Shown here: positions 1 to 54,112 of the stretch, piece after piece
How positions within the stretch are numbered: the stretch's first letter is position 1
Layout of the letters: each line of letters starts with the position of its first letter
Virus record (IMG/VR): IMGVR_UViG_3300049008_000030
Coordinates: 1 to 54,112 of that record
Direction: 5' to 3' (one strand)
From: a virus
Length of the DNA stretch: 54,112 bases
Made by a program: the position numbers and the translations under genes
Notes under the pieces: generated by a model
What the model was told of the DNA's origin: nothing
Database searches by the model: none
The model's input: only the letters and a program-made list of their open reading frames with translations

Positions 1-23
1 ATAATAATAGTGGATTTTTAATA

Positions 24-530
24 ATGAAAAGAACAATACATTTTAATAAAGAAACAGGTTTAGTTAACTATCTTTCAGATGATGTTAAAGAAGATTTATA
101 CATTGATGGTGGTGAGGCTAATGGTAGTATAACTATACAAGGTTATGATAATTGGGTAATAGGAGATATTTTAACTACTTTGCACTGGACTGGTAGTGAA
201 GTAGGAGTACATGCTGCTCAGCCAGATAAAGATTATGTTTGGGATAAAACTACTTTTAGTTATGTATTACCTGATAACTATTTAGATACCTTAAAAACGA
301 CAAATACAGTTGAAGTTAATAGACTTGCATGGGATAAGATAACCGTAATCTACCCACTATATAAACAGCTTAACGTAGCGAGAACATCTGAAGCGGGAGC
401 AATGAATACGTGGATAGACAGCATCAGAGCTTTGGCTCAAACAGCTAAATTAGCTATAAGCGTAGCTCCTTCTATCATTGAGATAAGAGTGGCTATCACC
501 ACCTTTACCGATAATTTACAGTTAGCTTGA
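24..530 (+). CDS. Tail-fibre-associated / fibre-assembly-like protein
   Basis: A 168-residue protein. The N-terminal two thirds are beta-rich and polar. The C-terminal third (about residues 110-165) is helical, starting at a Tyr-Pro-Leu-Tyr-Lys-Gln-Leu-Asn stretch that recalls the helical tail of phage tail-fibre assembly proteins. It sits first in the late operon, 28 bp before the portal gene. The assignment rests on that C-terminal pattern only; it could be another small virion protein. The gene upstream is outside the window. Confidence 0.45.
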   Translation: MKRTIHFNKETGLVNYLSDDVKEDLYIDGGEANGSITIQGYDNWVIGDILTTLHWTGSEVGVHAAQPDKDYVWDKTTFSYVLPDNYLDTLKTTNTVEVNRLAWDKITVIYPLYKQLNVARTSEAGAMNTWIDSIRALAQTAKLAISVAPSIIEIRVAITTFTDNLQLA

Positions 531-558
531 TCAAACTAATCCTAACAGGAAAAAAAGT

Positions 559-2718
559 ATGGAAAAATCAGAAGAACAAGAACTACAAGATAACTACTTG
601 GAAGAGTCTGAAGAGGGAAGTCAGCATAAGCCAATGGTTGACTGGAAGAATCCACCCAAAGTAGGTGATCTAAATCAAGACTACATTGATGCTAAACAAG
701 ATCATTCCATGCAACAAGCTAGGATATATCGCTGGCTAGATAACCTGAATGTGACTGGATCAGCCAGAGTAAAGAAGTTACCCGGTAGAAGTAGCCATGT
801 ACCTAAGCTAATTCGTAAGCAAGCTGAATGGCGCTATGCCTCTTTAAGCGAGCCATTCTTAAGTACTGAAGACATTTTCACAGTATCGCCGGTTACTTTT
901 GAAGATAAGAAAGGTGCAATACAGAATGAGTTGATCTTAAATAACCAGTTCAATACCAAATTATCTAAAGTAAGATTCATTGATGAGTTCGTTAGGACCG
1001 TAGTAGACGAGGGTACAGTGATTATCCGTACTGGTTGGAAGTACCGTGAGGAAGTCATTCAGATTGACGTACCTGTTTATAGTTATGAGCCTACCCAAGA
1101 TCCACAGGCTCTACAGCTACTACAGAGTGTCCACGAAGCTAGTCAGTCTGATCCACAAGCGTTTGCCAGTGTACCGGAAGAGCTTAAGCAAGCCTTGGTT
1201 ATTACGATAGCACACGGTATTCCCGTTGCTCCTATCCTGACAGGTTATAAGAAGGAAGACCAAACCAAGGTGACGGCTAATCATCCTACGGCTGATATAT
1301 GTAGGTTTAGTGACGTGGTAATAGATCCTACTTGCATGGGTGATCTGCGTAAAGCTGGTTTTGTTATTTATAGCTTCGAGACTTCTATTTCTGAACTAGA
1401 GAAAGATGGGATCTATCATAATTTGGATCGTATTACAGTATCTGATCATTCTCCGTTAATGGAGCCAGACTATATCAGTGATGTTAATACTAACTTTAGA
1501 TTCAAAGATAAACCCAGACAAAAGTTAGTGGTAAAAGAGTACTGGGGTTTCTGGGATATTCACGATACAGGTATCGTTCAACCTATCGTAGCCTCCTATG
1601 TAGGTGACACGATGATTAGGATGGAAGAGAATCCCTACCCAGATAAAGAGTTACCTTTTATCATTGTTCAGTACTTACCCGTTAAGAAATCAGTCTATGG
1701 TGAACCTGATGGTGAGTTATTAGAAGAGAACCAAAAGATTATTGGTGCTGTTACTAGAGGTATGCTTGATGTTATGGGTCGAGGTGCTAATGGACAAACA
1801 GGTATACGTAAGGATGCCTTAGACGTAGTGAATAAGCGTAAGTTTGCTAAGGGGGATGACTACGAATTTAATTCTAATGTTGATCCAAGACAAGCTTTCC
1901 ACATGCACACCTATTCAGAGATTCCACAGTCTGCTGGAACTATTCTACAGATGCAGAATGCTGAAGCAGAGTCACTGACAGGCATTAAAGCATTCTCCAA
2001 TGGCATTAGTGGGGCAGCTCTAGGAAACACCGCTACAGGCATCAGAAGTGCTTTAGATGCTTCATCTAAGCGTGAGCTAGGTATCCTGAGAAGATTGGCT
2101 GAAGGTATTACCCACATGGGTAGAAAGTTCATTAGCATGAATGCAGAGTTCTTATCTGAAGAAGAAGTGGTTAGGGTTTCTAATGCGGAGTTTGTTCCGG
2201 TTAGAAGAGATGATCTTTCTGGTGACTTTGATTTGAAATTATCTATTAGCACTGCTGAAGAAGATAACCATAAAGCAGAAGAACTGTCTTTCTTGTTACA
2301 GACGACTGCACAGTCTAGTGATCCTGAAGAAGTTAGAATGATTCGTGCAGAGATTGCTAGATTAAGAAAGATGCCTGACTTGGCTAAACGTATTGAAGAG
2401 TATCAACCCAAAAAAGATCCATTAGCAGAGAAGGAAGCTGAGTTAAGGATTCAATTATTAGAGGCACAGGTACAGACTGAGAGAGCTAAAACACAAAGTC
2501 ATGGTGCTACTGCTGTATTGGATCAAGCTAGGGCTGCAACTGAGCAAGCTAAAGTAAGGCATTATAATAGTTCTTCTGATCTTAAAGACTTAGAGTTTGT
2601 AGAAACCGATACCGGCACTACACAAGAACGTAAGTTACAACAGTCAGGCGCACAAGCAAGAAGTAATATGGATCTGGAAATGCTTAAGCATCACTTGGGT
2701 CAGAAGACTACTGCATAA
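559..2718 (+). CDS. Portal protein (N4 gp59-like)
   Basis: A 719-residue protein, close to the roughly 760 residues of the N4 portal. It would form the dodecameric ring at the capsid vertex through which DNA is packaged and ejected. Order and size fit: it precedes a small protein, the acidic scaffold and the capsid gene, as in N4. The last 130 residues are a long charged/alanine-rich coiled coil (about 600-690), typical of portal C-termini. A good Shine-Dalgarno (aggaaa) precedes the ATG. Function is by synteny and overall sequence character; no enzymatic motif is expected. Confidence 0.85.
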   Translation: MEKSEEQELQDNYLEESEEGSQHKPMVDWKNPPKVGDLNQDYIDAKQDHSMQQARIYRWLDNLNVTGSARVKKLPGRSSHVPKLIRKQAEWRYASLSEPFLSTEDIFTVSPVTFEDKKGAIQNELILNNQFNTKLSKVRFIDEFVRTVVDEGTVIIRTGWKYREEVIQIDVPVYSYEPTQDPQALQLLQSVHEASQSDPQAFASVPEELKQALVITIAHGIPVAPILTGYKKEDQTKVTANHPTADICRFSDVVIDPTCMGDLRKAGFVIYSFETSISELEKDGIYHNLDRITVSDHSPLMEPDYISDVNTNFRFKDKPRQKLVVKEYWGFWDIHDTGIVQPIVASYVGDTMIRMEENPYPDKELPFIIVQYLPVKKSVYGEPDGELLEENQKIIGAVTRGMLDVMGRGANGQTGIRKDALDVVNKRKFAKGDDYEFNSNVDPRQAFHMHTYSEIPQSAGTILQMQNAEAESLTGIKAFSNGISGAALGNTATGIRSALDASSKRELGILRRLAEGITHMGRKFISMNAEFLSEEEVVRVSNAEFVPVRRDDLSGDFDLKLSISTAEEDNHKAEELSFLLQTTAQSSDPEEVRMIRAEIARLRKMPDLAKRIEEYQPKKDPLAEKEAELRIQLLEAQVQTERAKTQSHGATAVLDQARAATEQAKVRHYNSSSDLKDLEFVETDTGTTQERKLQQSGAQARSNMDLEMLKHHLGQKTTA

Positions 2719-2851
2719 GTATATGTAAGACTATACTTATATAGTATAGAAGTGTATTATACCGTCTAGGTCAGCTGAGTTTGGCTGTTAGATACTTTTA
2801 ATCATCTCAGTAACTTCCAAGTAAGTTACGAGGACACAAGCGAGGATAGTC
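2719..2851 (+). promoter_or_regulatory. Portal-gp58 intergenic region with two stem-loops
   Basis: This 133-bp gap lacks an ORF. It contains a 7-bp stem with a 5-nt loop at 2731-2749 (CTATACT...AGTATAG) and a second 7-bp stem with a 6-nt loop at 2810-2829 (GTAACTT...AAGTTAC), just before the next gene's start. Neither is followed by a T-run, so they are more likely processing, attenuation or promoter structures than terminators. Confidence 0.35.
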
Positions 2852-3184
2852 ATGTCACACATTGAAGAAGTAGAAATTGGTATTGAGCAAGCTAGAGCAA
2901 TGATTTCTAGGGCAACTGCGTTAGCTAATCTGTTTAGCAATAAGGATTTTAAATTGGTTATTACAGAAGGCTACTTAAAAGAAGAAGCCGTTAGACTGGT
3001 ATTGCTAAAAGCTGATCCAAGTACATCTAGTGAAGAAATGCAAGATAGCATTGCTGATGGTATTACTGCTATTGGCCACTTCAATCAGTATTTAAGAACC
3101 ATACAAGCACTAGGAAGTATGGCTGCTAAGTCTCTTGGTGAATACGAAGACTTACGTACTGAACTATTAGACGAGGGTGAGTAA
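2852..3184 (+). CDS. Small head-region protein (N4 gp58 position)
   Basis: A 110-residue, mainly helical protein lying between the portal and scaffold genes. Its stop codon overlaps the next start (TAATG at 3182-3186), indicating translational coupling to the scaffold. No recognisable domain. A small gene at this place is found in N4-like phages; a capsid-assembly or decoration role is only inferred. Confidence 0.6.
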   Translation: MSHIEEVEIGIEQARAMISRATALANLFSNKDFKLVITEGYLKEEAVRLVLLKADPSTSSEEMQDSIADGITAIGHFNQYLRTIQALGSMAAKSLGEYEDLRTELLDEGE

Positions 3185-4272
3185 TGGCTTTAGATACTGA
3201 AGTACAAGCTGATGACTTAGATTATCTATCTATGTCCGATGATGACTTAGGGGAGTATCCAGAAGATACCCTAGCCCAAGAAGCTGATGAAGCTGAGATT
3301 GGTTTTACTGGTGAAGTTGAAGTAGCAGGAGCAAGGCCTGCTACAGACGAAGAGACTGAAGCTGCTGCTGAAGTAGATGGAGATTCTGTAGAAGGTCCTG
3401 AAGAGGAGTCTGAAGAAGAAGGGGATGACGAAGCAGAAGAGTCCTCAGAGTCTACAGAGTTAGACTTTGCAGAAGAGTTTAAGAAACTTACCGCACCATT
3501 TAAAGCTAATGGTAAGAACATGCAGATCAACACTGTTGATGAAGCTAGAACCTTGATGATGATGGGTGCTAACTACAACAAGAAGATGGCCGGTTTAAAA
3601 CCGTCTCTGCGTATCTTAAAGACGCTGGAGAACAACGGTCTTCTTGATGAAGACAAATTAAATTACTTGATTGACCTCGATAAAAAAGATCCTGGTGCAA
3701 TCAATAAACTAATGAAGGACAGTGGTATTAATCCACTGGACTTAGAAGAAGACGGTGCTAGTGCTTATAAGCCCAAAGCTTACAATGCTACCAATAGAGA
3801 AGTGGAACTTGATTCTGTACTCGATGACATTCGAGATACACCTACATTTAAAGACACTATTGATATTGTTGGTAATAAGTGGGACGACAGTAGCAGGAGG
3901 GTTTTAGTAGAAAACCCGTCTATCATTAAAGTGATCAATGATCATGTCTCGGCAGGGATATTTGAGCAAATCACAACTAAGATAGAAAAAGAAAGAATGC
4001 TAGGAAAACTGAATGGTGTATCTGACATTGAAGCCTATAAACAAATAGGTGACTTAATGCAGTCTGCGGGTGAGTTTAATGCTAAGAAAGCAGAGGTAGT
4101 ACTCCCAACTATTCAGGCTACGCCTGTACAGAAGGCTTCAAATATTGATAAGAAACGGGCAGCAGCCTCCACTGTTAAGACGGGTAGATCACCTAAGTCT
4201 AATCAAGAGTTTAATCCCTTGGCTTTGTCTGATGAAGAGTTCGCTAAATTATCTGAGAGTAATTTCTCTTAG
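3184..4272 (+). CDS. Acidic scaffold-like protein (N4 gp57 position)
   Basis: A 362-residue protein with an extremely acidic first third (about residues 1-100, rich in Glu/Asp/Ser/Ala) followed by a helical middle and a basic patch near residues 330-345. This composition and the place immediately before the capsid gene are typical of internal scaffolding proteins. The repetitive GAA/GAG/TCT codons of the acidic part also create a long spurious antisense ORF. Scaffold function is inferred from order and composition. Confidence 0.65.
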   Translation: MALDTEVQADDLDYLSMSDDDLGEYPEDTLAQEADEAEIGFTGEVEVAGARPATDEETEAAAEVDGDSVEGPEEESEEEGDDEAEESSESTELDFAEEFKKLTAPFKANGKNMQINTVDEARTLMMMGANYNKKMAGLKPSLRILKTLENNGLLDEDKLNYLIDLDKKDPGAINKLMKDSGINPLDLEEDGASAYKPKAYNATNREVELDSVLDDIRDTPTFKDTIDIVGNKWDDSSRRVLVENPSIIKVINDHVSAGIFEQITTKIEKERMLGKLNGVSDIEAYKQIGDLMQSAGEFNAKKAEVVLPTIQATPVQKASNIDKKRAAASTVKTGRSPKSNQEFNPLALSDEEFAKLSESNFS

Positions 4273-4303
4273 ACCATGCAAATTTATTTAGGAATGATAT
4301 AAC

Positions 4304-5779
4304 ATGCCTTTAACTTATAATGCACCCGTAACAGGTGCGCAGACTGGTACACCTTCTACTGTTGGTACGCAAATTCGTACTGATTTTTATCAAAAGAAAG
4401 CGTTAATTGAAGCACGTAAATTACAGTTCTTCGGTCAGTTGGCTGATGTGACTGCTATGCCCAAGAATATGGGGAAGACTATTAAGCTTTTCCATTACTT
4501 ACCTATGCTCGATGATGCCAACATCAATGATCAAGGTATTGACGCTGCGGGTCTTAGTGTTGCTAATGAAGTAACTATTACCGTGAGTGGTCCTAATGTT
4601 AATGGTGATGCAGGTAAAGGTTCACCTATCTACTTCGCAGGTACTGGCACTGATGCTGCTACTGCTTTGACTGCTGCTCAAGCTCTTGTTGTTGCATGGG
4701 CATTGAAAGCTAAAACAGTGGGTGGTTTAGGTCTAACTGCTGGAACAACTTATGCTGTGTTATCTGTTACAGGTGCTACTACTGTTTCTGCTTATGCACT
4801 AGGCTACCGCTTTGTAGCAGGTACTGCTGTTAATAGTACAGGTAACTTGTATGGATCATCTAAAGACGTTGGAATCATCACAGGTAAGTTACCTCTGATT
4901 GGTGAGTCAGGTGGACGTGTAAACCGTGTTGGCTTTAAACGTGTTTCTATTGAAGCTACTTTACAAAAAATGGGTTTCTTTGATGAGTATACTCAAGACT
5001 CTTTAGACTTTGATACTGATTCTGAATTGTCTATGCACATCAACCGTGAGATGCTGAATGGCGCTCAAGAGTTGACTGAAGATGCTTTACAGATTGATTT
5101 ATTAAATGCTGCGGGTGTTATTCGTTACGGTGGTATTGCTACGTCTACGGCTACAATTTCTGGAGAAACAACCCTAGGTACTTCTGTATCAACGATTAGC
5201 TATAACGACTTAATGCGTTTGGAAATTGACTTAGACAACAACCGTTGCCCTAAAGCGACTACGATTATCTCTGGTACTCGTATGGTTGATACTAAAACTG
5301 TTCCTGCTACACGTTATATGTACGTTGGCTCTGAATTGGTTCCAATGATTAAGTCTATGGTTGACCCGTTCAATCAACAAGCCTTCATTCCATCACATAA
5401 ATATGCTGATGCAGGTAACGTAGTTAACGGTGAGATCGGTAAACTAAGTGGTTTCACTATCATCGTAGTTCCTGAAATGCTGCGGTGGGAAGGTGCTGGT
5501 GCTACAGTAGTTTCTAACGCTGGCTACCGTGAATCTTCTGGTAAGTACGATGTATATCCAATGCTGGTTGTTGGTAGTGGATCATTTACTACTGTTGGTT
5601 TCCAAACTGATGGTAAATCTGTGAAGTTTACAATCTACAACAAGAAACCTGGTGAAGGTAATGCAACTACAGCTGATCCTTATGGTGAAACTGGTTTCAT
5701 GTCTATCAAGTGGTTCTATGCAACTATGATCTTGCGTCCTGAGCGTATTGCTCTGATCAAGACCCTAGCTAAATGGTAA
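4304..5779 (+). CDS. Major capsid protein (N4 gp56-like) with inserted domain
   Basis: A 491-residue HK97-fold-type major capsid protein of the N4 group. The MPLTYNAP start, the conserved Met-Pro-Lys-Asn-Met-Gly-Lys segment (about residue 50) and the Gly-Gly-Arg-Val-Asn-Arg-Val-Gly-Phe segment (about 205) are family-like. It is about 90 residues longer than N4 gp56; the excess is an Ala/Thr/Gly-rich block at about residues 95-185 that looks like an inserted surface domain. A strong terminator follows directly, fitting a highly expressed gene. The start has the upstream AGGAATGATATAAC leader. Confidence 0.9.
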   Translation: MPLTYNAPVTGAQTGTPSTVGTQIRTDFYQKKALIEARKLQFFGQLADVTAMPKNMGKTIKLFHYLPMLDDANINDQGIDAAGLSVANEVTITVSGPNVNGDAGKGSPIYFAGTGTDAATALTAAQALVVAWALKAKTVGGLGLTAGTTYAVLSVTGATTVSAYALGYRFVAGTAVNSTGNLYGSSKDVGIITGKLPLIGESGGRVNRVGFKRVSIEATLQKMGFFDEYTQDSLDFDTDSELSMHINREMLNGAQELTEDALQIDLLNAAGVIRYGGIATSTATISGETTLGTSVSTISYNDLMRLEIDLDNNRCPKATTIISGTRMVDTKTVPATRYMYVGSELVPMIKSMVDPFNQQAFIPSHKYADAGNVVNGEIGKLSGFTIIVVPEMLRWEGAGATVVSNAGYRESSGKYDVYPMLVVGSGSFTTVGFQTDGKSVKFTIYNKKPGEGNATTADPYGETGFMSIKWFYATMILRPERIALIKTLAKW

Positions 5780-5796
5780 TTAAGTAAGTCTATTAG

Positions 5797-5827
5797 CCCC
5801 TCAACCTAACCGTTGGGGGGTTATTTT
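5797..5827 (+). terminator. Rho-independent terminator after the capsid gene
   Basis: A 9-bp stem CCCCTCAAC/GTTGGGGGG (one T-G wobble) with a 6-nt loop is followed by TTATTTTT. It lies 17 bp after the capsid stop and probably sets the high capsid mRNA level relative to downstream genes. Confidence 0.85.
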
Positions 5828-5913
5828 TACTGTTCCAAGCACAGTAAGCACTTACCTATATTAAATACTATTCCCGTAATTTGCCTGATGAAAATTAACC
5901 TAAGAGAAATACT

Positions 5914-6489
5914 ATGTTTGAAGTAAACCAAGAAGAATTATTTGAAGATGCTCCGAAAGATGAGCTTACCTTATTAAAAGAACGTGCCACCCTTATGGGC
6001 ATCCAATATCATCCTAGTATCGGTTTGGATAAGCTTAGAGAAAAGGTTACGTCTGCTCTTAAAGAGCCTGCTGCAATAGAAGGAGTATTAGTAGAAGCGG
6101 TACAGGAAGTACAAGAAACCGAAGCTCAAGTCCATGCACGTTATCGTAAAGAGGCTTCTGCTTTAATCCGCGTTAGGCTTACCTGTATGAACCCTGCCAA
6201 ACAAAGTTGGGAAGGTGAAATCTTTACAGTAAGTAACAGTGTCATTGGGACCATGAAGAAGTTCATCCCTTTTCATGCAGAAGAGGGTTGGCATATTCCT
6301 CAAGCTCTGCTGAATATGATTCAGGAAAGACAGTACCAAGCTCCCTATACGGAGAGAGGTTCTAAAGGCCAAGAGGTGCGTAAGTTTAAGTTAGTTAAAG
6401 AATTTTCTATTGAAATCTTACCTAACTTGACAGCCAGCGAATTAAAAGACTTGGCTAACCAACAAGCTATTGCTAACCGTATAGGGTAA
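5914..6489 (+). CDS. HeH/LEM-domain structural-region protein (N4 gp55 position)
   Basis: A 191-residue protein. Residues about 16-50 (DELTLLKERATLMGIQYHPS and following) form a helix-extended-helix/LEM-type motif often found at the N-terminus of phage head proteins. The rest is mixed alpha/beta. It starts 87 bp after the capsid terminator and precedes the repeat protein by 8 bp. The role is unknown; N4 has a protein of unknown function in this position. Confidence 0.65.
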   Translation: MFEVNQEELFEDAPKDELTLLKERATLMGIQYHPSIGLDKLREKVTSALKEPAAIEGVLVEAVQEVQETEAQVHARYRKEASALIRVRLTCMNPAKQSWEGEIFTVSNSVIGTMKKFIPFHAEEGWHIPQALLNMIQERQYQAPYTERGSKGQEVRKFKLVKEFSIEILPNLTASELKDLANQQAIANRIG

Positions 6490-6497
6490 TTAATAAT

Positions 6498-7454
6498 ATG
6501 ACAGCCATAAGCATTACTGAAGTTACAGAAGGCTCTATACAAGGTACAGGAGCCTTTGATAAGATCATGTCTGCTATGCAGATTAGACTTGAAGAAGAGT
6601 TTAGTCAGGGTAGGATTACCGGAGATGACTATGCCAATGTGTATCTAGGAGCCATGACTGCCAGTATGCAACAGGCTGTCGCTTTTTGTTTGGGTAGGCA
6701 GCAGTCTGATGCACAGGCGGAACTTACTAGGGCTACTACCTGCAATACTATTGCTGAGAGCCTAAATATCCCTAAACAAGGTGCTTTACTAGATGCACAA
6801 ACCCTAAATACGATAAAACAAGTTGAGATTGCTACGGCTGAGATTGCGATTAAAACCCAACAAGTATTAGAATCTATTGAAAATGTTTCTATTGCCCGTG
6901 CCAAGTTAGTTAATATTCCTAAAGAGGGATCTTTGCTTGATGCACAAGTATCTAACGCAACTAAACAAGGTTTACTGGTAGATGTACAGAAGGCAGAGGT
7001 AGCTGCTCAGACTTTAGGTATTAACGCTGACATATTGAATAAACCAAAGCAAGGTGCTTTACTGGATCAACAAGTTGTTACTGCTCAAGCTGATGCTATT
7101 AATAAGGTTAGAGAAGGCGCAGTACTGGATAGACAAGCCGATAAGATCCATGCTGAAGAACTATTGCTTAGACATAAAACGATTACTGAGAATGCTCAGT
7201 ATGGTGATAATGTGACAGACATCGTTGGCGTAACTATCCCTGTAACAGGTGTAGTAGGTAAGCAGAAGCTGCTGTATAAAGCACAGACAGATGGTTTCGC
7301 TAGGGATGCTGAACAGAAGCTGGCTAAGATCATGGCTGATACTTGGAACATCCGAAGATCTACTGACAGTGGGTTAACTACTGCGGGTACAGGCTTAGAA
7401 GATACCAGCATTCAGTCTGTAATTGTTAAAGCCAAGTCAGGCATAGGGATTTAG
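6498..7454 (+). CDS. Repeat-containing virion protein (N4 gp54 position)
   Basis: A 318-residue protein whose middle (about residues 85-215) carries at least five imperfect copies of Pro-Lys-Gln-Gly-Ala-Leu-Leu-Asp-Ala-Gln separated by 15-35 residues of helix, suggesting a regular coiled or solenoid rod. The same Lys-Gly-(x)-Leu-Asp-x-Gln motif recurs once in the 396-residue protein at 9944. It overlaps no neighbour and is 4 bp from the next gene. A structural or DNA-ejection role is inferred from order. Confidence 0.7.
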   Translation: MTAISITEVTEGSIQGTGAFDKIMSAMQIRLEEEFSQGRITGDDYANVYLGAMTASMQQAVAFCLGRQQSDAQAELTRATTCNTIAESLNIPKQGALLDAQTLNTIKQVEIATAEIAIKTQQVLESIENVSIARAKLVNIPKEGSLLDAQVSNATKQGLLVDVQKAEVAAQTLGINADILNKPKQGALLDQQVVTAQADAINKVREGAVLDRQADKIHAEELLLRHKTITENAQYGDNVTDIVGVTIPVTGVVGKQKLLYKAQTDGFARDAEQKLAKIMADTWNIRRSTDSGLTTAGTGLEDTSIQSVIVKAKSGIGI

Positions 7455-7458
7455 AGTT

Positions 7459-9360
7459 ATGGGGTGGTTTGATGATACTATTACTTATTCAGGTGATATA
7501 TATATTACCCACCTTATTGATAAGCTGCCTGAGAACCCTGTTAAAGCGGCAGTGCGTGAGGCTATACAGAATGACTATGAGATAGTTGATGCTGTATCCT
7601 CTGCTAGACAAAGCACTATGGGAGCTAAGGTCCTGGCTTACTACGATTTTGTAAAAGCTGAATCTATAAAAGTTAACCCTACCTTGCATCTTCCTATATG
7701 CGATTTTCCTTCGCAGTTAGGTGATGTACTACCTATTATTACGATAAGGGAGGATAGAAACAATATACTTAGTAGTGGTATGGCTTCTACGATAGAGGCT
7801 ACTACTAAGGCTCTAAGCAAAATAAATCTGAACTTAACTAGCGTTTCAAATGCGGTAAGTAGGGGCGGTGGAACGGTAAATGATGTTCATGTAATGTTTG
7901 CTGCTAATGTTTATTCTGATACAGATGGGACGGCTGAGTACTTCTTTAGATTATTTAATAAATTGTACGATCCTGTTTACGATGAGCAATGGTGGATGGG
8001 TTTTAAAGCTGTTAAGGCTACTGATTCTTTTGATGCTGCTGCGGCTGTTATAGCAGCTATGAAGGCTGTAGATGCTGCAATAGCTTCTGGAGCTGTTGCT
8101 ACTACTATAGATAGCTTAAGCTTGGATCTAGCTGCTAAGAGAAGCTCTCTTAGTACTATTGTTAGGTCTGTTGATCCTAAAGTAACAACTTGGAACTCTA
8201 ATAATTCTCCTTTGTCTCAAGGATATAAAACATACTACGTTACTAATGGTGGTGAGTACACACAGAACTTTAGTTACTTAACAGTATCAAAAGAAGTTAC
8301 CTTGGGAGTTATTGGGCCAGTAGGGCATTATGTAAAAACCCTTAGAGGTTATAATGCTACTTCTTCTACGGACACTACAAATCTGATTACATTAGATGGC
8401 ACACTACAGCATAATTTCGATTCTGTTTCGGTGTCCAAACAAATAACGCCTACGGTGTATGAAACGTATGCTATGTATGGTATGTCTACGCGCAACCAAA
8501 TTAGGTTTGATGACGGCTCTATGAAATATTTAGCGCATAGTGTTAGCGAAGGTTCTTATGCTACTTTTATAGTTCCATTGTTTACAAACATAACAAAAGA
8601 AATGAGCGATTTTAGTGAAGAGAAGTTTCTTTCCGATAGCTTAATTTTGTATGTGCAGACAGTATCTGAGGAAAAAAGAAAATGGTATCAGTCTTCTTGG
8701 TTCATGTGGCTAGTCATGATTGTAATAATCATTATCATAACAATAGTTACTTGGGGAAGTTGTACTATACAGGCTATTTTACTAGCAGAAGGGTTTATGG
8801 CTGCTGTATATGCAACAGTAATTTCTGTAGCTATAGATATAATTTCAGGTATTGCTCTTTCTTATATCATAAAGGGTGTTATCGCTATCTTAACACCCCT
8901 GATAGGGGCAAAAGCGGCTACTGCACTAACTTTGGTAGCTGTCATAGCTATAACGCTTTATACAGGTTATGGTGATGCTAAGTCTTTGGCTGATCTACCT
9001 TGGGCGGAGGTACTACTGAAAACGAGTGCATCTGTTATAGATATAGCGTCTAGTGTAATGCAGGTTGAAAATAAAGAAGAGCTTTTAAAACTAACTGCTG
9101 AAATAACAGGGTTTGCTTTCTACTCTGATATGGTTAATAAAGAGTTAAAAAAAGGCTGGGATTTACTAGACAGTTCAATAGATAACCTACTGTACAGTAC
9201 AGTCAATTCTGTGCTTCTCGTTAAAGAAACTCCTGATGATTTTTATCAACGGACTATACATCAAGGTAATGTGGGTATGCTGGGCATAAGTGCAGTATCT
9301 GACTATACCCAGAATAAATTAGTACTACCTAAAGAATTTCCTTCTTACCTTACGGCGTAA
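7459..9360 (+). CDS. Membrane-spanning putative DNA-ejection protein (N4 gp53 position)
   Basis: A 633-residue protein with a beta-rich N-terminal two thirds and a hydrophobic block at about residues 413-510 containing three or four likely transmembrane helices (WFMWLVMIVIIIIITIV is the first). Late virion proteins with such segments in short-tailed phages commonly enter the host envelope during ejection. No enzyme motif was seen. The shadow ORF at 8682-8975 is inside this gene and is not real. Confidence 0.7.
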   Translation: MGWFDDTITYSGDIYITHLIDKLPENPVKAAVREAIQNDYEIVDAVSSARQSTMGAKVLAYYDFVKAESIKVNPTLHLPICDFPSQLGDVLPIITIREDRNNILSSGMASTIEATTKALSKINLNLTSVSNAVSRGGGTVNDVHVMFAANVYSDTDGTAEYFFRLFNKLYDPVYDEQWWMGFKAVKATDSFDAAAAVIAAMKAVDAAIASGAVATTIDSLSLDLAAKRSSLSTIVRSVDPKVTTWNSNNSPLSQGYKTYYVTNGGEYTQNFSYLTVSKEVTLGVIGPVGHYVKTLRGYNATSSTDTTNLITLDGTLQHNFDSVSVSKQITPTVYETYAMYGMSTRNQIRFDDGSMKYLAHSVSEGSYATFIVPLFTNITKEMSDFSEEKFLSDSLILYVQTVSEEKRKWYQSSWFMWLVMIVIIIIITIVTWGSCTIQAILLAEGFMAAVYATVISVAIDIISGIALSYIIKGVIAILTPLIGAKAATALTLVAVIAITLYTGYGDAKSLADLPWAEVLLKTSASVIDIASSVMQVENKEELLKLTAEITGFAFYSDMVNKELKKGWDLLDSSIDNLLYSTVNSVLLVKETPDDFYQRTIHQGNVGMLGISAVSDYTQNKLVLPKEFPSYLTA

Positions 9361-9430
9361 ATAATATGGCTACGCTACTACAAACTAAAGAACTTACTAC
9401 ATTACTACTTAACATAGGATAAAAAATATT

Positions 9431-9934
9431 ATGGGACAATCTATCTGGGATAGTTTAGGTAACTTTAAAACTAACAACTATGACTCTTTCGGGGCTGGTA
9501 CATTAGGTTCTTCGGCAGGGCAGGGTGGTATCGGTGGTCTTAATACTTTCGGTAGCGGTTATCTTAAATCACCACTATCGGAAAATCCAGAGGGTTTCGG
9601 TACGTTTGGTTTGAATAGTGCAGGTGGACCACCAGCAAAGGGTTTTGATACCCTTGGCTGGTTTGGGGCTGGCGCTCAAGGTCTATCAGCATTGGGTTCC
9701 TTACTACAAGCCTATAATGGCTCTAAGCAAGTAAAACTAGGTAGAGATAGTTTTAATTTTCAAAAGAGTGCTTATAATCAAGACTCCGCTAACCAAGCAA
9801 AGATGGTCAACTCTGAGTTGCAAGACAGACAGCAATCCAGAATATCCAGTACTGGTAATAACAATGCAAATGGTGTGTATGATTCTCTTGGATCATACAT
9901 GGATCGAAACAGAGTAACAGTAAACCCAATCTAA
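9431..9934 (+). CDS. Gly-rich internal virion protein (N4 gp52 position)
   Basis: A 167-residue protein. The first 70 residues are Gly/Ser/Phe-rich with repeated Gly-Thr-Phe-Gly and Gly-Ser-Gly motifs; the second half is a polar helix rich in Gln/Asn. In N4 the two proteins just before vRNAP (gp52, gp51) are co-ejected with it, so a virion/ejection role is inferred. Separated from the preceding gene by 70 bp without an ORF. Confidence 0.65.
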   Translation: MGQSIWDSLGNFKTNNYDSFGAGTLGSSAGQGGIGGLNTFGSGYLKSPLSENPEGFGTFGLNSAGGPPAKGFDTLGWFGAGAQGLSALGSLLQAYNGSKQVKLGRDSFNFQKSAYNQDSANQAKMVNSELQDRQQSRISSTGNNNANGVYDSLGSYMDRNRVTVNPI

Positions 9935-9943
9935 GGAACTATT

Positions 9944-11134
9944 ATGTCTGAACCTATCACTTGGAGAAGCGTGGCTGCTCCTGACATGAGATCATCTGCT
10001 GCAATTATGAATGCTGGCAATGAGTCCATTAACCAAGGTATTACTTCCTTAGCTGCTTTAGCTAAAGGTTATGCTGATGAGCAAAAGGGTATTGCTGTAT
10101 CGAATGCTGTAGCTGATATGAGTAACGCTACTAATGAGGCTGATCTTGGGTCTGCATTTGCTGCTCACTCAGCTAATCTTAAGGATCATGGTATTGACCT
10201 TAAAGAGCTTATTGCGGCTAGACAAGCGCAACATACGTCCAATAACAGTGATGCTGAACTTGCGGCTCGCCAAGCTTTGAATGCTTCTGCTATAGCGATG
10301 AACAACTCTACTATAGCGGGTAATGACGTACGACAGGCAGGTGATCTTATAGACAATAATACTAAGCAAGGTGTATTGGATAATCAGGTACAGGCATTTG
10401 GTGATGCACATAATACAGTTCTCTCTAATATAGCTAACAACAATGCACAGACCGCTATTGCACAAACCAATGCGAATACTAATGCTTCACAAGCTAAAGC
10501 TGCTATTAATGAACTAGCGCTGAAGAGGAGTCTAGTAGAAGCTACGGAGAAAGCACAGAATAGATTCGTAACACTGGGTCAGGATGTAAATTATCGCAAT
10601 GCTGACGGTACTTCTAATATGGGTATGATAGTAGATACTATGCAAAAAGAGGGGTATACCATACCCAACATTGGTGCTGGTAAGCAGCTTAGTGATAATC
10701 TAGGTGACAGAGCAAATAAACTTGCTGCTGCGGCTAAGGAGGCTGAGGTCATTACAGATCGTGAAACTAAGAAGTACGAGCAAACCATAAAAGATGCGGG
10801 TGACTCTAGGAAAGCCTCTTTAAAATCTAGGATAGATGGGCTTGATACTGATACTCTTACTTCTCCTTTTGGGGGCGGTGATCGTGAGAAATTTGATGGA
10901 GCTTCTGTGCTTACATCCGCTTATGCAGCTCAGGCTAGAGATGATTCCGGTAAGATGGGGCCAATACCTACTACAGTTCTTGATAAAATATACGATCTAC
11001 ACTCTAGTAGTGGTGACATAAAAACAAAAGAGTATACGAAGGATGTAGAAGGGTATGTGGCAATGCAAGAGCAGAAATATCAAATAGGTCTTGGTAAACT
11101 TAAAAAAGAGGTAGTGAATATTCCTAATAGGTAA
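9944..11134 (+). CDS. Helical internal virion protein (N4 gp51 position)
   Basis: A 396-residue, Ala/Asn/Asp-rich, almost wholly helical protein, 9 bp after the previous gene (AAGGAACTATT leader). It contains one Lys-Gln-Gly-Val-Leu-Asp-Asn-Gln motif (about residues 145-152) resembling the repeats of the 318-residue protein at 6498. Composition and place match an ejected internal protein accompanying vRNAP; no specific domain is recognised. Confidence 0.65.
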   Translation: MSEPITWRSVAAPDMRSSAAIMNAGNESINQGITSLAALAKGYADEQKGIAVSNAVADMSNATNEADLGSAFAAHSANLKDHGIDLKELIAARQAQHTSNNSDAELAARQALNASAIAMNNSTIAGNDVRQAGDLIDNNTKQGVLDNQVQAFGDAHNTVLSNIANNNAQTAIAQTNANTNASQAKAAINELALKRSLVEATEKAQNRFVTLGQDVNYRNADGTSNMGMIVDTMQKEGYTIPNIGAGKQLSDNLGDRANKLAAAAKEAEVITDRETKKYEQTIKDAGDSRKASLKSRIDGLDTDTLTSPFGGGDREKFDGASVLTSAYAAQARDDSGKMGPIPTTVLDKIYDLHSSSGDIKTKEYTKDVEGYVAMQEQKYQIGLGKLKKEVVNIPNR

Positions 11135-11220
11135 AGCCTCTGCTTACCCAGTATGTATTTATTAATTCCTTTTTACTTTCAAAACTTGTATTCTGGATGG
11201 CTTTCTATAAGGGGTCATCC

Positions 11221-11739
11221 ATGAATCAACCACTACCGCCAGTCGAACAAGCAAAAGTATTCTTCTTCTTTTTATTAATTACCCTAATGATACCTATTGG
11301 TATAGGTGTTCTGTTAATACTGGTTACATTGTGGGGCTTATATAAGATGCGAAGTACCTATGATTTTAGTTACTTGGATACTGTAAACATTATTCACAAA
11401 GGTCTTGCTGGTGTAGTTGCTGTAGGATTAGTGCTTAGTGCTATGGCTAGTAAAGAGCAAGTAGCTATAGTGCTTACATTAATGATCTACCCTGTGTACT
11501 ATTTTTTACTTACTACTCTATTCTATACTCCACTAAGTAAGCATAAGGAATGGGTAGTAGCTAATGGTATATTCTCTACTACTACAGCAGAGTCTAAGCA
11601 TACAAGGACTACACCATTGATCTCATTCGGTAAGACTGCTTCAATAGCTGATGAGTTGATTAAGTTAAATAACCTAAAAGAAGCCAATATAATTACACTA
11701 GATGAGTTTAATACACTACGCAGTAAGTTGTTGAGTTAA
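11221..11739 (+). CDS. Membrane protein with C-terminal SHOCT domain
   Basis: A 172-residue protein starting at the second ATG, which has a clear Shine-Dalgarno (AAGGGG, 6 bp away); the ATG at 11197 lacks one. Two hydrophobic helices at about residues 14-38 and 62-105 (the latter probably paired) give a small polytopic membrane protein. The last 28 residues (DELIKLNNLKEANIITLDEF onwards) match the SHOCT pattern of short C-terminal two-helix domains. The function is unknown; position just before vRNAP is not one where N4 has a recognised counterpart. Confidence 0.7.
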   Translation: MNQPLPPVEQAKVFFFFLLITLMIPIGIGVLLILVTLWGLYKMRSTYDFSYLDTVNIIHKGLAGVVAVGLVLSAMASKEQVAIVLTLMIYPVYYFLLTTLFYTPLSKHKEWVVANGIFSTTTAESKHTRTTPLISFGKTASIADELIKLNNLKEANIITLDEFNTLRSKLLS

Positions 11740-11745
11740 ACCCTA

Positions 11746-11812
11746 GACTTCAATAATACCTAGCCTCCCCTAGCTCGTAGAGCGTATGGGGTGGTTAGGT
11801 ATTATTGAAGTC
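11746..11812 (+). repeat. Long inverted repeat (extended hairpin) upstream of vRNAP
   Basis: A near-perfect inverted repeat, GACTTCAATAATACCTA...TAGGTATTATTGAAGTC, continues inward with CCTCCCC/GGGGTGG pairing around a short loop. It begins 7 bp after the SHOCT gene stop. No T-run follows, so it is not a textbook terminator; an RNase III type processing site or transcriptional attenuator before the vRNAP gene is possible. The rest of the 178-bp gap (11813-11917) is AT-rich and holds no ORF. Confidence 0.8.
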
Positions 11813-11917
11813 AACTGATGATAGACGTTAATTAAATAAGATATTTTTAACTCAAGTAGTTAAAATGTAATACATCTACTATAACTTGTAAGCCAATACT
11901 CACATAACGGACACATA

Positions 11918-14900
11918 ATGACCCCAGAATCACTACAACCCACACAAGGTTTTGCAAACACATCAAGCGGTAGTTTCGTAAATGTATCTAGTGATGGTTT
12001 TGCAAATACGTCAAGTGATGGTTTATTGCCTCCAGACTCTAATACTTCTTTGCTGGAAAATAAGATGAGAGGGGTTGCTACTGCTTCTGATGCTAAGAAG
12101 CATTTCCTAGATCCATCTTCTTCTATAGATCCTACGCTAACTTCACTCAAGTATCAGACTGTCGTAGATGGCGATACACTAAAGAATAAGTTAACTGGTG
12201 AAAAGAGTCGTATAACTCAGGGTGAGGAAGATACAGGATTTAGGTTTAATCCTTGGGAGGTCAAGCACGGGGACAAATTCGATGCTACTGCGGCTGCTAG
12301 GATACTTGACCAAAGGAAGGCTATTGCCAAAATTAATGGTTTACCTCTTGATTACATTCCTGATTCAGCGGTATATGGCAGAGGCGAAAACGCTAAGAGG
12401 GTATTCGGGGATCTACTTAAAGAGACAGGCGACTTCAATCTTGTAAAGACAGGTAAAATAGATATACACGATAGACCTGTAACAGAAATTTTTGCTCCTG
12501 GCTCTGATCAATCATTAGTGGCTCCTATGAATACAGAAGAGCTTAATGCTGATTACAACTCACGACACAATATAACAGGGCGAGGCATAAATGTACTCAA
12601 GAAAGCTGCTGAAAGAGAGGAAGCTACTAAGTACTCAGTTAGTGATGCTAACAGGGAAACACTGCTAGGTGGTGCAGTCAATCTTGTGGCTGGAGGAGCT
12701 GTTGCTGCCTCAGATCAGATATACAACATGGCTAAATCCCCTTTTGAGTTGCTAGGTCAGTTTACAGAACATGGTATTACCAACAAACAAAGAGAGCTGT
12801 CTGCTGCCTTAACTACCAAACAAGAAGCTGCTGGTAAAACAGGTACTACGTATACACCTACTGCTGAAGAACAAGCTATCCTTGAAACACCAGCACAGAC
12901 TTTCATGCGGGAAAATCTTAGACCTGTTCTTAATGGTGAGCGTAATATTTCTGCTAAAGATTTAATGGCAGGACTTAATACCGTAGATCCATTACAGCAA
13001 AGTATTCATGAGAAGCTACAGGAAACTGCTTTTGTAAAAGAAAATATTACAGATAAACTTACTGCGATGCAGGAAGGTAATAGAAGGCTTTATAACTCTG
13101 CTGGCTCAGATGAGTTATATAAAGAATCTAAAGGTCTTTATAACGACTCTGTTGAACCTACCTTTGTTGAAGGTGTGCAGAAGTTTAAGAAGGGTCATGT
13201 AGTTGATGGCTCCTTACAAATGGTTGATGCTATTGCTAATGCGGGAGCAGGTATCCTTAGAGTAGGAGCCAATAACAAGCAAGCGGTAGCCGAAGAAGCA
13301 GGTAAACAAATAATTAATTCCTTTGCGGCATCTAAGGCACTACTTGCAACAGCCCTTGGAATGTACACAAATACTGATTCAGAAATAACAGATAATTTTG
13401 TTAAAGAAAATGGTAGATACCCTGAAGGTAGGGAAGTTGATAACATCCATGCAGCCAGTTTTTTATCTGCAATGGCAGATTCCTATACTGATAAGTGGCT
13501 TACATCTAAACCAGGTATAGCCCTAGCTATACCCAGAGAATTTATAACTGAGGCAGGTCAAAACTTTCTTGAACAGGATGCAGCTAAACAGGGAGCATCT
13601 AAGATAGATCGGGGTGAAGTCTTTGCTAGTGGTACTATCGGTGCATTGGCAGCTGGTGGTCATTCGGTAATAACCAGCCCTGAAGCAGCTATCATAGAAG
13701 CTGCTCAGGGCGTAGGTAATATTGCTGGTGGCGCTATTTCAGGAGCTAAAAAGGCAGCTCCTACTATTCAGTGGGCTGCTCAAGCATTGGGTGACGCTGG
13801 TAGAGAGTACGGTAACGTACTACCTGATGGATTAGCAGAAGGAATGTCTGATGCTACCAAAGCTGGTTTAGCGAAACTTACTGGGGCTTTAACAGGTATG
13901 CCGACAGACTCTTTAGGGAGTGGTCTGAAAGCGGCTGGTTCATTAGCAGCTCATGCAACTAAAGAAGGCGCTAAAGCTGTTGGTGGTGCTGTAGGTGATT
14001 ACCTTGATTCAGCTTTTCCTATTTCTTCTCAAGCCATCAAGGACTTTAAGGCATCTAATCTAGTCCCAGATAAGATTAGTAATGCTGTAGATGCAGCTAA
14101 ACAAGAAGTTACAGATGCAGTTGATGAGGTAAATTCATCTACGGCAACACCTATGCCTATGGCTGATGTACTAAAGCAAGCCTCTGAAACAAAAGATCCT
14201 AGGCAGACGTTAAAAACGATGCTACAGACTGGAAACAGTCCTGCCGCTGATACTACCCCAGAAGATCGTAAAGCGTTTGTAGACCTGGCTACTGAGCATA
14301 ATACAGCGCTTGTTACGACAGCACTAGATATGGGTAAGCAGGACAAATCTGGTATGTCTGAAGCTGAACGCCAAACAGTCGTAGACAAGCAAGGAGAATT
14401 GCTTGCCGAGTTCAGAAAGAACAAAGAAACCATTGATGGTATCAAAGCTTTTAATCCAGAAGCAGATACTACGGATACTGACTTATCAATAGTAGCAAAA
14501 GCAACAACACCTGAACTAGCAAATCATCCTGATACGCTTCAAGCTATTGATCGTACTATTCGTAGTATGCGTCAACCTAATAAGGTTAGTATTGAGCAAG
14601 CAGAATCTTTACAAGCTAAAGCAACACTGACACCAGAACAGACTTCTGTAGTATCTGCTTTCATTGCAACCCAGACAGCAAAGAATGAACTTAAAAGTAT
14701 GTCCAAGGTTGGTGATGAAGTAATCTATGGTCAAAAGGCTGAGAATGGTAAGAAGGGCTTCCTTGGTATGGTAGAGCATCAAGCTATTATTGCTGATGCC
14801 TTGGATCAAAATAATATACCGGCTGCACAAAGTGCATTGGATGGATTCAAGTCATTTGCAGCTAGTCAGGCTAAGAAAGCAGCGAGTCTTACTGCCATGA

Positions 14901-17900
14901 GTGTAGCAGCAAAGGCAGAGAAATTCTCAGAGGTTAAGGCTCTCGACAAGCAGTTCAAAGAGGACTTCCCTACATTCCAACCGCTTAACAATCAAGCATC
15001 AACTGCTTTTTTAAACCTTGCTAATACTGTTGGTAAGGAAGCAGACATGCTAACTAACGCTGTAGCTGAAGCTGAGTTGCATATCAAGTTAGGTACTACA
15101 GAAGCTAAAGCTGTACCTGTTAATCAAGAAGCATCCATAATAACACCCGTAGGTACAGACAATGCAAAACTCACTAGCTCCTTGGATTCAAATACTACTC
15201 AAGCAAGCGGAACTGAACAAGGAAGTGATACCAGTATTGATACTGGATTAGAATCAGCTTTGGTTGTAGATCCAGTAATCAACAACACAACCGCAGAGCA
15301 GGTAACTACTGATACCAGTGGTAATGCTGAAGAAGAATCAATAACTGATCCTGTGGCTAAAGTAGCTGATGCAACTGAAGAGACTACAGCGGATACTACC
15401 TCAGAGGGCCTAGGTAAAGTTAGGTCTATTGCAGAAGCTATAGCCAAATACTACGGGCTACCTGAATTTAGTAACATATTCATAGGTGATCGAACAGCTC
15501 CATCAGGTAACAAATCACGGGCTTGGTACACACACGATACTGCTAATGGACATAGCCTTGGATTGTCTAGTGAGATAGTTAGCGCACTTTCATCACCAGA
15601 TGCAAGGCTACAAGCCGCTGCATTAGAAACTCTTCATCACGAACTAGGTCATCACGCAGCCGTGTCTCTGTACGCTAGTGCCTCACCTGAAGTTAGGGCA
15701 GCCGTAGATGCAGATTATGCTAAGTTTGTTGAGGAGTCCAAGACGCGTACACCAAGAGAGTCTATAGCTGCACGTAATACTATTATACGTGGTCAGGCTG
15801 TACGTGACAGGGTACGTGACCCATCACTGCCTCCTTTGACCAAGGAGCAGAATGACTACATTGCTGGCTATAGCATTGACTTCCAAGAGTGGTTAGCAGA
15901 TGAAGGTGCTAAGTATTTACTTGATCCCACTTCTATCGCTAAACTAAATCCACACACTCAAGGACTAATTCAGAAGATAGCTGCGTACTTACAAGAACTT
16001 ATCGGTAAGTTCTCTAAAGAATACGCTGTAGGTGGTGAGGGTGTAAAAGCTTTCTATAAAGAACTAGAGGATAGGCGTGTACTAGCTCGTATTAAAGAGT
16101 TATCTAAAACAAAGAATCTTACAAAGGCTCCTCCTTTTTTAATCGCTGTAATCGACTACATTGTTACTTCTAACACATCAAAAGATTATTCTTACAAACA
16201 GAACAATCATACCATTTCTGTTTTGGAAGCTTTACCTGATAAAGCCACTAACTTGGGTACACAGTCACTTGATAGCACTAGAAAGTTCTTAACAGGTAAG
16301 AAACTAAGTGACTACTACATAACCAAAGTACTCGATAAAGTTAGTAAGTACAGTGCGTTAATAACGACCCCTAATTTCTTCAGTACACTGAAAGATGCAG
16401 GTGTTAAAGAAGCACTCGGACTAACTCCAGAACAACTTAATGGACTAGCTGCGCTAACTACATTTGTAGATAAATTTGCTGAGACATTCAAAGAAGATAC
16501 CTTTACAGCTGACAGGGAACCGTTTTCAGAAGGTCTTAGCAGAAACCCTGCCTTCTATTTTATGAAGGAAAAGGGTAGAGATCCCTTTGATGAAAACTTT
16601 GTAAGTACTCTAGCAACGGTTGCTTATTCTTGGGTTGTTAATAATGCTAATAACCTTATTCAGCATAATGACGAGGGTATTAATAGGTTACTGGGTAGAG
16701 ACAGTAAGAGTAAAGTATCGGATCAAGAGCGTGAATTGTTAAGTGATAAACAGATCCTTAAGTCTGCTCTGATAACCAGCTTAGGTAAAGAGATTGTAAG
16801 TTCTTTGGGTCTTACCTTTAATACTAAAGCTGATGGTTCTGTTGAATCAAAGATGGTTGAAGCCTTGGGTATCTATGCAGTGAATACCTTGGATCACATG
16901 GGTATACTAAATAAGTCTGTGGCAATACACAAAAATATATTTCTTGCCATGAAGAATGGTAAACCTATTCCTGAAGTTAAAACACCTGCTACAGGTCAGA
17001 ATGCAATCTACTTCACAGGTGTGGCTACTACGGTTACACCTGTTAAGGATAAAAGCTATAGTAATACTGAGCTTAGTGAAAAGGTACAGAAGCTTGTAGA
17101 TGACAACCGTACGAGTAAAGGCTTGCTTACTGAGTTATTTGATTACAAACAACAAAGAGCGTTGCCCTTGCTTGTAGCCCCTACACTTAAGGATGTTCCT
17201 AAGCGTATAAAACGAGGTATTAAAAGGATACCTGAAAGGGTACGTAAAGCCCTGCATAAGTACAACTCTAATGCGTTTACCATTAACATGGGTAATCATA
17301 CTGTTTTGGATTTCTTGGAGCGTGAGCAGCAATTACGCATCTTTAAATACAATGAAAATTTAGAGGGTGTACATGATGTAAACATTAAATCTGTACAAGG
17401 AACCAATAGAACTGCTAAGAATGAGCTTGAAGCTTATCATCAATTAGTTGAACACTTGAAGCTACAGCCAGAGGGTATGTCTACACCCATGTACTTCATG
17501 TCTTCAGTCTGGAAGAGTGGTAGAGCAGGTATGGAAGGTTTGATTAATCCTCAAGCCAGTAAATTCTTTAGGCACATGATAGGTATGGCATCTTGGGAAT
17601 CTACGATTGATAGCCCTGAGAAGCTAGAGCTATTCAAGATAGCCGTTGCTGAAGCACTTGGATCAAAGGTAGATAGACAATCAAATGAAACCTCACTAGA
17701 AGCCTTTGATAGGCTACGCAATCAACCAGAAATACGAGATGGTGTTGCCAGCATTAAGTATCTTAATTCTGGTGTAGAGTTCTCTGCTGAACAGAAGCTT
17801 GCTGCACAGGAAGATATTCTAGCAGCGATTGAGAAAGGTGGTAGCGAGATGTACACGCTGGAAGCTTTAACAGCTCTTGCTACTTATTCAGAGACAGAAT

Positions 17901-20900
17901 CATTTACTACTAGAATGACTAAAGAGGTTGATGGTGTCACTAACGGGGTCATTATTGGTTTGATTCAGTTGGGAGGTTATAGACCTAAAGAGTTATTAGA
18001 GTTCTTAAAAGCTGGTGGTTTATCTGAAGATCCTAATTTTGTCTATGGTGAATGGGTAGCTAAAAACGGTAGTATGGATAACTACCAACGCATAGCAGCT
18101 ACGCTGGTTAAGTATATGACTACCTTTCGTAAAGAGCTGGATGCGAAAGACAAGAGCGGTATTGCTAAGGAGTTTACTACTAAAGAACGTGGGGACAGGG
18201 ATACTTTAGATGGTATAGAGTTCTTCATAGGTGACTTAGGGACTGCGAATGAGCTGACTAAAGCAGCCAGAGACTTAGCTAAAAATCCTGTGATGATTAC
18301 CAACTTCGGTTCAGCTATGAAGAATGTTGTCGAAGGTCTTGGTATGGGTACAGTTGAGAACTTTTATAGTATGCTTGAGGATGCTAGGGATAATCAAGTA
18401 GCTCTTGATAAAATATCAAAACAACTAAACAAAATTCTTAAGCTTGAAATACCACATAAAATCTTAAAGGCTTCGTATCTTCTTGATGTAGAGGATACTA
18501 ACGAAAATGAGGCTCTTAAGTTTAAACTTAGTAAAAACGAAACAGAAAAGTTCCAGAAGCTTGTAGCTACTTCTATTGGTTCAGGTATGAGCCATAGTAT
18601 TACAGAACATTTCCAACCATTCATTGATAAGAGAAAAGGATTAAACAATGCCATGACCTTGGTTCATGCTGCATTTATGATTAAGTACGATGCTGCGTAT
18701 AAAGCAGCTAGAGATCTTAAGGGATCTAATCTATCCAAAGAAGAAGTGAATGCTTTGGTTAAAACATTAGAACCCTCTATGGCTTCCTTTGATCATGCTA
18801 TGTCTGATGGAGAAATGGACACTGAACTGCTTGTAGCTTCTAATGAGAGTAAGACAGTTCTTATACCAGACCCAAAAAGACCGGGGGAATTTATCCCTGA
18901 TCCAGCATACACTGTGCAAGTAAACGCTAAGAAGAATCTACCACATGGGCCTAAGAGTGTTACTGCTCATGGTTCAGTAAGCTACTTTGGTTTCCCTGGC
19001 GTGGGTTCTGTTATCAAAGCTATCCATAGTTCTGATGGTGCTGTGCAATATAAACTGATGGAAACGTCTTCGGTATTGAATGTCCATGACGCTGATGTAT
19101 CAGGTATAGATGGTGCTATGGTTATGGCACAACGTCAGAACCTAGCCTTCAAAGAAATGAATGAAGATTACTCTATGCGAGCTTCTATACAGAAGTCATT
19201 GCTTAGAGCTATGAAAGAGCTTACCCCTGCTGAAGTAAAGCAGGTTGAGGCTTTACTACAGATAACTAATGATAAAGCTGAGGGGTTTCTTGGACATGAC
19301 TTTGTTAGGGCAGAAGGTGAAGGTAAGAGTAGAAAGACTGTAGCTAAGTACAAGACTATCGATGCGTTTGTTACTGAGTTTACCGACACAACCAAGATAG
19401 ACTTAGCAGCTAAGAAAGCATTGCTGGCTAGTATTAAGACTTGGGTACAGTACAATTTAAATCATGGAGGATATGTAGTCGATGAAGATTCCGAAGCTTT
19501 TTTTGCAACATTAGAAGAGATGGAAAGTTCCTTAGAACAGGAAGATGCAGCTATCAATGCTATGATGAAAGAAGAAATTGCTCAGATGAAGAAGGCAGAA
19601 AGGAATCGTATTAGCGGTAAAATTAAATCTTCTGCTACAGAAGATATAGATATAGCTAACTTTGTTGCTGATTCCTTGCCTATCACTATATCTGCTTCAA
19701 CAGTGAACTCAATCTTTGATGAGTTGGGTAAGCTTGATAATGTAACAGATCCTACAAGCCATACAGAGAATCTAAGAACTGTCTTGAATCAGTCTATTAG
19801 ACAAGTACTGAATCCAATGGAGTTACTGGTTCGTAAGCTAGGTCAGACTAATAGCGGTGTACTGTCGAAAGGTAAGATTTACCTTAATCTTGGTAACGCT
19901 GCTAGGTTACATACTACTGATCAGTCTGCTCAAGAGGTCTATGTCCATGAGCTTGTTCATGCGGTAACTGCGGCTGCACTCGCATCAAACTACTGGTTAC
20001 GTAAACAAGCCAGAAGCTTGTATGAGAAAGTACAAGACCAAATTACTCCAGAGAGTTTCTTGGATTATGATGGGCAAGGTAATATCATTGTTCCTGCGGG
20101 TAGTACAGAGGAGCAGACTATAGCCAAGGCTAAAGCTGTCTATGATCATATCTTTGATAACAACGATATTGCTAAGCTTAGTTATACGAACCCGATCACT
20201 AATGAAATAGTGCCAATTCAGTACAGCAATGGCTTACTTGAGTTTGTAGCGATGGGTACTACCAATGCTAAGTTCATTAAGATATTGGCAGGCATTAATA
20301 CCAATAAGTCTAAACGTGATCCACTAACCTATGCAGATAGAGTGTATAACGTATTCATCGGCGCAATTAATTCTGTGCTAAGTTTGATTAACAAAACCAA
20401 AGATCCAGCAGCGAATGTTGCTTTGATGAAACTGATGCACAAGTTGGCTAATGCCAACCAAGTTAAATCCAATATCATCATGCGTAAGTTTGAAGAGAAT
20501 GGTCACTTGGAAGATATTGTAAACTCTAAGCTGTATAAGGCATTGGCTTATTCTGCTTTAACCAGTAGTCAACTACTCAAGGCTAGAAAGAATAAAACAC
20601 TCTCTGCTGTGGGTAATATGATTGGTTTGAGTCAGGATACTAGCTTTGAAGCCTATAAGAAGGTAGCCGGTAAGTTAGCTCGTAGACATGGTAATTCGCA
20701 TAGAACTATTCTGTCTCAGTTAGTGACTGAAGCTGAAGGTATTACTGCTATATCGTCTGCGTACCTGCACATGCTGTCTAAGTCTAATATGCTTATTGAT
20801 CAACTTAGACGTTTGCAAGCACAGAGTGTGACTAATCAAATACTGGGTAGCTTTATTGTAGGTATGCCTTCTAAGAGTGAGGGTATAGCGATTACCAAGG

Positions 20901-23239
20901 TAATGCTTAAGACTGACATGAGTAGCTTGATTGATCATGGATATGCTTGGGATAAGATGTTTGGGCTACTTAAAAGTAAATCCAAGTTGGCTACAGAAAT
21001 TAAATCTGTAGAACAACAGTTGCAAGCAGCAGCACCTAGTAACTTTGACTACTATAAAACACAGGCTGCAACCTTGGGTTACATGATGGTTAATGGTCAA
21101 CCTCTTAAGTGGGGTACAAAGATTAACGCTGTTAACATTGCACACTTAGGTGGTACAGGTAAAACAATAGAGGGTGACTTAGCAGCTATTGAAAAGTATG
21201 TTGATATTCTTGCTTCGCTACATGCTATCAAGTACTCAGATAAAGATCATGTTAAAGACTTTGTAACTGTAGCTGAGAGAGAGTTTGCTAAGGATAAAGA
21301 TAACAATGGGGTGATGTTAAGTTACTTGGTTCATAAAGACTTGAAAGCCAGAGCCTTAGAAGAGTCTTTTGAAGGTCAGAAAGAGCTGATGTTTAAGGGT
21401 TATACCAAGGAGATTTATAATCCAAGAGTTAGTATTGAGGTGGCCCCGGATAATGCGTATCTTGACCTCAAAGTTGATAAGCTTGGTAATGTTATATCAA
21501 CTGAGACAAAAATGAAGGCTAAGGGGTATATCAAAGTGAGGGGTGCTATGTCTAAAGACCCTACTGATCTAAACAAAGAACCTATGAGTTTGTATGTCAA
21601 TAAAGATGGTGATACAGCTACCTTTAATAAGATGGGAGTATCGTTGACTAGCAACAGACGTAAAGGCCATGATCTAGGTGCTGGTTACTCTAGTATGGGT
21701 GTGATTAATCCTGCTTTACTTGGTTCGTGGGATACTGCCCATGCTACGTCAAAAGGACAGAAGATACTTGCTAGTGCTGACTATGCTGATTTATCTAAGA
21801 TAGATAACAATAATCTATTGGTTCCTGTTGAGAACGCACAGCATGAGATTGTGGGTTATCGGTATTTAATGAATGAAGCTACTAAGGATGACCTATTAGA
21901 TAAGGAAAATGGTTTTGCTAAAGTCTTAGGGGCTATGGAAGGGAGTATTGTAGATAAGCGGAACTCTAAGCAGATTAACAACGAAGTCGTTAATTTAATG
22001 CGCGAAGATTTCTTGGCTAACTATGAGAAAGATCCAGACTTGTTTATTAAGTTTAGTTCCCATTCACAAAATGCCGATGATCGTGAGCTGTATGCCATGC
22101 TACCTGCTGATATGCGTAAGGAGATTAAAAGGGTTTGGGGGAGTGATGTGATGTATGTCCGAGCCAATATGTTTAGAGCCATTTTCGGTTTCCGTAAGTT
22201 TACGGTTACTGAAGGCTCTAAGGAGGAGGACGAGGCGAATGCTATGCACGAAGGTGTGCTTACCAATTTTAGGATTGCTCTTAGAGATAAGCTTAGAACG
22301 CCTACAGCTAAGAAAGGTGAGATCGCTTTACAAGAAATTGCAAAGGAAGTGAAGGATGCTATTGTTATTAAGTTGGGTGGTACGTTGTATAACAACATCA
22401 TTAGTAATAACTGGTTGTTATGGGTTAAGGGTGTAGGTCGGTTTTCTATCGTGAAAGATCAAGCGATGTTTCTTGATGCTGCTAGGCAGTACCATAAAGA
22501 TGTAGCCAAGCTGATGGAGCTTGAGAGGTCTGTTAGGATTAACCCTAAGCTACAGAATAGTGCTAATGTGAAGGCTAAGATCAATAGTCTTAAAGATCAC
22601 ATGGCTCATAATCCTATTTCCTTCCTGATGGACTCTGGTGTGTCTCAGACAATCATTGAGGATGTTGATACGGATGAGAGCCAGTACACTTACAAGGGCA
22701 TGCTTGAAGAGAAGTTAGCTCCATTAGTTGCAAGAGTACCTAAACCACTAAAGACGCTGGCAAGTATTGCGTACATGAACCATGATACTAAGCTGTATAA
22801 ATTCATGCGTGAAGCCACACAGTTAAGTGATTTGGTAGCTAGGGCTACACTGCATAAGCATAATATAGAAAAGAAGGGTATGAGTGCTGTAGACTCTATT
22901 AATGATATTAAAGATACCTTTATTGACTATGCTGCACCGACCAGTAAGCAGATACAGTATCTTAATGATACTAACTTCTTGTCGTTCACTAAGTTCTTTA
23001 TACGTTCACAGAAGATCATCTATCAGACCTATGCTCATGCACCTGCAAGAGCATTAAGTCTGCTTGGTTTTGAAGATGTGTTTGGTGAGTTATCTACTAT
23101 CAATGATTCAAATATCATTAATACTAGCCTGTTGGGTAGGATCAATAACCCAGTAGCTATGGCAACTGATTTAGTGGTTCCACATACCTTTGGGTTAATT
23201 CCTACAGGTACAGGAGGGGGTTCTTATATACCAGAGTAA
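11918..23239 (+). CDS. Virion-encapsidated DNA-dependent RNA polymerase (N4 gp50-like)
   Basis: A 3773-residue T7-family single-subunit RNA polymerase packaged in the virion (N4: 3500). Visible motifs: substrate-binding Arg (SGRAGMEGL, R1869), palm Asp (KEVDGVTNG, D2005), fingers O-helix (KNPVMITNFGSAMK, K2122 and F2130) and second palm Asp (NVHDAD, D2391). Spacings are 136, 117, 8 and 261, versus 135, 111, 8 and 273 in N4 mini-vRNAP, so alignment is secure. At the ribose-selecting Tyr position it has Phe. Two gluzincin-type sites flank the core: HELGH (1241-1245) with E1324, and HELVH (2677-2681) with E2775. The N-terminus carries short repeats and a possibly nuclease-like segment (67-200). 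The C-terminal 1000 residues are unassigned. Expected role: injected with DNA, transcribes early genes from hairpin promoters. Confidence 0.93.
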   Translation: MTPESLQPTQGFANTSSGSFVNVSSDGFANTSSDGLLPPDSNTSLLENKMRGVATASDAKKHFLDPSSSIDPTLTSLKYQTVVDGDTLKNKLTGEKSRITQGEEDTGFRFNPWEVKHGDKFDATAAARILDQRKAIAKINGLPLDYIPDSAVYGRGENAKRVFGDLLKETGDFNLVKTGKIDIHDRPVTEIFAPGSDQSLVAPMNTEELNADYNSRHNITGRGINVLKKAAEREEATKYSVSDANRETLLGGAVNLVAGGAVAASDQIYNMAKSPFELLGQFTEHGITNKQRELSAALTTKQEAAGKTGTTYTPTAEEQAILETPAQTFMRENLRPVLNGERNISAKDLMAGLNTVDPLQQSIHEKLQETAFVKENITDKLTAMQEGNRRLYNSAGSDELYKESKGLYNDSVEPTFVEGVQKFKKGHVVDGSLQMVDAIANAGAGILRVGANNKQAVAEEAGKQIINSFAASKALLATALGMYTNTDSEITDNFVKENGRYPEGREVDNIHAASFLSAMADSYTDKWLTSKPGIALAIPREFITEAGQNFLEQDAAKQGASKIDRGEVFASGTIGALAAGGHSVITSPEAAIIEAAQGVGNIAGGAISGAKKAAPTIQWAAQALGDAGREYGNVLPDGLAEGMSDATKAGLAKLTGALTGMPTDSLGSGLKAAGSLAAHATKEGAKAVGGAVGDYLDSAFPISSQAIKDFKASNLVPDKISNAVDAAKQEVTDAVDEVNSSTATPMPMADVLKQASETKDPRQTLKTMLQTGNSPAADTTPEDRKAFVDLATEHNTALVTTALDMGKQDKSGMSEAERQTVVDKQGELLAEFRKNKETIDGIKAFNPEADTTDTDLSIVAKATTPELANHPDTLQAIDRTIRSMRQPNKVSIEQAESLQAKATLTPEQTSVVSAFIATQTAKNELKSMSKVGDEVIYGQKAENGKKGFLGMVEHQAIIADALDQNNIPAAQSALDGFKSFAASQAKKAASLTAMSVAAKAEKFSEVKALDKQFKEDFPTFQPLNNQASTAFLNLANTVGKEADMLTNAVAEAELHIKLGTTEAKAVPVNQEASIITPVGTDNAKLTSSLDSNTTQASGTEQGSDTSIDTGLESALVVDPVINNTTAEQVTTDTSGNAEEESITDPVAKVADATEETTADTTSEGLGKVRSIAEAIAKYYGLPEFSNIFIGDRTAPSGNKSRAWYTHDTANGHSLGLSSEIVSALSSPDARLQAAALETLHHELGHHAAVSLYASASPEVRAAVDADYAKFVEESKTRTPRESIAARNTIIRGQAVRDRVRDPSLPPLTKEQNDYIAGYSIDFQEWLADEGAKYLLDPTSIAKLNPHTQGLIQKIAAYLQELIGKFSKEYAVGGEGVKAFYKELEDRRVLARIKELSKTKNLTKAPPFLIAVIDYIVTSNTSKDYSYKQNNHTISVLEALPDKATNLGTQSLDSTRKFLTGKKLSDYYITKVLDKVSKYSALITTPNFFSTLKDAGVKEALGLTPEQLNGLAALTTFVDKFAETFKEDTFTADREPFSEGLSRNPAFYFMKEKGRDPFDENFVSTLATVAYSWVVNNANNLIQHNDEGINRLLGRDSKSKVSDQERELLSDKQILKSALITSLGKEIVSSLGLTFNTKADGSVESKMVEALGIYAVNTLDHMGILNKSVAIHKNIFLAMKNGKPIPEVKTPATGQNAIYFTGVATTVTPVKDKSYSNTELSEKVQKLVDDNRTSKGLLTELFDYKQQRALPLLVAPTLKDVPKRIKRGIKRIPERVRKALHKYNSNAFTINMGNHTVLDFLEREQQLRIFKYNENLEGVHDVNIKSVQGTNRTAKNELEAYHQLVEHLKLQPEGMSTPMYFMSSVWKSGRAGMEGLINPQASKFFRHMIGMASWESTIDSPEKLELFKIAVAEALGSKVDRQSNETSLEAFDRLRNQPEIRDGVASIKYLNSGVEFSAEQKLAAQEDILAAIEKGGSEMYTLEALTALATYSETESFTTRMTKEVDGVTNGVIIGLIQLGGYRPKELLEFLKAGGLSEDPNFVYGEWVAKNGSMDNYQRIAATLVKYMTTFRKELDAKDKSGIAKEFTTKERGDRDTLDGIEFFIGDLGTANELTKAARDLAKNPVMITNFGSAMKNVVEGLGMGTVENFYSMLEDARDNQVALDKISKQLNKILKLEIPHKILKASYLLDVEDTNENEALKFKLSKNETEKFQKLVATSIGSGMSHSITEHFQPFIDKRKGLNNAMTLVHAAFMIKYDAAYKAARDLKGSNLSKEEVNALVKTLEPSMASFDHAMSDGEMDTELLVASNESKTVLIPDPKRPGEFIPDPAYTVQVNAKKNLPHGPKSVTAHGSVSYFGFPGVGSVIKAIHSSDGAVQYKLMETSSVLNVHDADVSGIDGAMVMAQRQNLAFKEMNEDYSMRASIQKSLLRAMKELTPAEVKQVEALLQITNDKAEGFLGHDFVRAEGEGKSRKTVAKYKTIDAFVTEFTDTTKIDLAAKKALLASIKTWVQYNLNHGGYVVDEDSEAFFATLEEMESSLEQEDAAINAMMKEEIAQMKKAERNRISGKIKSSATEDIDIANFVADSLPITISASTVNSIFDELGKLDNVTDPTSHTENLRTVLNQSIRQVLNPMELLVRKLGQTNSGVLSKGKIYLNLGNAARLHTTDQSAQEVYVHELVHAVTAAALASNYWLRKQARSLYEKVQDQITPESFLDYDGQGNIIVPAGSTEEQTIAKAKAVYDHIFDNNDIAKLSYTNPITNEIVPIQYSNGLLEFVAMGTTNAKFIKILAGINTNKSKRDPLTYADRVYNVFIGAINSVLSLINKTKDPAANVALMKLMHKLANANQVKSNIIMRKFEENGHLEDIVNSKLYKALAYSALTSSQLLKARKNKTLSAVGNMIGLSQDTSFEAYKKVAGKLARRHGNSHRTILSQLVTEAEGITAISSAYLHMLSKSNMLIDQLRRLQAQSVTNQILGSFIVGMPSKSEGIAITKVMLKTDMSSLIDHGYAWDKMFGLLKSKSKLATEIKSVEQQLQAAAPSNFDYYKTQAATLGYMMVNGQPLKWGTKINAVNIAHLGGTGKTIEGDLAAIEKYVDILASLHAIKYSDKDHVKDFVTVAEREFAKDKDNNGVMLSYLVHKDLKARALEESFEGQKELMFKGYTKEIYNPRVSIEVAPDNAYLDLKVDKLGNVISTETKMKAKGYIKVRGAMSKDPTDLNKEPMSLYVNKDGDTATFNKMGVSLTSNRRKGHDLGAGYSSMGVINPALLGSWDTAHATSKGQKILASADYADLSKIDNNNLLVPVENAQHEIVGYRYLMNEATKDDLLDKENGFAKVLGAMEGSIVDKRNSKQINNEVVNLMREDFLANYEKDPDLFIKFSSHSQNADDRELYAMLPADMRKEIKRVWGSDVMYVRANMFRAIFGFRKFTVTEGSKEEDEANAMHEGVLTNFRIALRDKLRTPTAKKGEIALQEIAKEVKDAIVIKLGGTLYNNIISNNWLLWVKGVGRFSIVKDQAMFLDAARQYHKDVAKLMELERSVRINPKLQNSANVKAKINSLKDHMAHNPISFLMDSGVSQTIIEDVDTDESQYTYKGMLEEKLAPLVARVPKPLKTLASIAYMNHDTKLYKFMREATQLSDLVARATLHKHNIEKKGMSAVDSINDIKDTFIDYAAPTSKQIQYLNDTNFLSFTKFFIRSQKIIYQTYAHAPARALSLLGFEDVFGELSTINDSNIINTSLLGRINNPVAMATDLVVPHTFGLIPTGTGGGSYIPE
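11948..12019 (+). repeat. Three tandem 24-bp units encoding 8-residue repeats
   Basis: Within the vRNAP N-terminus, residues 11-34 read GFANTSSG, SFVNVSSD, GFANTSSD. The units are similar in DNA, suggesting a recent slippage duplication in a disordered leader. Confidence 0.75.
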
Positions 23240-23250
23240 ATAGGCTTAAG

Positions 23251-23271
23251 GAGTAGGCTTAATGCCTACTC
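23251..23271. terminator. Stem-loop between convergent late and middle blocks
   Basis: GAGTAGGC / TTAAT / GCCTACTC forms a perfect 8-bp stem with a 5-nt loop in the 33 bp between the vRNAP stop and the converging 146-residue gene. It lacks a T-run on either side, but its position suits a bidirectional terminator or end-protecting hairpin. Confidence 0.55.
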
Positions 23272-23272
23272 T

Positions 23273-23713
23273 CTACTCACCTATAATACCGTGTGCTTTT
23301 TCTACTGCTCTAATCAAGGCTAGGACTTCTTTGTCTACTGCAAAACCATCAACCCCATGCACTTCATCATCGAGGGCATATATCTCCTCATCGCTCAATG
23401 GCTCAGGAGCTGGCGGTACCATGTAAAGTGGAATCCAGCCATGTTCCATTTTGCCGCTGTTTTCAAAGTACACTAACCCGGTGGTCGGTTCACAAAACAT
23501 CCAAACAACAGGCTCTTGCTCAGGTTTTGGTGTTGACCATTTTTCTTTTAACATAGCATTTTCTGCTGTTAATCTAGCAACTTGATCTAGCAAGTATTGG
23601 ATGCTATCTTTCTCAGGTTGGGCAAATATTTCCTCGGCTTCATTTATAATATCAATGTAGTCTGCCACATCTGCCTTTACTATCCTAGCCAACAAATCTC
23701 TTTCTTTACTCAT
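23273..23713 (-). CDS. Hypothetical protein, MSKER family
   Basis: A 146-residue soluble protein. The N-terminus (MSKERDLLARIV) is shared with the two genes immediately upstream; a short coiled coil at about residues 38-60 is followed by a Trp/Pro-rich core and a Pro-Glu-Pro-Leu-Ser-Asp-Glu-Glu segment common in phage accessory proteins. The SD (AAGGAG) overlaps the stop of the 21-residue gene. Function unknown. Confidence 0.65.
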   Translation of the reverse strand: MSKERDLLARIVKADVADYIDIINEAEEIFAQPEKDSIQYLLDQVARLTAENAMLKEKWSTPKPEQEPVVWMFCEPTTGLVYFENSGKMEHGWIPLYMVPPAPEPLSDEEIYALDDEVHGVDGFAVDKEVLALIRAVEKAHGIIGE

Positions 23714-23724
23714 GACTTAACTCC

Positions 23725-23790
23725 TTAGCAAAACCAAAGCACAATAGATGCAAACAGCAAACACGCACAAAATATATTTTCTTTACTCAT
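23725..23790 (-). CDS. 21-residue membrane peptide
   Basis: MSKENIFCACLLFASIVLWFC. A start-stop overlap of one base with the upstream gene (TGATG) and the use of its end as the next gene's SD argue that it is translated. Residues 6-21 form one hydrophobic span with three Cys. It begins with the same 13 nt (ATGAGTAAAGAAA) as its neighbours. A role in lysis control is possible but unproven. Confidence 0.55.
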   Translation of the reverse strand: MSKENIFCACLLFASIVLWFC

Positions 23791-24044
23791 CATCGACTCC
23801 AAATCTTGTGGTGCGTTTCGGCATCTTTAATGCCTTGTTTGTACCATTTTAAGTTAATCTCATCGCTCTGTTTTAGGGTATAGCTAGTATCAAAGTGCTT
23901 AGTGTTAATTAATTGCACCACTTCTTCATCACTCAAAGGCTCTCGTTTTGGTTGGGCAAGTAGTTCTTTAGTTTCTTTTACTAACTGTCTATTTACATCA
24001 TCATTTAATAGACCATAAAATAATAACTCCCTTTCTTTACTCAT
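23790..24044 (-). CDS. Hypothetical protein, MSKER family
   Basis: An 84-residue protein. The start MSKERELLFYGLL parallels the 146-residue neighbour, as does the Glu-Pro-Leu-Ser-Asp-Glu-Glu motif (about residues 35-41), so the two are probably diverged duplicates. The start overlaps the end of the hydrolase gene by 4 bp. Function unknown. Confidence 0.6.
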   Translation of the reverse strand: MSKERELLFYGLLNDDVNRQLVKETKELLAQPKREPLSDEEVVQLINTKHFDTSYTLKQSDEINLKWYKQGIKDAETHHKIWSR

Positions 24045-24406
24045 AACCCCGTCACTCTATAAAAAGTATGCCTACCCACTCTAGCAGTAATCTTGCCATT
24101 AGGTCGCTTGCTACGCTCCCAGCTATCAGCATCCCCCACAATAGATTTGTTAGTGATTGACGACTTTGCCATTGCTTCAAAATGTGGGCGTATCGCAGTT
24201 GGTACGCGCTTGTAAGTTACACCTGATAACTTGCACAGGTTTTTCTTAGAGCGTTTAGCACGGTTAATAGCGGCTGATCCTATACTAACCACGCCGCTAA
24301 TACTTTCACCTTGCGCCTCGCTCCACATGATTTGTGCAAGGCATGCTGTCTCTGATGCTTTGGTTAGCGTTGGTATAAGTAGCAGCGATAGTAATAACAT
24401 TTTCAT
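24041..24406 (-). CDS. SleB-type cell-wall hydrolase with signal peptide (probable endolysin)
   Basis: A 121-residue protein from the ATG with SD GAAGAGGAA; the longer frame to 24457 would run into the tRNA-like gene. Residues 1-17 (MKMLLLSLLLIPTLTKA) are a Sec signal peptide. The body matches the Hydrolase_2/SleB family: a Trp-Ser-Glu-Ala-Gln-Gly-Glu motif (catalytic Glu context) followed by the Asn-Arg-Ala segment. It would cleave peptidoglycan after export, releasing progeny. It is shorter than many SleB domains but appears complete. Neighbouring small membrane proteins suggest a lysis cassette. Confidence 0.75.
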   Translation of the reverse strand: MKMLLLSLLLIPTLTKASETACLAQIMWSEAQGESISGVVSIGSAAINRAKRSKKNLCKLSGVTYKRVPTAIRPHFEAMAKSSITNKSIVGDADSWERSKRPNGKITARVGRHTFYRVTGL

Positions 24407-24427
24407 AAATATTCCTCTTCTAAACGG

Positions 24428-24501
24428 TACACCCAACAAGAGTCGAACTTGTATCACCTGTCATCACGGACCTGCGTTTTATCCTATTAAACTATGGGTA
24501 T
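24428..24501 (-). tRNA. tRNA or tRNA-like gene with abnormal anticodon arm
   Basis: A 74-nt cloverleaf of canonical proportions: 7-bp acceptor stem (ATACCCA/TGGGTGT), D stem GTTT/AAAC, perfect T stem ACAAG/CTTGT with loop TTCGACT, discriminator A. The anticodon arm is poor: CAGGT versus GACAG gives only about three pairs, and loop CCGTGAT puts C rather than T before a nominal GTG (His) triplet. The 3' end continues CCG, not CCA. It may be a degenerate tRNA, an altered tRNA, or a tRNA-like RNA; isotype is not assigned. Confidence 0.65.
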
Positions 24502-24520
24502 ATATTAGGTAATTGGTGAC

Positions 24521-24664
24521 TTAAAAAGGTAATTCAAAATAAGAATCGTAATCTATATACTCTTCACTATCCTCCTTGCGTTTCTCTCTTTTGCAGGCAT
24601 TGCAAGCGCAACTACCGTCATCCCCTTCGTTCCAGGGCGCTCCGCATTCATTACCTTCGTTCAT
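24521..24664 (-). CDS. 47-residue Cys-rich protein
   Basis: Starts MNEGNECGAPWNEGDDGS and contains Cys at residue 7 and a CACNAC cluster near 19-24, compatible with a small zinc knuckle, followed by a basic then acidic tail ending YFELPF. The start overlaps the upstream stop by 4 bp (ATGA). Function unknown. Confidence 0.6.
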   Translation of the reverse strand: MNEGNECGAPWNEGDDGSCACNACKREKRKEDSEEYIDYDSYFELPF

Positions 24665-24858
24665 AACACTTTCCCGCCTTCAGGTTTTTCGTACAAAGTA
24701 ATCCCTCTGAATCCGATATTGCCGTAACCAAATCTTCGCTCTACATAATCCTTAGTTACGGCTCTGGCGTGATCCTCATCTCTTGCTTCTACAAAAAGCA
24801 CCTGCTTGCCGAAGTTGCAATATGGGACACGCTGCCAAACTACACGGTATTCGCTCAT
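24661..24858 (-). CDS. Hypothetical 65-residue protein
   Basis: A small soluble protein (MSEYRVVWQRVPYCNFGKQV start) with alternating strand/helix character and a basic RRFGYGNIGFRG segment. It overlaps both neighbours by 4 bp, so it belongs to a translationally coupled string. Function unknown. Confidence 0.6.
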   Translation of the reverse strand: MSEYRVVWQRVPYCNFGKQVLFVEARDEDHARAVTKDYVERRFGYGNIGFRGITLYEKPEGGKVL

Positions 24859-25097
24859 TTCAACCTCTCTTTAGCTAATTCCTTAGCTGCTGGGATGTCT
24901 GCCGAAGATAAGCTTGCTACACAGGAAGCTATAAGTACTCCCATCATCAGCAACGCTATAAATAGCATCCAAACCTTTACAATTAGCTTTAATATGTTAC
25001 TGATATTATTTGGCTTAACTTTGTTAATTCCATCAGTATCATTGCTAAATTGCTTAACCCAAGCTTTATCAGCCCACTCTTTCATCATTAAATTCAT
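24855..25097 (-). CDS. 80-residue single-pass membrane protein
   Basis: A polar N-terminal 35 residues, one hydrophobic helix (about residues 36-60, LIVKVWMLFIALLMMGVLIA) and a short Ala/Lys tail. The leader carries the 16-nt TCCCCGTATAAAATTA repeat (seen on +) that supplies a GGGGA SD. Its position near the hydrolase makes a lysis accessory role plausible; a spanin-like function cannot be shown. Confidence 0.6.
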   Translation of the reverse strand: MNLMMKEWADKAWVKQFSNDTDGINKVKPNNISNILKLIVKVWMLFIALLMMGVLIASCVASLSSADIPAAKELAKERLK

Positions 25098-25115
25098 AGT
25101 ATTCCCCGTATAAAA

Positions 25116-25187
25116 TTAGTGTTTTGTGTGTGAATAAATTACCCAAACCATGAAGGTTATCGACATAAAATAAATGAGTTCACTCAT
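25116..25187 (-). CDS. 23-residue membrane peptide
   Basis: MSELIYFMSITFMVWVIYSH then TKH. The start overlaps the preceding 23-residue gene by 4 bp (ATGA). It is almost wholly one hydrophobic helix. Evidence for expression is coupling only; no homology is recognised. Confidence 0.45.
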   Translation of the reverse strand: MSELIYFMSITFMVWVIYSHTKH

Positions 25188-25255
25188 GACTTATTCCACA
25201 CAGCTGCTCTAAATGGGTTTACTTTCTTACGCTGTTTGTTTGTTGGCTTATTCAT
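25184..25255 (-). CDS. 23-residue basic peptide
   Basis: MNKPTNKQRKKVNPFRAAVW then NKS. It is strongly basic (Lys/Arg). It lies upstream of and overlaps the 23-residue membrane peptide gene by 4 bp. A leader or coupling ORF is an alternative to a functional peptide. Confidence 0.4.
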   Translation of the reverse strand: MNKPTNKQRKKVNPFRAAVWNKS

Positions 25256-25281
25256 AACTACTTTTTTGTTAAGTAAATAAA

Positions 25282-25305
25282 ATAAGGGGAGGAAACCCCC
25301 CTTAT
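25282..25305 (-). terminator. Rho-independent terminator
   Basis: ATAAGGGGAGG / AAA / CCCCCCTTAT forms a 10-bp stem with one bulged base. On the minus strand it is followed by TTTTATTT. It would end transcripts from the Gp49-like gene. Confidence 0.75.
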
Positions 25306-25327
25306 GCGTTAATTTGCTATATTTCGG

Positions 25328-25621
25328 TTAAGCTACTTCTAATAGTTTTTGTTTGAGCAAGTAGCCCTCTAAAACGCAGATTTTTTCTTTCGCAATAGCT
25401 CTGGCAATCTTACGTCCGATCTCTTCATTGAAGTTTTCAGGGATAGCGCAAGCAGATTCACCGTGAACAGTGAAGCCATTCTTAAGTGTAAGCAGGCAAG
25501 ATGTAAAAGTTGTGCCTTCAAATAAGTGATACTGTTCACCAACAATAACTGCTTCAATATCAGCAGGCATAATCCAGGGCGCAGTTAAGCCCTTGTCTAT
25601 AATTTCTAATTCGCTGTTCAT
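25328..25621 (-). CDS. N4 Gp49 / Sf6 Gp66 family protein
   Basis: A 97-residue protein with the family's signature: a Gly-Phe-x-Val-x-Gly-Glu-Ser-Ala-Cys segment (about residues 49-58), then Pro-Glu-Asn-Phe-Asn-Glu-Glu-Ile-Gly-Arg-Lys-Ile-Ala and an LEGYLL tail. These small proteins are widespread in phages, but their biochemical function is unknown. In N4, gene 49 lies near the SSB and vRNAP genes, as here. Followed by a terminator. Confidence 0.8.
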   Translation of the reverse strand: MNSELEIIDKGLTAPWIMPADIEAVIVGEQYHLFEGTTFTSCLLTLKNGFTVHGESACAIPENFNEEIGRKIARAIAKEKICVLEGYLLKQKLLEVA

Positions 25622-25678
25622 TAGTTACTCTCATTAAAGTTAATGGGTGTATCGGGAAGCATTACCTTCCCGACTTGG

Positions 25679-25831
25679 CTAAAGCTCTCGTACCGCTTTT
25701 ATTCCTATACCTACTAGGATTATTATTCCCAGTAAGGATAGGAAACCGCCTAAGATGCTAGCAGCAGCAAATATTGCTAATACTAGGATTATTAATCCTA
25801 GTATTGCTGCTCCTTCACATAGCGCAGACAT
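25679..25831 (-). CDS. 50-residue two-helix membrane protein, holin-like
   Basis: Starts MSALCEGAAILGLIILVLAI and contains two hydrophobic helices (about residues 8-24 and 27-44) separated by Gly-Gly, with a basic tail KAVREL. This is the layout of class II holins. The start lies 7 bp after the upstream stop and lacks a good SD, so it may be coupled. The DNA carries a strong internal palindrome at 25779-25805. Holin function is inferred from topology and the nearby hydrolase. Confidence 0.55.
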   Translation of the reverse strand: MSALCEGAAILGLIILVLAIFAAASILGGFLSLLGIIILVGIGIKAVREL

Positions 25832-25838
25832 GGCTGGA

Positions 25839-26201
25839 TTAGTTAAAGATAGTGTTAGGTGCTGCCACTGGTGTGTCTTCCAGTTCCTCTTCTTCAGCCT
25901 CTACTAGATCCAATGGACCTGTAATTTCTTCATCCAAGTCTTCTTCTTCTTCTTCTTCTAGCTTTGCTTCTGCTTTAGTTGCAACAGAGACCAAGTTAGC
26001 TACGTTGTGGTAAGTGTTTTTTACGCCTGTTCCTGTAGGCTTGCTCTTAGGTATGATGTCTACTGTTGCAGTAGTGCCGTTTACGCCTCTACCGGCAGTC
26101 ATGCCTACTTCAACATCTGTGTTTGTAAGATCTATTCCTTGATCGCTTACGAAGCTGACAATGGCTTGTTTAATCTCTGAGCTATCTAGTGTGATTTGCA
26201 T
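25839..26201 (-). CDS. Hypothetical protein with acidic SSB-like C-terminal tail
   Basis: A 120-residue protein. The first 70 residues are mixed alpha/beta with a Gly/Thr-rich turn; residues about 78-108 are almost all Glu/Asp, and it ends in ...NTIFN. The nearby SSB ends in ...SSMFN. Acidic tails ending in a hydrophobic-Phe pair are how many SSBs recruit partners, so this may bind the same partners or act as a DNA mimic. Position next to RusA and SSB supports a replication/recombination link. Confidence 0.65.
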   Translation of the reverse strand: MQITLDSSEIKQAIVSFVSDQGIDLTNTDVEVGMTAGRGVNGTTATVDIIPKSKPTGTGVKNTYHNVANLVSVATKAEAKLEEEEEEDLDEEITGPLDLVEAEEEELEDTPVAAPNTIFN

Positions 26202-26211
26202 TTGTTTTCCT

Positions 26212-26613
26212 TTATGGTTTTAGTGTGGCTGTGATTGTTATTTCTACTCTAGGATTGTCTTTACTGATTTCCCCGAACGATTGTGATGATTCCGAGATAA
26301 AGGTAATTGAGTCATCTATTAGTTTTCCGAGTTCGACTAAAGCGTCCTCGAAAAACTTTTGATGGATAGATACCACGTTACTTACATCGAATTTTCTTTT
26401 ATCTTTTGGGTAAACTGTGTAGTGAATCTTTGCAGTAGTGAACTCTGGTAGTGCATTAATTTGCGCTGCTAGAGTCTTTTTGTATTCTACTTTGGCTTTA
26501 TTCAGTATATGGAAATGAGCATTTCTATAGACGTTTAAATTCAAAATAAACATTTTGTTTTTACTGACCCTCACCCGTAAAGGTGAGGCTATAGTAAATT
26601 TCCTTGTAAGCAT
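26212..26613 (-). CDS. RusA-like Holliday junction resolvase
   Basis: A 133-residue protein. A Lys-rich segment then Lys-Phe-Asp-Val-Ser-Asn at about residues 72-78 and the LGKLIDDS segment near 93-102 reproduce the RusA pattern of metal-binding Asp residues (D75 and the Asp pair about D99-D100). It would resolve branched DNA during replication and packaging. Length suits RusA (about 120). Its stop overlaps none, but its start is shared with the SSB stop (TAATG). Confidence 0.75.
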   Translation of the reverse strand: MLTRKFTIASPLRVRVSKNKMFILNLNVYRNAHFHILNKAKVEYKKTLAAQINALPEFTTAKIHYTVYPKDKRKFDVSNVVSIHQKFFEDALVELGKLIDDSITFISESSQSFGEISKDNPRVEITITATLKP

Positions 26614-27344
26614 TAATTAAACATACTCGATGCCGGAGCAGGTTTATTTGCTAATGGCGGCATACCTGCTTGCGGTCTGCTAACTCCTGATGCACCTTTG
26701 GCTTTGTTTTGTACAACACCTTTATGGGTGGTTTCCCAAGTAGTATGGAAGGTTGCTGTCTTTTCGCCAGCACGGATTTCAGCAGTCGTTAGACCGTCAC
26801 GAGATCTAAAGAATTTATCAATCTCGTTGATCTCACGGGTTTCGCCTGTTGGCTCATAAGCACCAGTACGGTCATTCTTAGCTGTTTTATCTACGATCTG
26901 TTTCAGTACTCCGACCTTAACTGTAGCGCCTAGTAGATCCATGATCATGTCTACTTCTGTTGGTACTTCTTTGCTGACAGCAGCATCAAAAACTTTGATT
27001 ACCTTTTTAGTAGTATCAAGTTCGGTTATGCTTTTGCTTATAGCTAACAAGCACATAGAATCAACTTGAGAGAAACCAGGTAAGTAATGCTCTGCACCGT
27101 CTTTATCAGTGTAGGTAGTCTTGTTACCCTTGGCATCGCCAGAGGTAATATAGATGGTGCTGCGTAGTGTTTTGTTACCTGATTTTAGTACTAGGTTTAC
27201 GTTCATGGCTCCACCTTTGGATTTACCAACCCAAGCTGTGTCGATGGTCATGTCGTAAATGTCAGAGTCTAACAGGTAGCTTCCGCCGCCTATAGTATCA
27301 GTTTCAGCTACTACGTTGGTAGGTTTAGATAAAGTATTTAGCAT
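26613..27344 (-). CDS. Single-stranded DNA-binding protein (N4 gp45-like)
   Basis: A 243-residue beta-rich protein in the N4 SSB position, upstream of the RusA gene and downstream of the primase/ATPase genes. The core (about residues 1-200) has SSB-like alternating strands with Thr-Ile-Tyr-Ile-Thr-Ser-Gly-Asp; the C-terminal 40 residues are Gly/Pro/Ala-rich and end KPAPASSMFN. In N4, SSB also activates RNAP2 transcription at middle promoters. The assignment rests on order and the tail. Confidence 0.75.
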   Translation of the reverse strand: MLNTLSKPTNVVAETDTIGGGSYLLDSDIYDMTIDTAWVGKSKGGAMNVNLVLKSGNKTLRSTIYITSGDAKGNKTTYTDKDGAEHYLPGFSQVDSMCLLAISKSITELDTTKKVIKVFDAAVSKEVPTEVDMIMDLLGATVKVGVLKQIVDKTAKNDRTGAYEPTGETREINEIDKFFRSRDGLTTAEIRAGEKTATFHTTWETTHKGVVQNKAKGASGVSRPQAGMPPLANKPAPASSMFN

Positions 27345-27400
27345 TGTATTGGTTTCCTTGTATTATTTATGTGTTTGTTGTTTATGTTTTTTAAGCAGCT

Positions 27401-27568
27401 TTATTCGCAATCCATGTTTTCTACAACCTCTTTGGCCTGACCAATGAGCTGTTCAATTTCGGTGTCTATGTTAATACAACCTTTAACCATGTTTTCTAAA
27501 TCTGCTAGCATTAAAAGAAGGTTAAAGCGATCTTTCTTGTTTAGCCAGTATTTATTATACTTTTTCAT
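27401..27568 (-). CDS. Hypothetical 55-residue protein
   Basis: Starts MKKYNKYWLNKKDRFNLLLM and continues as an amphipathic helical protein with an acidic C-terminus (ENMDCE). It lies 4 bp after the ATPase stop, so it is probably coupled. Not recognised. Confidence 0.55.
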   Translation of the reverse strand: MKKYNKYWLNKKDRFNLLLMLADLENMVKGCINIDTEIEQLIGQAKEVVENMDCE

Positions 27569-27572
27569 TTTG

Positions 27573-28208
27573 TTAAGTAGCTTTAGCTACTGGGCCGTAG
27601 TACTGTTCAATTCTGTCCAGAACATTCTGAATATCGTTGTCGATGTAAGTCTCTTTTCTTTCCCACATACCTAGTGGACCACGAATACGTTCATTAACTG
27701 TTTCTTTCGTTAGCTTGGTTTGATAGACGTATTTGAATCCGTTGATCTCATCATCTTCTGTAATATCAAGGAGCGCTGATTTCATTTCAGTCAATTTAGG
27801 TAAGGCTACTTTCTTAGTACTGACTACATTGGTGAAGTAACTTTCGATTCCTTGGTTCATTAATGATCCTTTAACCTTTACTAAGGTTTCAGAGATCATT
27901 TCAGATTCATTGAGTACGTCAAGTGTATGTCCAAGGAACACTACTTTCTTAGTAGAGTTGGCTACATACTGTGACATCAAGTTCTTAAAGAACTGAGCGT
28001 ATTCACCCCACATTTTCATACTGTTTGCTGAATTAAGTACGTAGTTGGATTCATACATATCCATTAAGTACGTTACTGTATCCACGATGATAGTATGAAT
28101 CTCTGGATTAGCTTCCGCAGCCGTAAATCCATCATAGACCTGCATAGGATCAGTGATGGTGTAGCTCTTAAACTTGTTGGCGAAGGGTAAACTTTTGTTC
28201 CTAGTGTT
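27573..28208 (-). CDS. RecA-like AAA ATPase, 3' exon (N4 gp42-like)
   Basis: The second exon codes for 211 residues starting after the group I intron. It holds a Walker B-type strand (IHTIIVDTVTYLMDMYES, exon residues about 30-50), a sensor-like VVFLGHTLDV and the C-terminal lid. Joined to the 37-residue first exon it gives a 248-residue ATP-binding protein in the N4 gp42 position, between primase and SSB. The apparent ATG at 28211 is created by the intron end and is probably not a start. The expected role is ATP-dependent DNA unwinding or strand handling in replication/recombination. Confidence 0.8.
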   Translation of the reverse strand, partial: NTRNKSLPFANKFKSYTITDPMQVYDGFTAAEANPEIHTIIVDTVTYLMDMYESNYVLNSANSMKMWGEYAQFFKNLMSQYVANSTKKVVFLGHTLDVLNESEMISETLVKVKGSLMNQGIESYFTNVVSTKKVALPKLTEMKSALLDITEDDEINGFKYVYQTKLTKETVNERIRGPLGMWERKETYIDNDIQNVLDRIEQYYGPVAKAT

Positions 28209-29161
28209 CATGTTACTGCGCTACTGTAACATCGAGCTTTTAACTCAGCTATAGCTTTCACTATAGAGCAGACTATATCATCATAGCTTAACGCTATGCC
28301 TACTACTTCCACCTCGCTTGAGGTGTACTCTACTCGCTTATTCTACCCTATCGTTAGGGTATATGCTTTCGATAGTCGTTGAGGATTACTTAATATTTTT
28401 GTAAGTTTGACCTTTCACAATTTTAGCCATTGCTGTTATAGAGGTTCCAAACATTAGTGCTAACGCTGTAGCACTAAAGTCTTTATCTCGCGGGATAAAC
28501 ACAGAGCGTACATATCTAACTTCCTCTTCAGTAAGTTTAGATTTATCTTTTAAGTTTGCTAAACATTTCTGCTTAGTCTCAGAAGTTTTATACGTTTGCT
28601 TTGTGTTTATACCCGCTTTATTCAAGCCAGTTCTAAAAGCATGTTGGATGTTCTCTTTAGGAGTACACCACTCAAGGTTACTTACATCATTATTTAATTT
28701 ATTACCATCTATATGGTTTACTTGGGTTTTCCCTTCAGGGTTGGGTAAAAAGGCTTTAGCTACAAGCTTATGAAGCATGAGAGTTCTATTTACTACACTC
28801 ACAGCTCTATACCCTCTATTATTTACTGTTGTGGCAAGCTCTTTTTCTGGTTTAAGTATTTCTTTAAACTCACCAGAAAACACCATGCCCTTACCAACCA
28901 AAGGTATTTTTAACTTTGATTGGCTGTAAATTCTACCTTCCGAAGTAACTCTGTATATCCCAGATGCCATGTCTTCAATATGCTCTTTCATTTTAATTCT
29001 CAATTTAAAAATGGTAGCCTTATTTTAACACAGAATTAAATTAACTACTAAGTCTTTCCTGCTGATTACCCAATCCTACGGCTTGTTCATCACCTTTCGG
29101 TTATACGTAGGCTCTAAGGGCTTTCCAGCATTTCAATAGGTTTAAAGAGAACTAACAGTTA
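28209..29161 (-). ncRNA. Group I intron interrupting the ATPase gene
   Basis: A 953-nt intron. P1: exon GAGAAU pairs with intron GUUCUC (six pairs including the U-G wobble at the splice site), so the 5' cut is after 29162. The core shows GGAAAGCCC and AATCAGCAGG near the 5' end, and GATATAGTC (28271-28279 complement) for P7, followed directly by a GAAA-capped P9 hairpin (28249-28266). The 3' end is ...ACATG before AAC. Removal joins Glu-Asn to Asn-Thr in frame. It carries an HNH gene upstream of P7. Confidence 0.88.
28386..29003 (-). CDS. NUMOD4-HNH homing endonuclease in intron
   Basis: A 205-residue protein: N-terminal NUMOD4-like region, HNH core with Leu-His-Lys-Leu-Val-Ala-Lys-Ala-Phe, then VNHIDGNKLNNDVSNLEW (His-Asn-His motif, about residues 93-113), and a C-terminal helix-turn-helix (about 165-200) for DNA binding. 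It would cut intronless alleles and spread the intron. The gene lies inside the intron between the Q-like and P7 regions. The frame is open and all motif residues are present. Confidence 0.9.
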   Translation of the reverse strand: MRIKMKEHIEDMASGIYRVTSEGRIYSQSKLKIPLVGKGMVFSGEFKEILKPEKELATTVNNRGYRAVSVVNRTLMLHKLVAKAFLPNPEGKTQVNHIDGNKLNNDVSNLEWCTPKENIQHAFRTGLNKAGINTKQTYKTSETKQKCLANLKDKSKLTEEEVRYVRSVFIPRDKDFSATALALMFGTSITAMAKIVKGQTYKNIK

Positions 29162-29272
29162 ATTCTCGCAATTTAAGTACATGACTCCTTCTGGGTTTCT
29201 GATGTTTCTTAAGCTTGCACTCTTTCCGGTAGTACTCTTACCTGAAATAAGTACGATGTTGTTATTTGCCAT
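29162..29272 (-). CDS. RecA-like AAA ATPase, 5' exon with Walker A
   Basis: Exactly 37 codons from ATG (SD GAGAA upstream) to the splice site. The product begins MANNNIVLISGKSTTGKSAS: GKSTTGKS at residues 11-18 is the P-loop. It ends YLNCEN at the intron junction; without splicing it stops at the next codon. The Walker B is in the exon at 27573-28208. Both exons are needed for an active ATPase. Confidence 0.88.
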
Positions 29273-29292
29273 ATTATTCTCTACTGGTTAAG

Positions 29293-31452
29293 TTAAGCGG
29301 CTACAGATAAAGCTTTCTTTGAGATTGCTTTTGCTGCAGATACTAAGATTGTGGACACAATTTCTGCATCATCTAATTTGTTTGGTAGTTTGTTGTTAAG
29401 AGCCAATAAGTTATTACGTATTGAATCCAATCCCATACCAGAGTCTACAAGAACTAAAGCATACTTGATTAACTGGTTGCTTCTATTACCTTCCCCGGTA
29501 TTGTTAACGAACCAGCGCTCTAAATTGCTTAGAGACTGTAGATCCAGTACACGTTGTTTCTGTGCATCACTCTTACTTGTTTTAGGGATAAACAATAGAG
29601 CATCCAGTAACTCACCATCGTTGTACCAGTAGTTACCTTTATGGGTTAGCCACTTTCTGCTTCGTTGGTTGGTTGCTGTATCTACTTTGAATGGGAGCCA
29701 ATCAAAGATATTTGCCATGAAGCTTTTGAACTCATTGCCGTCTAGGGCTAACTTATGCGATAGCGGTAGAATTATTCTAAAGCGATTCTCATTGGGTGTA
29801 TGGCGTTTAGTGGTGTATATTAAGAACTTGTAGTCTTGTAACAGCAATTTAGCTGTGTCTACAGAGACTTCGCCATCAACATCAATGACCACCATGTTAA
29901 ATCCAGGTATTACATTATCCTCTAATCTATAGTTACCTATGAAGTTATGGTTCGCCCAGTGTAAATTAGGGTGGTTAGTCATCTGGTGAAGTTTATCAAA
30001 GGGAGCCAAAGCTACTTCGTAGTTTTCAGCAAGTTGTGTACTATGCGACAGAATCATCTCATTCAAATTGGTTTGCTTCAAAGATTCTCCTTTCATAAAT
30101 TCAATACCTTCAATATAGTGTTTCTTAATGATGATATTGTTCTTGTAACCATAGGCTATTGCCAAGGTCATTAACTCTCTTTTCTGAGCTTCGCTACCTT
30201 TATAAAAAGGTAAGTCTTCCACTAAGTCTACGTGAGTTACTTCACGGTTTATTTCGGCAATGTACTTAGCCAGTTTTACATAGTTACGATCTCTAGTTAG
30301 TATTTTTGAGAACGCTTTACCTGAGTCTTCTACCAGCTTAATAGCGTTGTAGAGTATCTCTTCGGTAATCTCAAAGCTACCGGCAATAAAGGCATACGTA
30401 CCTGCAAGCTTTAAGGCTTTAAAGTACCTATGACTTAACTCCGCTTTTTGTATTTCTTCATGTTCTGGAAATGTTTCTGCTAGCTTTTCACAGTGCATTT
30501 TGTAGCTTAGTAGTTCAATACTAACTTCCCTGGACATAAGCGTAATCTTGTTAAAGTTTACTTTATCTGCAAGGTTGCCCAGCATATCAGACAAGTCAAC
30601 TAAGTCTTGTATGTCTGATTTGTCAGTAAGTATGTCGTATACTTGTTCTGGTGTAAGCTCTGCAACATTAGGCATCTTTCTACCAAAGCCAAATAAGCAG
30701 CGTCTAGCGTAGCCAGTGTCTAGCATGGAATAGAACTCTTCTTCTATCTTGCTGCCATTAAATAACTTAGAAGGTGTACCGAACAGCATAAGATTGGTAG
30801 GGGTTCTACCATCAATCTCTTCACTTCTAATACTTTCAGCAGTATTTTTAGTAAGCTTTTGTTTTACTTTACCTAAGTCAAATAATTCTAAGAAGACCGT
30901 AAAGGCTTCTGTATTGCCTAGCAAGTTACTACCTAGCTCATCCATCTCAAAGTTTACTGAGCCAGCATTAGCCATTAGTATCTTATGGCGCATTTGTTTG
31001 ATGGCAGGGGAAGATCCACTATCGAATGAGAACGCAAGCTCACCTGCTCTTTCAAACTCTTTTTGTACTTTGAGCAATTCTTCATCTGGATCGGTAGACT
31101 TCTTGTTAGATCTTTTTACAGCTAGTTTTGCTAGGTTCTCTTCGCTGACTAAAGGGAAGGTACTGCTTAAGAATGTCTCTCTGAATTTGTGCAGTACTTG
31201 CTCTTCTACGATAGTGGTTGCATGACCTTTACCAAAACCGCTAGTAGCTAGATTTATGGCATACAGACTTACTGGGATGATGCCTCTATCCGGTGTCTTA
31301 ACCGCACACCGCATCATAGAAGCCACTTTAGTAAAGTAGTATGCAGTTAAAACTCTAAAAAATAATGGGTCTTCACTTTGTGTTTTTTTGCATAAAACTC
31401 TTACAAGTTTTTCTGCTGGTTCAAAGTAACTCACCCCAGCTAAGTCTTTCAT
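29293..31452 (-). CDS. Primase-helicase-like replication protein (N4 gp43/gp44 class)
   Basis: A 719-residue protein. The N-terminal half has a P-loop-like NLATSGFGKGHATT (about residues 67-80) and NFEMDELGSNLL, as in helicase-loading ATPase domains of phage primases. The C-terminal half contains an archaeo-eukaryotic primase-like patch: VVIDVDGE (Asp-x-Asp metal site, about 520), then IYTTKRHTPNENRFRIILPL. It sits directly upstream of the ATPase and SSB genes as in N4. It would lay primers and perhaps unwind DNA; which half is active is inferred. Confidence 0.7.
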   Translation of the reverse strand: MKDLAGVSYFEPAEKLVRVLCKKTQSEDPLFFRVLTAYYFTKVASMMRCAVKTPDRGIIPVSLYAINLATSGFGKGHATTIVEEQVLHKFRETFLSSTFPLVSEENLAKLAVKRSNKKSTDPDEELLKVQKEFERAGELAFSFDSGSSPAIKQMRHKILMANAGSVNFEMDELGSNLLGNTEAFTVFLELFDLGKVKQKLTKNTAESIRSEEIDGRTPTNLMLFGTPSKLFNGSKIEEEFYSMLDTGYARRCLFGFGRKMPNVAELTPEQVYDILTDKSDIQDLVDLSDMLGNLADKVNFNKITLMSREVSIELLSYKMHCEKLAETFPEHEEIQKAELSHRYFKALKLAGTYAFIAGSFEITEEILYNAIKLVEDSGKAFSKILTRDRNYVKLAKYIAEINREVTHVDLVEDLPFYKGSEAQKRELMTLAIAYGYKNNIIIKKHYIEGIEFMKGESLKQTNLNEMILSHSTQLAENYEVALAPFDKLHQMTNHPNLHWANHNFIGNYRLEDNVIPGFNMVVIDVDGEVSVDTAKLLLQDYKFLIYTTKRHTPNENRFRIILPLSHKLALDGNEFKSFMANIFDWLPFKVDTATNQRSRKWLTHKGNYWYNDGELLDALLFIPKTSKSDAQKQRVLDLQSLSNLERWFVNNTGEGNRSNQLIKYALVLVDSGMGLDSIRNNLLALNNKLPNKLDDAEIVSTILVSAAKAISKKALSVAA

Positions 31453-31461
31453 GGGTTTTTC

Positions 31462-31791
31462 CTAATGTAGTATGTGTTGGGGTTTTTTGTTTTGTTGTTT
31501 CATGAGTTTCTGTTCTTCATAAGAAACCTCTACAACCTCCATTTCCTCTAGCGCAGCCAGAATGACTACCTCTACAAGTTCAGTAGCAGATTTTTCGTTT
31601 TCGTCTTTAAAGGTTTGTTCGGCTATAGTCCAGCCCTCCTCAGAGTTTTCAAAGGACGGTGATAGTGCGTAGCAAACCCCTAGACCTTTTGGTTGGCAGC
31701 AGTATTTAATAACTGGTTCACCATCGTCTGTGGCATCTAACATGACGAGGATTTGTCCGTGCTTAGTATTTTCGTATAGTTTTGCAAACAT
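31462..31791 (-). CDS. Hypothetical 109-residue protein
   Basis: An acidic protein with a beta-rich first half (MFAKLYENTKHGQILVMLDA start) and a long Glu-rich helix (about residues 60-105). It is placed immediately before the primase gene (9 bp). No recognised domain. Confidence 0.6.
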   Translation of the reverse strand: MFAKLYENTKHGQILVMLDATDDGEPVIKYCCQPKGLGVCYALSPSFENSEEGWTIAEQTFKDENEKSATELVEVVILAALEEMEVVEVSYEEQKLMKQQNKKPQHILH

Positions 31792-31845
31792 TATGTTTCG
31801 CTTTTTGTAGTTTATCGGGGATGTTTAGTATATAGACTAAGTGGC

Positions 31846-32508
31846 TTAAGACAAGTCTTTTGATTTATATGGGCAATCAAAATAGGCTGTGCCTACAGGG
31901 AGGTTATCCCGGTCGATGCGCCCATTCCATATTCTGCTTAAGGTAGTTCTACTTTTATCTGTACCCATGTAAGTGTTAATAGCTTCTATCAGTTCCTCCA
32001 TTGTTTTCTTGTTTTTTGGGTTCTGCCTATTAAAGTTTTTCCAGTCTGTATGAGCATAGATAATAAAGTCATACATATACTGGGTTAGCTTGGTAGTATC
32101 AGATTTCTTTGGTGTGTTGCTCCTTACAGTAAGTTTTTCTGGTTCTGTGGTTGAACCAAGTAAATTATGTACTACAGTTGTAGCTTCAGATAGCGCGTCA
32201 GAGATAGTCTCAGATAACATACCCACAATTCTAGGTGCTATAGCCAAGACAACAGTTTTTAGTAGTAGTTGTAGCATCGCATAATCCTCGTTGAGTGTTA
32301 CCCTTTGATACGCAGATAAAAGTAGTAGTGTAGGTTCTTGGTCACTGGGTGGCATTACTACGCAGTAGTCTCCAAAGCCTGTTTCAGCAGCTTGAGTGGT
32401 AGCTAGGTGTAGACTCTCTGGGCATAGCCTTAAAGACCTAATATTCTCTTCCCAGTACAGAATGTCATTGTGTATTCCCCAAACTCCATTGTACTTTTGT
32501 ATGATCAT
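31846..32508 (-). CDS. Hypothetical 220-residue protein
   Basis: Two parts: residues 1-110 mixed with a hydrophobic helix (AMLQLLLKTVVLAIAPRIVG), and a polar, basic C-terminal part (about 120-215) with a Thr-Leu-Ser-Arg-Ile-Trp-Asn-Gly segment that could be a helix-turn-helix. It follows the exonuclease gene by 12 bp. Not recognised; a DNA-associated role is a guess from composition and context. Confidence 0.55.
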   Translation of the reverse strand: MIIQKYNGVWGIHNDILYWEENIRSLRLCPESLHLATTQAAETGFGDYCVVMPPSDQEPTLLLLSAYQRVTLNEDYAMLQLLLKTVVLAIAPRIVGMLSETISDALSEATTVVHNLLGSTTEPEKLTVRSNTPKKSDTTKLTQYMYDFIIYAHTDWKNFNRQNPKNKKTMEELIEAINTYMGTDKSRTTLSRIWNGRIDRDNLPVGTAYFDCPYKSKDLS

Positions 32509-32520
32509 TTCAGTTATCCT

Positions 32521-33555
32521 TCATAGTCTTCCTGCTTCAGCTAAGGCAGCTCGTTGTTTACAAATAGTAGAAAAGTCACAGTAGTTACACGCCTTAACCT
32601 TGCCCGGTACTTCGAGGACTACACCAATGCCTCCTTTACTCGCCATGAACATAGCAGCTTCATAGCTGTCATCAAAGTTTTTGGTAGCCTTGGCTAGCTT
32701 GTAAGGGTTAGAGTAATACTTGTATTTAGTTGGGTCTTCCCATAATTCTTTAGAAGTACATTCAGGAATTTCTTCTTCGGGTTTACCTATGGCAGCGTCT
32801 AACTGCCTAAGTTTGTTGGTAACGAATCTTTCAGTTTCTTGTATCGACATGAGTGGAAACATCTTTTGTAGCATTTCTGCTTTAGGGTACAAAGGATTTG
32901 CTCGTGCAGCCATTGCTGTCCAGTCTTTGAAGTAGTACAAGATGGATAGCTGATCATCAGTAATCTTGGTTGGATTCAACCATTTATAGATGCTGCCTTG
33001 TTTGATGTAGGCATCATCGTTACTACCGGAGATATAACCAAAGGTTTTAGTGGTTTTCAGGTCGGTAACTCGACCATCAACGATAAGGTCATACTGTCCT
33101 GTAATCGTCCACCTATTAACCTTACGTTGCATTCTACCTTCAACATAGACTGGTATAATCTCTTTGCCTGCTATTGCATGGGCTTTAAGCTCAGACTCCG
33201 AAGGATTGATTCTTAGTTGACTGATGACCTTATCAGGGTAGCCAAGAGCTTTCATGGATCGCTCATAATTATTCTTCCAAGCATCCTCTAAGCTGGCATG
33301 GATCGCTTGTCCTACCCTACTTGCCATTCTTGAACTCAGGGTTTGTAGGGCTATTTCTGGGTTATCTACACTCTTGGCTAAGAAGCTAAACGCTAGTTGT
33401 TTTACTGGTTTAAGTAAACTGGTAGCTGATATGGTGAATGGATCAGGGTTATGTGCGTATTCGTCATTAGCCAGCCATACGGCTAATGCTAATGGTATGT
33501 TGGAATCATTTGTATATAGCTGCATAGTATCCTCTATTGAAAATTTGTAGGACAA
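32521..33555 (-). CDS. PD-(D/E)XK exonuclease, RecB/Cas4-like
   Basis: A 344-residue nuclease. Motifs: His/Glu helix IHASLEDAW (about residue 87), the catalytic IVDGRVTDLKTTK (Asp...Asp-x-Lys, about 157-169) followed by a Gln-rich helix, and a C-terminal Cys cluster KACNYCDFSTICKQR (Cys-x2-Cys-x5-Cys) as in Fe-S Cas4/AddB nucleases; a possible fourth Cys lies at EECTSKELW. It probably degrades or recombines DNA ends. It lies in the replication block downstream of ThyX and the DNA polymerase. Confidence 0.8.
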   Translation of the reverse strand: MSYKFSIEDTMQLYTNDSNIPLALAVWLANDEYAHNPDPFTISATSLLKPVKQLAFSFLAKSVDNPEIALQTLSSRMASRVGQAIHASLEDAWKNNYERSMKALGYPDKVISQLRINPSESELKAHAIAGKEIIPVYVEGRMQRKVNRWTITGQYDLIVDGRVTDLKTTKTFGYISGSNDDAYIKQGSIYKWLNPTKITDDQLSILYYFKDWTAMAARANPLYPKAEMLQKMFPLMSIQETERFVTNKLRQLDAAIGKPEEEIPECTSKELWEDPTKYKYYSNPYKLAKATKNFDDSYEAAMFMASKGGIGVVLEVPGKVKACNYCDFSTICKQRAALAEAGRL

Positions 33556-33575
33556 ACCGAAGGTTTGCTTATAAG

Positions 33576-33797
33576 TTATGTCGGTATCGTTTTAAGCTTG
33601 TTTACCGCCTCTGGGTTGTTATTGTAGTCCGACCCCATCCAGATATTCGCGTAAGATAGGTATACCCATACTCGTTTAGATGTCCCATCGGAGAATGGTA
33701 TGTCTTCTTGCTTGTAGAATTGCTGTGGTGTTTCCCCATCACACATAACGCTATAATGTGTGGCCCCATATTTTTGGTTAATTTCCTTAGGTGTCAT
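33576..33797 (-). CDS. Hypothetical 73-residue protein
   Basis: A small protein with MTPKEINQKYGATHYSVMCD at its start and a Trp/Tyr-rich core (VWVYLSYANIWMGSDY). It lies between the exonuclease and ThyX genes. Function unknown. Confidence 0.55.
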   Translation of the reverse strand: MTPKEINQKYGATHYSVMCDGETPQQFYKQEDIPFSDGTSKRVWVYLSYANIWMGSDYNNNPEAVNKLKTIPT

Positions 33798-33824
33798 AAA
33801 TCTTCCCCATAATTAATTGTTTGC

Positions 33825-34685
33825 TTACAGTTGGTGTCTGTACTGTGACCACCCTTTACTGTTTCCTGATAGTCTATGGCCTGAAATAGAGAGGGCTGTT
33901 ACACCTTTTGTACTGAAGCCACTTATAGGTGTCAGTACACTTTCAAAGGGTGAAGCGTGTATGGGTGTTGAGGTAGCTAATTTATCAAAGATTGCGAAAG
34001 CTTTACCTATCGAGCTGTTTGTGTTTCTGTAAGACACCTGAGCTATGCAGCTTACTGATACTTGCTTGGCACTATAACTGCTTAAACCGTTACCATAGAT
34101 TAGCTCACCAGTAGAGGATCTATTGTGTTCTACGTAGGGCGTATGCCATTCACCTTCAGCAAGCTCTTCTCTATCGCAGTTATCTAAAGCAATCCTCAGT
34201 TTCTTAGCGACTGCTTGGATCTCAGGTTGAGCATCTTTGTGGTCACGTAACGCTAGGAAGTTATCAAAGCTGGTAGAGGTCACGATGGTCTTCATGTAGG
34301 AGATGTACTCAAGGTTTCTATTGGCAAGCTGCTTATGTACGCCTACAGCGTTAAGCAGGGTTGCACCTAATAGATTGATATGTCCACCGATGATCCATAA
34401 GGACTTAGCTAGAAAGCGTCTTACACCGGTAAGTTCTTCCTTGGCTTGCATACCTGATTGGTTCTTGCCCCAGTAAATAGGAACAAACATATTCTTACGA
34501 ATATTACTGATCATGGTTTTGACTGGGATAGCTCTGCTAGATGCTGCATTACGGGAAAACTCCCGATGTGTCATCATTTCTGCATGAATGATCCGAGGGT
34601 ACTCCAGCTCCAGTGTTGTCACTGGCATACCCTTATGGCTAGATGCTGCAATTACTTTTACTGTGGTGCTGTTATCAATATTCAT
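33825..34685 (-). CDS. thyX: ThyX-like flavin-dependent thymidylate synthase
   Basis: A 286-residue protein, a little longer than usual ThyX (about 220-260). The segment MMTHREFSRNAASSRAIP (about residues 37-54) corresponds to the ThyX motif RHRxxSxNExSxRY in diverged form: the first Arg is replaced (Thr-His-Arg-Glu-Phe-Ser), and Asn is kept but Glu is Ala. A second conserved Arg/His-rich part ends at RHQL. It would make dTMP from dUMP using FADH2, next to dUTPase and RNR genes. The motif divergence leaves some doubt about activity. Leader has the TCCCCGTATAAAATTA repeat. Confidence 0.75.
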   Translation of the reverse strand: MNIDNSTTVKVIAASSHKGMPVTTLELEYPRIIHAEMMTHREFSRNAASSRAIPVKTMISNIRKNMFVPIYWGKNQSGMQAKEELTGVRRFLAKSLWIIGGHINLLGATLLNAVGVHKQLANRNLEYISYMKTIVTSTSFDNFLALRDHKDAQPEIQAVAKKLRIALDNCDREELAEGEWHTPYVEHNRSSTGELIYGNGLSSYSAKQVSVSCIAQVSYRNTNSSIGKAFAIFDKLATSTPIHASPFESVLTPISGFSTKGVTALSISGHRLSGNSKGWSQYRHQL

Positions 34686-34688
34686 CTT

Positions 34689-34970
34689 CTATTGTCCCCG
34701 TATAAAATTAATGAGTGGTCTAGGAAATACTTTAGTAATCTTTATATTAGCTGCATGTAGAGCTATTTTTAGCCCTTCTATCTCATGCTCTAATTCGTGT
34801 AAATGTTTTAGTAGCGCTTGGTTCCTTTCGTCTTTAGCGTGATTGTTAAGCGTTAATATATTCTTTGACCTGGTGGTATAATCAAGTTCATGCTCTACCA
34901 GTTTCAGTGCTTTAGCCAATTCATTGCATCGTATCTTATGGCGATAGATGAATGCGGTTATCCTATTCAT
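34689..34970 (-). CDS. Hypothetical coiled-coil protein (93 residues)
   Basis: Almost entirely helical with heptad-like Leu/Ala spacing (about residues 15-80) and basic ends; overlaps the end of the polymerase gene by 8 bp. Possibly a short structural or regulatory helper; not recognised. Confidence 0.55.
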   Translation of the reverse strand: MNRITAFIYRHKIRCNELAKALKLVEHELDYTTRSKNILTLNNHAKDERNQALLKHLHELEHEIEGLKIALHAANIKITKVFPRPLINFIRGQ

Positions 34971-36096
34971 TTATTAACTCCTCTAAATATTTTTTATGGG
35001 CTGCTCTACCGATTGCAGTTATTTCTGCTTGGGTAGAGCGGTTAGGTAGTTTTGCTGATACTTCCCATGAGGGGTAGAAGATCTCTGCGGTAGCACTGAT
35101 CTTTACGATGTCATGTCGTATCTCTGGTAAGCCTGTCCAAGACATGCACTCAATAAGATTATTGTTGAACCATTCAATACATTCAGCGTTGTCTGCTACT
35201 GAGAAGTACTGACTGTCATGGATCGCACAGATAGGTAGAATGTCTAGCGCATAGGGAGAACCCCATATACGCCTTTGAAATGCTACTGCTGCTCTGCTAT
35301 TAAGCATCCCATAACTTTGTCCTAAAGCATTACCTGCTGTCCTAGATTCAGCTTTAGCTTCATAGGGTACTGAGCTACTGGTTAAGATTGATTGAGCCAA
35401 GATAGGTGTTCGTAGTCTTAGTCCGAAGGCTAGTTTTACGTAGCCGTTCTTAGTAGCTTCGATTAATTTGGTTTGTACCCACTCATCGGATACCTTATAA
35501 AGCTCGTGGTAGTTTCTTTCTATTTCTAGTGCTTCTAGTTTTTTGAAACCAACATTAGCAATTAAGCCATGATAGGTCCCCCCGTAGGTTAATAAAAAAG
35601 TTGGTGCTTTTGATGCTTGTCTTAGCTTAGGAAATAAATCTGCTATTGAGTTTATGCTTTCAACGGTATCTATGATTCCAGCTAGTTGATCCCTAAAGTA
35701 AGCAAACGCTCTTAGGCTGTGACCATCATAGCCATCGGTATACACCTTTAGTTTGTTAGGGTCTTTCGTAGTAAGAGCAGATATCTTATCTTCCAAGGAA
35801 TCAAAATCTGCTCCTATCATTACTCTACCTTTGGGGGACTTGAAGCATGACTTTATTAACTTGCCATAGGTAGATCCACTAGGTAAGTTAGTTAAATTGG
35901 GATTAGAGCTAGATTGCCTACCCGATTTCGTTCCTGTTATATTGAAGTTACCATGAAGATAGTAATTACCATCTTCCTTTAGTACGCTATTCTCTTTGAG
36001 GGCTTTAATGAATGTACCGAGTATCTTAGCTGCCTCTGCATATTTAATGAGTGCTTTAAGTACTCTAGCTGCTTGTATGGCTTCATCTCTGGTCAT
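34963..36096 (-). CDS. Family A DNA polymerase, C-terminal polymerase piece
   Basis: A 377-residue piece holding the polymerase domain: template/primer motif TGTKSGRQSSSNPNLTNLPS (about 54-73), motif A MIGADFDSLEDKISAL (D97, E102), motif B RQASKAPTFLLTYGG (K163, Y171), motif C CAIHDSQYF (H293, D294). The Glu after the motif C Asp is replaced by Ser. It has its own SD (GAGGAA) and start, so it may be made as a separate subunit; together with the 517-residue N-terminal piece it equals a complete N4 gp39-type polymerase. The pieces are separated by 230 bp containing an inverted-repeat element. Confidence 0.87.
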   Translation of the reverse strand: MTRDEAIQAARVLKALIKYAEAAKILGTFIKALKENSVLKEDGNYYLHGNFNITGTKSGRQSSSNPNLTNLPSGSTYGKLIKSCFKSPKGRVMIGADFDSLEDKISALTTKDPNKLKVYTDGYDGHSLRAFAYFRDQLAGIIDTVESINSIADLFPKLRQASKAPTFLLTYGGTYHGLIANVGFKKLEALEIERNYHELYKVSDEWVQTKLIEATKNGYVKLAFGLRLRTPILAQSILTSSSVPYEAKAESRTAGNALGQSYGMLNSRAAVAFQRRIWGSPYALDILPICAIHDSQYFSVADNAECIEWFNNNLIECMSWTGLPEIRHDIVKISATAEIFYPSWEVSAKLPNRSTQAEITAIGRAAHKKYLEELINE

Positions 36097-36129
36097 GTGT
36101 ATAGTTCCTCATAATTATTCTCCTCATCT

Positions 36130-36320
36130 GTTAGGTTGCACATTGAAAACATCTGGTTACTGTCCCATTAGACGCACCGCGCGATACGTTTAAAGTCGAT
36201 TTTCTATTCCGCTTTTGAGTGCTGCAAGACTCTCAAAACATTAGCTTTTTGGCAGTGCTTGCAACTCCCCAAAAAGCACGGTCAATTTCCTTCGCAAATG
36301 TTTTCAATGTGCAACCTAAC
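36130..36320 (-). mobile_element. 191-bp element with perfect 23-bp inverted ends between DNA polymerase halves
   Basis: The ends 36130-36152 and 36298-36320 are perfect inverted repeats (GTTAGGTTGCACATTG outermost). A TCATC direct repeat flanks it, offset by one base. Inside are two stem-loops: TTTTGAG...CTCAAAA (36213-36238, 12-nt loop) and GCTTTTTGG...CCAAAAAGC (36244-36277, 16-nt loop). Their loops hold complementary TGCAAG and CTTGCA. No ORF. Candidates: a MITE-like insertion, a structured RNA, or an atypical intron. Group I core elements were not found. Confidence 0.6.
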
Positions 36321-36326
36321 TCATCA

Positions 36327-37880
36327 TTAAACTAGATTCTCTTCAGAAATATTAAATTCCGACATTAGATACACTAGATGCTTTTTTAGTGTTTTACCTC
36401 CGGTAGCTGGCGCACCTGAGTCAGTTGAATCAATGACAGGTAGTTTCCATTGGTCATGCAAGAGTCCTTGCAAGTTTGGATTACTGTTTGGGTTAAATAC
36501 TATATCGGCAAAGTCTTCTAGTGGCTTTACCTTTACTTTTAAGAGTAGATTTTTCTTAATCATCTCCTCCTTTTGTAATTGTAGGGAATAGTCTTGGATT
36601 ACTTTACTCTGCGATAGTACAGCTAGATGCTCTGCTTGGATCTGGGTTAGTTGTTGTTCTGCTTTCAGAACTTGAGCCATGTCGATAGGCATACCACAAA
36701 GTTCTTCCTGCATAATCACTTTAACGCCGGGTAGCATTAGTTGGTTGTATATTCTGTCCTGTTGATCGTTGATCATTACGGGTAGGTTCTTATTGAATAC
36801 GAACCATGTTGCAAGACAATCCAGTAGGTTATATCTCAAGAGTTTATCTTTAGGTATTCTACGAATATCCTTAATCTCTTCTTGAGCATAGTTACCTGTG
36901 AACTCTTGGCTATTCTCTTTTAAGCCTAGCACGTTACCTGCACAACTATTGGTAGCCAGATAGGTAATGATCTGGGTGCAATGCACATCTTTAGTCATTA
37001 CTCTTATGCCTTCAATCATGCCTGCTGTATCCAGCATGCTCTCCATGAATAACTCATAGGTAAGTATCTTGGCATCATAAGTAATTTTGTGATAGATGAG
37101 AGTACCTTCATAGCTTAGAAAGAACTTTTTCAGTAAATCTTTTACTTTTTGGTTATCTTGTTGATGACCGTACCAACCATCTACAGGTGGGTGCTTATTC
37201 TCTGTGTAGTCAACACCGAAGGCAATTCCTTCATGCTGATTCCAAGCAAAGGCTATAGAGCCTATACCTGCCTTATTAAAATCCAAGCTGAAAGCTTCGA
37301 TGTCACAAGTGAGGGCAGGGTATTGGTGCAGACTATCTAACGCTAAACGTATATCGTCCAATGTATCAGGGTAATTTTCATACTTGATAATGTTAGATCC
37401 TGGTTCAGAGTAAGTTCCTGTCCTCTCTGATCCAAGTACATCAATAGCGGTAGTGATGCTACTGAGCTTGGTTGGATCGTAATAGAGTGCTTGGTAGTTC
37501 AGGGTGATGGTTGCAGACATACCTTCAAAGCCTTTGTAGGTACATTCTGTTAAGTAACCAAACATCGGTGCTGCTTTCTTTGAGCCAGTCAGTACCTTGA
37601 AGTACTCAGCATCAGCTACCAGTAAATATTTTACACCTAGCTGTTGTGTAGCCTTAGCTAATGAGTCTAGGTAAGCTTTCGCTTGTTTAACTGTTACCTT
37701 GGCTTTACCACCGTAATCTAAAGAGAAGGCAATAATATCTGTTTCTAAATAGCCTTTGTCTATTAGTGGTTCTACATAATATTGCCATAGTTTTTCTTTG
37801 TTTAGTGCTGATGCCTTAATTAGTACAGCTATTTTATAGCTATACTGTTGAGGTGGTTGATGAAACACTAGATGGAACAT
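36327..37880 (-). CDS. Family A DNA polymerase, N-terminal exonuclease piece
   Basis: A 517-residue piece with a 3'-5' exonuclease: Exo I PALTCDIEAFSLDF (Asp-x-Glu, about 193-200), Exo II LIYHKITYDAKIL (about 255-267), Exo III YNLLDCLATWF (Tyr-x3-Asp, about 350). The remaining C-terminal 150 residues are the start of the thumb, ending with GAPATGGKTLKKHL, which in other polymerases leads straight into the helix that begins the downstream piece. It ends naturally at TAA just before the inverted-repeat element. Confidence 0.87.
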   Translation of the reverse strand: MFHLVFHQPPQQYSYKIAVLIKASALNKEKLWQYYVEPLIDKGYLETDIIAFSLDYGGKAKVTVKQAKAYLDSLAKATQQLGVKYLLVADAEYFKVLTGSKKAAPMFGYLTECTYKGFEGMSATITLNYQALYYDPTKLSSITTAIDVLGSERTGTYSEPGSNIIKYENYPDTLDDIRLALDSLHQYPALTCDIEAFSLDFNKAGIGSIAFAWNQHEGIAFGVDYTENKHPPVDGWYGHQQDNQKVKDLLKKFFLSYEGTLIYHKITYDAKILTYELFMESMLDTAGMIEGIRVMTKDVHCTQIITYLATNSCAGNVLGLKENSQEFTGNYAQEEIKDIRRIPKDKLLRYNLLDCLATWFVFNKNLPVMINDQQDRIYNQLMLPGVKVIMQEELCGMPIDMAQVLKAEQQLTQIQAEHLAVLSQSKVIQDYSLQLQKEEMIKKNLLLKVKVKPLEDFADIVFNPNSNPNLQGLLHDQWKLPVIDSTDSGAPATGGKTLKKHLVYLMSEFNISEENLV

Positions 37881-37896
37881 GGTCTGTACCTCTTTG

Positions 37897-38262
37897 TTAG
37901 TGCGTTTTAGTTAGTGCTTGTTCCTTCTCTAATCTATCGGCAACCAGTTTCGTGTAGCCAATAATGTCATGCCAGCTATCGTGGTAATCGGGATCACCAT
38001 TGAGGATGCGTCCTATCTTATGTGCAACCATCTCTAACGCCTCACGTTGATCATCGGCTAAAGTTAACCAGTTGTTGCTGGTAATCATTGCTGTTTTAAT
38101 GCCTTGAGTTATCGCTGCATGGCTTGTAAAGTTACCATATCTATTGCCACGTTCTGCTAGTGTATGGTCTATATCAGTTGTTTTTATGTCATTTTTCATA
38201 TTAGGCATTGTCAATAAGTTTATTGGGGGAAAGAGCATATCTGGCCACTTTAGGTAAGCCAT
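37897..38262 (-). CDS. DUF6378-type phage protein
   Basis: A 121-residue protein with an Ala-Glu-Arg-Gly-Asn-Arg-Tyr-Gly-Asn-Phe segment (about residues 35-45) and a later DDQREALEMVAHKIGRILNG then HDSWHDIIGY segment, as in DUF6378 proteins of phages. These resemble nucleotide-metabolism/MazG-like all-alpha proteins but lack a proven activity. The start overlaps the preceding stop (TAATG); a later Met (20) is possible. Confidence 0.7.
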   Translation of the reverse strand: MAYLKWPDMLFPPINLLTMPNMKNDIKTTDIDHTLAERGNRYGNFTSHAAITQGIKTAMITSNNWLTLADDQREALEMVAHKIGRILNGDPDYHDSWHDIIGYTKLVADRLEKEQALTKTH

Positions 38263-38615
38263 TAGGATATGAGCATCTCAAGTATTTGTTGTTCCTTAAT
38301 GCTGATAATAACTTTCTCAGTTAAAACCATACTTTTCCTTACTAGGTCTGATGGTTCGTAGTAACCTAGATCAGCAAAGGTGTAGCCTAAGCCTGTAGCG
38401 ATGTCTTTTAGTTGTTCTGGGAGTAGATAAATAATATCTTCATCAGAACTACAAGCATTTAGTAAGTTACGTAGATCACTTAATAAACGCATCTTTATTT
38501 CAAATAGAGTATCTATGGCTTCTTGGTTAGTGGTTGTCTCACTTAATTTATCAGCATTAAAAAATAGGCTACCTATTAAAGCGGATAGCAGGTTAGACTT
38601 CAGTGTTGCATTCAT
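38262..38615 (-). CDS. Hypothetical helical protein (117 residues)
   Basis: A mostly alpha-helical protein (MNATLKSNLLSALIGSLFFN start) with SD AAGGGG upstream; coupled to the DUF6378 gene by TAATG. No known family. Confidence 0.6.
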   Translation of the reverse strand: MNATLKSNLLSALIGSLFFNADKLSETTTNQEAIDTLFEIKMRLLSDLRNLLNACSSDEDIIYLLPEQLKDIATGLGYTFADLGYYEPSDLVRKSMVLTEKVIISIKEQQILEMLIS

Positions 38616-38640
38616 TTAGGCATCCCCTTATTAGTTACAA

Positions 38641-38660
38641 GAGATGCCGTAGGCATTCTC
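38641..38660 (-). terminator. Stem-loop after dUTPase gene
   Basis: ATGCC / TAC / GGCAT with an outer GAG/CTC stem and one bulge; 3-nt loop. It lies just after the dUTPase stop. There is no strong T-run, so it could be a weak terminator or a hairpin promoter of the type used by N4 vRNAP. Confidence 0.4.
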
Positions 38661-38662
38661 TG

Positions 38663-39139
38663 TTAGTGTGTTCCTGAGTGTCCGAAGCCACCACGCCCGT
38701 TATCTACAAAGTTATCTACAAGCTCAAACTCTGCTTTGATAACAGGTAGGAAAACCATTTGAGCAATACGATCACCTAACTCAATTTTGAAGGGTTCGCC
38801 TGTTTGGTTTCTGTTCCAGCAAGATATGAATATTTGCTGTTGGTAGTCTGAATCTATTAGCCCTATCAGATTACCTAAGACGATTCCGTTCTTATGACCT
38901 AAGCCAGAACGAGGTAGTAAGGTTGCTGCCATTGTGTCAGGCATATTTATAGCAATACCTGTTGGAATTATCATTGTCTCGCCAGGATAAATCTCGGTGT
39001 AGACCCGGTTACTTTCAAACATGGCTCTAAGATCAATTCCTGCTGCGCCTACTGTTGCATAATCAGGTAGTGGAAACATACCTTTTGCTGTTGTGTTACT
39101 CAGGCGTTGGTCTAAGATTTGTAGCTGTACTCTATTCAT
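38663..39139 (-). CDS. dut: dUTP diphosphatase
   Basis: A 158-residue trimeric-type dUTPase from the internal ATG ([10 protein letters not shown]); the longer frame to 39235 runs through the terminator at 39155. All five motifs are visible: [38 protein letters not shown] and the C-terminal GRGGFGHSG arm. It hydrolyses dUTP to dUMP for ThyX and keeps uracil out of phage DNA. No strong SD is seen before the ATG; the leader has the TCCGTATAAAA motif. Confidence 0.93.
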
Positions 39140-39154
39140 GGGGATATCCGTATA

Positions 39155-39182
39155 AAAAAGTCCCCTAGAGTTATCTAGGGGA
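39155..39182 (-). terminator. Rho-independent terminator after the reductase genes
   Basis: TCCCCTAGA / GTTA / TCTAGGGGA, a perfect 9-bp stem, is followed on the minus strand by ACTTTTTT. It separates nrdJ transcription from the dUTPase gene, which probably has its own start site. Confidence 0.85.
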
Positions 39183-39212
39183 TAGGGAGGCGTATGAGCT
39201 ACGCTAAAATAA

Positions 39213-39848
39213 TTAAGAACATTTACTATCACCACAGTTTAAGCAGGTATTACAACCATCTAAGATGACTACAGCTTTCGTACTGCAAGACTTGCATACC
39301 TGAGCATGGTCAGGGAACATATTAGGTTCAATGACTGTACCCTTAACTTTCTTACTGTTAATAGGCACAATGCTAGAAGCACCACTTTGTAGCGTATTTA
39401 AGAATATGCCAATAACGCAGCCTATCTCTTCTACGATTGATTTATAGTATTTACCTTTACCAGTTTCATGGCTTTTACCCCAGTAACCTTCAGTGTCGTA
39501 AACGGCTTTAAATTCTTCAACAATAAAGCTAACATCGTTACCTTTTCTAAACACTGCTGAGAGCGTTAACGCCATAGCATCCATCCACATTTTATGTTCT
39601 GGATTTTTGGTATTGAAGAATATTTCTCTAGGATAGAGTATGCCATCAATACATTGCGCATTTAGCGTGATGTATAAGGCATGTTTACTGTTTGCTGGTT
39701 TTAACTTAAAAGTTCTACCTATCAATATTGCTTCTCTTTCTATGAACTCGTTCATAGCAATGCTTTGTACAACTGGTTCGTTTGCTGCCGCTGTTCCCAG
39801 CTTAACACTGACGATCTTTGAGCTTATTTTTACGTTAGAATTTTCCAT
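39213..39848 (-). CDS. nrdJ: Class II ribonucleotide reductase, C-terminal subunit (NrdJb-like)
   Basis: A 211-residue protein from the internal ATG ([10 protein letters not shown]), which has SD AAGGATATT and overlaps the large subunit gene by 14 bp; the longer frame is unlikely. The C-terminus has a zinc-ribbon/thiol tail ([11 protein letters not shown], then [12 protein letters not shown]) that in NrdJ re-reduces the active site. It is normally fused to the catalytic chain; here it is a separate, coupled gene as in some Pseudomonas (nrdJa/nrdJb). Confidence 0.8.
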
Positions 39849-41877
39849 AATATCCTTCTTTAATACTGTCGAATAGATTAGCAGCTGAATGAGTATCTCC
39901 GTCATAGTCGATAGTGGTATCACCCGCTACTGTTACTTCTTCGCCTGATTCTAGTACGAAAGTGTACTGAGTACTCTTTAGGTCTTCTTCTTTAACTAAG
40001 ACTCCTTGGAATACTTCAGGGTTGAAGCGGAAGGTCGTACAACCTTTAAGTCCCTTAGCAATAGCGTAATCATAAATGTCTTTGAAATCCTCGTAAGGCA
40101 TATCAGTTGGGACATTAATGGTTTTACTGATTGAGCTATCAATCCAGTATTGAGCAGCAGATTGAATATCAATATGGTGCTTTGGGTCGATCTCATCAGC
40201 ACCTTTAAAGTAATCAGGTAATGAACCAGGATTACTAGGATGAGCCGAAGGATCAAATAGATGTCTGTATAGTAGTAGCTCATAAGAAACTACTTCAAGG
40301 ACCTGTTTAGTACTCTTGCCTGCCTTAATCACATTCCTCATGTATGAGTGTGCAAAGCTAGGCTCAATACCATTACTGGCATTGTTACCTACGGATAAAG
40401 CCAATGTGCCTGTAGGAGCAATAGAGCTGTGATGCGTAAAGCGACAACCATGCTTAATAAACTCTTGCTTTAATTCTGGAGCCTCTTTCAGTATTCTTTG
40501 AATATGTACGCTTCTGGTAAACAGCACTGCACAAGGTATTGTAGTACCATCCGCATCCTTAAATTCTTCAGAGAATATAGGTGCTGCACCTTTTTCTTTG
40601 GCTAACTCTATTCCTGTTCTCCAGCCTTCAATCGCCAAAGTCTTGGTGATCTTATCTGTGAGGGCTACTGACTCAGGACTACCGTATACCATACCTAGCA
40701 TGGTCATAGCGGAGCCTAGACCCAGATAACCCATACCATGTCTACGTTTGCGTAGAATCTCATTGCGCTGTGCTTCCAGTGGTAGGTTATTCATATCTAC
40801 TACGTTATCGAGCATACGGGTAAATATGCTTACGACAGCACTAAACAGTTGAAAGTCAAAGGTAGCAGCATCAGTGAAAGGTTCACTAACAAATTTGGTT
40901 AAGTTGATAGATCCTAGTAGACAAGCACCGTTTGGGGGTAATGGCTGTTCACCGCATGGGTTGGTAGCACGGATGTCTTCACAGAAGTACAATGGATTTT
41001 CTTTATTGATTTTATCTATCAATAGAAATCCTGGCTCTGAGAAGGTGTAGGTAGACTGCATGATAATATCCCACAGTTCTACTGCCGGCATTGAGCCATA
41101 GATCTTACAGGCTACTTCACCCGCTTTATTTTTAAGGTAGTTAGTTAGATCACCAGGGAACTTTCTATAGACATACTCTTCTCTAGCATCGAAAGTTTTT
41201 CTTGTTACTGGGAAAGAGAATACCCATTCGGTATTGTTCTTTACTGCTTCAAGGAATTTATCGGTAATTAATAGAGAGATATTAAATTGTCGTAGCTTAC
41301 TGTCTTCTCGCTTGGCTTTAATGACATTTAATACATCTGGATGCTCCAGATCAAAGGTAGCCATCTGTGCGCCTCTACGTCCTCCTGCTGAGGCAATGGT
41401 AAAGCACATCTTATCGAATACATCCATAAATGGTATGGCTCCGGTAGTGGTAGCACCAACACCAGAAACCATTGCTCCGTTAGGTCTAATGGTACTAAAT
41501 TCGTAACCAATACCACAACCAGCTGAGAGAGTAATACCTGCATCACGTACACTTCCAAAGATGCCTTCAATAGAATCTTCTATGGTATCTGATACGGTAC
41601 AGTTAATTGAGGATGCACCGGGTTTATGTTCTTCAGCACCTAGATTAGATAAGGATCTACCTGCTGGAATAGCACCTACTCTTAATGCCCAAAGGAATTG
41701 GTTTTCCCAGTAGGCCTGACCGTTTTCAGTGCTGGCTAAGGCTTTAGCTACACGTTTGTAAGTATCATCTACAGTTAGATCAATCTTAACTCCTTCTTTA
41801 GTTTTTAGTTGATACTTGGTTTCCCAAGTGTCCAGCGAACCTAGTTGTAAGGGTAGTACTGTTTTTTGTTTACTCAT
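39835..41877 (-). CDS. nrdJ: Adenosylcobalamin-dependent ribonucleotide reductase, catalytic subunit (class II)
   Basis: A 680-residue chain. Active-site landmarks: INCTVSDTIEDS (first redox Cys, about 90), the ATNPCGEQPLPPNGACLLGS finger loop carrying the thiyl-radical Cys and the catalytic Asn/Glu (about 309-330), and the AGCGIGYEF stretch. It reduces ribonucleotides to deoxyribonucleotides using B12, working aerobically or anaerobically. The C-terminal redox tail is in the adjacent overlapping gene. Strong family match. Confidence 0.92.
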   Translation of the reverse strand: MSKQKTVLPLQLGSLDTWETKYQLKTKEGVKIDLTVDDTYKRVAKALASTENGQAYWENQFLWALRVGAIPAGRSLSNLGAEEHKPGASSINCTVSDTIEDSIEGIFGSVRDAGITLSAGCGIGYEFSTIRPNGAMVSGVGATTTGAIPFMDVFDKMCFTIASAGGRRGAQMATFDLEHPDVLNVIKAKREDSKLRQFNISLLITDKFLEAVKNNTEWVFSFPVTRKTFDAREEYVYRKFPGDLTNYLKNKAGEVACKIYGSMPAVELWDIIMQSTYTFSEPGFLLIDKINKENPLYFCEDIRATNPCGEQPLPPNGACLLGSINLTKFVSEPFTDAATFDFQLFSAVVSIFTRMLDNVVDMNNLPLEAQRNEILRKRRHGMGYLGLGSAMTMLGMVYGSPESVALTDKITKTLAIEGWRTGIELAKEKGAAPIFSEEFKDADGTTIPCAVLFTRSVHIQRILKEAPELKQEFIKHGCRFTHHSSIAPTGTLALSVGNNASNGIEPSFAHSYMRNVIKAGKSTKQVLEVVSYELLLYRHLFDPSAHPSNPGSLPDYFKGADEIDPKHHIDIQSAAQYWIDSSISKTINVPTDMPYEDFKDIYDYAIAKGLKGCTTFRFNPEVFQGVLVKEEDLKSTQYTFVLESGEEVTVAGDTTIDYDGDTHSAANLFDSIKEGYYGKF

Positions 41878-41965
41878 TGAGTAGTTTACCTGTGGTGGTT
41901 GGGGAGTCTAGCCATTAAACTGAGTGGCTAAGTAGTATATAGGCATTGGCTTACAAAGTTTAATT

Positions 41966-42196
41966 TTATTTTGTTGTTGCTTCTATTAAAGCAGCAAGTA
42001 TTGACGATTCTAAATCGCTAATGAATCCTGCTAATTCTGGTTCTAGGTAGCCCTCAAATGGTTCCCAGACAATTATTTCCAACTCATCTATCCAATCTTC
42101 ACCTGCATTTCTGTATTCCTCTGCGCTAACTTCATCACTAAGGAAATGCCCAAGGGCAGTCTCTAGTGCTATATCTTCTAAGGTTCTTTTAGTCAT
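41966..42196 (-). CDS. Hypothetical 76-residue acidic protein
   Basis: A strongly acidic small protein (MTKRTLEDIALETALGHFLS start) with many Glu/Asp and no recognised domain. It lies upstream of the reductase genes with 88 bp between; the gap holds no ORF. Confidence 0.55.
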   Translation of the reverse strand: MTKRTLEDIALETALGHFLSDEVSAEEYRNAGEDWIDELEIIVWEPFEGYLEPELAGFISDLESSILAALIEATTK

Positions 42197-42292
42197 GTGT
42201 ATTCTCTATTAAAATAATTATGGTATCCGTTAGGAATTAGCTGTTATACTAGCCCTGTAGTAAATTTCATTAATATAACTAAGGAAAATATC

Positions 42293-42358
42293 ATGGCTAT
42301 GGCTCCTAAAGGCAAAGGCGGTAGTGGTAAAGGTAAGGGCGGCGGTAAAGGTTGTTAA
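42293..42358 (+). CDS. 21-residue Lys/Gly-rich basic peptide on the opposite strand
   Basis: MAMAPKGKGGSGKGKGGGKG then Cys. A strong SD (AAGGAAAAT) at the right distance and an own terminator (42376) support a real gene. It is the only + strand gene in the minus-strand region 23.3-54.1 kb. Upstream is a TATACT box at 42245. The sequence resembles histone-tail-like or nucleic-acid-binding peptides; the terminal Cys may dimerise. Confidence 0.6.
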   Translation: MAMAPKGKGGSGKGKGGGKGC

Positions 42359-42375
42359 TTAACCTTTAAGTATAA

Positions 42376-42402
42376 AAAAAGGGAGCATATAGCTCCCTTT
42401 TT
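42376..42402. terminator. Bidirectional rho-independent terminator
   Basis: AAAAAGGGAGC / ATATA / GCTCCCTTTTT is an 11-bp stem with T-runs on both strands. It ends the + strand peptide transcript and the minus-strand integrase-module transcript (119-residue gene). Confidence 0.85.
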
Positions 42403-42426
42403 ATTGTTTGGTTAAATTTACTTAGT

Positions 42427-42786
42427 CTAGGGTAATTCAGCGTCAATCATTTTATCAATGAGTAATAAATTTTTAGCGTTTGCGTATTCAACCTCATGTC
42501 GCATAGCTTTAAGTGCAAGTATTTTTGTGGAGAATTGCTTTTTTCCTCCTTGTGATGCTGATGAATTTTTACTGTATATTCCGCTACCGTTTCTGCAATA
42601 GCCCGACCATGATTCACTAACTAGCATTGAATATCTATTAAAACTCCAACCCTGTACTATTTTGTCGTATTCAGTTGGTGGTAGCAAATCAGGTTCAATA
42701 GGGCTTGTCCACCTAAGTGCGGTCAAGGTTTCAGCTTTTAATATAAGCTTATCGAACTCAGCACGTTCTTTTTTAGTCATTGCCAT
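42427..42786 (-). CDS. Hypothetical 119-residue protein
   Basis: Starts MAMTKKERAEFDKLILKAET; central Ser/Gly-rich region (YCRNGSGIYSKNSSASQGGK) resembling a nucleic-acid contact loop, with helical ends. Coupled (TAATG) to the 51-residue gene. Function unknown. Confidence 0.6.
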   Translation of the reverse strand: MAMTKKERAEFDKLILKAETLTALRWTSPIEPDLLPPTEYDKIVQGWSFNRYSMLVSESWSGYCRNGSGIYSKNSSASQGGKKQFSTKILALKAMRHEVEYANAKNLLLIDKMIDAELP

Positions 42787-42941
42787 TATTTATCCTTATT
42801 CAGTCTTTCATAAATCCAGCGACAATCTTCATGTGAAATACTGAAGCCGTGTTTTTTACATACCTCTATTACTTCTTCAATAAAAGAATCTATTGCAGGT
42901 ACTTCTATATGTTTTTGTTTTTTTCCACTCCAGCGTTTCAT
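42786..42941 (-). CDS. Small conserved phage protein (HGFSISHED family)
   Basis: A 51-residue protein starting MKRWSGKKQKHIEVPAIDSF, with EEVIEVCKKHGFSISHED in the middle. The Cys-x-Lys-His-Gly-Phe-Ser-Ile-Ser-His-Glu-Asp pattern recurs in small phage proteins of unknown function. Overlaps the integrase gene by 4 bp (ATGA), so it is translated with it. Confidence 0.65.
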   Translation of the reverse strand: MKRWSGKKQKHIEVPAIDSFIEEVIEVCKKHGFSISHEDCRWIYERLNKDK

Positions 42942-43954
42942 ATATCTATATCCCTTGGGTTTAAGTTTGTGTAACGCTTAAGCGTATTCCAGTTCTCATG
43001 CAATGAGATTTGTTGTACTTCAACTATGCTGAGTTTCTTTTCAAATAGTATTGATACTGCGTGATGCCTTAAGTCATGGAAATGCAAACCAGTAATTCCT
43101 AGCATTTTACAGGATTGAGTAAAGTAAGCTCCCACTGTTTTACTGTTATAGGGGAAGATAAACTCACTTACTCTAGGTTGCCTTAATAGTATTTTGTAAG
43201 CTGTCCTTGGTAGTTTAGACATCTTGGATTTATTCTTAATGCGTGGATCTTTTAAGTTACGAACCAGTATGGTTCTATCTTCATTGTGTAGGTCCTCCCA
43301 GCGTAGTTGTACTATTTCTGATTGTCTTCTAGCAGAATAGATAGCGAACCACATTAAGTGGAGCATAGGGATATTTTGGTACTTATCATGTAAGTATCTG
43401 GATAGTTCCCATATCTCCTTTTTAGTAGGTCTTCGGGATCTGTGTTGTGCTTTAGCAATTAAGCCTTCTGAGTAGAGAATCTCTCTAGCAGTAGCGAATA
43501 TGGTTAAATCGGTATCAAGGTCTATGACACCTTTCATGGTTCGTAGTACTACGCCTAACCAAATGAGATCATTGGTAGCGGTTTGTGGTAAGCACTCTTT
43601 GTTCCTCTCACGAATATGTTGAATTAAGTCTTTATGAGTTAAGGTATGTACATTTAGTTTAGTTATGTCTCTTTTTAAGAGCTTGTTAATATCAAACCTT
43701 TTGCTTCTGCCCGATGGGCTAAAGTCTTTTAAGTATTGTTCTATGACACTACCCAGTGAAAGGTATTCACGTTTTTTATAGACTGTCTGTTCTTGTAGTT
43801 CAGTCTCTCTTCGCATACCCCAGTCTTTTGCTAGTTTTTGCTTATTGAAACTCTTCTTTTCACGATACACAACTGTACCATGTTTGCGTATCTTGATAGA
43901 ACAGTCGTAAACTATCTCACCGTTTGCCTTTATTCTTTTTACTATTGATGCCAT
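42938..43954 (-). CDS. int: Tyrosine-family integrase
   Basis: A 338-residue protein from the ATG with SD GAGGAAAG; the ATG at 43975 is inside a hairpin and lacks an SD. N-terminal arm-binding and SAM-like domains (1-170), then the catalytic domain with all key residues: YSARRQSEIVQLRW (Arg I), a Lys in LPRTAYK, HDLRHH (His-x2-Arg), HENWNTLKRYTNL (His/Trp and Tyr nucleophile). It would integrate phage DNA. This is unexpected in an N4-like phage. The adjacent 75-residue PrtN-like gene may supply a directionality factor. Confidence 0.93.
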   Translation of the reverse strand: MASIVKRIKANGEIVYDCSIKIRKHGTVVYREKKSFNKQKLAKDWGMRRETELQEQTVYKKREYLSLGSVIEQYLKDFSPSGRSKRFDINKLLKRDITKLNVHTLTHKDLIQHIRERNKECLPQTATNDLIWLGVVLRTMKGVIDLDTDLTIFATAREILYSEGLIAKAQHRSRRPTKKEIWELSRYLHDKYQNIPMLHLMWFAIYSARRQSEIVQLRWEDLHNEDRTILVRNLKDPRIKNKSKMSKLPRTAYKILLRQPRVSEFIFPYNSKTVGAYFTQSCKMLGITGLHFHDLRHHAVSILFEKKLSIVEVQQISLHENWNTLKRYTNLNPRDIDI

Positions 43955-43967
43955 GTTACTTTCCTCT

Positions 43968-44146
43968 GTCCCCATAAAATATCATGGGGACTCTGTGGGG
44001 ACAAATATAGTATTATTAACCAATAATAACTCCTTGGGAAGCCCCATGAACCATAATAAACCTGCACACCGCTTTAGTGTTGCACCGATGCTGGATTGGA
44101 CTGACAGTCGCTATTCTACTGGGCTGTAGCGTTTCATGGGGACTCT
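43968..44146. promoter_or_regulatory. Integrase upstream region with repeated CATGGGG half-sites (candidate attP/arm sites)
   Basis: The direct repeat TCATGGGGACTCT occurs at 43982-43994 and 44134-44146, an inverted CCCCATGA at 44042-44049, and a GTCCCCAT/ATGGGGAC palindrome at 43968-43991 covers the upstream ATG of int. There is no ORF between 43976 and 44144. Such a cluster suits integrase/excisionase binding or autoregulation. The attP core was not located. Confidence 0.5.
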
Positions 44147-44372
44147 ATGCGCCCACACGCATTTTATCGAGGTAATTTGCTAGGTCGATGACATCAACTA
44201 GCCAAGGTGCTTTGTTACTTTTTACTGCTTTAAATGTTCTAAAGGGAATCAAACCTTTGTTGGCTTGATCCCTTGTGAAGTCCTCTGACCATCCGAAGTA
44301 TTTTGTTGTTACTTTCTTTAGTTCTATAAATCTTGCACTAAATTCAATCTTCAGGTCTTCTGCTGTTGTCAT
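44145..44372 (-). CDS. PrtN-like DNA-binding protein (possible excisionase)
   Basis: A 75-residue protein matching the pyocin activator PrtN family: YFGWSEDFTRDQANKGLIPF, then Ala-Pro-Trp-Leu-Val-Asp-Val-Ile-Asp-Leu-Ala-Asn-Tyr-Leu-Asp. PrtN proteins activate phage-like gene clusters and resemble excisionases. Located directly upstream of int on the same strand with the half-site cluster between, it may act as recombination directionality factor or regulator. Confidence 0.7.
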   Translation of the reverse strand: MTTAEDLKIEFSARFIELKKVTTKYFGWSEDFTRDQANKGLIPFRTFKAVKSNKAPWLVDVIDLANYLDKMRVGA

Positions 44373-44556
44373 TGTTTTTTGGCTCCGGCATATATAAGCT
44401 CATAGCTTCTTTTACTATGTGTGCCTCATTTTCATAGATGATATAGTTCCCTTCTTCATCCAAATACATTAGTAACAGTATATGGAATAGAAGATCATCT
44501 TTCTGTTTGAGTAGCTTTATATATTTTTTTCTTGAAAAGACGGCTTTACCTAGCAT
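44344..44556 (-). CDS. Hypothetical 70-residue protein
   Basis: Starts MLGKAVFSRKKYIKLLKQKD; helical, with a Leu-rich centre (LLFHILLLMYLDEEGNY). Overlaps the PrtN-like gene by 29 bp. Function unknown; could be a co-regulator. Confidence 0.5.
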   Translation of the reverse strand: MLGKAVFSRKKYIKLLKQKDDLLFHILLLMYLDEEGNYIIYENEAHIVKEAMSLYMPEPKNNDNSRRPED

Positions 44557-44632
44557 AACAACTCCTAATAGTTATAAATTTATTAAGGTATATACTAGTC
44601 TCTATTTAACTATCAAGTTTGTGTATTTTTTT

Positions 44633-44908
44633 TTATAGGGATATTTCTAGGGTTACTTCTTGGTAAGATCTCATACCAAAACCTGTTACGTACTTAGTTT
44701 TGTAACCGTTTCGTACATGACCAGCAAACTTACGTTTTCTTCTACCAGCTCTGATTAAGTCTCTTATGGTTCCATTTATGCCAGGGTATCTTACTGTGGT
44801 AGTTAAACTAAAGTTTCCTCGGTCTACTTTGAACCAGGGACTTGTTAGTGTCCCCAGGTCCTCATCGGTTACTTCTTCTAGGTAATTTCTTATTACAAGT
44901 GTTTTCAT
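44633..44908 (-). CDS. Hypothetical basic protein (91 residues)
   Basis: A beta-rich, basic protein (centre RAGRRKRKFAGHVRNGYK) that could bind nucleic acid. A 76-bp AT-rich spacer separates it from the 70-residue gene. Not recognised. Confidence 0.55.
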   Translation of the reverse strand: MKTLVIRNYLEEVTDEDLGTLTSPWFKVDRGNFSLTTTVRYPGINGTIRDLIRAGRRKRKFAGHVRNGYKTKYVTGFGMRSYQEVTLEISL

Positions 44909-44938
44909 ATGTTATTTACTTCATTCATTAACAGTTTT

Positions 44939-45328
44939 CTACATCGGCTTTACATCTTTTCTACGGTACTCACAGACTTCAGACCATCTAGGGTGATTAT
45001 AAAGATTCCACCACACACTATCTTCTTCTTTTTTTACTTCCCATAATTTCCAAGGCTCTTTGGTTCCTAAAGCGTCTTCAGCGTATAAACACATTACTAT
45101 AGAGTGTGGGTGTCTTTTAGGTTCCACCACGTCATCAATATTAATATTCATTTGCTGGGCTTCGGATAATAACTCTTCATAGCTCATACTTTCAAAGTAG
45201 CCGTATTTATCGTCATAGTACATCTGGGCTAGTGTTTTTAAATCCACTTCGTTAGTAACTTTATCAGCCAGCTCGTGAATCAACTCTAGCCTTTTTTTCA
45301 TTAATCTTTCTATCTTTTCTTGAAACAT
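44939..45328 (-). CDS. Hypothetical 129-residue protein
   Basis: Starts MFQEKIERLMKKRLELIHEL with a long N-terminal helix, followed by an acidic/aromatic C-terminal half with several Trp (EPWKLWEVKKEEDSVWWNLY). Function unknown. Confidence 0.55.
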   Translation of the reverse strand: MFQEKIERLMKKRLELIHELADKVTNEVDLKTLAQMYYDDKYGYFESMSYEELLSEAQQMNINIDDVVEPKRHPHSIVMCLYAEDALGTKEPWKLWEVKKEEDSVWWNLYNHPRWSEVCEYRRKDVKPM

Positions 45329-45396
45329 AAGTTATTTCCTTTTATCTAGGGTAATAGTGTCTATATGAATTATGAATCAATCCATCGAAATTTACT

Positions 45397-45564
45397 TTAG
45401 CAGATGTGTGCTAATGCGTCCCAAAAGCTCTTTCTAATTTCACGATCTTGAGGGTGTTCTTCTTCCAATGTTGTAGCTATAGGGTTTTGCACAATACCTT
45501 TTAACCATCTAGCTTCTTCTTGGGTAAGACTTAGTGTTATTAATGTTTCAGTTACTATTTTCAT
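45397..45564 (-). CDS. Hypothetical 55-residue protein
   Basis: MKIVTETLITLSLTQEEARW start; ends SFWDALAHIC. The N-terminal strand plus Leu-Thr-Gln-Glu-Glu-Ala helix is common in small phage proteins. It fills most of the gap between the 129-residue and VWA genes. Confidence 0.55.
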   Translation of the reverse strand: MKIVTETLITLSLTQEEARWLKGIVQNPIATTLEEEHPQDREIRKSFWDALAHIC

Positions 45565-45593
45565 ATTTTTTATCTACATACTATGTTAAGTGG

Positions 45594-46709
45594 CTAAAGC
45601 TTTGTGGTATCTAGGTGTACTAACTTACCAAAATTTACAGATGCTATAGGGTTGTCTATACAGCACCAGATGACTGGGTACTTAGGTTCTTCTACTATTC
45701 TTCTACAGAGTAGATCTGAGAATACAAGAAGCACCGTAGGTGACTTATCTTTTAAGTAGTCAAAGACTGGCTGTAGGTTAGTTCCTCCTCCACCCATAAA
45801 TAGTACATCTTCTATTTTTTCATCTTGGTTTAGGATGGTTACTTTTTTTACTTCGGTATCAAAAGGAATGATGGTGGTTCTGATAGGATTAACGGTTTCA
45901 CGTATCCCTAGCATTTCTGTAATGAAGATTGGGAAAGACTGTACCATTGAGTAGCTAATGTCTGCTGCTATCACTAGATGATCCATTTGTTCAGAGTAGA
46001 GTCTTGGTAAATAGAAGTCAGGCATATATCTCTTGTTTGGTTTCCTAAAGGAATAATCATTAGCAGCAAAGGCAGAGAAGAAATCTTGTAAGATGACATT
46101 CCAAGGTAATAATGGATTGACTATCTTTTCAATAGCCATTAATACATCACCCGGTACAGTCCCCGGAGCATCCCCCATTAATCTTGATTGGGTCGTAGCT
46201 TTAATCAATATCTCTGTGATCTGTTCTTGGATCGCCTTTACTTCTTCAGGGTCACTGGGAACGCTGATGTCTACGTCATAGCTTTCATTGTTCTGTTCTT
46301 CTTGCTTAGAATAGATGGCAGCATAGACTTGCTCTGTTGTCATTTTATTGTACAGTGGATCACTTAACCCACCTTCAGGAAGCTCGTAAGAGCTATCTAG
46401 CAGCATGTTATTAATAACGTAGTCTGCTGCTTTATTCCAAGTAGGGAAGTGTCTATCGCCTGCTCTGGTAATATGATCAAAGGCTACATGCCAAGCTTCG
46501 TGAGCTAGTAAACCTAATTGTTGCTTAGGTGTTAATCCAAGGAACCATGTAGGATTAATCCTAAGCTCTATTCCATTAGTACAGGCTGTTGGTATTGCAT
46601 AATCTTCTATGTGTTTAAGTGAGAAGACTATGGTGGATAAGAACACGCTATTCTTGTGCATGATCAAAGCTATCTTAGCTTTGTCCAACGCATCTGAAAA
46701 TTGACTCAT
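45594..46709 (-). CDS. VWA-domain/metallopeptidase-like protein (N4 gp25 position, DUF2201-type)
   Basis: A 371-residue protein. N-terminal zinc-peptidase-like domain: LLAHEAWHVAFDH (His70-Glu71-x2-His74, His79). C-terminal VWA-like domain begins with VIAADISYSM (Asp-x-Ser-x-Ser metal-site variant, about residue 240) and has GGGGTNLQPVFDYL. In N4 and many bacteria such proteins are partners of MoxR ATPases. Here the MoxR gene is just upstream with two small genes between. The pair is thought to work as a chaperone-like remodeller. Confidence 0.85.
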   Translation of the reverse strand: MSQFSDALDKAKIALIMHKNSVFLSTIVFSLKHIEDYAIPTACTNGIELRINPTWFLGLTPKQQLGLLAHEAWHVAFDHITRAGDRHFPTWNKAADYVINNMLLDSSYELPEGGLSDPLYNKMTTEQVYAAIYSKQEEQNNESYDVDISVPSDPEEVKAIQEQITEILIKATTQSRLMGDAPGTVPGDVLMAIEKIVNPLLPWNVILQDFFSAFAANDYSFRKPNKRYMPDFYLPRLYSEQMDHLVIAADISYSMVQSFPIFITEMLGIRETVNPIRTTIIPFDTEVKKVTILNQDEKIEDVLFMGGGGTNLQPVFDYLKDKSPTVLLVFSDLLCRRIVEEPKYPVIWCCIDNPIASVNFGKLVHLDTTKL

Positions 46710-46732
46710 GGTAGTTGCCTATTCGTTGGTAT

Positions 46733-46963
46733 TTAAAAAAAGTCTCCTGATCTCATGGCTTCGTTATCTGAAATATCAGGGCAGTAGCCGTAGTTGCCAA
46801 GGTTGTTCTTCAGATACTCCCCCGCACTTACCATCTTGCTTAATGCTTGTTCTTGTTTTGGGGAACACCAGCCTTGCTTCTCAACACTACAGCCGAACAA
46901 TCTATAACCAAAGCCAAGGTTTTTTGCTTTTTCTATTATATCTATCTGATATTCTGTAAACAT
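46733..46963 (-). CDS. Hypothetical 76-residue protein
   Basis: Starts MFTEYQIDIIEKAKNLGFGY; contains two Cys in GCSVEKQGWC and one in GYCPDIS. Lies between MoxR and VWA genes. Function unknown. Confidence 0.55.
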   Translation of the reverse strand: MFTEYQIDIIEKAKNLGFGYRLFGCSVEKQGWCSPKQEQALSKMVSAGEYLKNNLGNYGYCPDISDNEAMRSGDFF

Positions 46964-46977
46964 GGCGTATTCTCCAG

Positions 46978-47178
46978 TTAGTCTCCAAAGAGTTCAAGCC
47001 AGCAACGCCAGAGAGTTTCTTTGCTTCTGGGAGTATCGTTATATATTTCATCTAACACATCCCCTAGTCTCCTAGGAGCTATTGTTGGTTCTCTGCTAGA
47101 TGGCATAAATGCCGGAATGTGTACTCCTTCATCTATGCTTTTTTGGTGTCTGTACGCTGCGTATTCATCATCAGTCAT
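46978..47178 (-). CDS. Hypothetical 66-residue protein
   Basis: Starts MTDDEYAAYRHQKSIDEGVH and has a Pro/Arg-rich middle (REPTIAPRRLGDVLDEI) and a Trp-containing end. It is in the MoxR-VWA operon. Function unknown. Confidence 0.55.
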   Translation of the reverse strand: MTDDEYAAYRHQKSIDEGVHIPAFMPSSREPTIAPRRLGDVLDEIYNDTPRSKETLWRCWLELFGD

Positions 47179-47204
47179 TAGTGTTTTTCCTTAGTATTTA
47201 AAGT

Positions 47205-48230
47205 TTACAACATTCTTGAAGCATTTCTACTAGCCCATTGTTTAACTAGGGTATTGCTTATTAGCTTTGTATTGTTTTTGATAGCTCCGCTTAATGAGAT
47301 TACTTGAAACTCTACAGGCAGTCTTTCTGTGTATTGCACTAGACTATCTATATTGGTTTCAGTTATCTTATGCGCTATTAGTCCTGCTACTGCATATAAC
47401 GCTGAAGGTTCGTTAGGTATTCTTGCTGTCAATGGATTCTTGATTAGCTCCTCTACTTGAGGTAAATCATCGAAGACTTGTACGAAGCCATAGAACTGTC
47501 TTGCTGAACCTTCACCTACACAACCTGCTAACAAGGGAAGTAGATCATGCTTGATCTGTGTTTCTTGTTTAATAATGGTAGATAGAAACTCCCAAGTTCT
47601 TGGATTTGCAAAGGTTTTATCATTATGATTTGGATCGAATATCATTAGACCATCCGGCTTATAGTTAATATAAGCTTGTACTCGATAGTCTATGCCAGCG
47701 GTAGCTGCCCATTCTAACCAATGCTTAGGATTGATCTTTAATTCAAGATGAACCAATCGAGATTGCATAGCAGTAGATAGTCTATTGGTAATAGCGTTAT
47801 CGGTTGCTAAGTTACCTGCGGCTACGATAGCTACGTTCTTATGTAACTTAAACTCACCTACCATTTTATCTAAGATAAGTTTGTAAGCTGCACTTTGTAC
47901 GCTTAAGGGTGCTGAATTAAATTCATCTAAGAATAATAACCAACCGTTGTATCCTTTGGGTAATGGATCTCCCTGAATAGGGAAGGCGGTCATTGGCGCA
48001 TAACCACATCTGGTCCTATCGGTATTGAATGTAGGCATTCCCAAAAGATCTGTGGGATCACATTGAGATAGCCTAAGATCAATTACTTTTAAACCAAACT
48101 TTTTAGCTAACTGATAAACTAAGCTGCTCTTAGATGTTCCAGGTGAACCAGATAACATTGTGACTAATCCTGCTCTTAATACCTTTTCCATCAGAGCGGG
48201 TGCTTGATGGGTATCGACTGTTATAGGCAT
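47205..48230 (-). CDS. MoxR-type AAA+ ATPase (N4 gp24-like)
   Basis: A 341-residue AAA+ ATPase. Walker A MLSGSPGTSKSSLVYQLAKK (residues about 25-44), Walker B WLLFLDEFNSAP (about 95-106), sensor 1 AIVAAGN (about 137). It uses Ser-Lys-Ser in place of Gly-Lys-Ser/Thr in the P-loop, as often in this subgroup. It probably acts with the VWA protein encoded two genes downstream. Overlaps the 123-residue gene by 10 bp. Confidence 0.87.
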   Translation of the reverse strand: MPITVDTHQAPALMEKVLRAGLVTMLSGSPGTSKSSLVYQLAKKFGLKVIDLRLSQCDPTDLLGMPTFNTDRTRCGYAPMTAFPIQGDPLPKGYNGWLLFLDEFNSAPLSVQSAAYKLILDKMVGEFKLHKNVAIVAAGNLATDNAITNRLSTAMQSRLVHLELKINPKHWLEWAATAGIDYRVQAYINYKPDGLMIFDPNHNDKTFANPRTWEFLSTIIKQETQIKHDLLPLLAGCVGEGSARQFYGFVQVFDDLPQVEELIKNPLTARIPNEPSALYAVAGLIAHKITETNIDSLVQYTERLPVEFQVISLSGAIKNNTKLISNTLVKQWASRNASRML

Positions 48231-48592
48231 TGTTGTTCCTTGGTTATGTTGTGCTTTAGATAGATTAGTTTAGCTAGCGTAATTATTTCTTGATTTACTG
48301 TTTTGTGGTCTTGTTGTTGATCTGAGGCGTACTGTTCAGCATAACCTTCTAAGTAATCTAAACTACTGCTTGAGCATGTAGTACCTTTAGCGCAGTCAGT
48401 TCTACCAATTAATTTTGCAGCCTCTTCATTTTCAATGAGCCTTACGGAGAATTTTTTAACTGCTTCAGTCAATCCAGCATAAGCTGCTTCAGCTTTTACT
48501 TTGCGCTGTGCTGATTCAGTATTGGTAGCATAAACCAAGCTTGAGTAACTTGGACCTTTCTTAAAATTTATCTCTACGTGATATTTATTCAT
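48221..48592 (-). CDS. Hypothetical 123-residue protein
   Basis: N-terminal 45 residues are beta/alpha (MNKYHVEINFKKGPSYSSLV start), the middle has Cys-Ala-Lys-Gly-Thr-Thr-Cys, and the end is helical. Translationally coupled to MoxR. Not recognised. Confidence 0.55.
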   Translation of the reverse strand: MNKYHVEINFKKGPSYSSLVYATNTESAQRKVKAEAAYAGLTEAVKKFSVRLIENEEAAKLIGRTDCAKGTTCSSSSLDYLEGYAEQYASDQQQDHKTVNQEIITLAKLIYLKHNITKEQQCL

Positions 48593-48780
48593 TAGTTAAC
48601 CTCTCTGGTAGTTGTTGTTTGGACCTTAGGTAGCAGGATATATACGGCTGGTTACTGTTTCAGGCGTTCAGTGAGTGCTACTCACCTTCCTTTTGTATGC
48701 GGGAACTTCACCTAGGATTTTTTGAAGCCACTTTGCTTACTCAATAACCATGCGTATAATCCCGCTTTTCTATTGTCAAA
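48593..48780 (-). promoter_or_regulatory. 188-bp noncoding leader with a 3-nt-loop hairpin
   Basis: No ORF. It contains GTGAGT / GCT / ACTCAC (48671-48685), a 6-bp stem with a 3-nt loop, the shape of N4 vRNAP promoters, and a GCGGGA...TCCCGC pairing further upstream. It precedes the 123-residue/MoxR/VWA operon. A promoter or structured leader is inferred. Confidence 0.45.
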
Positions 48781-49029
48781 CTAAAGTTTTGGTGAACGCC
48801 TTGTATTCTTAAAGGTTGGTGATCTATCGAGTGATTTGTAGAACTCATGTAATCGTGAGTTCTTGTAATCATTCGGGTGGATTGCACAGTTGACATGGTA
48901 CTTGGTTCCGTCTTCGGGAAGCTCAAATATATATACTCCTTGGTTAGTAATGGTGTAGTCACCCTTCTTGTTGTATATTGCTAAGTAGATTTGTTTTTGT
49001 AACCATTCTTTTAGCTTCTTCTTATTCAT
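48781..49029 (-). CDS. Hypothetical 82-residue protein
   Basis: Starts MNKKKLKEWLQKQIYLAIYN; basic, with a compact strand-rich centre and a basic tail. It overlaps the 67-residue gene by 8 bp. The overlapping ORF at 48741-48962 is a shadow. Confidence 0.55.
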   Translation of the reverse strand: MNKKKLKEWLQKQIYLAIYNKKGDYTITNQGVYIFELPEDGTKYHVNCAIHPNDYKNSRLHEFYKSLDRSPTFKNTRRSPKL

Positions 49030-49225
49030 AATTCAGCTTTATAAATTCTGGGTTTACATCAATGTACTGTGTAATCTTAATGAACTCATCACCGTGACTA
49101 TCTGTTGATAGATCACGTTCCTGGTAGCCATCAGTATCGTAGTCATGGCTGACTATCTTCAAACCATCTTGATCGGCTATTACTTGTTGGATAATGCCAC
49201 CTTCTACGATTAAAATTACTTTCAT
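49022..49225 (-). CDS. Hypothetical 67-residue protein
   Basis: Acidic, beta-rich (MKVILIVEGGIIQQVIADQD start); Asp/Glu-rich centre. Overlaps the previous gene by 4 bp. A small strand-rich protein of this kind is common next to phage early genes. Function unknown. Confidence 0.55.
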   Translation of the reverse strand: MKVILIVEGGIIQQVIADQDGLKIVSHDYDTDGYQERDLSTDSHGDEFIKITQYIDVNPEFIKLNYE

Positions 49226-49449
49226 GCCGCTCTCTTATTAAGGGTTAATATGGGCCTTGTAGACTTACGTTGTGTGAAGTACTTTAGGGTGTTTTCATCT
49301 AAGGCTTTTTTCATTTTGACGTAAGCAATGCTTACTGGAATGCCTAGACTATCTAGGTATGTTTTAAATTCTTCAGAGGTAGAACTTTCTTTAAGTAAGA
49401 TTAAAGCAGTTCCTTCTGTCAGTTTGGTAGTGTTTTGTTGTGTTGTCAT
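49222..49449 (-). CDS. Hypothetical 75-residue protein
   Basis: Starts MTTQQNTTKLTEGTALILLK; a helical core with Ile-Ala-Tyr-Val-Lys-Met and a basic end. It begins 98 bp after the RNAP2 terminator hairpin. Not recognised. Confidence 0.5.
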   Translation of the reverse strand: MTTQQNTTKLTEGTALILLKESSTSEEFKTYLDSLGIPVSIAYVKMKKALDENTLKYFTQRKSTRPILTLNKRAA

Positions 49450-49547
49450 ATAGGTTATGTATAGTAATAATTGGGGTGATTTGGTTTTTTAGCATATAGG
49501 TTTGATGTTTTTTAAACTTCTCTGACTAACCAAAAAAAATTAATGAA

Positions 49548-49564
49548 AGCAGCCGAAGGCTGCT
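49548..49564 (-). terminator. Rho-independent terminator after RNAP2
   Basis: AGCAGCC / GAA / GGCTGCT, a perfect 7-bp stem. On the minus strand it is followed by TTTCATTAATTTTTTTT. It lies 14 bp after the RNAP2 stop. Confidence 0.8.
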
Positions 49565-49577
49565 CTCAAATTTGTTA

Positions 49578-49849
49578 TTAACTAAGCGCGTACTCTGAGT
49601 TCAGAATCTCTGCTGATAGGTTATGTGAAAGTTTTGTGTACTTCACTGGCTCACCTATTAACTGCCCTAATATGTCCCCTAAGATGTCTTTAGAAGCTAT
49701 GTCAGCTAGTATTAATACGTAGTTCTCCCTTACCTTTTGGATATGGTTAGGTGATGCGAAGTACGCATCGTGGATAGTTACCATTTCAAAGCCTTGAGCA
49801 TGCGCCATACGTACCATTTCACGTACAACATAGGCATCTACTGAATGTA
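49578..49849 (-). CDS. RNAP2 3' exon (T7-like RNA polymerase C-terminal palm)
   Basis: The 3' exon of the N4 gp16-like subunit. It completes a split Leu codon and encodes HSVDAYVVREMV, then TIHDAYF, which correspond to T7 His-Ser and His-Asp (His-Asp at combined residues 267-268, the second catalytic Asp). An internal ATG (49817) gives an apparent separate ORF, but the sequence upstream of it in frame is conserved polymerase sequence back to the splice site. Ends LNSEYALS. Confidence 0.88.
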
Positions 49850-50909
49850 CTCAAATGTTAAATCAAGACGTTACTCTTGACCCTTAAATATATTATAAAT
49901 AGCAGCATTTCCTACATTAAACTTAGCTGAGATCTCTACACCGTTAAGACCTTCAGCATGAAGCTGAAGTATCTCTTCTACATCGGTATGAGATAACCTT
50001 ATGTTAGGATGTTTACCGTAATTGTCTCTGTTGGTTGCGAAACCTACGTTAACTTTTGCAGAAACAAACTGACACGTTGTTGGGCTGTATATGTGAGGAT
50101 GTATATTAAGTTGTTCAGATAGAATATCTTTATCTATATGTAGTCCCTTAACCCATCCATTAGCTAGACCCCACTCAATAAATGCTTGAGGGTTATCACG
50201 CCATTCTTCACATACAGTCACACCCATCCCCATATACCATTGATACCCTTGACCATTTTCGTTGTAACACCTATCCATCATGCCTCTGTAGGCTTTATAT
50301 AATGGGTGAGTATTACTTGCTTTGCGGTAGCCGTGCTTTGTTTTTCTAGCAAGTTCTACACAACCACATGAAGGTGTCTCAGGATCTAGGGATTGGTACT
50401 TCTTAGTTTGATGTTTGATCGTATTGGCTCTAGCAGTATGTGGTTTTCCACAGTCGCACTGATATACCCAAAACGCATTTCCTATAGCATCTTTATGTAT
50501 GAACTCTTTGGCTACTAATGACCCAAACCGCTCGTTGGTTATATCTACTATAGGTCTTTTTGCTCTGGTTTTTGCTATTTTCATTGGTTTTCCTTATTAA
50601 TCAATACAATGTAATTATACACTGAGTTGATGTGTTAGGAAAGCTACTATTTATATTTAAGTCTCTGATTTTCATCAGAGTATCGGACTATATCTTCACC
50701 CTCTTTTCAGTAGGGGCAAGGCACTTCGGATCTCACTTGAGTATCCTACGAACATTATTGACCAGCAATACTGGCTTCTCGTTCTAGTCTCTGAACCTTC
50801 AAGAATATTACTACTCTTGCTTGGCTGCTGATTAGCATAGGAGTTACCCCTAAGCCTTCCAGCAATTCACCTTGTTTTCTTCTCACCCTCTCGGATGCGT
50901 GACGCAGTT
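49850..50909 (-). ncRNA. Group I intron interrupting RNAP2
   Basis: A 1060-nt intron with full core: AATTGCTGG, AATCAGCAGCCAAGC, GTTCAGAGACTA (R) and GAAGATATAGTCC (S, 50684-50697), followed by P9 CTCTGAT/GAAA/ATCAGAG (50663-50680). P1: exon GUAGCGU pairs with intron GCGUCAC with a U-G at the cut (after 50910). The 3' end is ...TTTGAG. Removal restores Val-Ala-Leu-His-Ser-Val-Asp. The HNH gene lies 3' of P9. The region 50585-50907 is intron core, not a gene. Confidence 0.93.
49871..50584 (-). CDS. HNH-type homing endonuclease in RNAP2 intron
   Basis: A 237-residue protein with an N-terminal zinc-finger-like part (VYQCDCG and PSCGC, about 43-75), a central RGMMDRCYNENGQGY...GVTVCEEW region and LHIDKDIL...YSPTTCQFV typical of intron-borne HNH-like nucleases. 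The C-terminal HTH (about 200-236) would give DNA specificity. It ends 20 bp before the 3' splice site. Frame is intact. Confidence 0.85.
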   Translation of the reverse strand: MKIAKTRAKRPIVDITNERFGSLVAKEFIHKDAIGNAFWVYQCDCGKPHTARANTIKHQTKKYQSLDPETPSCGCVELARKTKHGYRKASNTHPLYKAYRGMMDRCYNENGQGYQWYMGMGVTVCEEWRDNPQAFIEWGLANGWVKGLHIDKDILSEQLNIHPHIYSPTTCQFVSAKVNVGFATNRDNYGKHPNIRLSHTDVEEILQLHAEGLNGVEISAKFNVGNAAIYNIFKGQE

Positions 50910-51630
50910 ACGCTACGTTTGCTATAAGTGGTATGTTGTATGTACTTGGCTCATTTATCTCTGTTACGTAGGTGAAGGTAGCCTTGTTTAGCTCGGCTAC
51001 CTCAATCTTCTTATACACTTCTACCTTTACAGGTACATACGCTGTATGCCCATCAGGCAATGTCCAAACATGAACAAAAGTATCTGGGTCCCAACATTTC
51101 AGTATGTCAGACATCATCTCCATAGGTCCCGGACACTCTTTCTCTAGCGTTGCATAGAAGGCAGCAAGCTCTGTAGTATCCTCACCGAAGACATTCTTAG
51201 GCTCTTGTTTAGACCCATAGAACACTGTCATTACAGGTGGTTTTATACCATCTCTGGTATATCCACCTAGGCTCAATAGATTCATGGTATCAGTGACTTT
51301 GTTATAGAAGTCCTCCCGTTTGCCTGTATTTATTAAGTTGGTATTCTTGGCTGTAGTCCTACAACCCGTTAGGCAAGCCATGAGCTGTAGACCTGATTGC
51401 GTGGCATCAAGACCTACCATATAGCCTGTAGCTACGCCCATTTCAGCATCATACTTGGCTCGAATAGCCTTTAGATACAGATAAGGATCATCTGCATCTA
51501 GTGACAATTCTTCAAGGTTTGCTTCATTGTCTTTTACCCACTGGATACGTTCATCCCAGGTTAGCTTGTCTAATCCGTAGCAATTTGCTATGTCGATTAG
51601 TATGTATTCATACCCTGTAAATTTCTGCAC
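50910..51630 (-). CDS. RNAP2 5' exon (N4 gp16-like RNA polymerase subunit)
   Basis: Starts at GTG (SD CAAGGAG) one base after the RNAP1 stop, so the two subunits are coupled. It carries the palm motif MVGLDATQSGLQLMACLTG (D75) and O-helix KPPVMTVFYGSK (K130, Y138). Here the ribose-selecting Tyr is present, unlike in the vRNAP. With the 3' exon the protein is 330 residues, against 404 in N4. It forms the middle-gene RNA polymerase with RNAP1. Confidence 0.92.
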
Positions 51631-51631
51631 G

Positions 51632-52558
51632 TTATACTCCTTGGATTATTTCTTGTTTAGCAAGATTGATTAGACTCTTCTTATAGTCAGTTGATTGGAT
51701 GTTGATGTGGTATCCAACTGAGTAGACTCTACCTCGCTTGTCATACTTCCAAGTGATGTAGAACTCGTTACCCTTGCCTAACATCATGTTGTAGATTTCT
51801 ACTGAAGTTTCTACCATTATAGTATGGTTAACTTTTCTTTGCGTTAGAGAGACTTTAGTAAGCCCTCTTTTCTTGGCTTCAGAGAGTTCTTTGTACTCTT
51901 CTTCGTACTCTAAAGCACTAATATCTAAAGATAGTTTTATACTGTTTAAGATGTTTAATACATCTAATGCTAGTGGTTGTTCGTGGTGATTACCTTTACC
52001 TAGAATTACTGAGTCTTTCTTGGTTAAGTAACCTGAAGAGCTGTTACTGGTTATCTTGTTAGGTATTACCACCAATGGTGGTAAGTACTTGGTTTTCTCC
52101 AACTTAATTTGAGTTGTTTTATCTAATGAATAGTTACTACGTATCATTAATGAGCCTGTTTCACTATCACTTGCTGCAATAACCTCGTACAAGTTAGAGA
52201 AGCAGACTACAGCTACCAGCTCTGCTGCTGTCTGTATACCAGCAACGAAGTCTTCATAGGCTAAGAACTTAGCCAAAGGAGACACTACTTGTTGATAGCT
52301 AATGTCATGACTGAACGGTATTACTGATACCAGGATATTGTTAATAATATCTACTGGATCAATGTGCTGTATCTTGGCTATCCTTTCACTCTTTGAGTTC
52401 CAGTATTCACCTTCAAAGTACTCTTCAATGAACCCTACAGCTTTAGCTATGGGGCGTTCTAATCCTGTACGAATATCGGCTAAGATACGTGCATTGTTGT
52501 TGTGCTTACCGTAGGTATCTTCTAAGATTACCTGCTCTAATCTATTTAAGAAATCCAT
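51632..52558 (-). CDS. RNAP1 (N4 gp15-like RNA polymerase N-terminal subunit)
   Basis: A 308-residue subunit (N4: 269). The C-terminal end (FYITWKYDKRGRVYSVGYHI, about 266-285) is the T7 'DwRGR' region with the nucleotide-binding Arg, followed by QSTDYKKSLI. Together with RNAP2 it reconstitutes one T7-like polymerase split between the RGR and palm Asp motifs, as in N4. The complex transcribes middle genes with host or phage accessory proteins in N4. Confidence 0.93.
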   Translation of the reverse strand: MDFLNRLEQVILEDTYGKHNNNARILADIRTGLERPIAKAVGFIEEYFEGEYWNSKSERIAKIQHIDPVDIINNILVSVIPFSHDISYQQVVSPLAKFLAYEDFVAGIQTAAELVAVVCFSNLYEVIAASDSETGSLMIRSNYSLDKTTQIKLEKTKYLPPLVVIPNKITSNSSSGYLTKKDSVILGKGNHHEQPLALDVLNILNSIKLSLDISALEYEEEYKELSEAKKRGLTKVSLTQRKVNHTIMVETSVEIYNMMLGKGNEFYITWKYDKRGRVYSVGYHINIQSTDYKKSLINLAKQEIIQGV

Positions 52559-52583
52559 GCTTTACTCCTGATATGAAAAAGAT

Positions 52584-52605
52584 AAGGCTACCCTTGCAGG
52601 TAGCC
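52584..52605 (-). terminator. Terminator between the 82-residue gene and RNAP1
   Basis: GGCTACC / 6-nt loop / GGTAGCC, 7-bp stem, followed on the minus strand by TTATCTTTTT. It would limit read-through into RNAP1, or act as an attenuator. Confidence 0.7.
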
Positions 52606-52613
52606 ATTAGGAT

Positions 52614-52862
52614 TTACAGTGCTATGTCAGGCATATCTTCTGATACGTCAGGGATGACGTGAATACGCCCTACTAAGTTTAATGTGAAGTTTGCATCAGC
52701 TTTACATTTGTTGATGATGCTGCGCTCTACACGGTCAGTTAACTCAAGTGGAATGCCCTTGCGAAGACGATACTCATTACCTTCAGTATCAGTGAAGGTT
52801 ACGTTGATAAATGCGTCAGCTTTAGATTGACGATTGTTAGTTGAATCTGTTTTGAAAGCCAT
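52614..52862 (-). CDS. Hypothetical 82-residue early protein
   Basis: Beta-rich (MAFKTDSTNNRQSKADAFIN start); residues 20-70 look like a compact barrel. It has its own conserved upstream motif (52901-52917). Function unknown. Confidence 0.6.
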   Translation of the reverse strand: MAFKTDSTNNRQSKADAFINVTFTDTEGNEYRLRKGIPLELTDRVERSIINKCKADANFTLNLVGRIHVIPDVSEDMPDIAL

Positions 52863-52900
52863 GTTAAATTCCTTAGTTAAATTACAATTAGTTAGGGATT

Positions 52901-52917
52901 ATTCCCTTTATTAAGAA
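52901..52917 (-). promoter_or_regulatory. Repeated promoter-like 17-mer
   Basis: ATTCCCTTTATTAAGAA (+) differs in one base from 53896-53912. Both are about 30-40 bp upstream of an early gene start on the minus strand, so they are likely promoter elements. Confidence 0.55.
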
Positions 52918-52944
52918 GGTTTTGATCTTGTTATGTTTAGCGAG

Positions 52945-52962
52945 TGGCTCATCCTTGAGCCA
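52945..52962 (-). terminator. Stem-loop after DUF4326 gene
   Basis: TGGCTCA / TCCT / TGAGCCA, a 7-bp stem with 4-nt loop just after the gene stop. No T-run; may be a weak terminator. Confidence 0.4.
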
Positions 52963-52969
52963 ATAGTTG

Positions 52970-53299
52970 TTAAGTGAGGTGCTGATCAAGGAAAGACTTA
53001 ATCGTCTCACCATGACACCGTTTTGGAGTGCAAAAGCAACCTAGCGTTACCGGTTGTACTTTAGCTAGGGCATATATCTTACGTAGCTCGTTCATCACCC
53101 CGTTATCGCTATTTTGTATCTTGTTGTCGAACCATTCTTTATATAGATCACAGACACGATCTCTCTCTTCTTGGCTTGTATTCTCCATTACAAATGGATT
53201 GCCTAAAGGGCTTCCCCTACCTATGTAGATTGCCCCTTTGTCCCACTTCTTACCGATGGTAATAGTGGCTTGTTTTTGATCTGTACGTATGTAAGCCAT
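52970..53299 (-). CDS. DUF4326 protein
   Basis: A 109-residue protein with IYIGRGSPLGNPFVMEN (about 25-41) and LGCFCTPKRCHGETI (about 85-99), the two DUF4326 signatures. The Cys/His pattern suggests metal binding. The domain is common in phages but its activity is unknown. Confidence 0.8.
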   Translation of the reverse strand: MAYIRTDQKQATITIGKKWDKGAIYIGRGSPLGNPFVMENTSQEERDRVCDLYKEWFDNKIQNSDNGVMNELRKIYALAKVQPVTLGCFCTPKRCHGETIKSFLDQHLT

Positions 53300-53311
53300 T
53301 ATGTTTCTCCA

Positions 53312-53548
53312 CTAAATACTGAGGGTTACTAAGTTTATGTCTGATCCCCAAGAATCTGACGTAACGTGAACTGTTGCGTGTTCTCGCAGCATAGCCATCA
53401 ACTTCGTGCTGTTGTACTCTTTAGGTACAACAAAACCATACTCATTGAACGATACACCTGTACCGTTAAGGTCTATACCATTGCTTATTAAAAGACTTTT
53501 TAATTTTTCAATAACAATGTTACGTTCTATACCAGCTATGTAAGCCAT
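53312..53548 (-). CDS. Hypothetical 78-residue early protein
   Basis: Starts MAYIAGIERNIVIEKLKSLL; alternating helix/strand with no known domain. Only 1 bp from the upstream gene. It shares a MAYI start with the DUF4326 protein. Confidence 0.55.
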   Translation of the reverse strand: MAYIAGIERNIVIEKLKSLLISNGIDLNGTGVSFNEYGFVVPKEYNSTKLMAMLREHATVHVTSDSWGSDINLVTLSI

Positions 53549-53549
53549 A

Positions 53550-53867
53550 TTAGAATTCCTCCCAAGGTATGTTATTAACCTCTAAGAAAGACGTTAAAGG
53601 TTTATATAGACTTCCCCATTTGTTAGCTCTTATGACAGCGTCATTTTCAAACGCATCTACTACAAATGATTCGATATATTCAGGAATGGTAGCAACCAAA
53701 ATAGTACTACTTACCCAATCAAGAAATTCTTTAGCTGTTGGATAAGCGTTTTCTGCATATTCCTTTTCAGCCATCGCAATAGCTTCTTTATCACCTATTG
53801 TTTCTGTACGTATTGCCATACCTGCTATTACCGCAGCTGATAGATTAAATTTAATGTCAAGACCCAC
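53550..53867 (-). CDS. Hypothetical 105-residue early protein
   Basis: Helical, acidic protein (MGLDIKFNLSAAVIAGMAIR start), first gene of the minus-strand early group in the window, with SD TTGGAGAA. Function unknown; early N4-like genes often encode host-takeover proteins. Confidence 0.55.
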   Translation of the reverse strand: MGLDIKFNLSAAVIAGMAIRTETIGDKEAIAMAEKEYAENAYPTAKEFLDWVSSTILVATIPEYIESFVVDAFENDAVIRANKWGSLYKPLTSFLEVNNIPWEEF

Positions 53868-53895
53868 GATGATTCTCCAATGTTAATGTAATGAT

Positions 53896-53912
53896 ATTTC
53901 CTTTATTAAGAA
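53896..53912 (-). promoter_or_regulatory. Repeated promoter-like 17-mer
   Basis: ATTTCCTTTATTAAGAA (+), the second copy of the 52901 motif, 28 bp before the 105-residue gene. A related TATTAAGAA lies at about 53946. Confidence 0.55.
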
Positions 53913-54112
53913 TGAGAAATAACAAACTGTTGATAGTCTATGTACTATTAAGAAACAATAGACTTCTATAGACTTATGAATAAGTTAGGTGATTGTTGCC
54001 TAGATGTAGACAGTGTGGAAATACATTGGGGTATATCAAATGTGTTAAAGTGAAACTCCCTTTCCCTTCACCACTCCAGTTTGTGTTACTTGTATAACTA
54101 TTCCCTTATAGA
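53913..54112. other. AT-rich region at window end without a gene
   Basis: No ORF supported. It contains GTCTAT...ATAGAC inverted and ATAGAC direct repeats near 53935-53975, consistent with an early promoter/regulatory region. What lies beyond the window is not visible. Confidence 0.4.

Follow-up and report, generated by a model that had tools for sequence, protein, structure and literature searches.

Tyr/Phe exchange at the N4 Tyr678 position of Schitoviridae virion RNA polymerases and its association with His at the T7 His784 position

Exchange of Tyr639 for Phe leaves T7 RNA polymerase with near-normal activity while allowing it to use dNTPs as well. A second residue, His784, sits in the motif HSQDG, 28 residues ahead of the motif C Asp. 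Both Y639 and H784 have roles in 2'-group selection; T7 Y639F uses 2'-F and 2'-NH2 NTPs and the double mutant Y639F/H784A is relaxed further (PMC4551944). Syn5 RNA polymerase responds like T7, its Y564F exchange relaxing 2' selectivity (PMC4538805). For the virion RNA polymerase (vRNAP) of phage N4 the published catalytic residues are R424, K670, Y678, D559 and D951 (PMC2784036). Ceyssens et al. 2010 mention a "Y678F substitution" for the N4-like Pseudomonas phages LUZ7, LIT1 and PEV2 and report their vRNAPs as cysteine-free (PMC3715699), so the natural substitution was already known. The direction of selectivity proposed there is opposite to the behaviour of the T7 mutants.

The vRNAP described here is encoded by a 54,112-base linear virus record in IMG/VR, analysed over its whole length and referred to as the window. 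Its fold and catalytic motifs are shared with the N4 enzyme (mini-vRNAP, PDB 2po4 and 3c2p), but N4 combines Tyr678 with Gly at the T7 H784 position whereas the window combines Phe with His. Migulavirinae-type vRNAPs (LUZ7, LIT1 and PEV2) are also N4 gp50-like and reportedly cysteine-free, with Phe at N4 Y678 and His at T7 H784. They nevertheless carry the motif KxPLTAMMFGS with HAxDS where the window has KNPVMITNFGS with HSSDG, and are only about 26% identical to the window enzyme, which the best trees put among enzymes with Tyr. The laboratory mutant T7 Y639F has the same residue pair, Phe639 and His784; the window enzyme is natural, very distant from it and presumably of the hairpin-promoter class.

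The window vRNAP and its phage

The vRNAP is a giant single ORF (Table 1) that contains no cysteine, as is typical of N4-type enzymes (family range about 3000–3700 aa). Its core matched the N4 mini-vRNAP by sequence in a phmmer search of solved structures (E 1e-17), and Pfam vRNAP_dom_2 matched aa 1776–1888 at E 3.3e-5, slightly below the curated cut-off. Modelled with AF2 (pLDDT 84.5, pTM 0.84), the core had its best PDB match in the N4 mini-vRNAP (E 8e-32, TM about 0.70), with mitochondrial and T7 RNAPs ranking next, and is thus predicted to have the mini-vRNAP fold. The N4-type catalytic set of R424, D559, K670 and D951 was complete, being represented by R1869, D2005, K2122 and D2391. The window most likely encodes an N4-type vRNAP with its catalytic function intact, which would transcribe early genes after injection.

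Table 1. Coordinates of the vRNAP, its motif residues and two further genes in the window
Feature	Position	Strand	Observation
vRNAP, N4 gp50-like	11918..23239	+	ORF; 3,773 aa
Mini-vRNAP-like catalytic core, aa 1452-2560	16271..19597	+	AF2 model
Arg1869, T/DxxGR motif (WKSGR), N4 R424	17522..17524	+	Invariant, 81/81 relatives
Asp2005, motif A catalytic Asp (EVDGVTNG), N4 D559	17930..17932	+	Invariant in the 81-relative set
Motif B / O helix, R2118-x3-K2122-x7-F2130-G-S	18269..18313	+	R2118 and K2122 invariant, 81/81; helix 664-678 of the model
Phe2130, codon TTC, at N4 Tyr678 / T7 Tyr639	18305..18307	+	Alignment; column F 58 / Y 57 in 115 enzymes
His2370 (IHSSDG), at T7 His784	19025..19027	+	H in 58/58 Phe enzymes
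Asp2391, motif C catalytic Asp (VHDAD), N4 D951	19088..19090	+	80/81 relatives
RNR	39835-41877	-	
RNAP2 (N4 gp16-like) exon 1, motif B KPPVMTVFYGS	50908..51630	-	Tyr, within-phage control; PHROG 2051, E 6e-89; Pfam RNA_pol

Within this ORF, positions 18281–18325 (+) encode KNPVMITNFGSAMKN. Motif B aligned by phmmer without gaps between the window (ardlaKNPVMITNFGS) and the N4 mini-vRNAP crystal chain (krgiaKNPLTITIYGS), the paired segments being ARDLAKNPVMITNFGS and KRGIAKNPLTITIYGS, respectively. Alignment with the G7C/N4 group reproduced the published N4 numbering at R424, D559, R666, K670, Y678 and D951. Accordingly, K2122 corresponds to N4 K670 and T7 K631, and F2130 to N4 Y678 and T7 Y639, in agreement with the original prediction, and motif B of the window holds Phe where Tyr678 is found in N4. 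It had further been claimed that Tyr is retained in the phage's own RNAP2, and the motif B of RNAP2 bears this out.

The phage belongs to the Schitoviridae on the basis of its N4-like portal, head, RNAP1 and RNAP2 genes (PHROGs 1216, 1357, 2166 and 2051), with a portal up to 56% identical to those of Pylas and Pollock. The RNAP2 gene is split (49578–51630, -): motif B lies in exon 1 and motif C (HDAY) in exon 2 (49578–49850), and a group I intron (RF00028, 74.6 bits, 50663–50922) and an HNH endonuclease ORF (49871–50584) were found between them. The family A DNA polymerase is present as two ORFs on the minus strand, an exonuclease part (36327–37880) and a polymerase part (34963–36096), separated by a gap of about 230 bases; the search of this region (34963–37880) for an intron family gave no Rfam match. 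A dNTP-supply block on the same strand (39213–41877, 38663–39235 and 33825–34685) comprises the RNR large subunit, an overlapping second RNR-like ORF, a dUTPase and a thymidylate synthase-like gene. The minus strand also encodes a tyrosine recombinase (42938–43975, PF00589, E 3e-20), N4-like phages being usually regarded as strictly lytic, and a MoxR-VWA-like pair (45594–46709 and 47205–48230) in which a DUF2201/VWA metallopeptidase-like protein, labelled HNH endonuclease by PHROG, lies near an ATPase. A tRNA-His gene (anticodon GTG, 24426–24501, -) is located just beyond the vRNAP gene.

Distribution and history of Tyr and Phe

Relatives were drawn from annotated phages and from IMG/VR and GTDB contigs, those in IMG/VR being reached by alignment queries as a single-sequence query gave no match. 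In a first set of 81 relatives, the aligned site was Phe in 42 and Tyr in 39. Among 115 non-redundant vRNAPs, window included, 58 had Phe and 57 Tyr with no third residue. This ratio is no estimate of prevalence, since sampling started from the window and its matches and Phe was a requirement of one pattern scan. As Phe occurs in 58 of 115 vRNAPs, Tyr678 is not family-defining. The isolated phages LUZ7, LIT1, Littlefix and phCDa are among the Phe carriers, and for LUZ7 and LIT1 the residue was confirmed by our own alignment. In the favoured reading, Schitoviridae vRNAPs have a Tyr/Phe switch at this position, with Phe2130 as one of its two normal states.

The residue alignment across Schitoviridae vRNAPs contradicts the rarity of Phe that the original prediction implied, and a unique change was rejected, Phe being present in about half of the relatives examined. 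Specificity of the change to the injected enzyme, as claimed, held within the phage, where RNAP2 has Tyr, but not across the family, nor in a marine lineage of T7-like single-subunit RNAPs. In the latter, a DNA-pattern scan identified 21 contigs with Phe in a T7-type motif B (KRIVMTKPFGMNGY...YIHSIDAS), so that Phe also occurs naturally at this position outside injected enzymes. These marine enzymes (contigs L271–L303) have the conserved motif HSIDAS and thus retain the His784 equivalent; they are PF00940 enzymes of about 795 aa, about 30% identical to pelagiphage RNAPs, and not vRNAPs. Two compared members of the lineage were 80% identical.

Motif B columns were omitted from all trees, and the H784 segment also from the last two. 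Ten Phe/Tyr changes were obtained on the 115-row tree, at least five of them forced by supported branches, and ten (9–10 in bootstraps), again with at least five forced, on a 53-row tree under a mixture model. Phe and Tyr have switched repeatedly, 5–10 times on the best trees. Most Phe enzymes fall in a single clade with Tyr members nested within it. The window groups with KxPLMxxxYG-type Tyr enzymes, together with a few further Phe enzymes (L100, L103 and L180), and its nearest relatives are only 27–30% identical. A supported branch around the main Phe clade excludes the window on the mixture-model tree. In an AU test under a simple model, on the 115-row LG tree, placement of the window in the main Phe clade was not rejected (p 0.69) and a better tree was found there. 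A separate origin of the window's Phe is thus favoured but not proven.

Association of Phe with His at the T7 His784 position

His was present at the T7 H784 position in all 58 Phe enzymes as compared to 24 of 56 Tyr enzymes. The full count for the 57 Tyr enzymes was H 24, Q 25, G 4 and one each of L, S and T, with no data for one; Phe without His was not found among the 115 non-redundant vRNAPs. The window, with F2130 and H2370, has the T7 Y639F-like combination of Phe at 639 and His at 784. The N4-group vRNAPs of N4 (locus L105) and G7C (locus L013) have Gly (IGTGD) at this position, which leaves the best-studied vRNAP without the second 2'-group residue.

The dependence of the two traits was evaluated on the tree with a likelihood test of correlated evolution, which gave an LR of 30.7 after better optimisation (34.7 in the first fit). 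In 63 data sets simulated under independence the LR reached a maximum of 14.0, and none attained 30.7. Of 1,521 simulations with many Phe tips, none combined a complete lack of Phe/non-His with 20 or more Tyr/non-His. The Phe-His association holds on the tree. All core columns were scanned for residues that are almost fixed when the enzyme has Phe but less frequent when it has Tyr. Apart from 2130, the highest-ranking columns were 2374 (Ser) and 2370 (His), both being within the T7 784–788 segment; Ser2374 was found in 95% of the Phe enzymes and in 16% of those with Tyr, the window having Gly. Independent-pair sign tests of Phe with His had 4–5 usable pairs, too small a number for significance. 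When eight sister pairs chosen by hand were compared, a cruder approach, column 2304 came top at 7:0 and His2370 scored 5:0; as other columns rank first, that comparison alone does not single out His2370. Searches covering open-licence papers returned no paper on the Phe-His coupling, which appears to be unreported and is the part of the analysis worth keeping.

Substrate selectivity and alternative explanations

Based on T7 Y639F and Syn5 Y564F, relaxed rNTP/dNTP selectivity is a fair prediction for the window vRNAP. Having a natural T7 Y639F-like pocket, the enzyme would probably discriminate less well against dNTPs in vitro. Loss of the Tyr hydroxyl would make the 2'-OH check less strict, as it does in T7 Y639F, while His2370, retained whenever the hydroxyl is absent, would face the same pocket if the geometry is as we infer. 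The strict co-occurrence of Phe and His suggests that the 2'-group check is partly kept. Cellular rNTP pools far exceed dNTP pools, and the argument for near-neutrality leans on this general knowledge. With rNTPs in such excess the product in cells would stay ordinary RNA, and for this reason the switch would be near-neutral and could flip several times. Selection against loss of both gate elements would in turn explain why Phe without His is unseen. Taken whole, a Tyr/Phe switch with a weakened 2'-OH check, His2370 kept, ordinary RNA in vivo and near-neutrality is our best explanation, and we hold it with moderate confidence. A point against it is that T7 Y639F keeps His784 yet stays relaxed, so that His by itself might not bring selectivity back. 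In the open-licence literature, no biochemical work on a natural Phe vRNAP was found.

Phe enzymes might instead have fully compensated by rebuilding the pocket through the His784 equivalent, the HSxDS loop and other changes, in which case rNTP selection would equal that of N4 and Phe and Tyr would be equivalent solutions. The lack of Phe without His, the enrichment of Ser2374 in Phe enzymes, and the recurrence of reversible switches with no loss of motif residues are in line with this. The window itself, however, has Gly at 2374, and T7 Y639F with His784 still takes deoxy substrates. It also takes 2'-modified ones (PMC4551944). Full compensation is regarded as less likely than the best explanation. 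An artefact, that is a sequencing error or a misalignment of motif B, would find some room in that one base, T in place of A at 18306, makes the difference between Phe and Tyr and that this phage is represented by one contig only. It is scarcely credible given an alignment that is gapless across the invariant R, K and G and a partner His that is present in the window. Recurrence of Phe at the column in 57 other non-redundant enzymes, isolated phages included, likewise makes chance or an error at the Phe2130 codon very unlikely.

Selection of Phe to let the injected enzyme produce mixed RNA/DNA transcripts or primers, with genome replication as one conceivable use, is very improbable. The relaxed 2' selectivity of T7 Y639F and Syn5 Y564F (PMC4551944, PMC4538805) speaks for it, and loose support comes from a report, cited in PMC2784036, that N4 DNA replication requires N4 vRNAP; the RNR, second RNR-like ORF, dUTPase and thymidylate synthase-like gene of the phage could also raise dNTPs. 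The vRNAP, however, works first, ahead of any phage-made dNTPs, the phage has its own primase gene (29293–31452, PHROG 2135), close Tyr and Phe relatives share the same gene type, and nothing specific was found in support. That Phe/His vRNAPs act in vivo as promiscuous RNA/DNA polymerases, with dNMPs in early transcripts or mixed primers for the replisome and the switch marking the users, is held to be highly improbable.

Phe2130 is real and correctly read, ordinary within its family and already noted, and looks like a tolerated natural variant rather than the mark of a unique enzyme. The 2'-group gate of single-subunit RNA polymerases, known mainly through laboratory mutants, has here been swapped several times in nature. 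The Tyr/His, Tyr/Gln, Tyr/Gly and Phe/His enzymes form a natural panel in which the role of His784 in keeping a Phe enzyme acceptable is directly testable, and the Phe/His vRNAPs are natural candidates for synthesis of 2'-modified RNA on single-stranded hairpin-promoter templates.

Follow-up and report, generated by a model that had tools for sequence, protein, structure and literature searches.

A probable mobile group I intron with an HNH endonuclease gene at a conserved active-site segment of RNAP2 in an N4-like phage

What interrupts the RNAP2 gene of an uncultivated N4-like phage, and at which bases would its two parts be rejoined? The DNA considered here, called the window below, is an IMG/VR virus record of 54,112 bases, and its N4-like character is marked by a 3,773-aa virion RNA polymerase (11918–23239), a DNA primase and an RNAP1 gene directly before RNAP2 on the minus strand. 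A sequence-only reading had proposed that positions 49578–51630 hold a single RNAP2 gene split by a group I intron; these coordinates were right and the intron is real. The explanation that very likely holds is a mobile group I intron with a homing HNH endonuclease, predicted to be spliced at 50915/49851 to give an RNAP2 of 329 aa. The endonuclease and the mobility, both absent from that reading, appear to explain the element best.

The Split RNAP2 Gene

The locus comprises the following features:

51632..52558, minus strand: RNAP1 gene, directly upstream of RNAP2 (phrog_2166, E 3.1e-74)
50915..51630, minus strand: RNAP2 exon 1 (phrog_2051 positions 1–241, E 6e-89; Pfam RNA_pol)
49852..50914, minus strand: group I intron, 1,063 nt, beginning AGCGUAACUGCG and ending UUAACAUUUG
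49578..49851, minus strand: RNAP2 exon 2 (phrog_2051 positions 312–401, E 1.3e-24)
49544..49568, minus strand: terminator-like hairpin with a T run, just 3' of RNAP2

Exon 1 starts with GTG, holds motifs A and B and has the 3' end ...GCA AAC GT; exon 2 opens A GTA CAT TCA ..., holds the HS motif and motif C (IHD) and ends at the stop TAA. The protein matches N4 RNAP2 (PDB 6dt7 chain B) with an E-value of 2.8e-62, and we recognised it as an N4 RNAP2 by homology over motifs A, B, HS and C, by its invariant columns and by the adjacent RNAP1 gene. In the alignment with T7, from which positions were counted, the IHD of exon 2 falls at D812 and the HS motif at H784, and the proposed insertion at a conserved active-site segment is supported. 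Loss of coding sequence between the exons was considered and rejected: the 70 absent profile positions correspond to an insertion confined to the long type of RNAP2, and Alteromonas phage PT15-A5, whose RNAP2 is uninterrupted, likewise has a short protein without this insertion.

Phage records were searched for near-identical sequence, using the RNAP2 region and the window's first 25 kb as queries, and gave no match. A scan of viral contigs found no relative with RNAP1 and a single weak locus with exon 1 alone, and a scan for sigma-70 promoters gave fewer hits than in shuffled sequence, an uninformative outcome.

A Conserved Group I Core

Rfam family RF00028 matched 50663–50922 on the minus strand with 74.6 bits (gathering threshold 50; E 3.8e-17 for the whole window), with RNAP2 coding sequence on both sides. 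The core elements and P9, described earlier as recognisable, are seen in the Rfam alignment:

50663..50867, minus strand: catalytic core P3–P9 (Rfam alignment, covariation)
50793–50867, minus strand: P4–P6
50785–50793 with 50686–50694, minus strand: P7
50724–50784, minus strand: P7.1/P7.2
50698–50717, minus strand: P8
50663–50680, minus strand: P9
49861..49882, minus strand: terminal hairpin with a GUAACG loop, just before the intron end and followed by UUAACAUUUG (compare the sister introns)

The element belongs to group I by its conserved core P3–P8, with P7 and the G-binding site, and by its last base, G (G49852). In an alignment of the cores of 12 phage introns, all except one from N4-like RNAP2 genes, 34 of the 47 pairs of the core fold showed at least one compensatory change, and all 200 shuffles folded less well than the intron segment of the window (z -3.3). 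The shuffles, the compensatory pairs and the RF00028 score rule out a chance core; recurrence of the intron in an independent contig, together with sister introns in cultured phages, rules out an assembly artefact. After GACUA, a two-hairpin insert of about 60 nt lies between P7 and P3 and forms P7.1/P7.2. Such an insert is the rule for subgroup IA2, and because it is present the RNAP2 intron probably belongs to that subgroup. The tree of intron cores was poorly supported, with two methods in disagreement, and we therefore drew no history of the introns from it.

Placement of the Splice Sites

Candidates were the 20 in-frame joints near the intron ends that have U at position -1 and close the intron with G; we scored them against a profile made from 82 RNAP2 proteins without interruption. 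Joint 50915/49851 came first of the 20 with 455.5 bits, and 50910/49849, the joint of the sequence-only reading, second with 446.5 bits. With the U/G rule dropped, 455.5 bits is reached by three joints, since all of them encode one and the same product, and 50915/49851 alone satisfies both rules. The preferred joint would give N-V^V-H-S, which aligns with T7 N-F-V-H-S, and 50910/49849 would give ANVALHS (N-V-A-L-H-S), with three residues between N and H. An N-x(1-4)-H-S-like pattern matched 79 of the 82 uninterrupted proteins (three did not match), and exactly two residues stand between N and H in all 79. Of the splice sites said to be placed to the base, the 5' site was 5 nt off and the 3' site 2 nt off, making the product one codon too long. 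The idea of a restored T7-like segment survives in that the conserved motif is rebuilt, but the proposed Val-Ala + Leu-His-Ser has one residue too many.

The pairings of the intron with its exons favour the same joint:

50902..50908, minus strand: internal guide sequence ACU-GCGU, pairing in P1 and P10 (centroid fold)

In the predicted P1, guide GCGU (50905–50902) pairs with exon-1 ACGU (50918–50915) with a U.G at the cut, and in P10 guide ACU (50908–50906) pairs with exon-2 AGU (49851–49849). Ranked by contiguous P1 and P10 pairs, 50915/49851 was the top joint of the 20 with 7 pairs (4+3), a number reached by 12 of 20,000 shuffles of the guide region; 50910/49849 has 4 pairs and P10 is absent. 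The preferred P1 is short (4 bp and a 2-bp extension) and has a competitor, as the minimum-free-energy fold holds the helix of 50910/49849 and the centroid fold that of 50915/49851. From the P1 described earlier, the U-G at the cut was retained (ACGU/GCGU, guide G at +10), at a different joint and with a competing helix present.

A second copy of the intron appears to settle most of the splice-site question. It lies in IMG/VR locus L113, at the same insertion site to the base and with an ORF of the same HNH family, in an RNAP2 that differs from that of the window in being of the long type with an internal insertion. In L113 the top-scoring joint is 2671/3728, with 534.0 bits. It corresponds to 50915/49851 and likewise yields N-V-V-H-S; the counterpart of 50910/49849 reaches 524.0 bits. 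The ACGU/GCGU pairing is kept in both copies, and the longer helix of joint 50910/49849 is broken in L113. Near the intron 5' end, a 4-base stem that is mutually exclusive with the P1 placed for 50915/49851 reads GCGU/ACGC in the window and GAGU/ACUC in L113, with both sides changed.

Joints were computed for 14 introns, including that of the window, and a candidate was obtained in every one; the guide G stands at +9 to +11 in all 14, and P10 has at least 3 pairs in nine and none in the other five. In light of these comparisons it is extremely unlikely that the same intron is spliced after U50910 and before T49849 to give N-V-A-L-H-S. That joint keeps the frame, follows the U/G rule, and uses the helix found in the Rfam model's own P1 as well as in the minimum-free-energy fold, but it would place the guide G at +5, it is without P10, it scores lower by 9 bits in the window and by 10 bits in L113, and its product is longer by one residue than all 79 relatives with the motif. 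Joint 50915/49851, with the intron at 49852–50914, is the best-supported prediction, on which the protein profile, the P1 and P10 pairing and L113 agree.

In the mechanism we propose, the RNAP2 precursor RNA would fold and self-splice: guanosine would attack after U50915, exon 1 would be joined to exon 2 at A49851, and nucleotides 50914–49852 would be removed. The predicted ligated joint reads ...AACGU^AGUACAUUC..., and the spliced RNAP2 would carry N-V^V-H-S. Because exon 2 holds the motif C aspartate, we infer that active RNAP2 needs splicing, as had been suggested earlier.

An HNH Gene and Signs of Mobility

The intron contains an open reading frame downstream of its core:

49871..50584, minus strand: intron HNH endonuclease ORF, 237 aa, located 3' of P9 with AAGGA before it (phrog_374, E 1.7e-41)

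Its product matches the HNH endonuclease families phrog_374, 2081, 953 and 3377; these PHROGs matches stand alone, as searches of Pfam and the PDB gave no significant match. Between the window and L113, the intron core is 86.2% identical in nucleotides and the HNH gene 73.8% (68.9% in amino acids), versus 57.6% for exon 1 (40.9% in amino acids) and 54.1% for RNAP1 (34.5% in amino acids), while exon 2 reaches 37.8% in amino acids. As the element is far more alike than the host genes, it appears to have spread between lineages by homing and is probably mobile. The intron tail UUAACAUUUG is identical in the window, L082 and L113. Among 235 codons of the HNH ORF, 52, 50 and 88 differ at positions 1, 2 and 3, respectively, a pattern that hints modestly at protein-level selection.

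RNAP2 relatives without the intron exist. The HNH homing endonuclease would cut such intronless RNAP2 alleles at the conserved codons of the HS motif, and repair of the cut allele would copy the intron in.

RNAP2 as a Recurrent Intron Target

The comparison of introns indicates that RNAP2 is a recurrent target, with predicted sites at motifs A, B, HS and C. Introns fall at motif A in FBPa1 and Pa_WF01; at motif B in L071, L084, pVco-5 and JWAlpha; at the HS motif in the window, L113, L082 and pYD6-A (intron 1); and at motif C in ZC08, ZQ2, MIF8, L023, L034 and pYD6-A (intron 2). The sites in L082 and pYD6-A intron 1 lie 5 nt upstream of the insertion site of the window. Pseudoalteromonas phage pYD6-A (L098) carries two group I introns in one RNAP2 gene, one of 292 nt without an ORF at the HS motif and another of 971 nt with an ORF at motif C. 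That group I introns prefer conserved sites is a known rule (PMC2814812).

In the best 80 of 212 IMG/VR loci from an RNAP2 alignment search, a set biased by one search pattern that spans the motif B site, RNAP2 is interrupted in 7, of which 6 contain a group I core within the gene. The phage collection was sampled as the best 60 and a spread of 60 more from 1,077 records. Core pieces were seen in RNAP2 of L053, and the split gene of Shigella phage Moonfish has the same order as that of ZQ2. Locus L089 was left out of the count: at 5200–5920 it has a full-length RNAP2, then an HNH-like ORF and then a second copy of the RNAP2 3' end, with no group I core detected. Outside RNAP2, a related group I core occurs in a T7-like RNA polymerase gene of the 104-kb Alteromonas phage AD45-P1 (L097), at a segment matching the HS motif (joint placed by eye) and with a different endonuclease-like ORF.

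Other Interrupted Genes in the Window

With a covariance model made from the 12 cores, a second group I core was located in the window at 28241–28481 on the minus strand (45.3 bits); the Rfam search gave no match there. It lies in a gene for a Sak4-like annealing protein:

27573–29272, minus strand: Sak4-like annealing protein gene, interrupted
29162–29272, minus strand: exon 1
28200–29161, minus strand: intron
28386–29003, minus strand: HNH ORF in the intron
27573–28199, minus strand: exon 2

Of 18 joints compared, the highest-ranking one restores YLNCENNKSLPF, in full agreement with PT15-A5 across the joint; this intron has a 6-bp P1 and a guide G at +10, with no contiguous P10.

The family A DNA polymerase (34963–37880, minus strand) is in two ORFs of 517 and 377 aa, with no recognised intron. 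Between them about 216 nt (36115–36330, minus strand) form one structure with a closing stem of about 26 bp (z -7.3, 0 of 200 shuffles as good), which had no match in Rfam or among phages. In L105, a 91%-identical relative, this element is missing and the two ORFs abut. L105, L108 and L110 also have the gene in two ORFs; Vibrio phage PG11, and apparently L106, has it as a single ORF.

Alternative Explanations

Some genes split by endonucleases are reported to function as two separate pieces, and the element might no longer splice, leaving RNAP2 to work in this way. The polymerase already consists of two chains, RNAP1 and RNAP2, and split DNA polymerase ORFs are present in the window phage and some relatives. 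This reading is nevertheless very unlikely, given that the core is intact and conserved, that the joint is in frame and rebuilds the conserved motif exactly, and that the frame of exon 2 is closed by a stop just upstream, with its first ATG inside the conserved segment. We give equally little credence to splicing as a timing switch from early transcription by the virion polymerase (vRNAP) to middle transcription by RNAP2. In N4, RNAP1 and RNAP2 are early genes transcribed by the virion polymerase, and the intron sits in a gene needed for middle transcription. A group I core was not detected in RNAP2 of 74 of the 80 loci (the best 80 of 212 from IMG/VR), the intron sites differ from phage to phage, and no sign of a regulatory role for splicing was seen in the window sequence. 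The control point between vRNAP-made and RNAP2-made transcripts suggested earlier therefore finds no backing; most loci without a core and several insertion sites make the pattern of a mobile element.

A further proposal is compatible with homing: the HNH enzyme may also act as a weapon that cuts RNAP2 of co-infecting intronless phages. The HNH protein gp210 of PhiPA3, encoded by an intron that lies in an RNA polymerase gene, is described as doing so to PhiKZ (PMC11620839), and intronless relatives would be available as targets. We regard this added role of the putative window endonuclease as possible though not probable. It is more speculative still, and rather unlikely, that RNAP2 is an arena of interference competition, where different introns occupy motifs A, B, HS and C, endonucleases destroy the RNAP2 of rivals at codons that are hard to mutate, and middle transcription of the carriers waits on ribozyme folding. 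A mobile group I intron with a homing HNH endonuclease remains our preferred reading.

Comparison with Known Systems

Several relatives of the element are known from cultured phages. Pseudomonas phage ZC08, in whose RNAP2 an inserted homing endonuclease has been reported (PMC5418858), shares with the window a group I core in RNAP2, 78% identical, and an HNH ORF, but its insertion is at motif C (VHD^CF) and the ORF is different. Pseudomonas phages FBPa1 and Pa_WF01, the latter with the record annotation 'Intron_gpI', likewise have a group I intron in RNAP2, in contrast inserted at motif A (DACCSG^MQ) and with a different ORF. A group I core also separates the RNAP2 parts of Achromobacter phage JWAlpha, here at motif B (KSA^VMT) instead of the HS motif. 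RNAP2 of JWAlpha and JWDelta has been described as interrupted and of doubtful function, and whether it is still functional was asked (PMC3915230). The interruption that puzzled the authors of JWAlpha (L115, 4870–6889) appears to be a group I intron inserted at motif B, with a 7-bp P1 and a 6-bp P10; the best joint puts the guide G at +17, outside +9 to +11.

Among more distant systems, PhiPA3 gp210 resembles the window in an HNH-bearing group I intron beside catalytic residues of a phage RNA polymerase gene, but there the gene encodes the beta subunit of a jumbo-phage polymerase, and cutting and competition were demonstrated experimentally (PMC11620839). The N4-like Vibrio phage pVa5 also has a group I intron with an HNH ORF, differing in its location in td, the thymidylate synthase gene (PMC5746245). 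An intron-encoded HNH is reported in the DNA polymerase of N4-like Pollock (PMC4319500), and two Vibrio N4-like phages have genes split by HNH ORFs (PMC3670811). In the excerpts covered of the literature on introns in RNAP2 and RNA polymerase genes of N4-like phages, the insertion site of the window was not found described.

The RNAP2 intron of the window is an element of ordinary type at an interesting location and a clear new example. Its splice sites, in an RNA polymerase gene of an N4-like phage, are predicted to the base, and with L113 it forms a clean natural pair in which intron and endonuclease, at a single active-site codon, appear to have spread between distant lineages. Intron insertion can explain the RNAP2 genes listed as split in ZC08, JWAlpha, pVco-5, ZQ2 and Moonfish, and for JWAlpha it is the likely answer to the published question on RNAP2 function.
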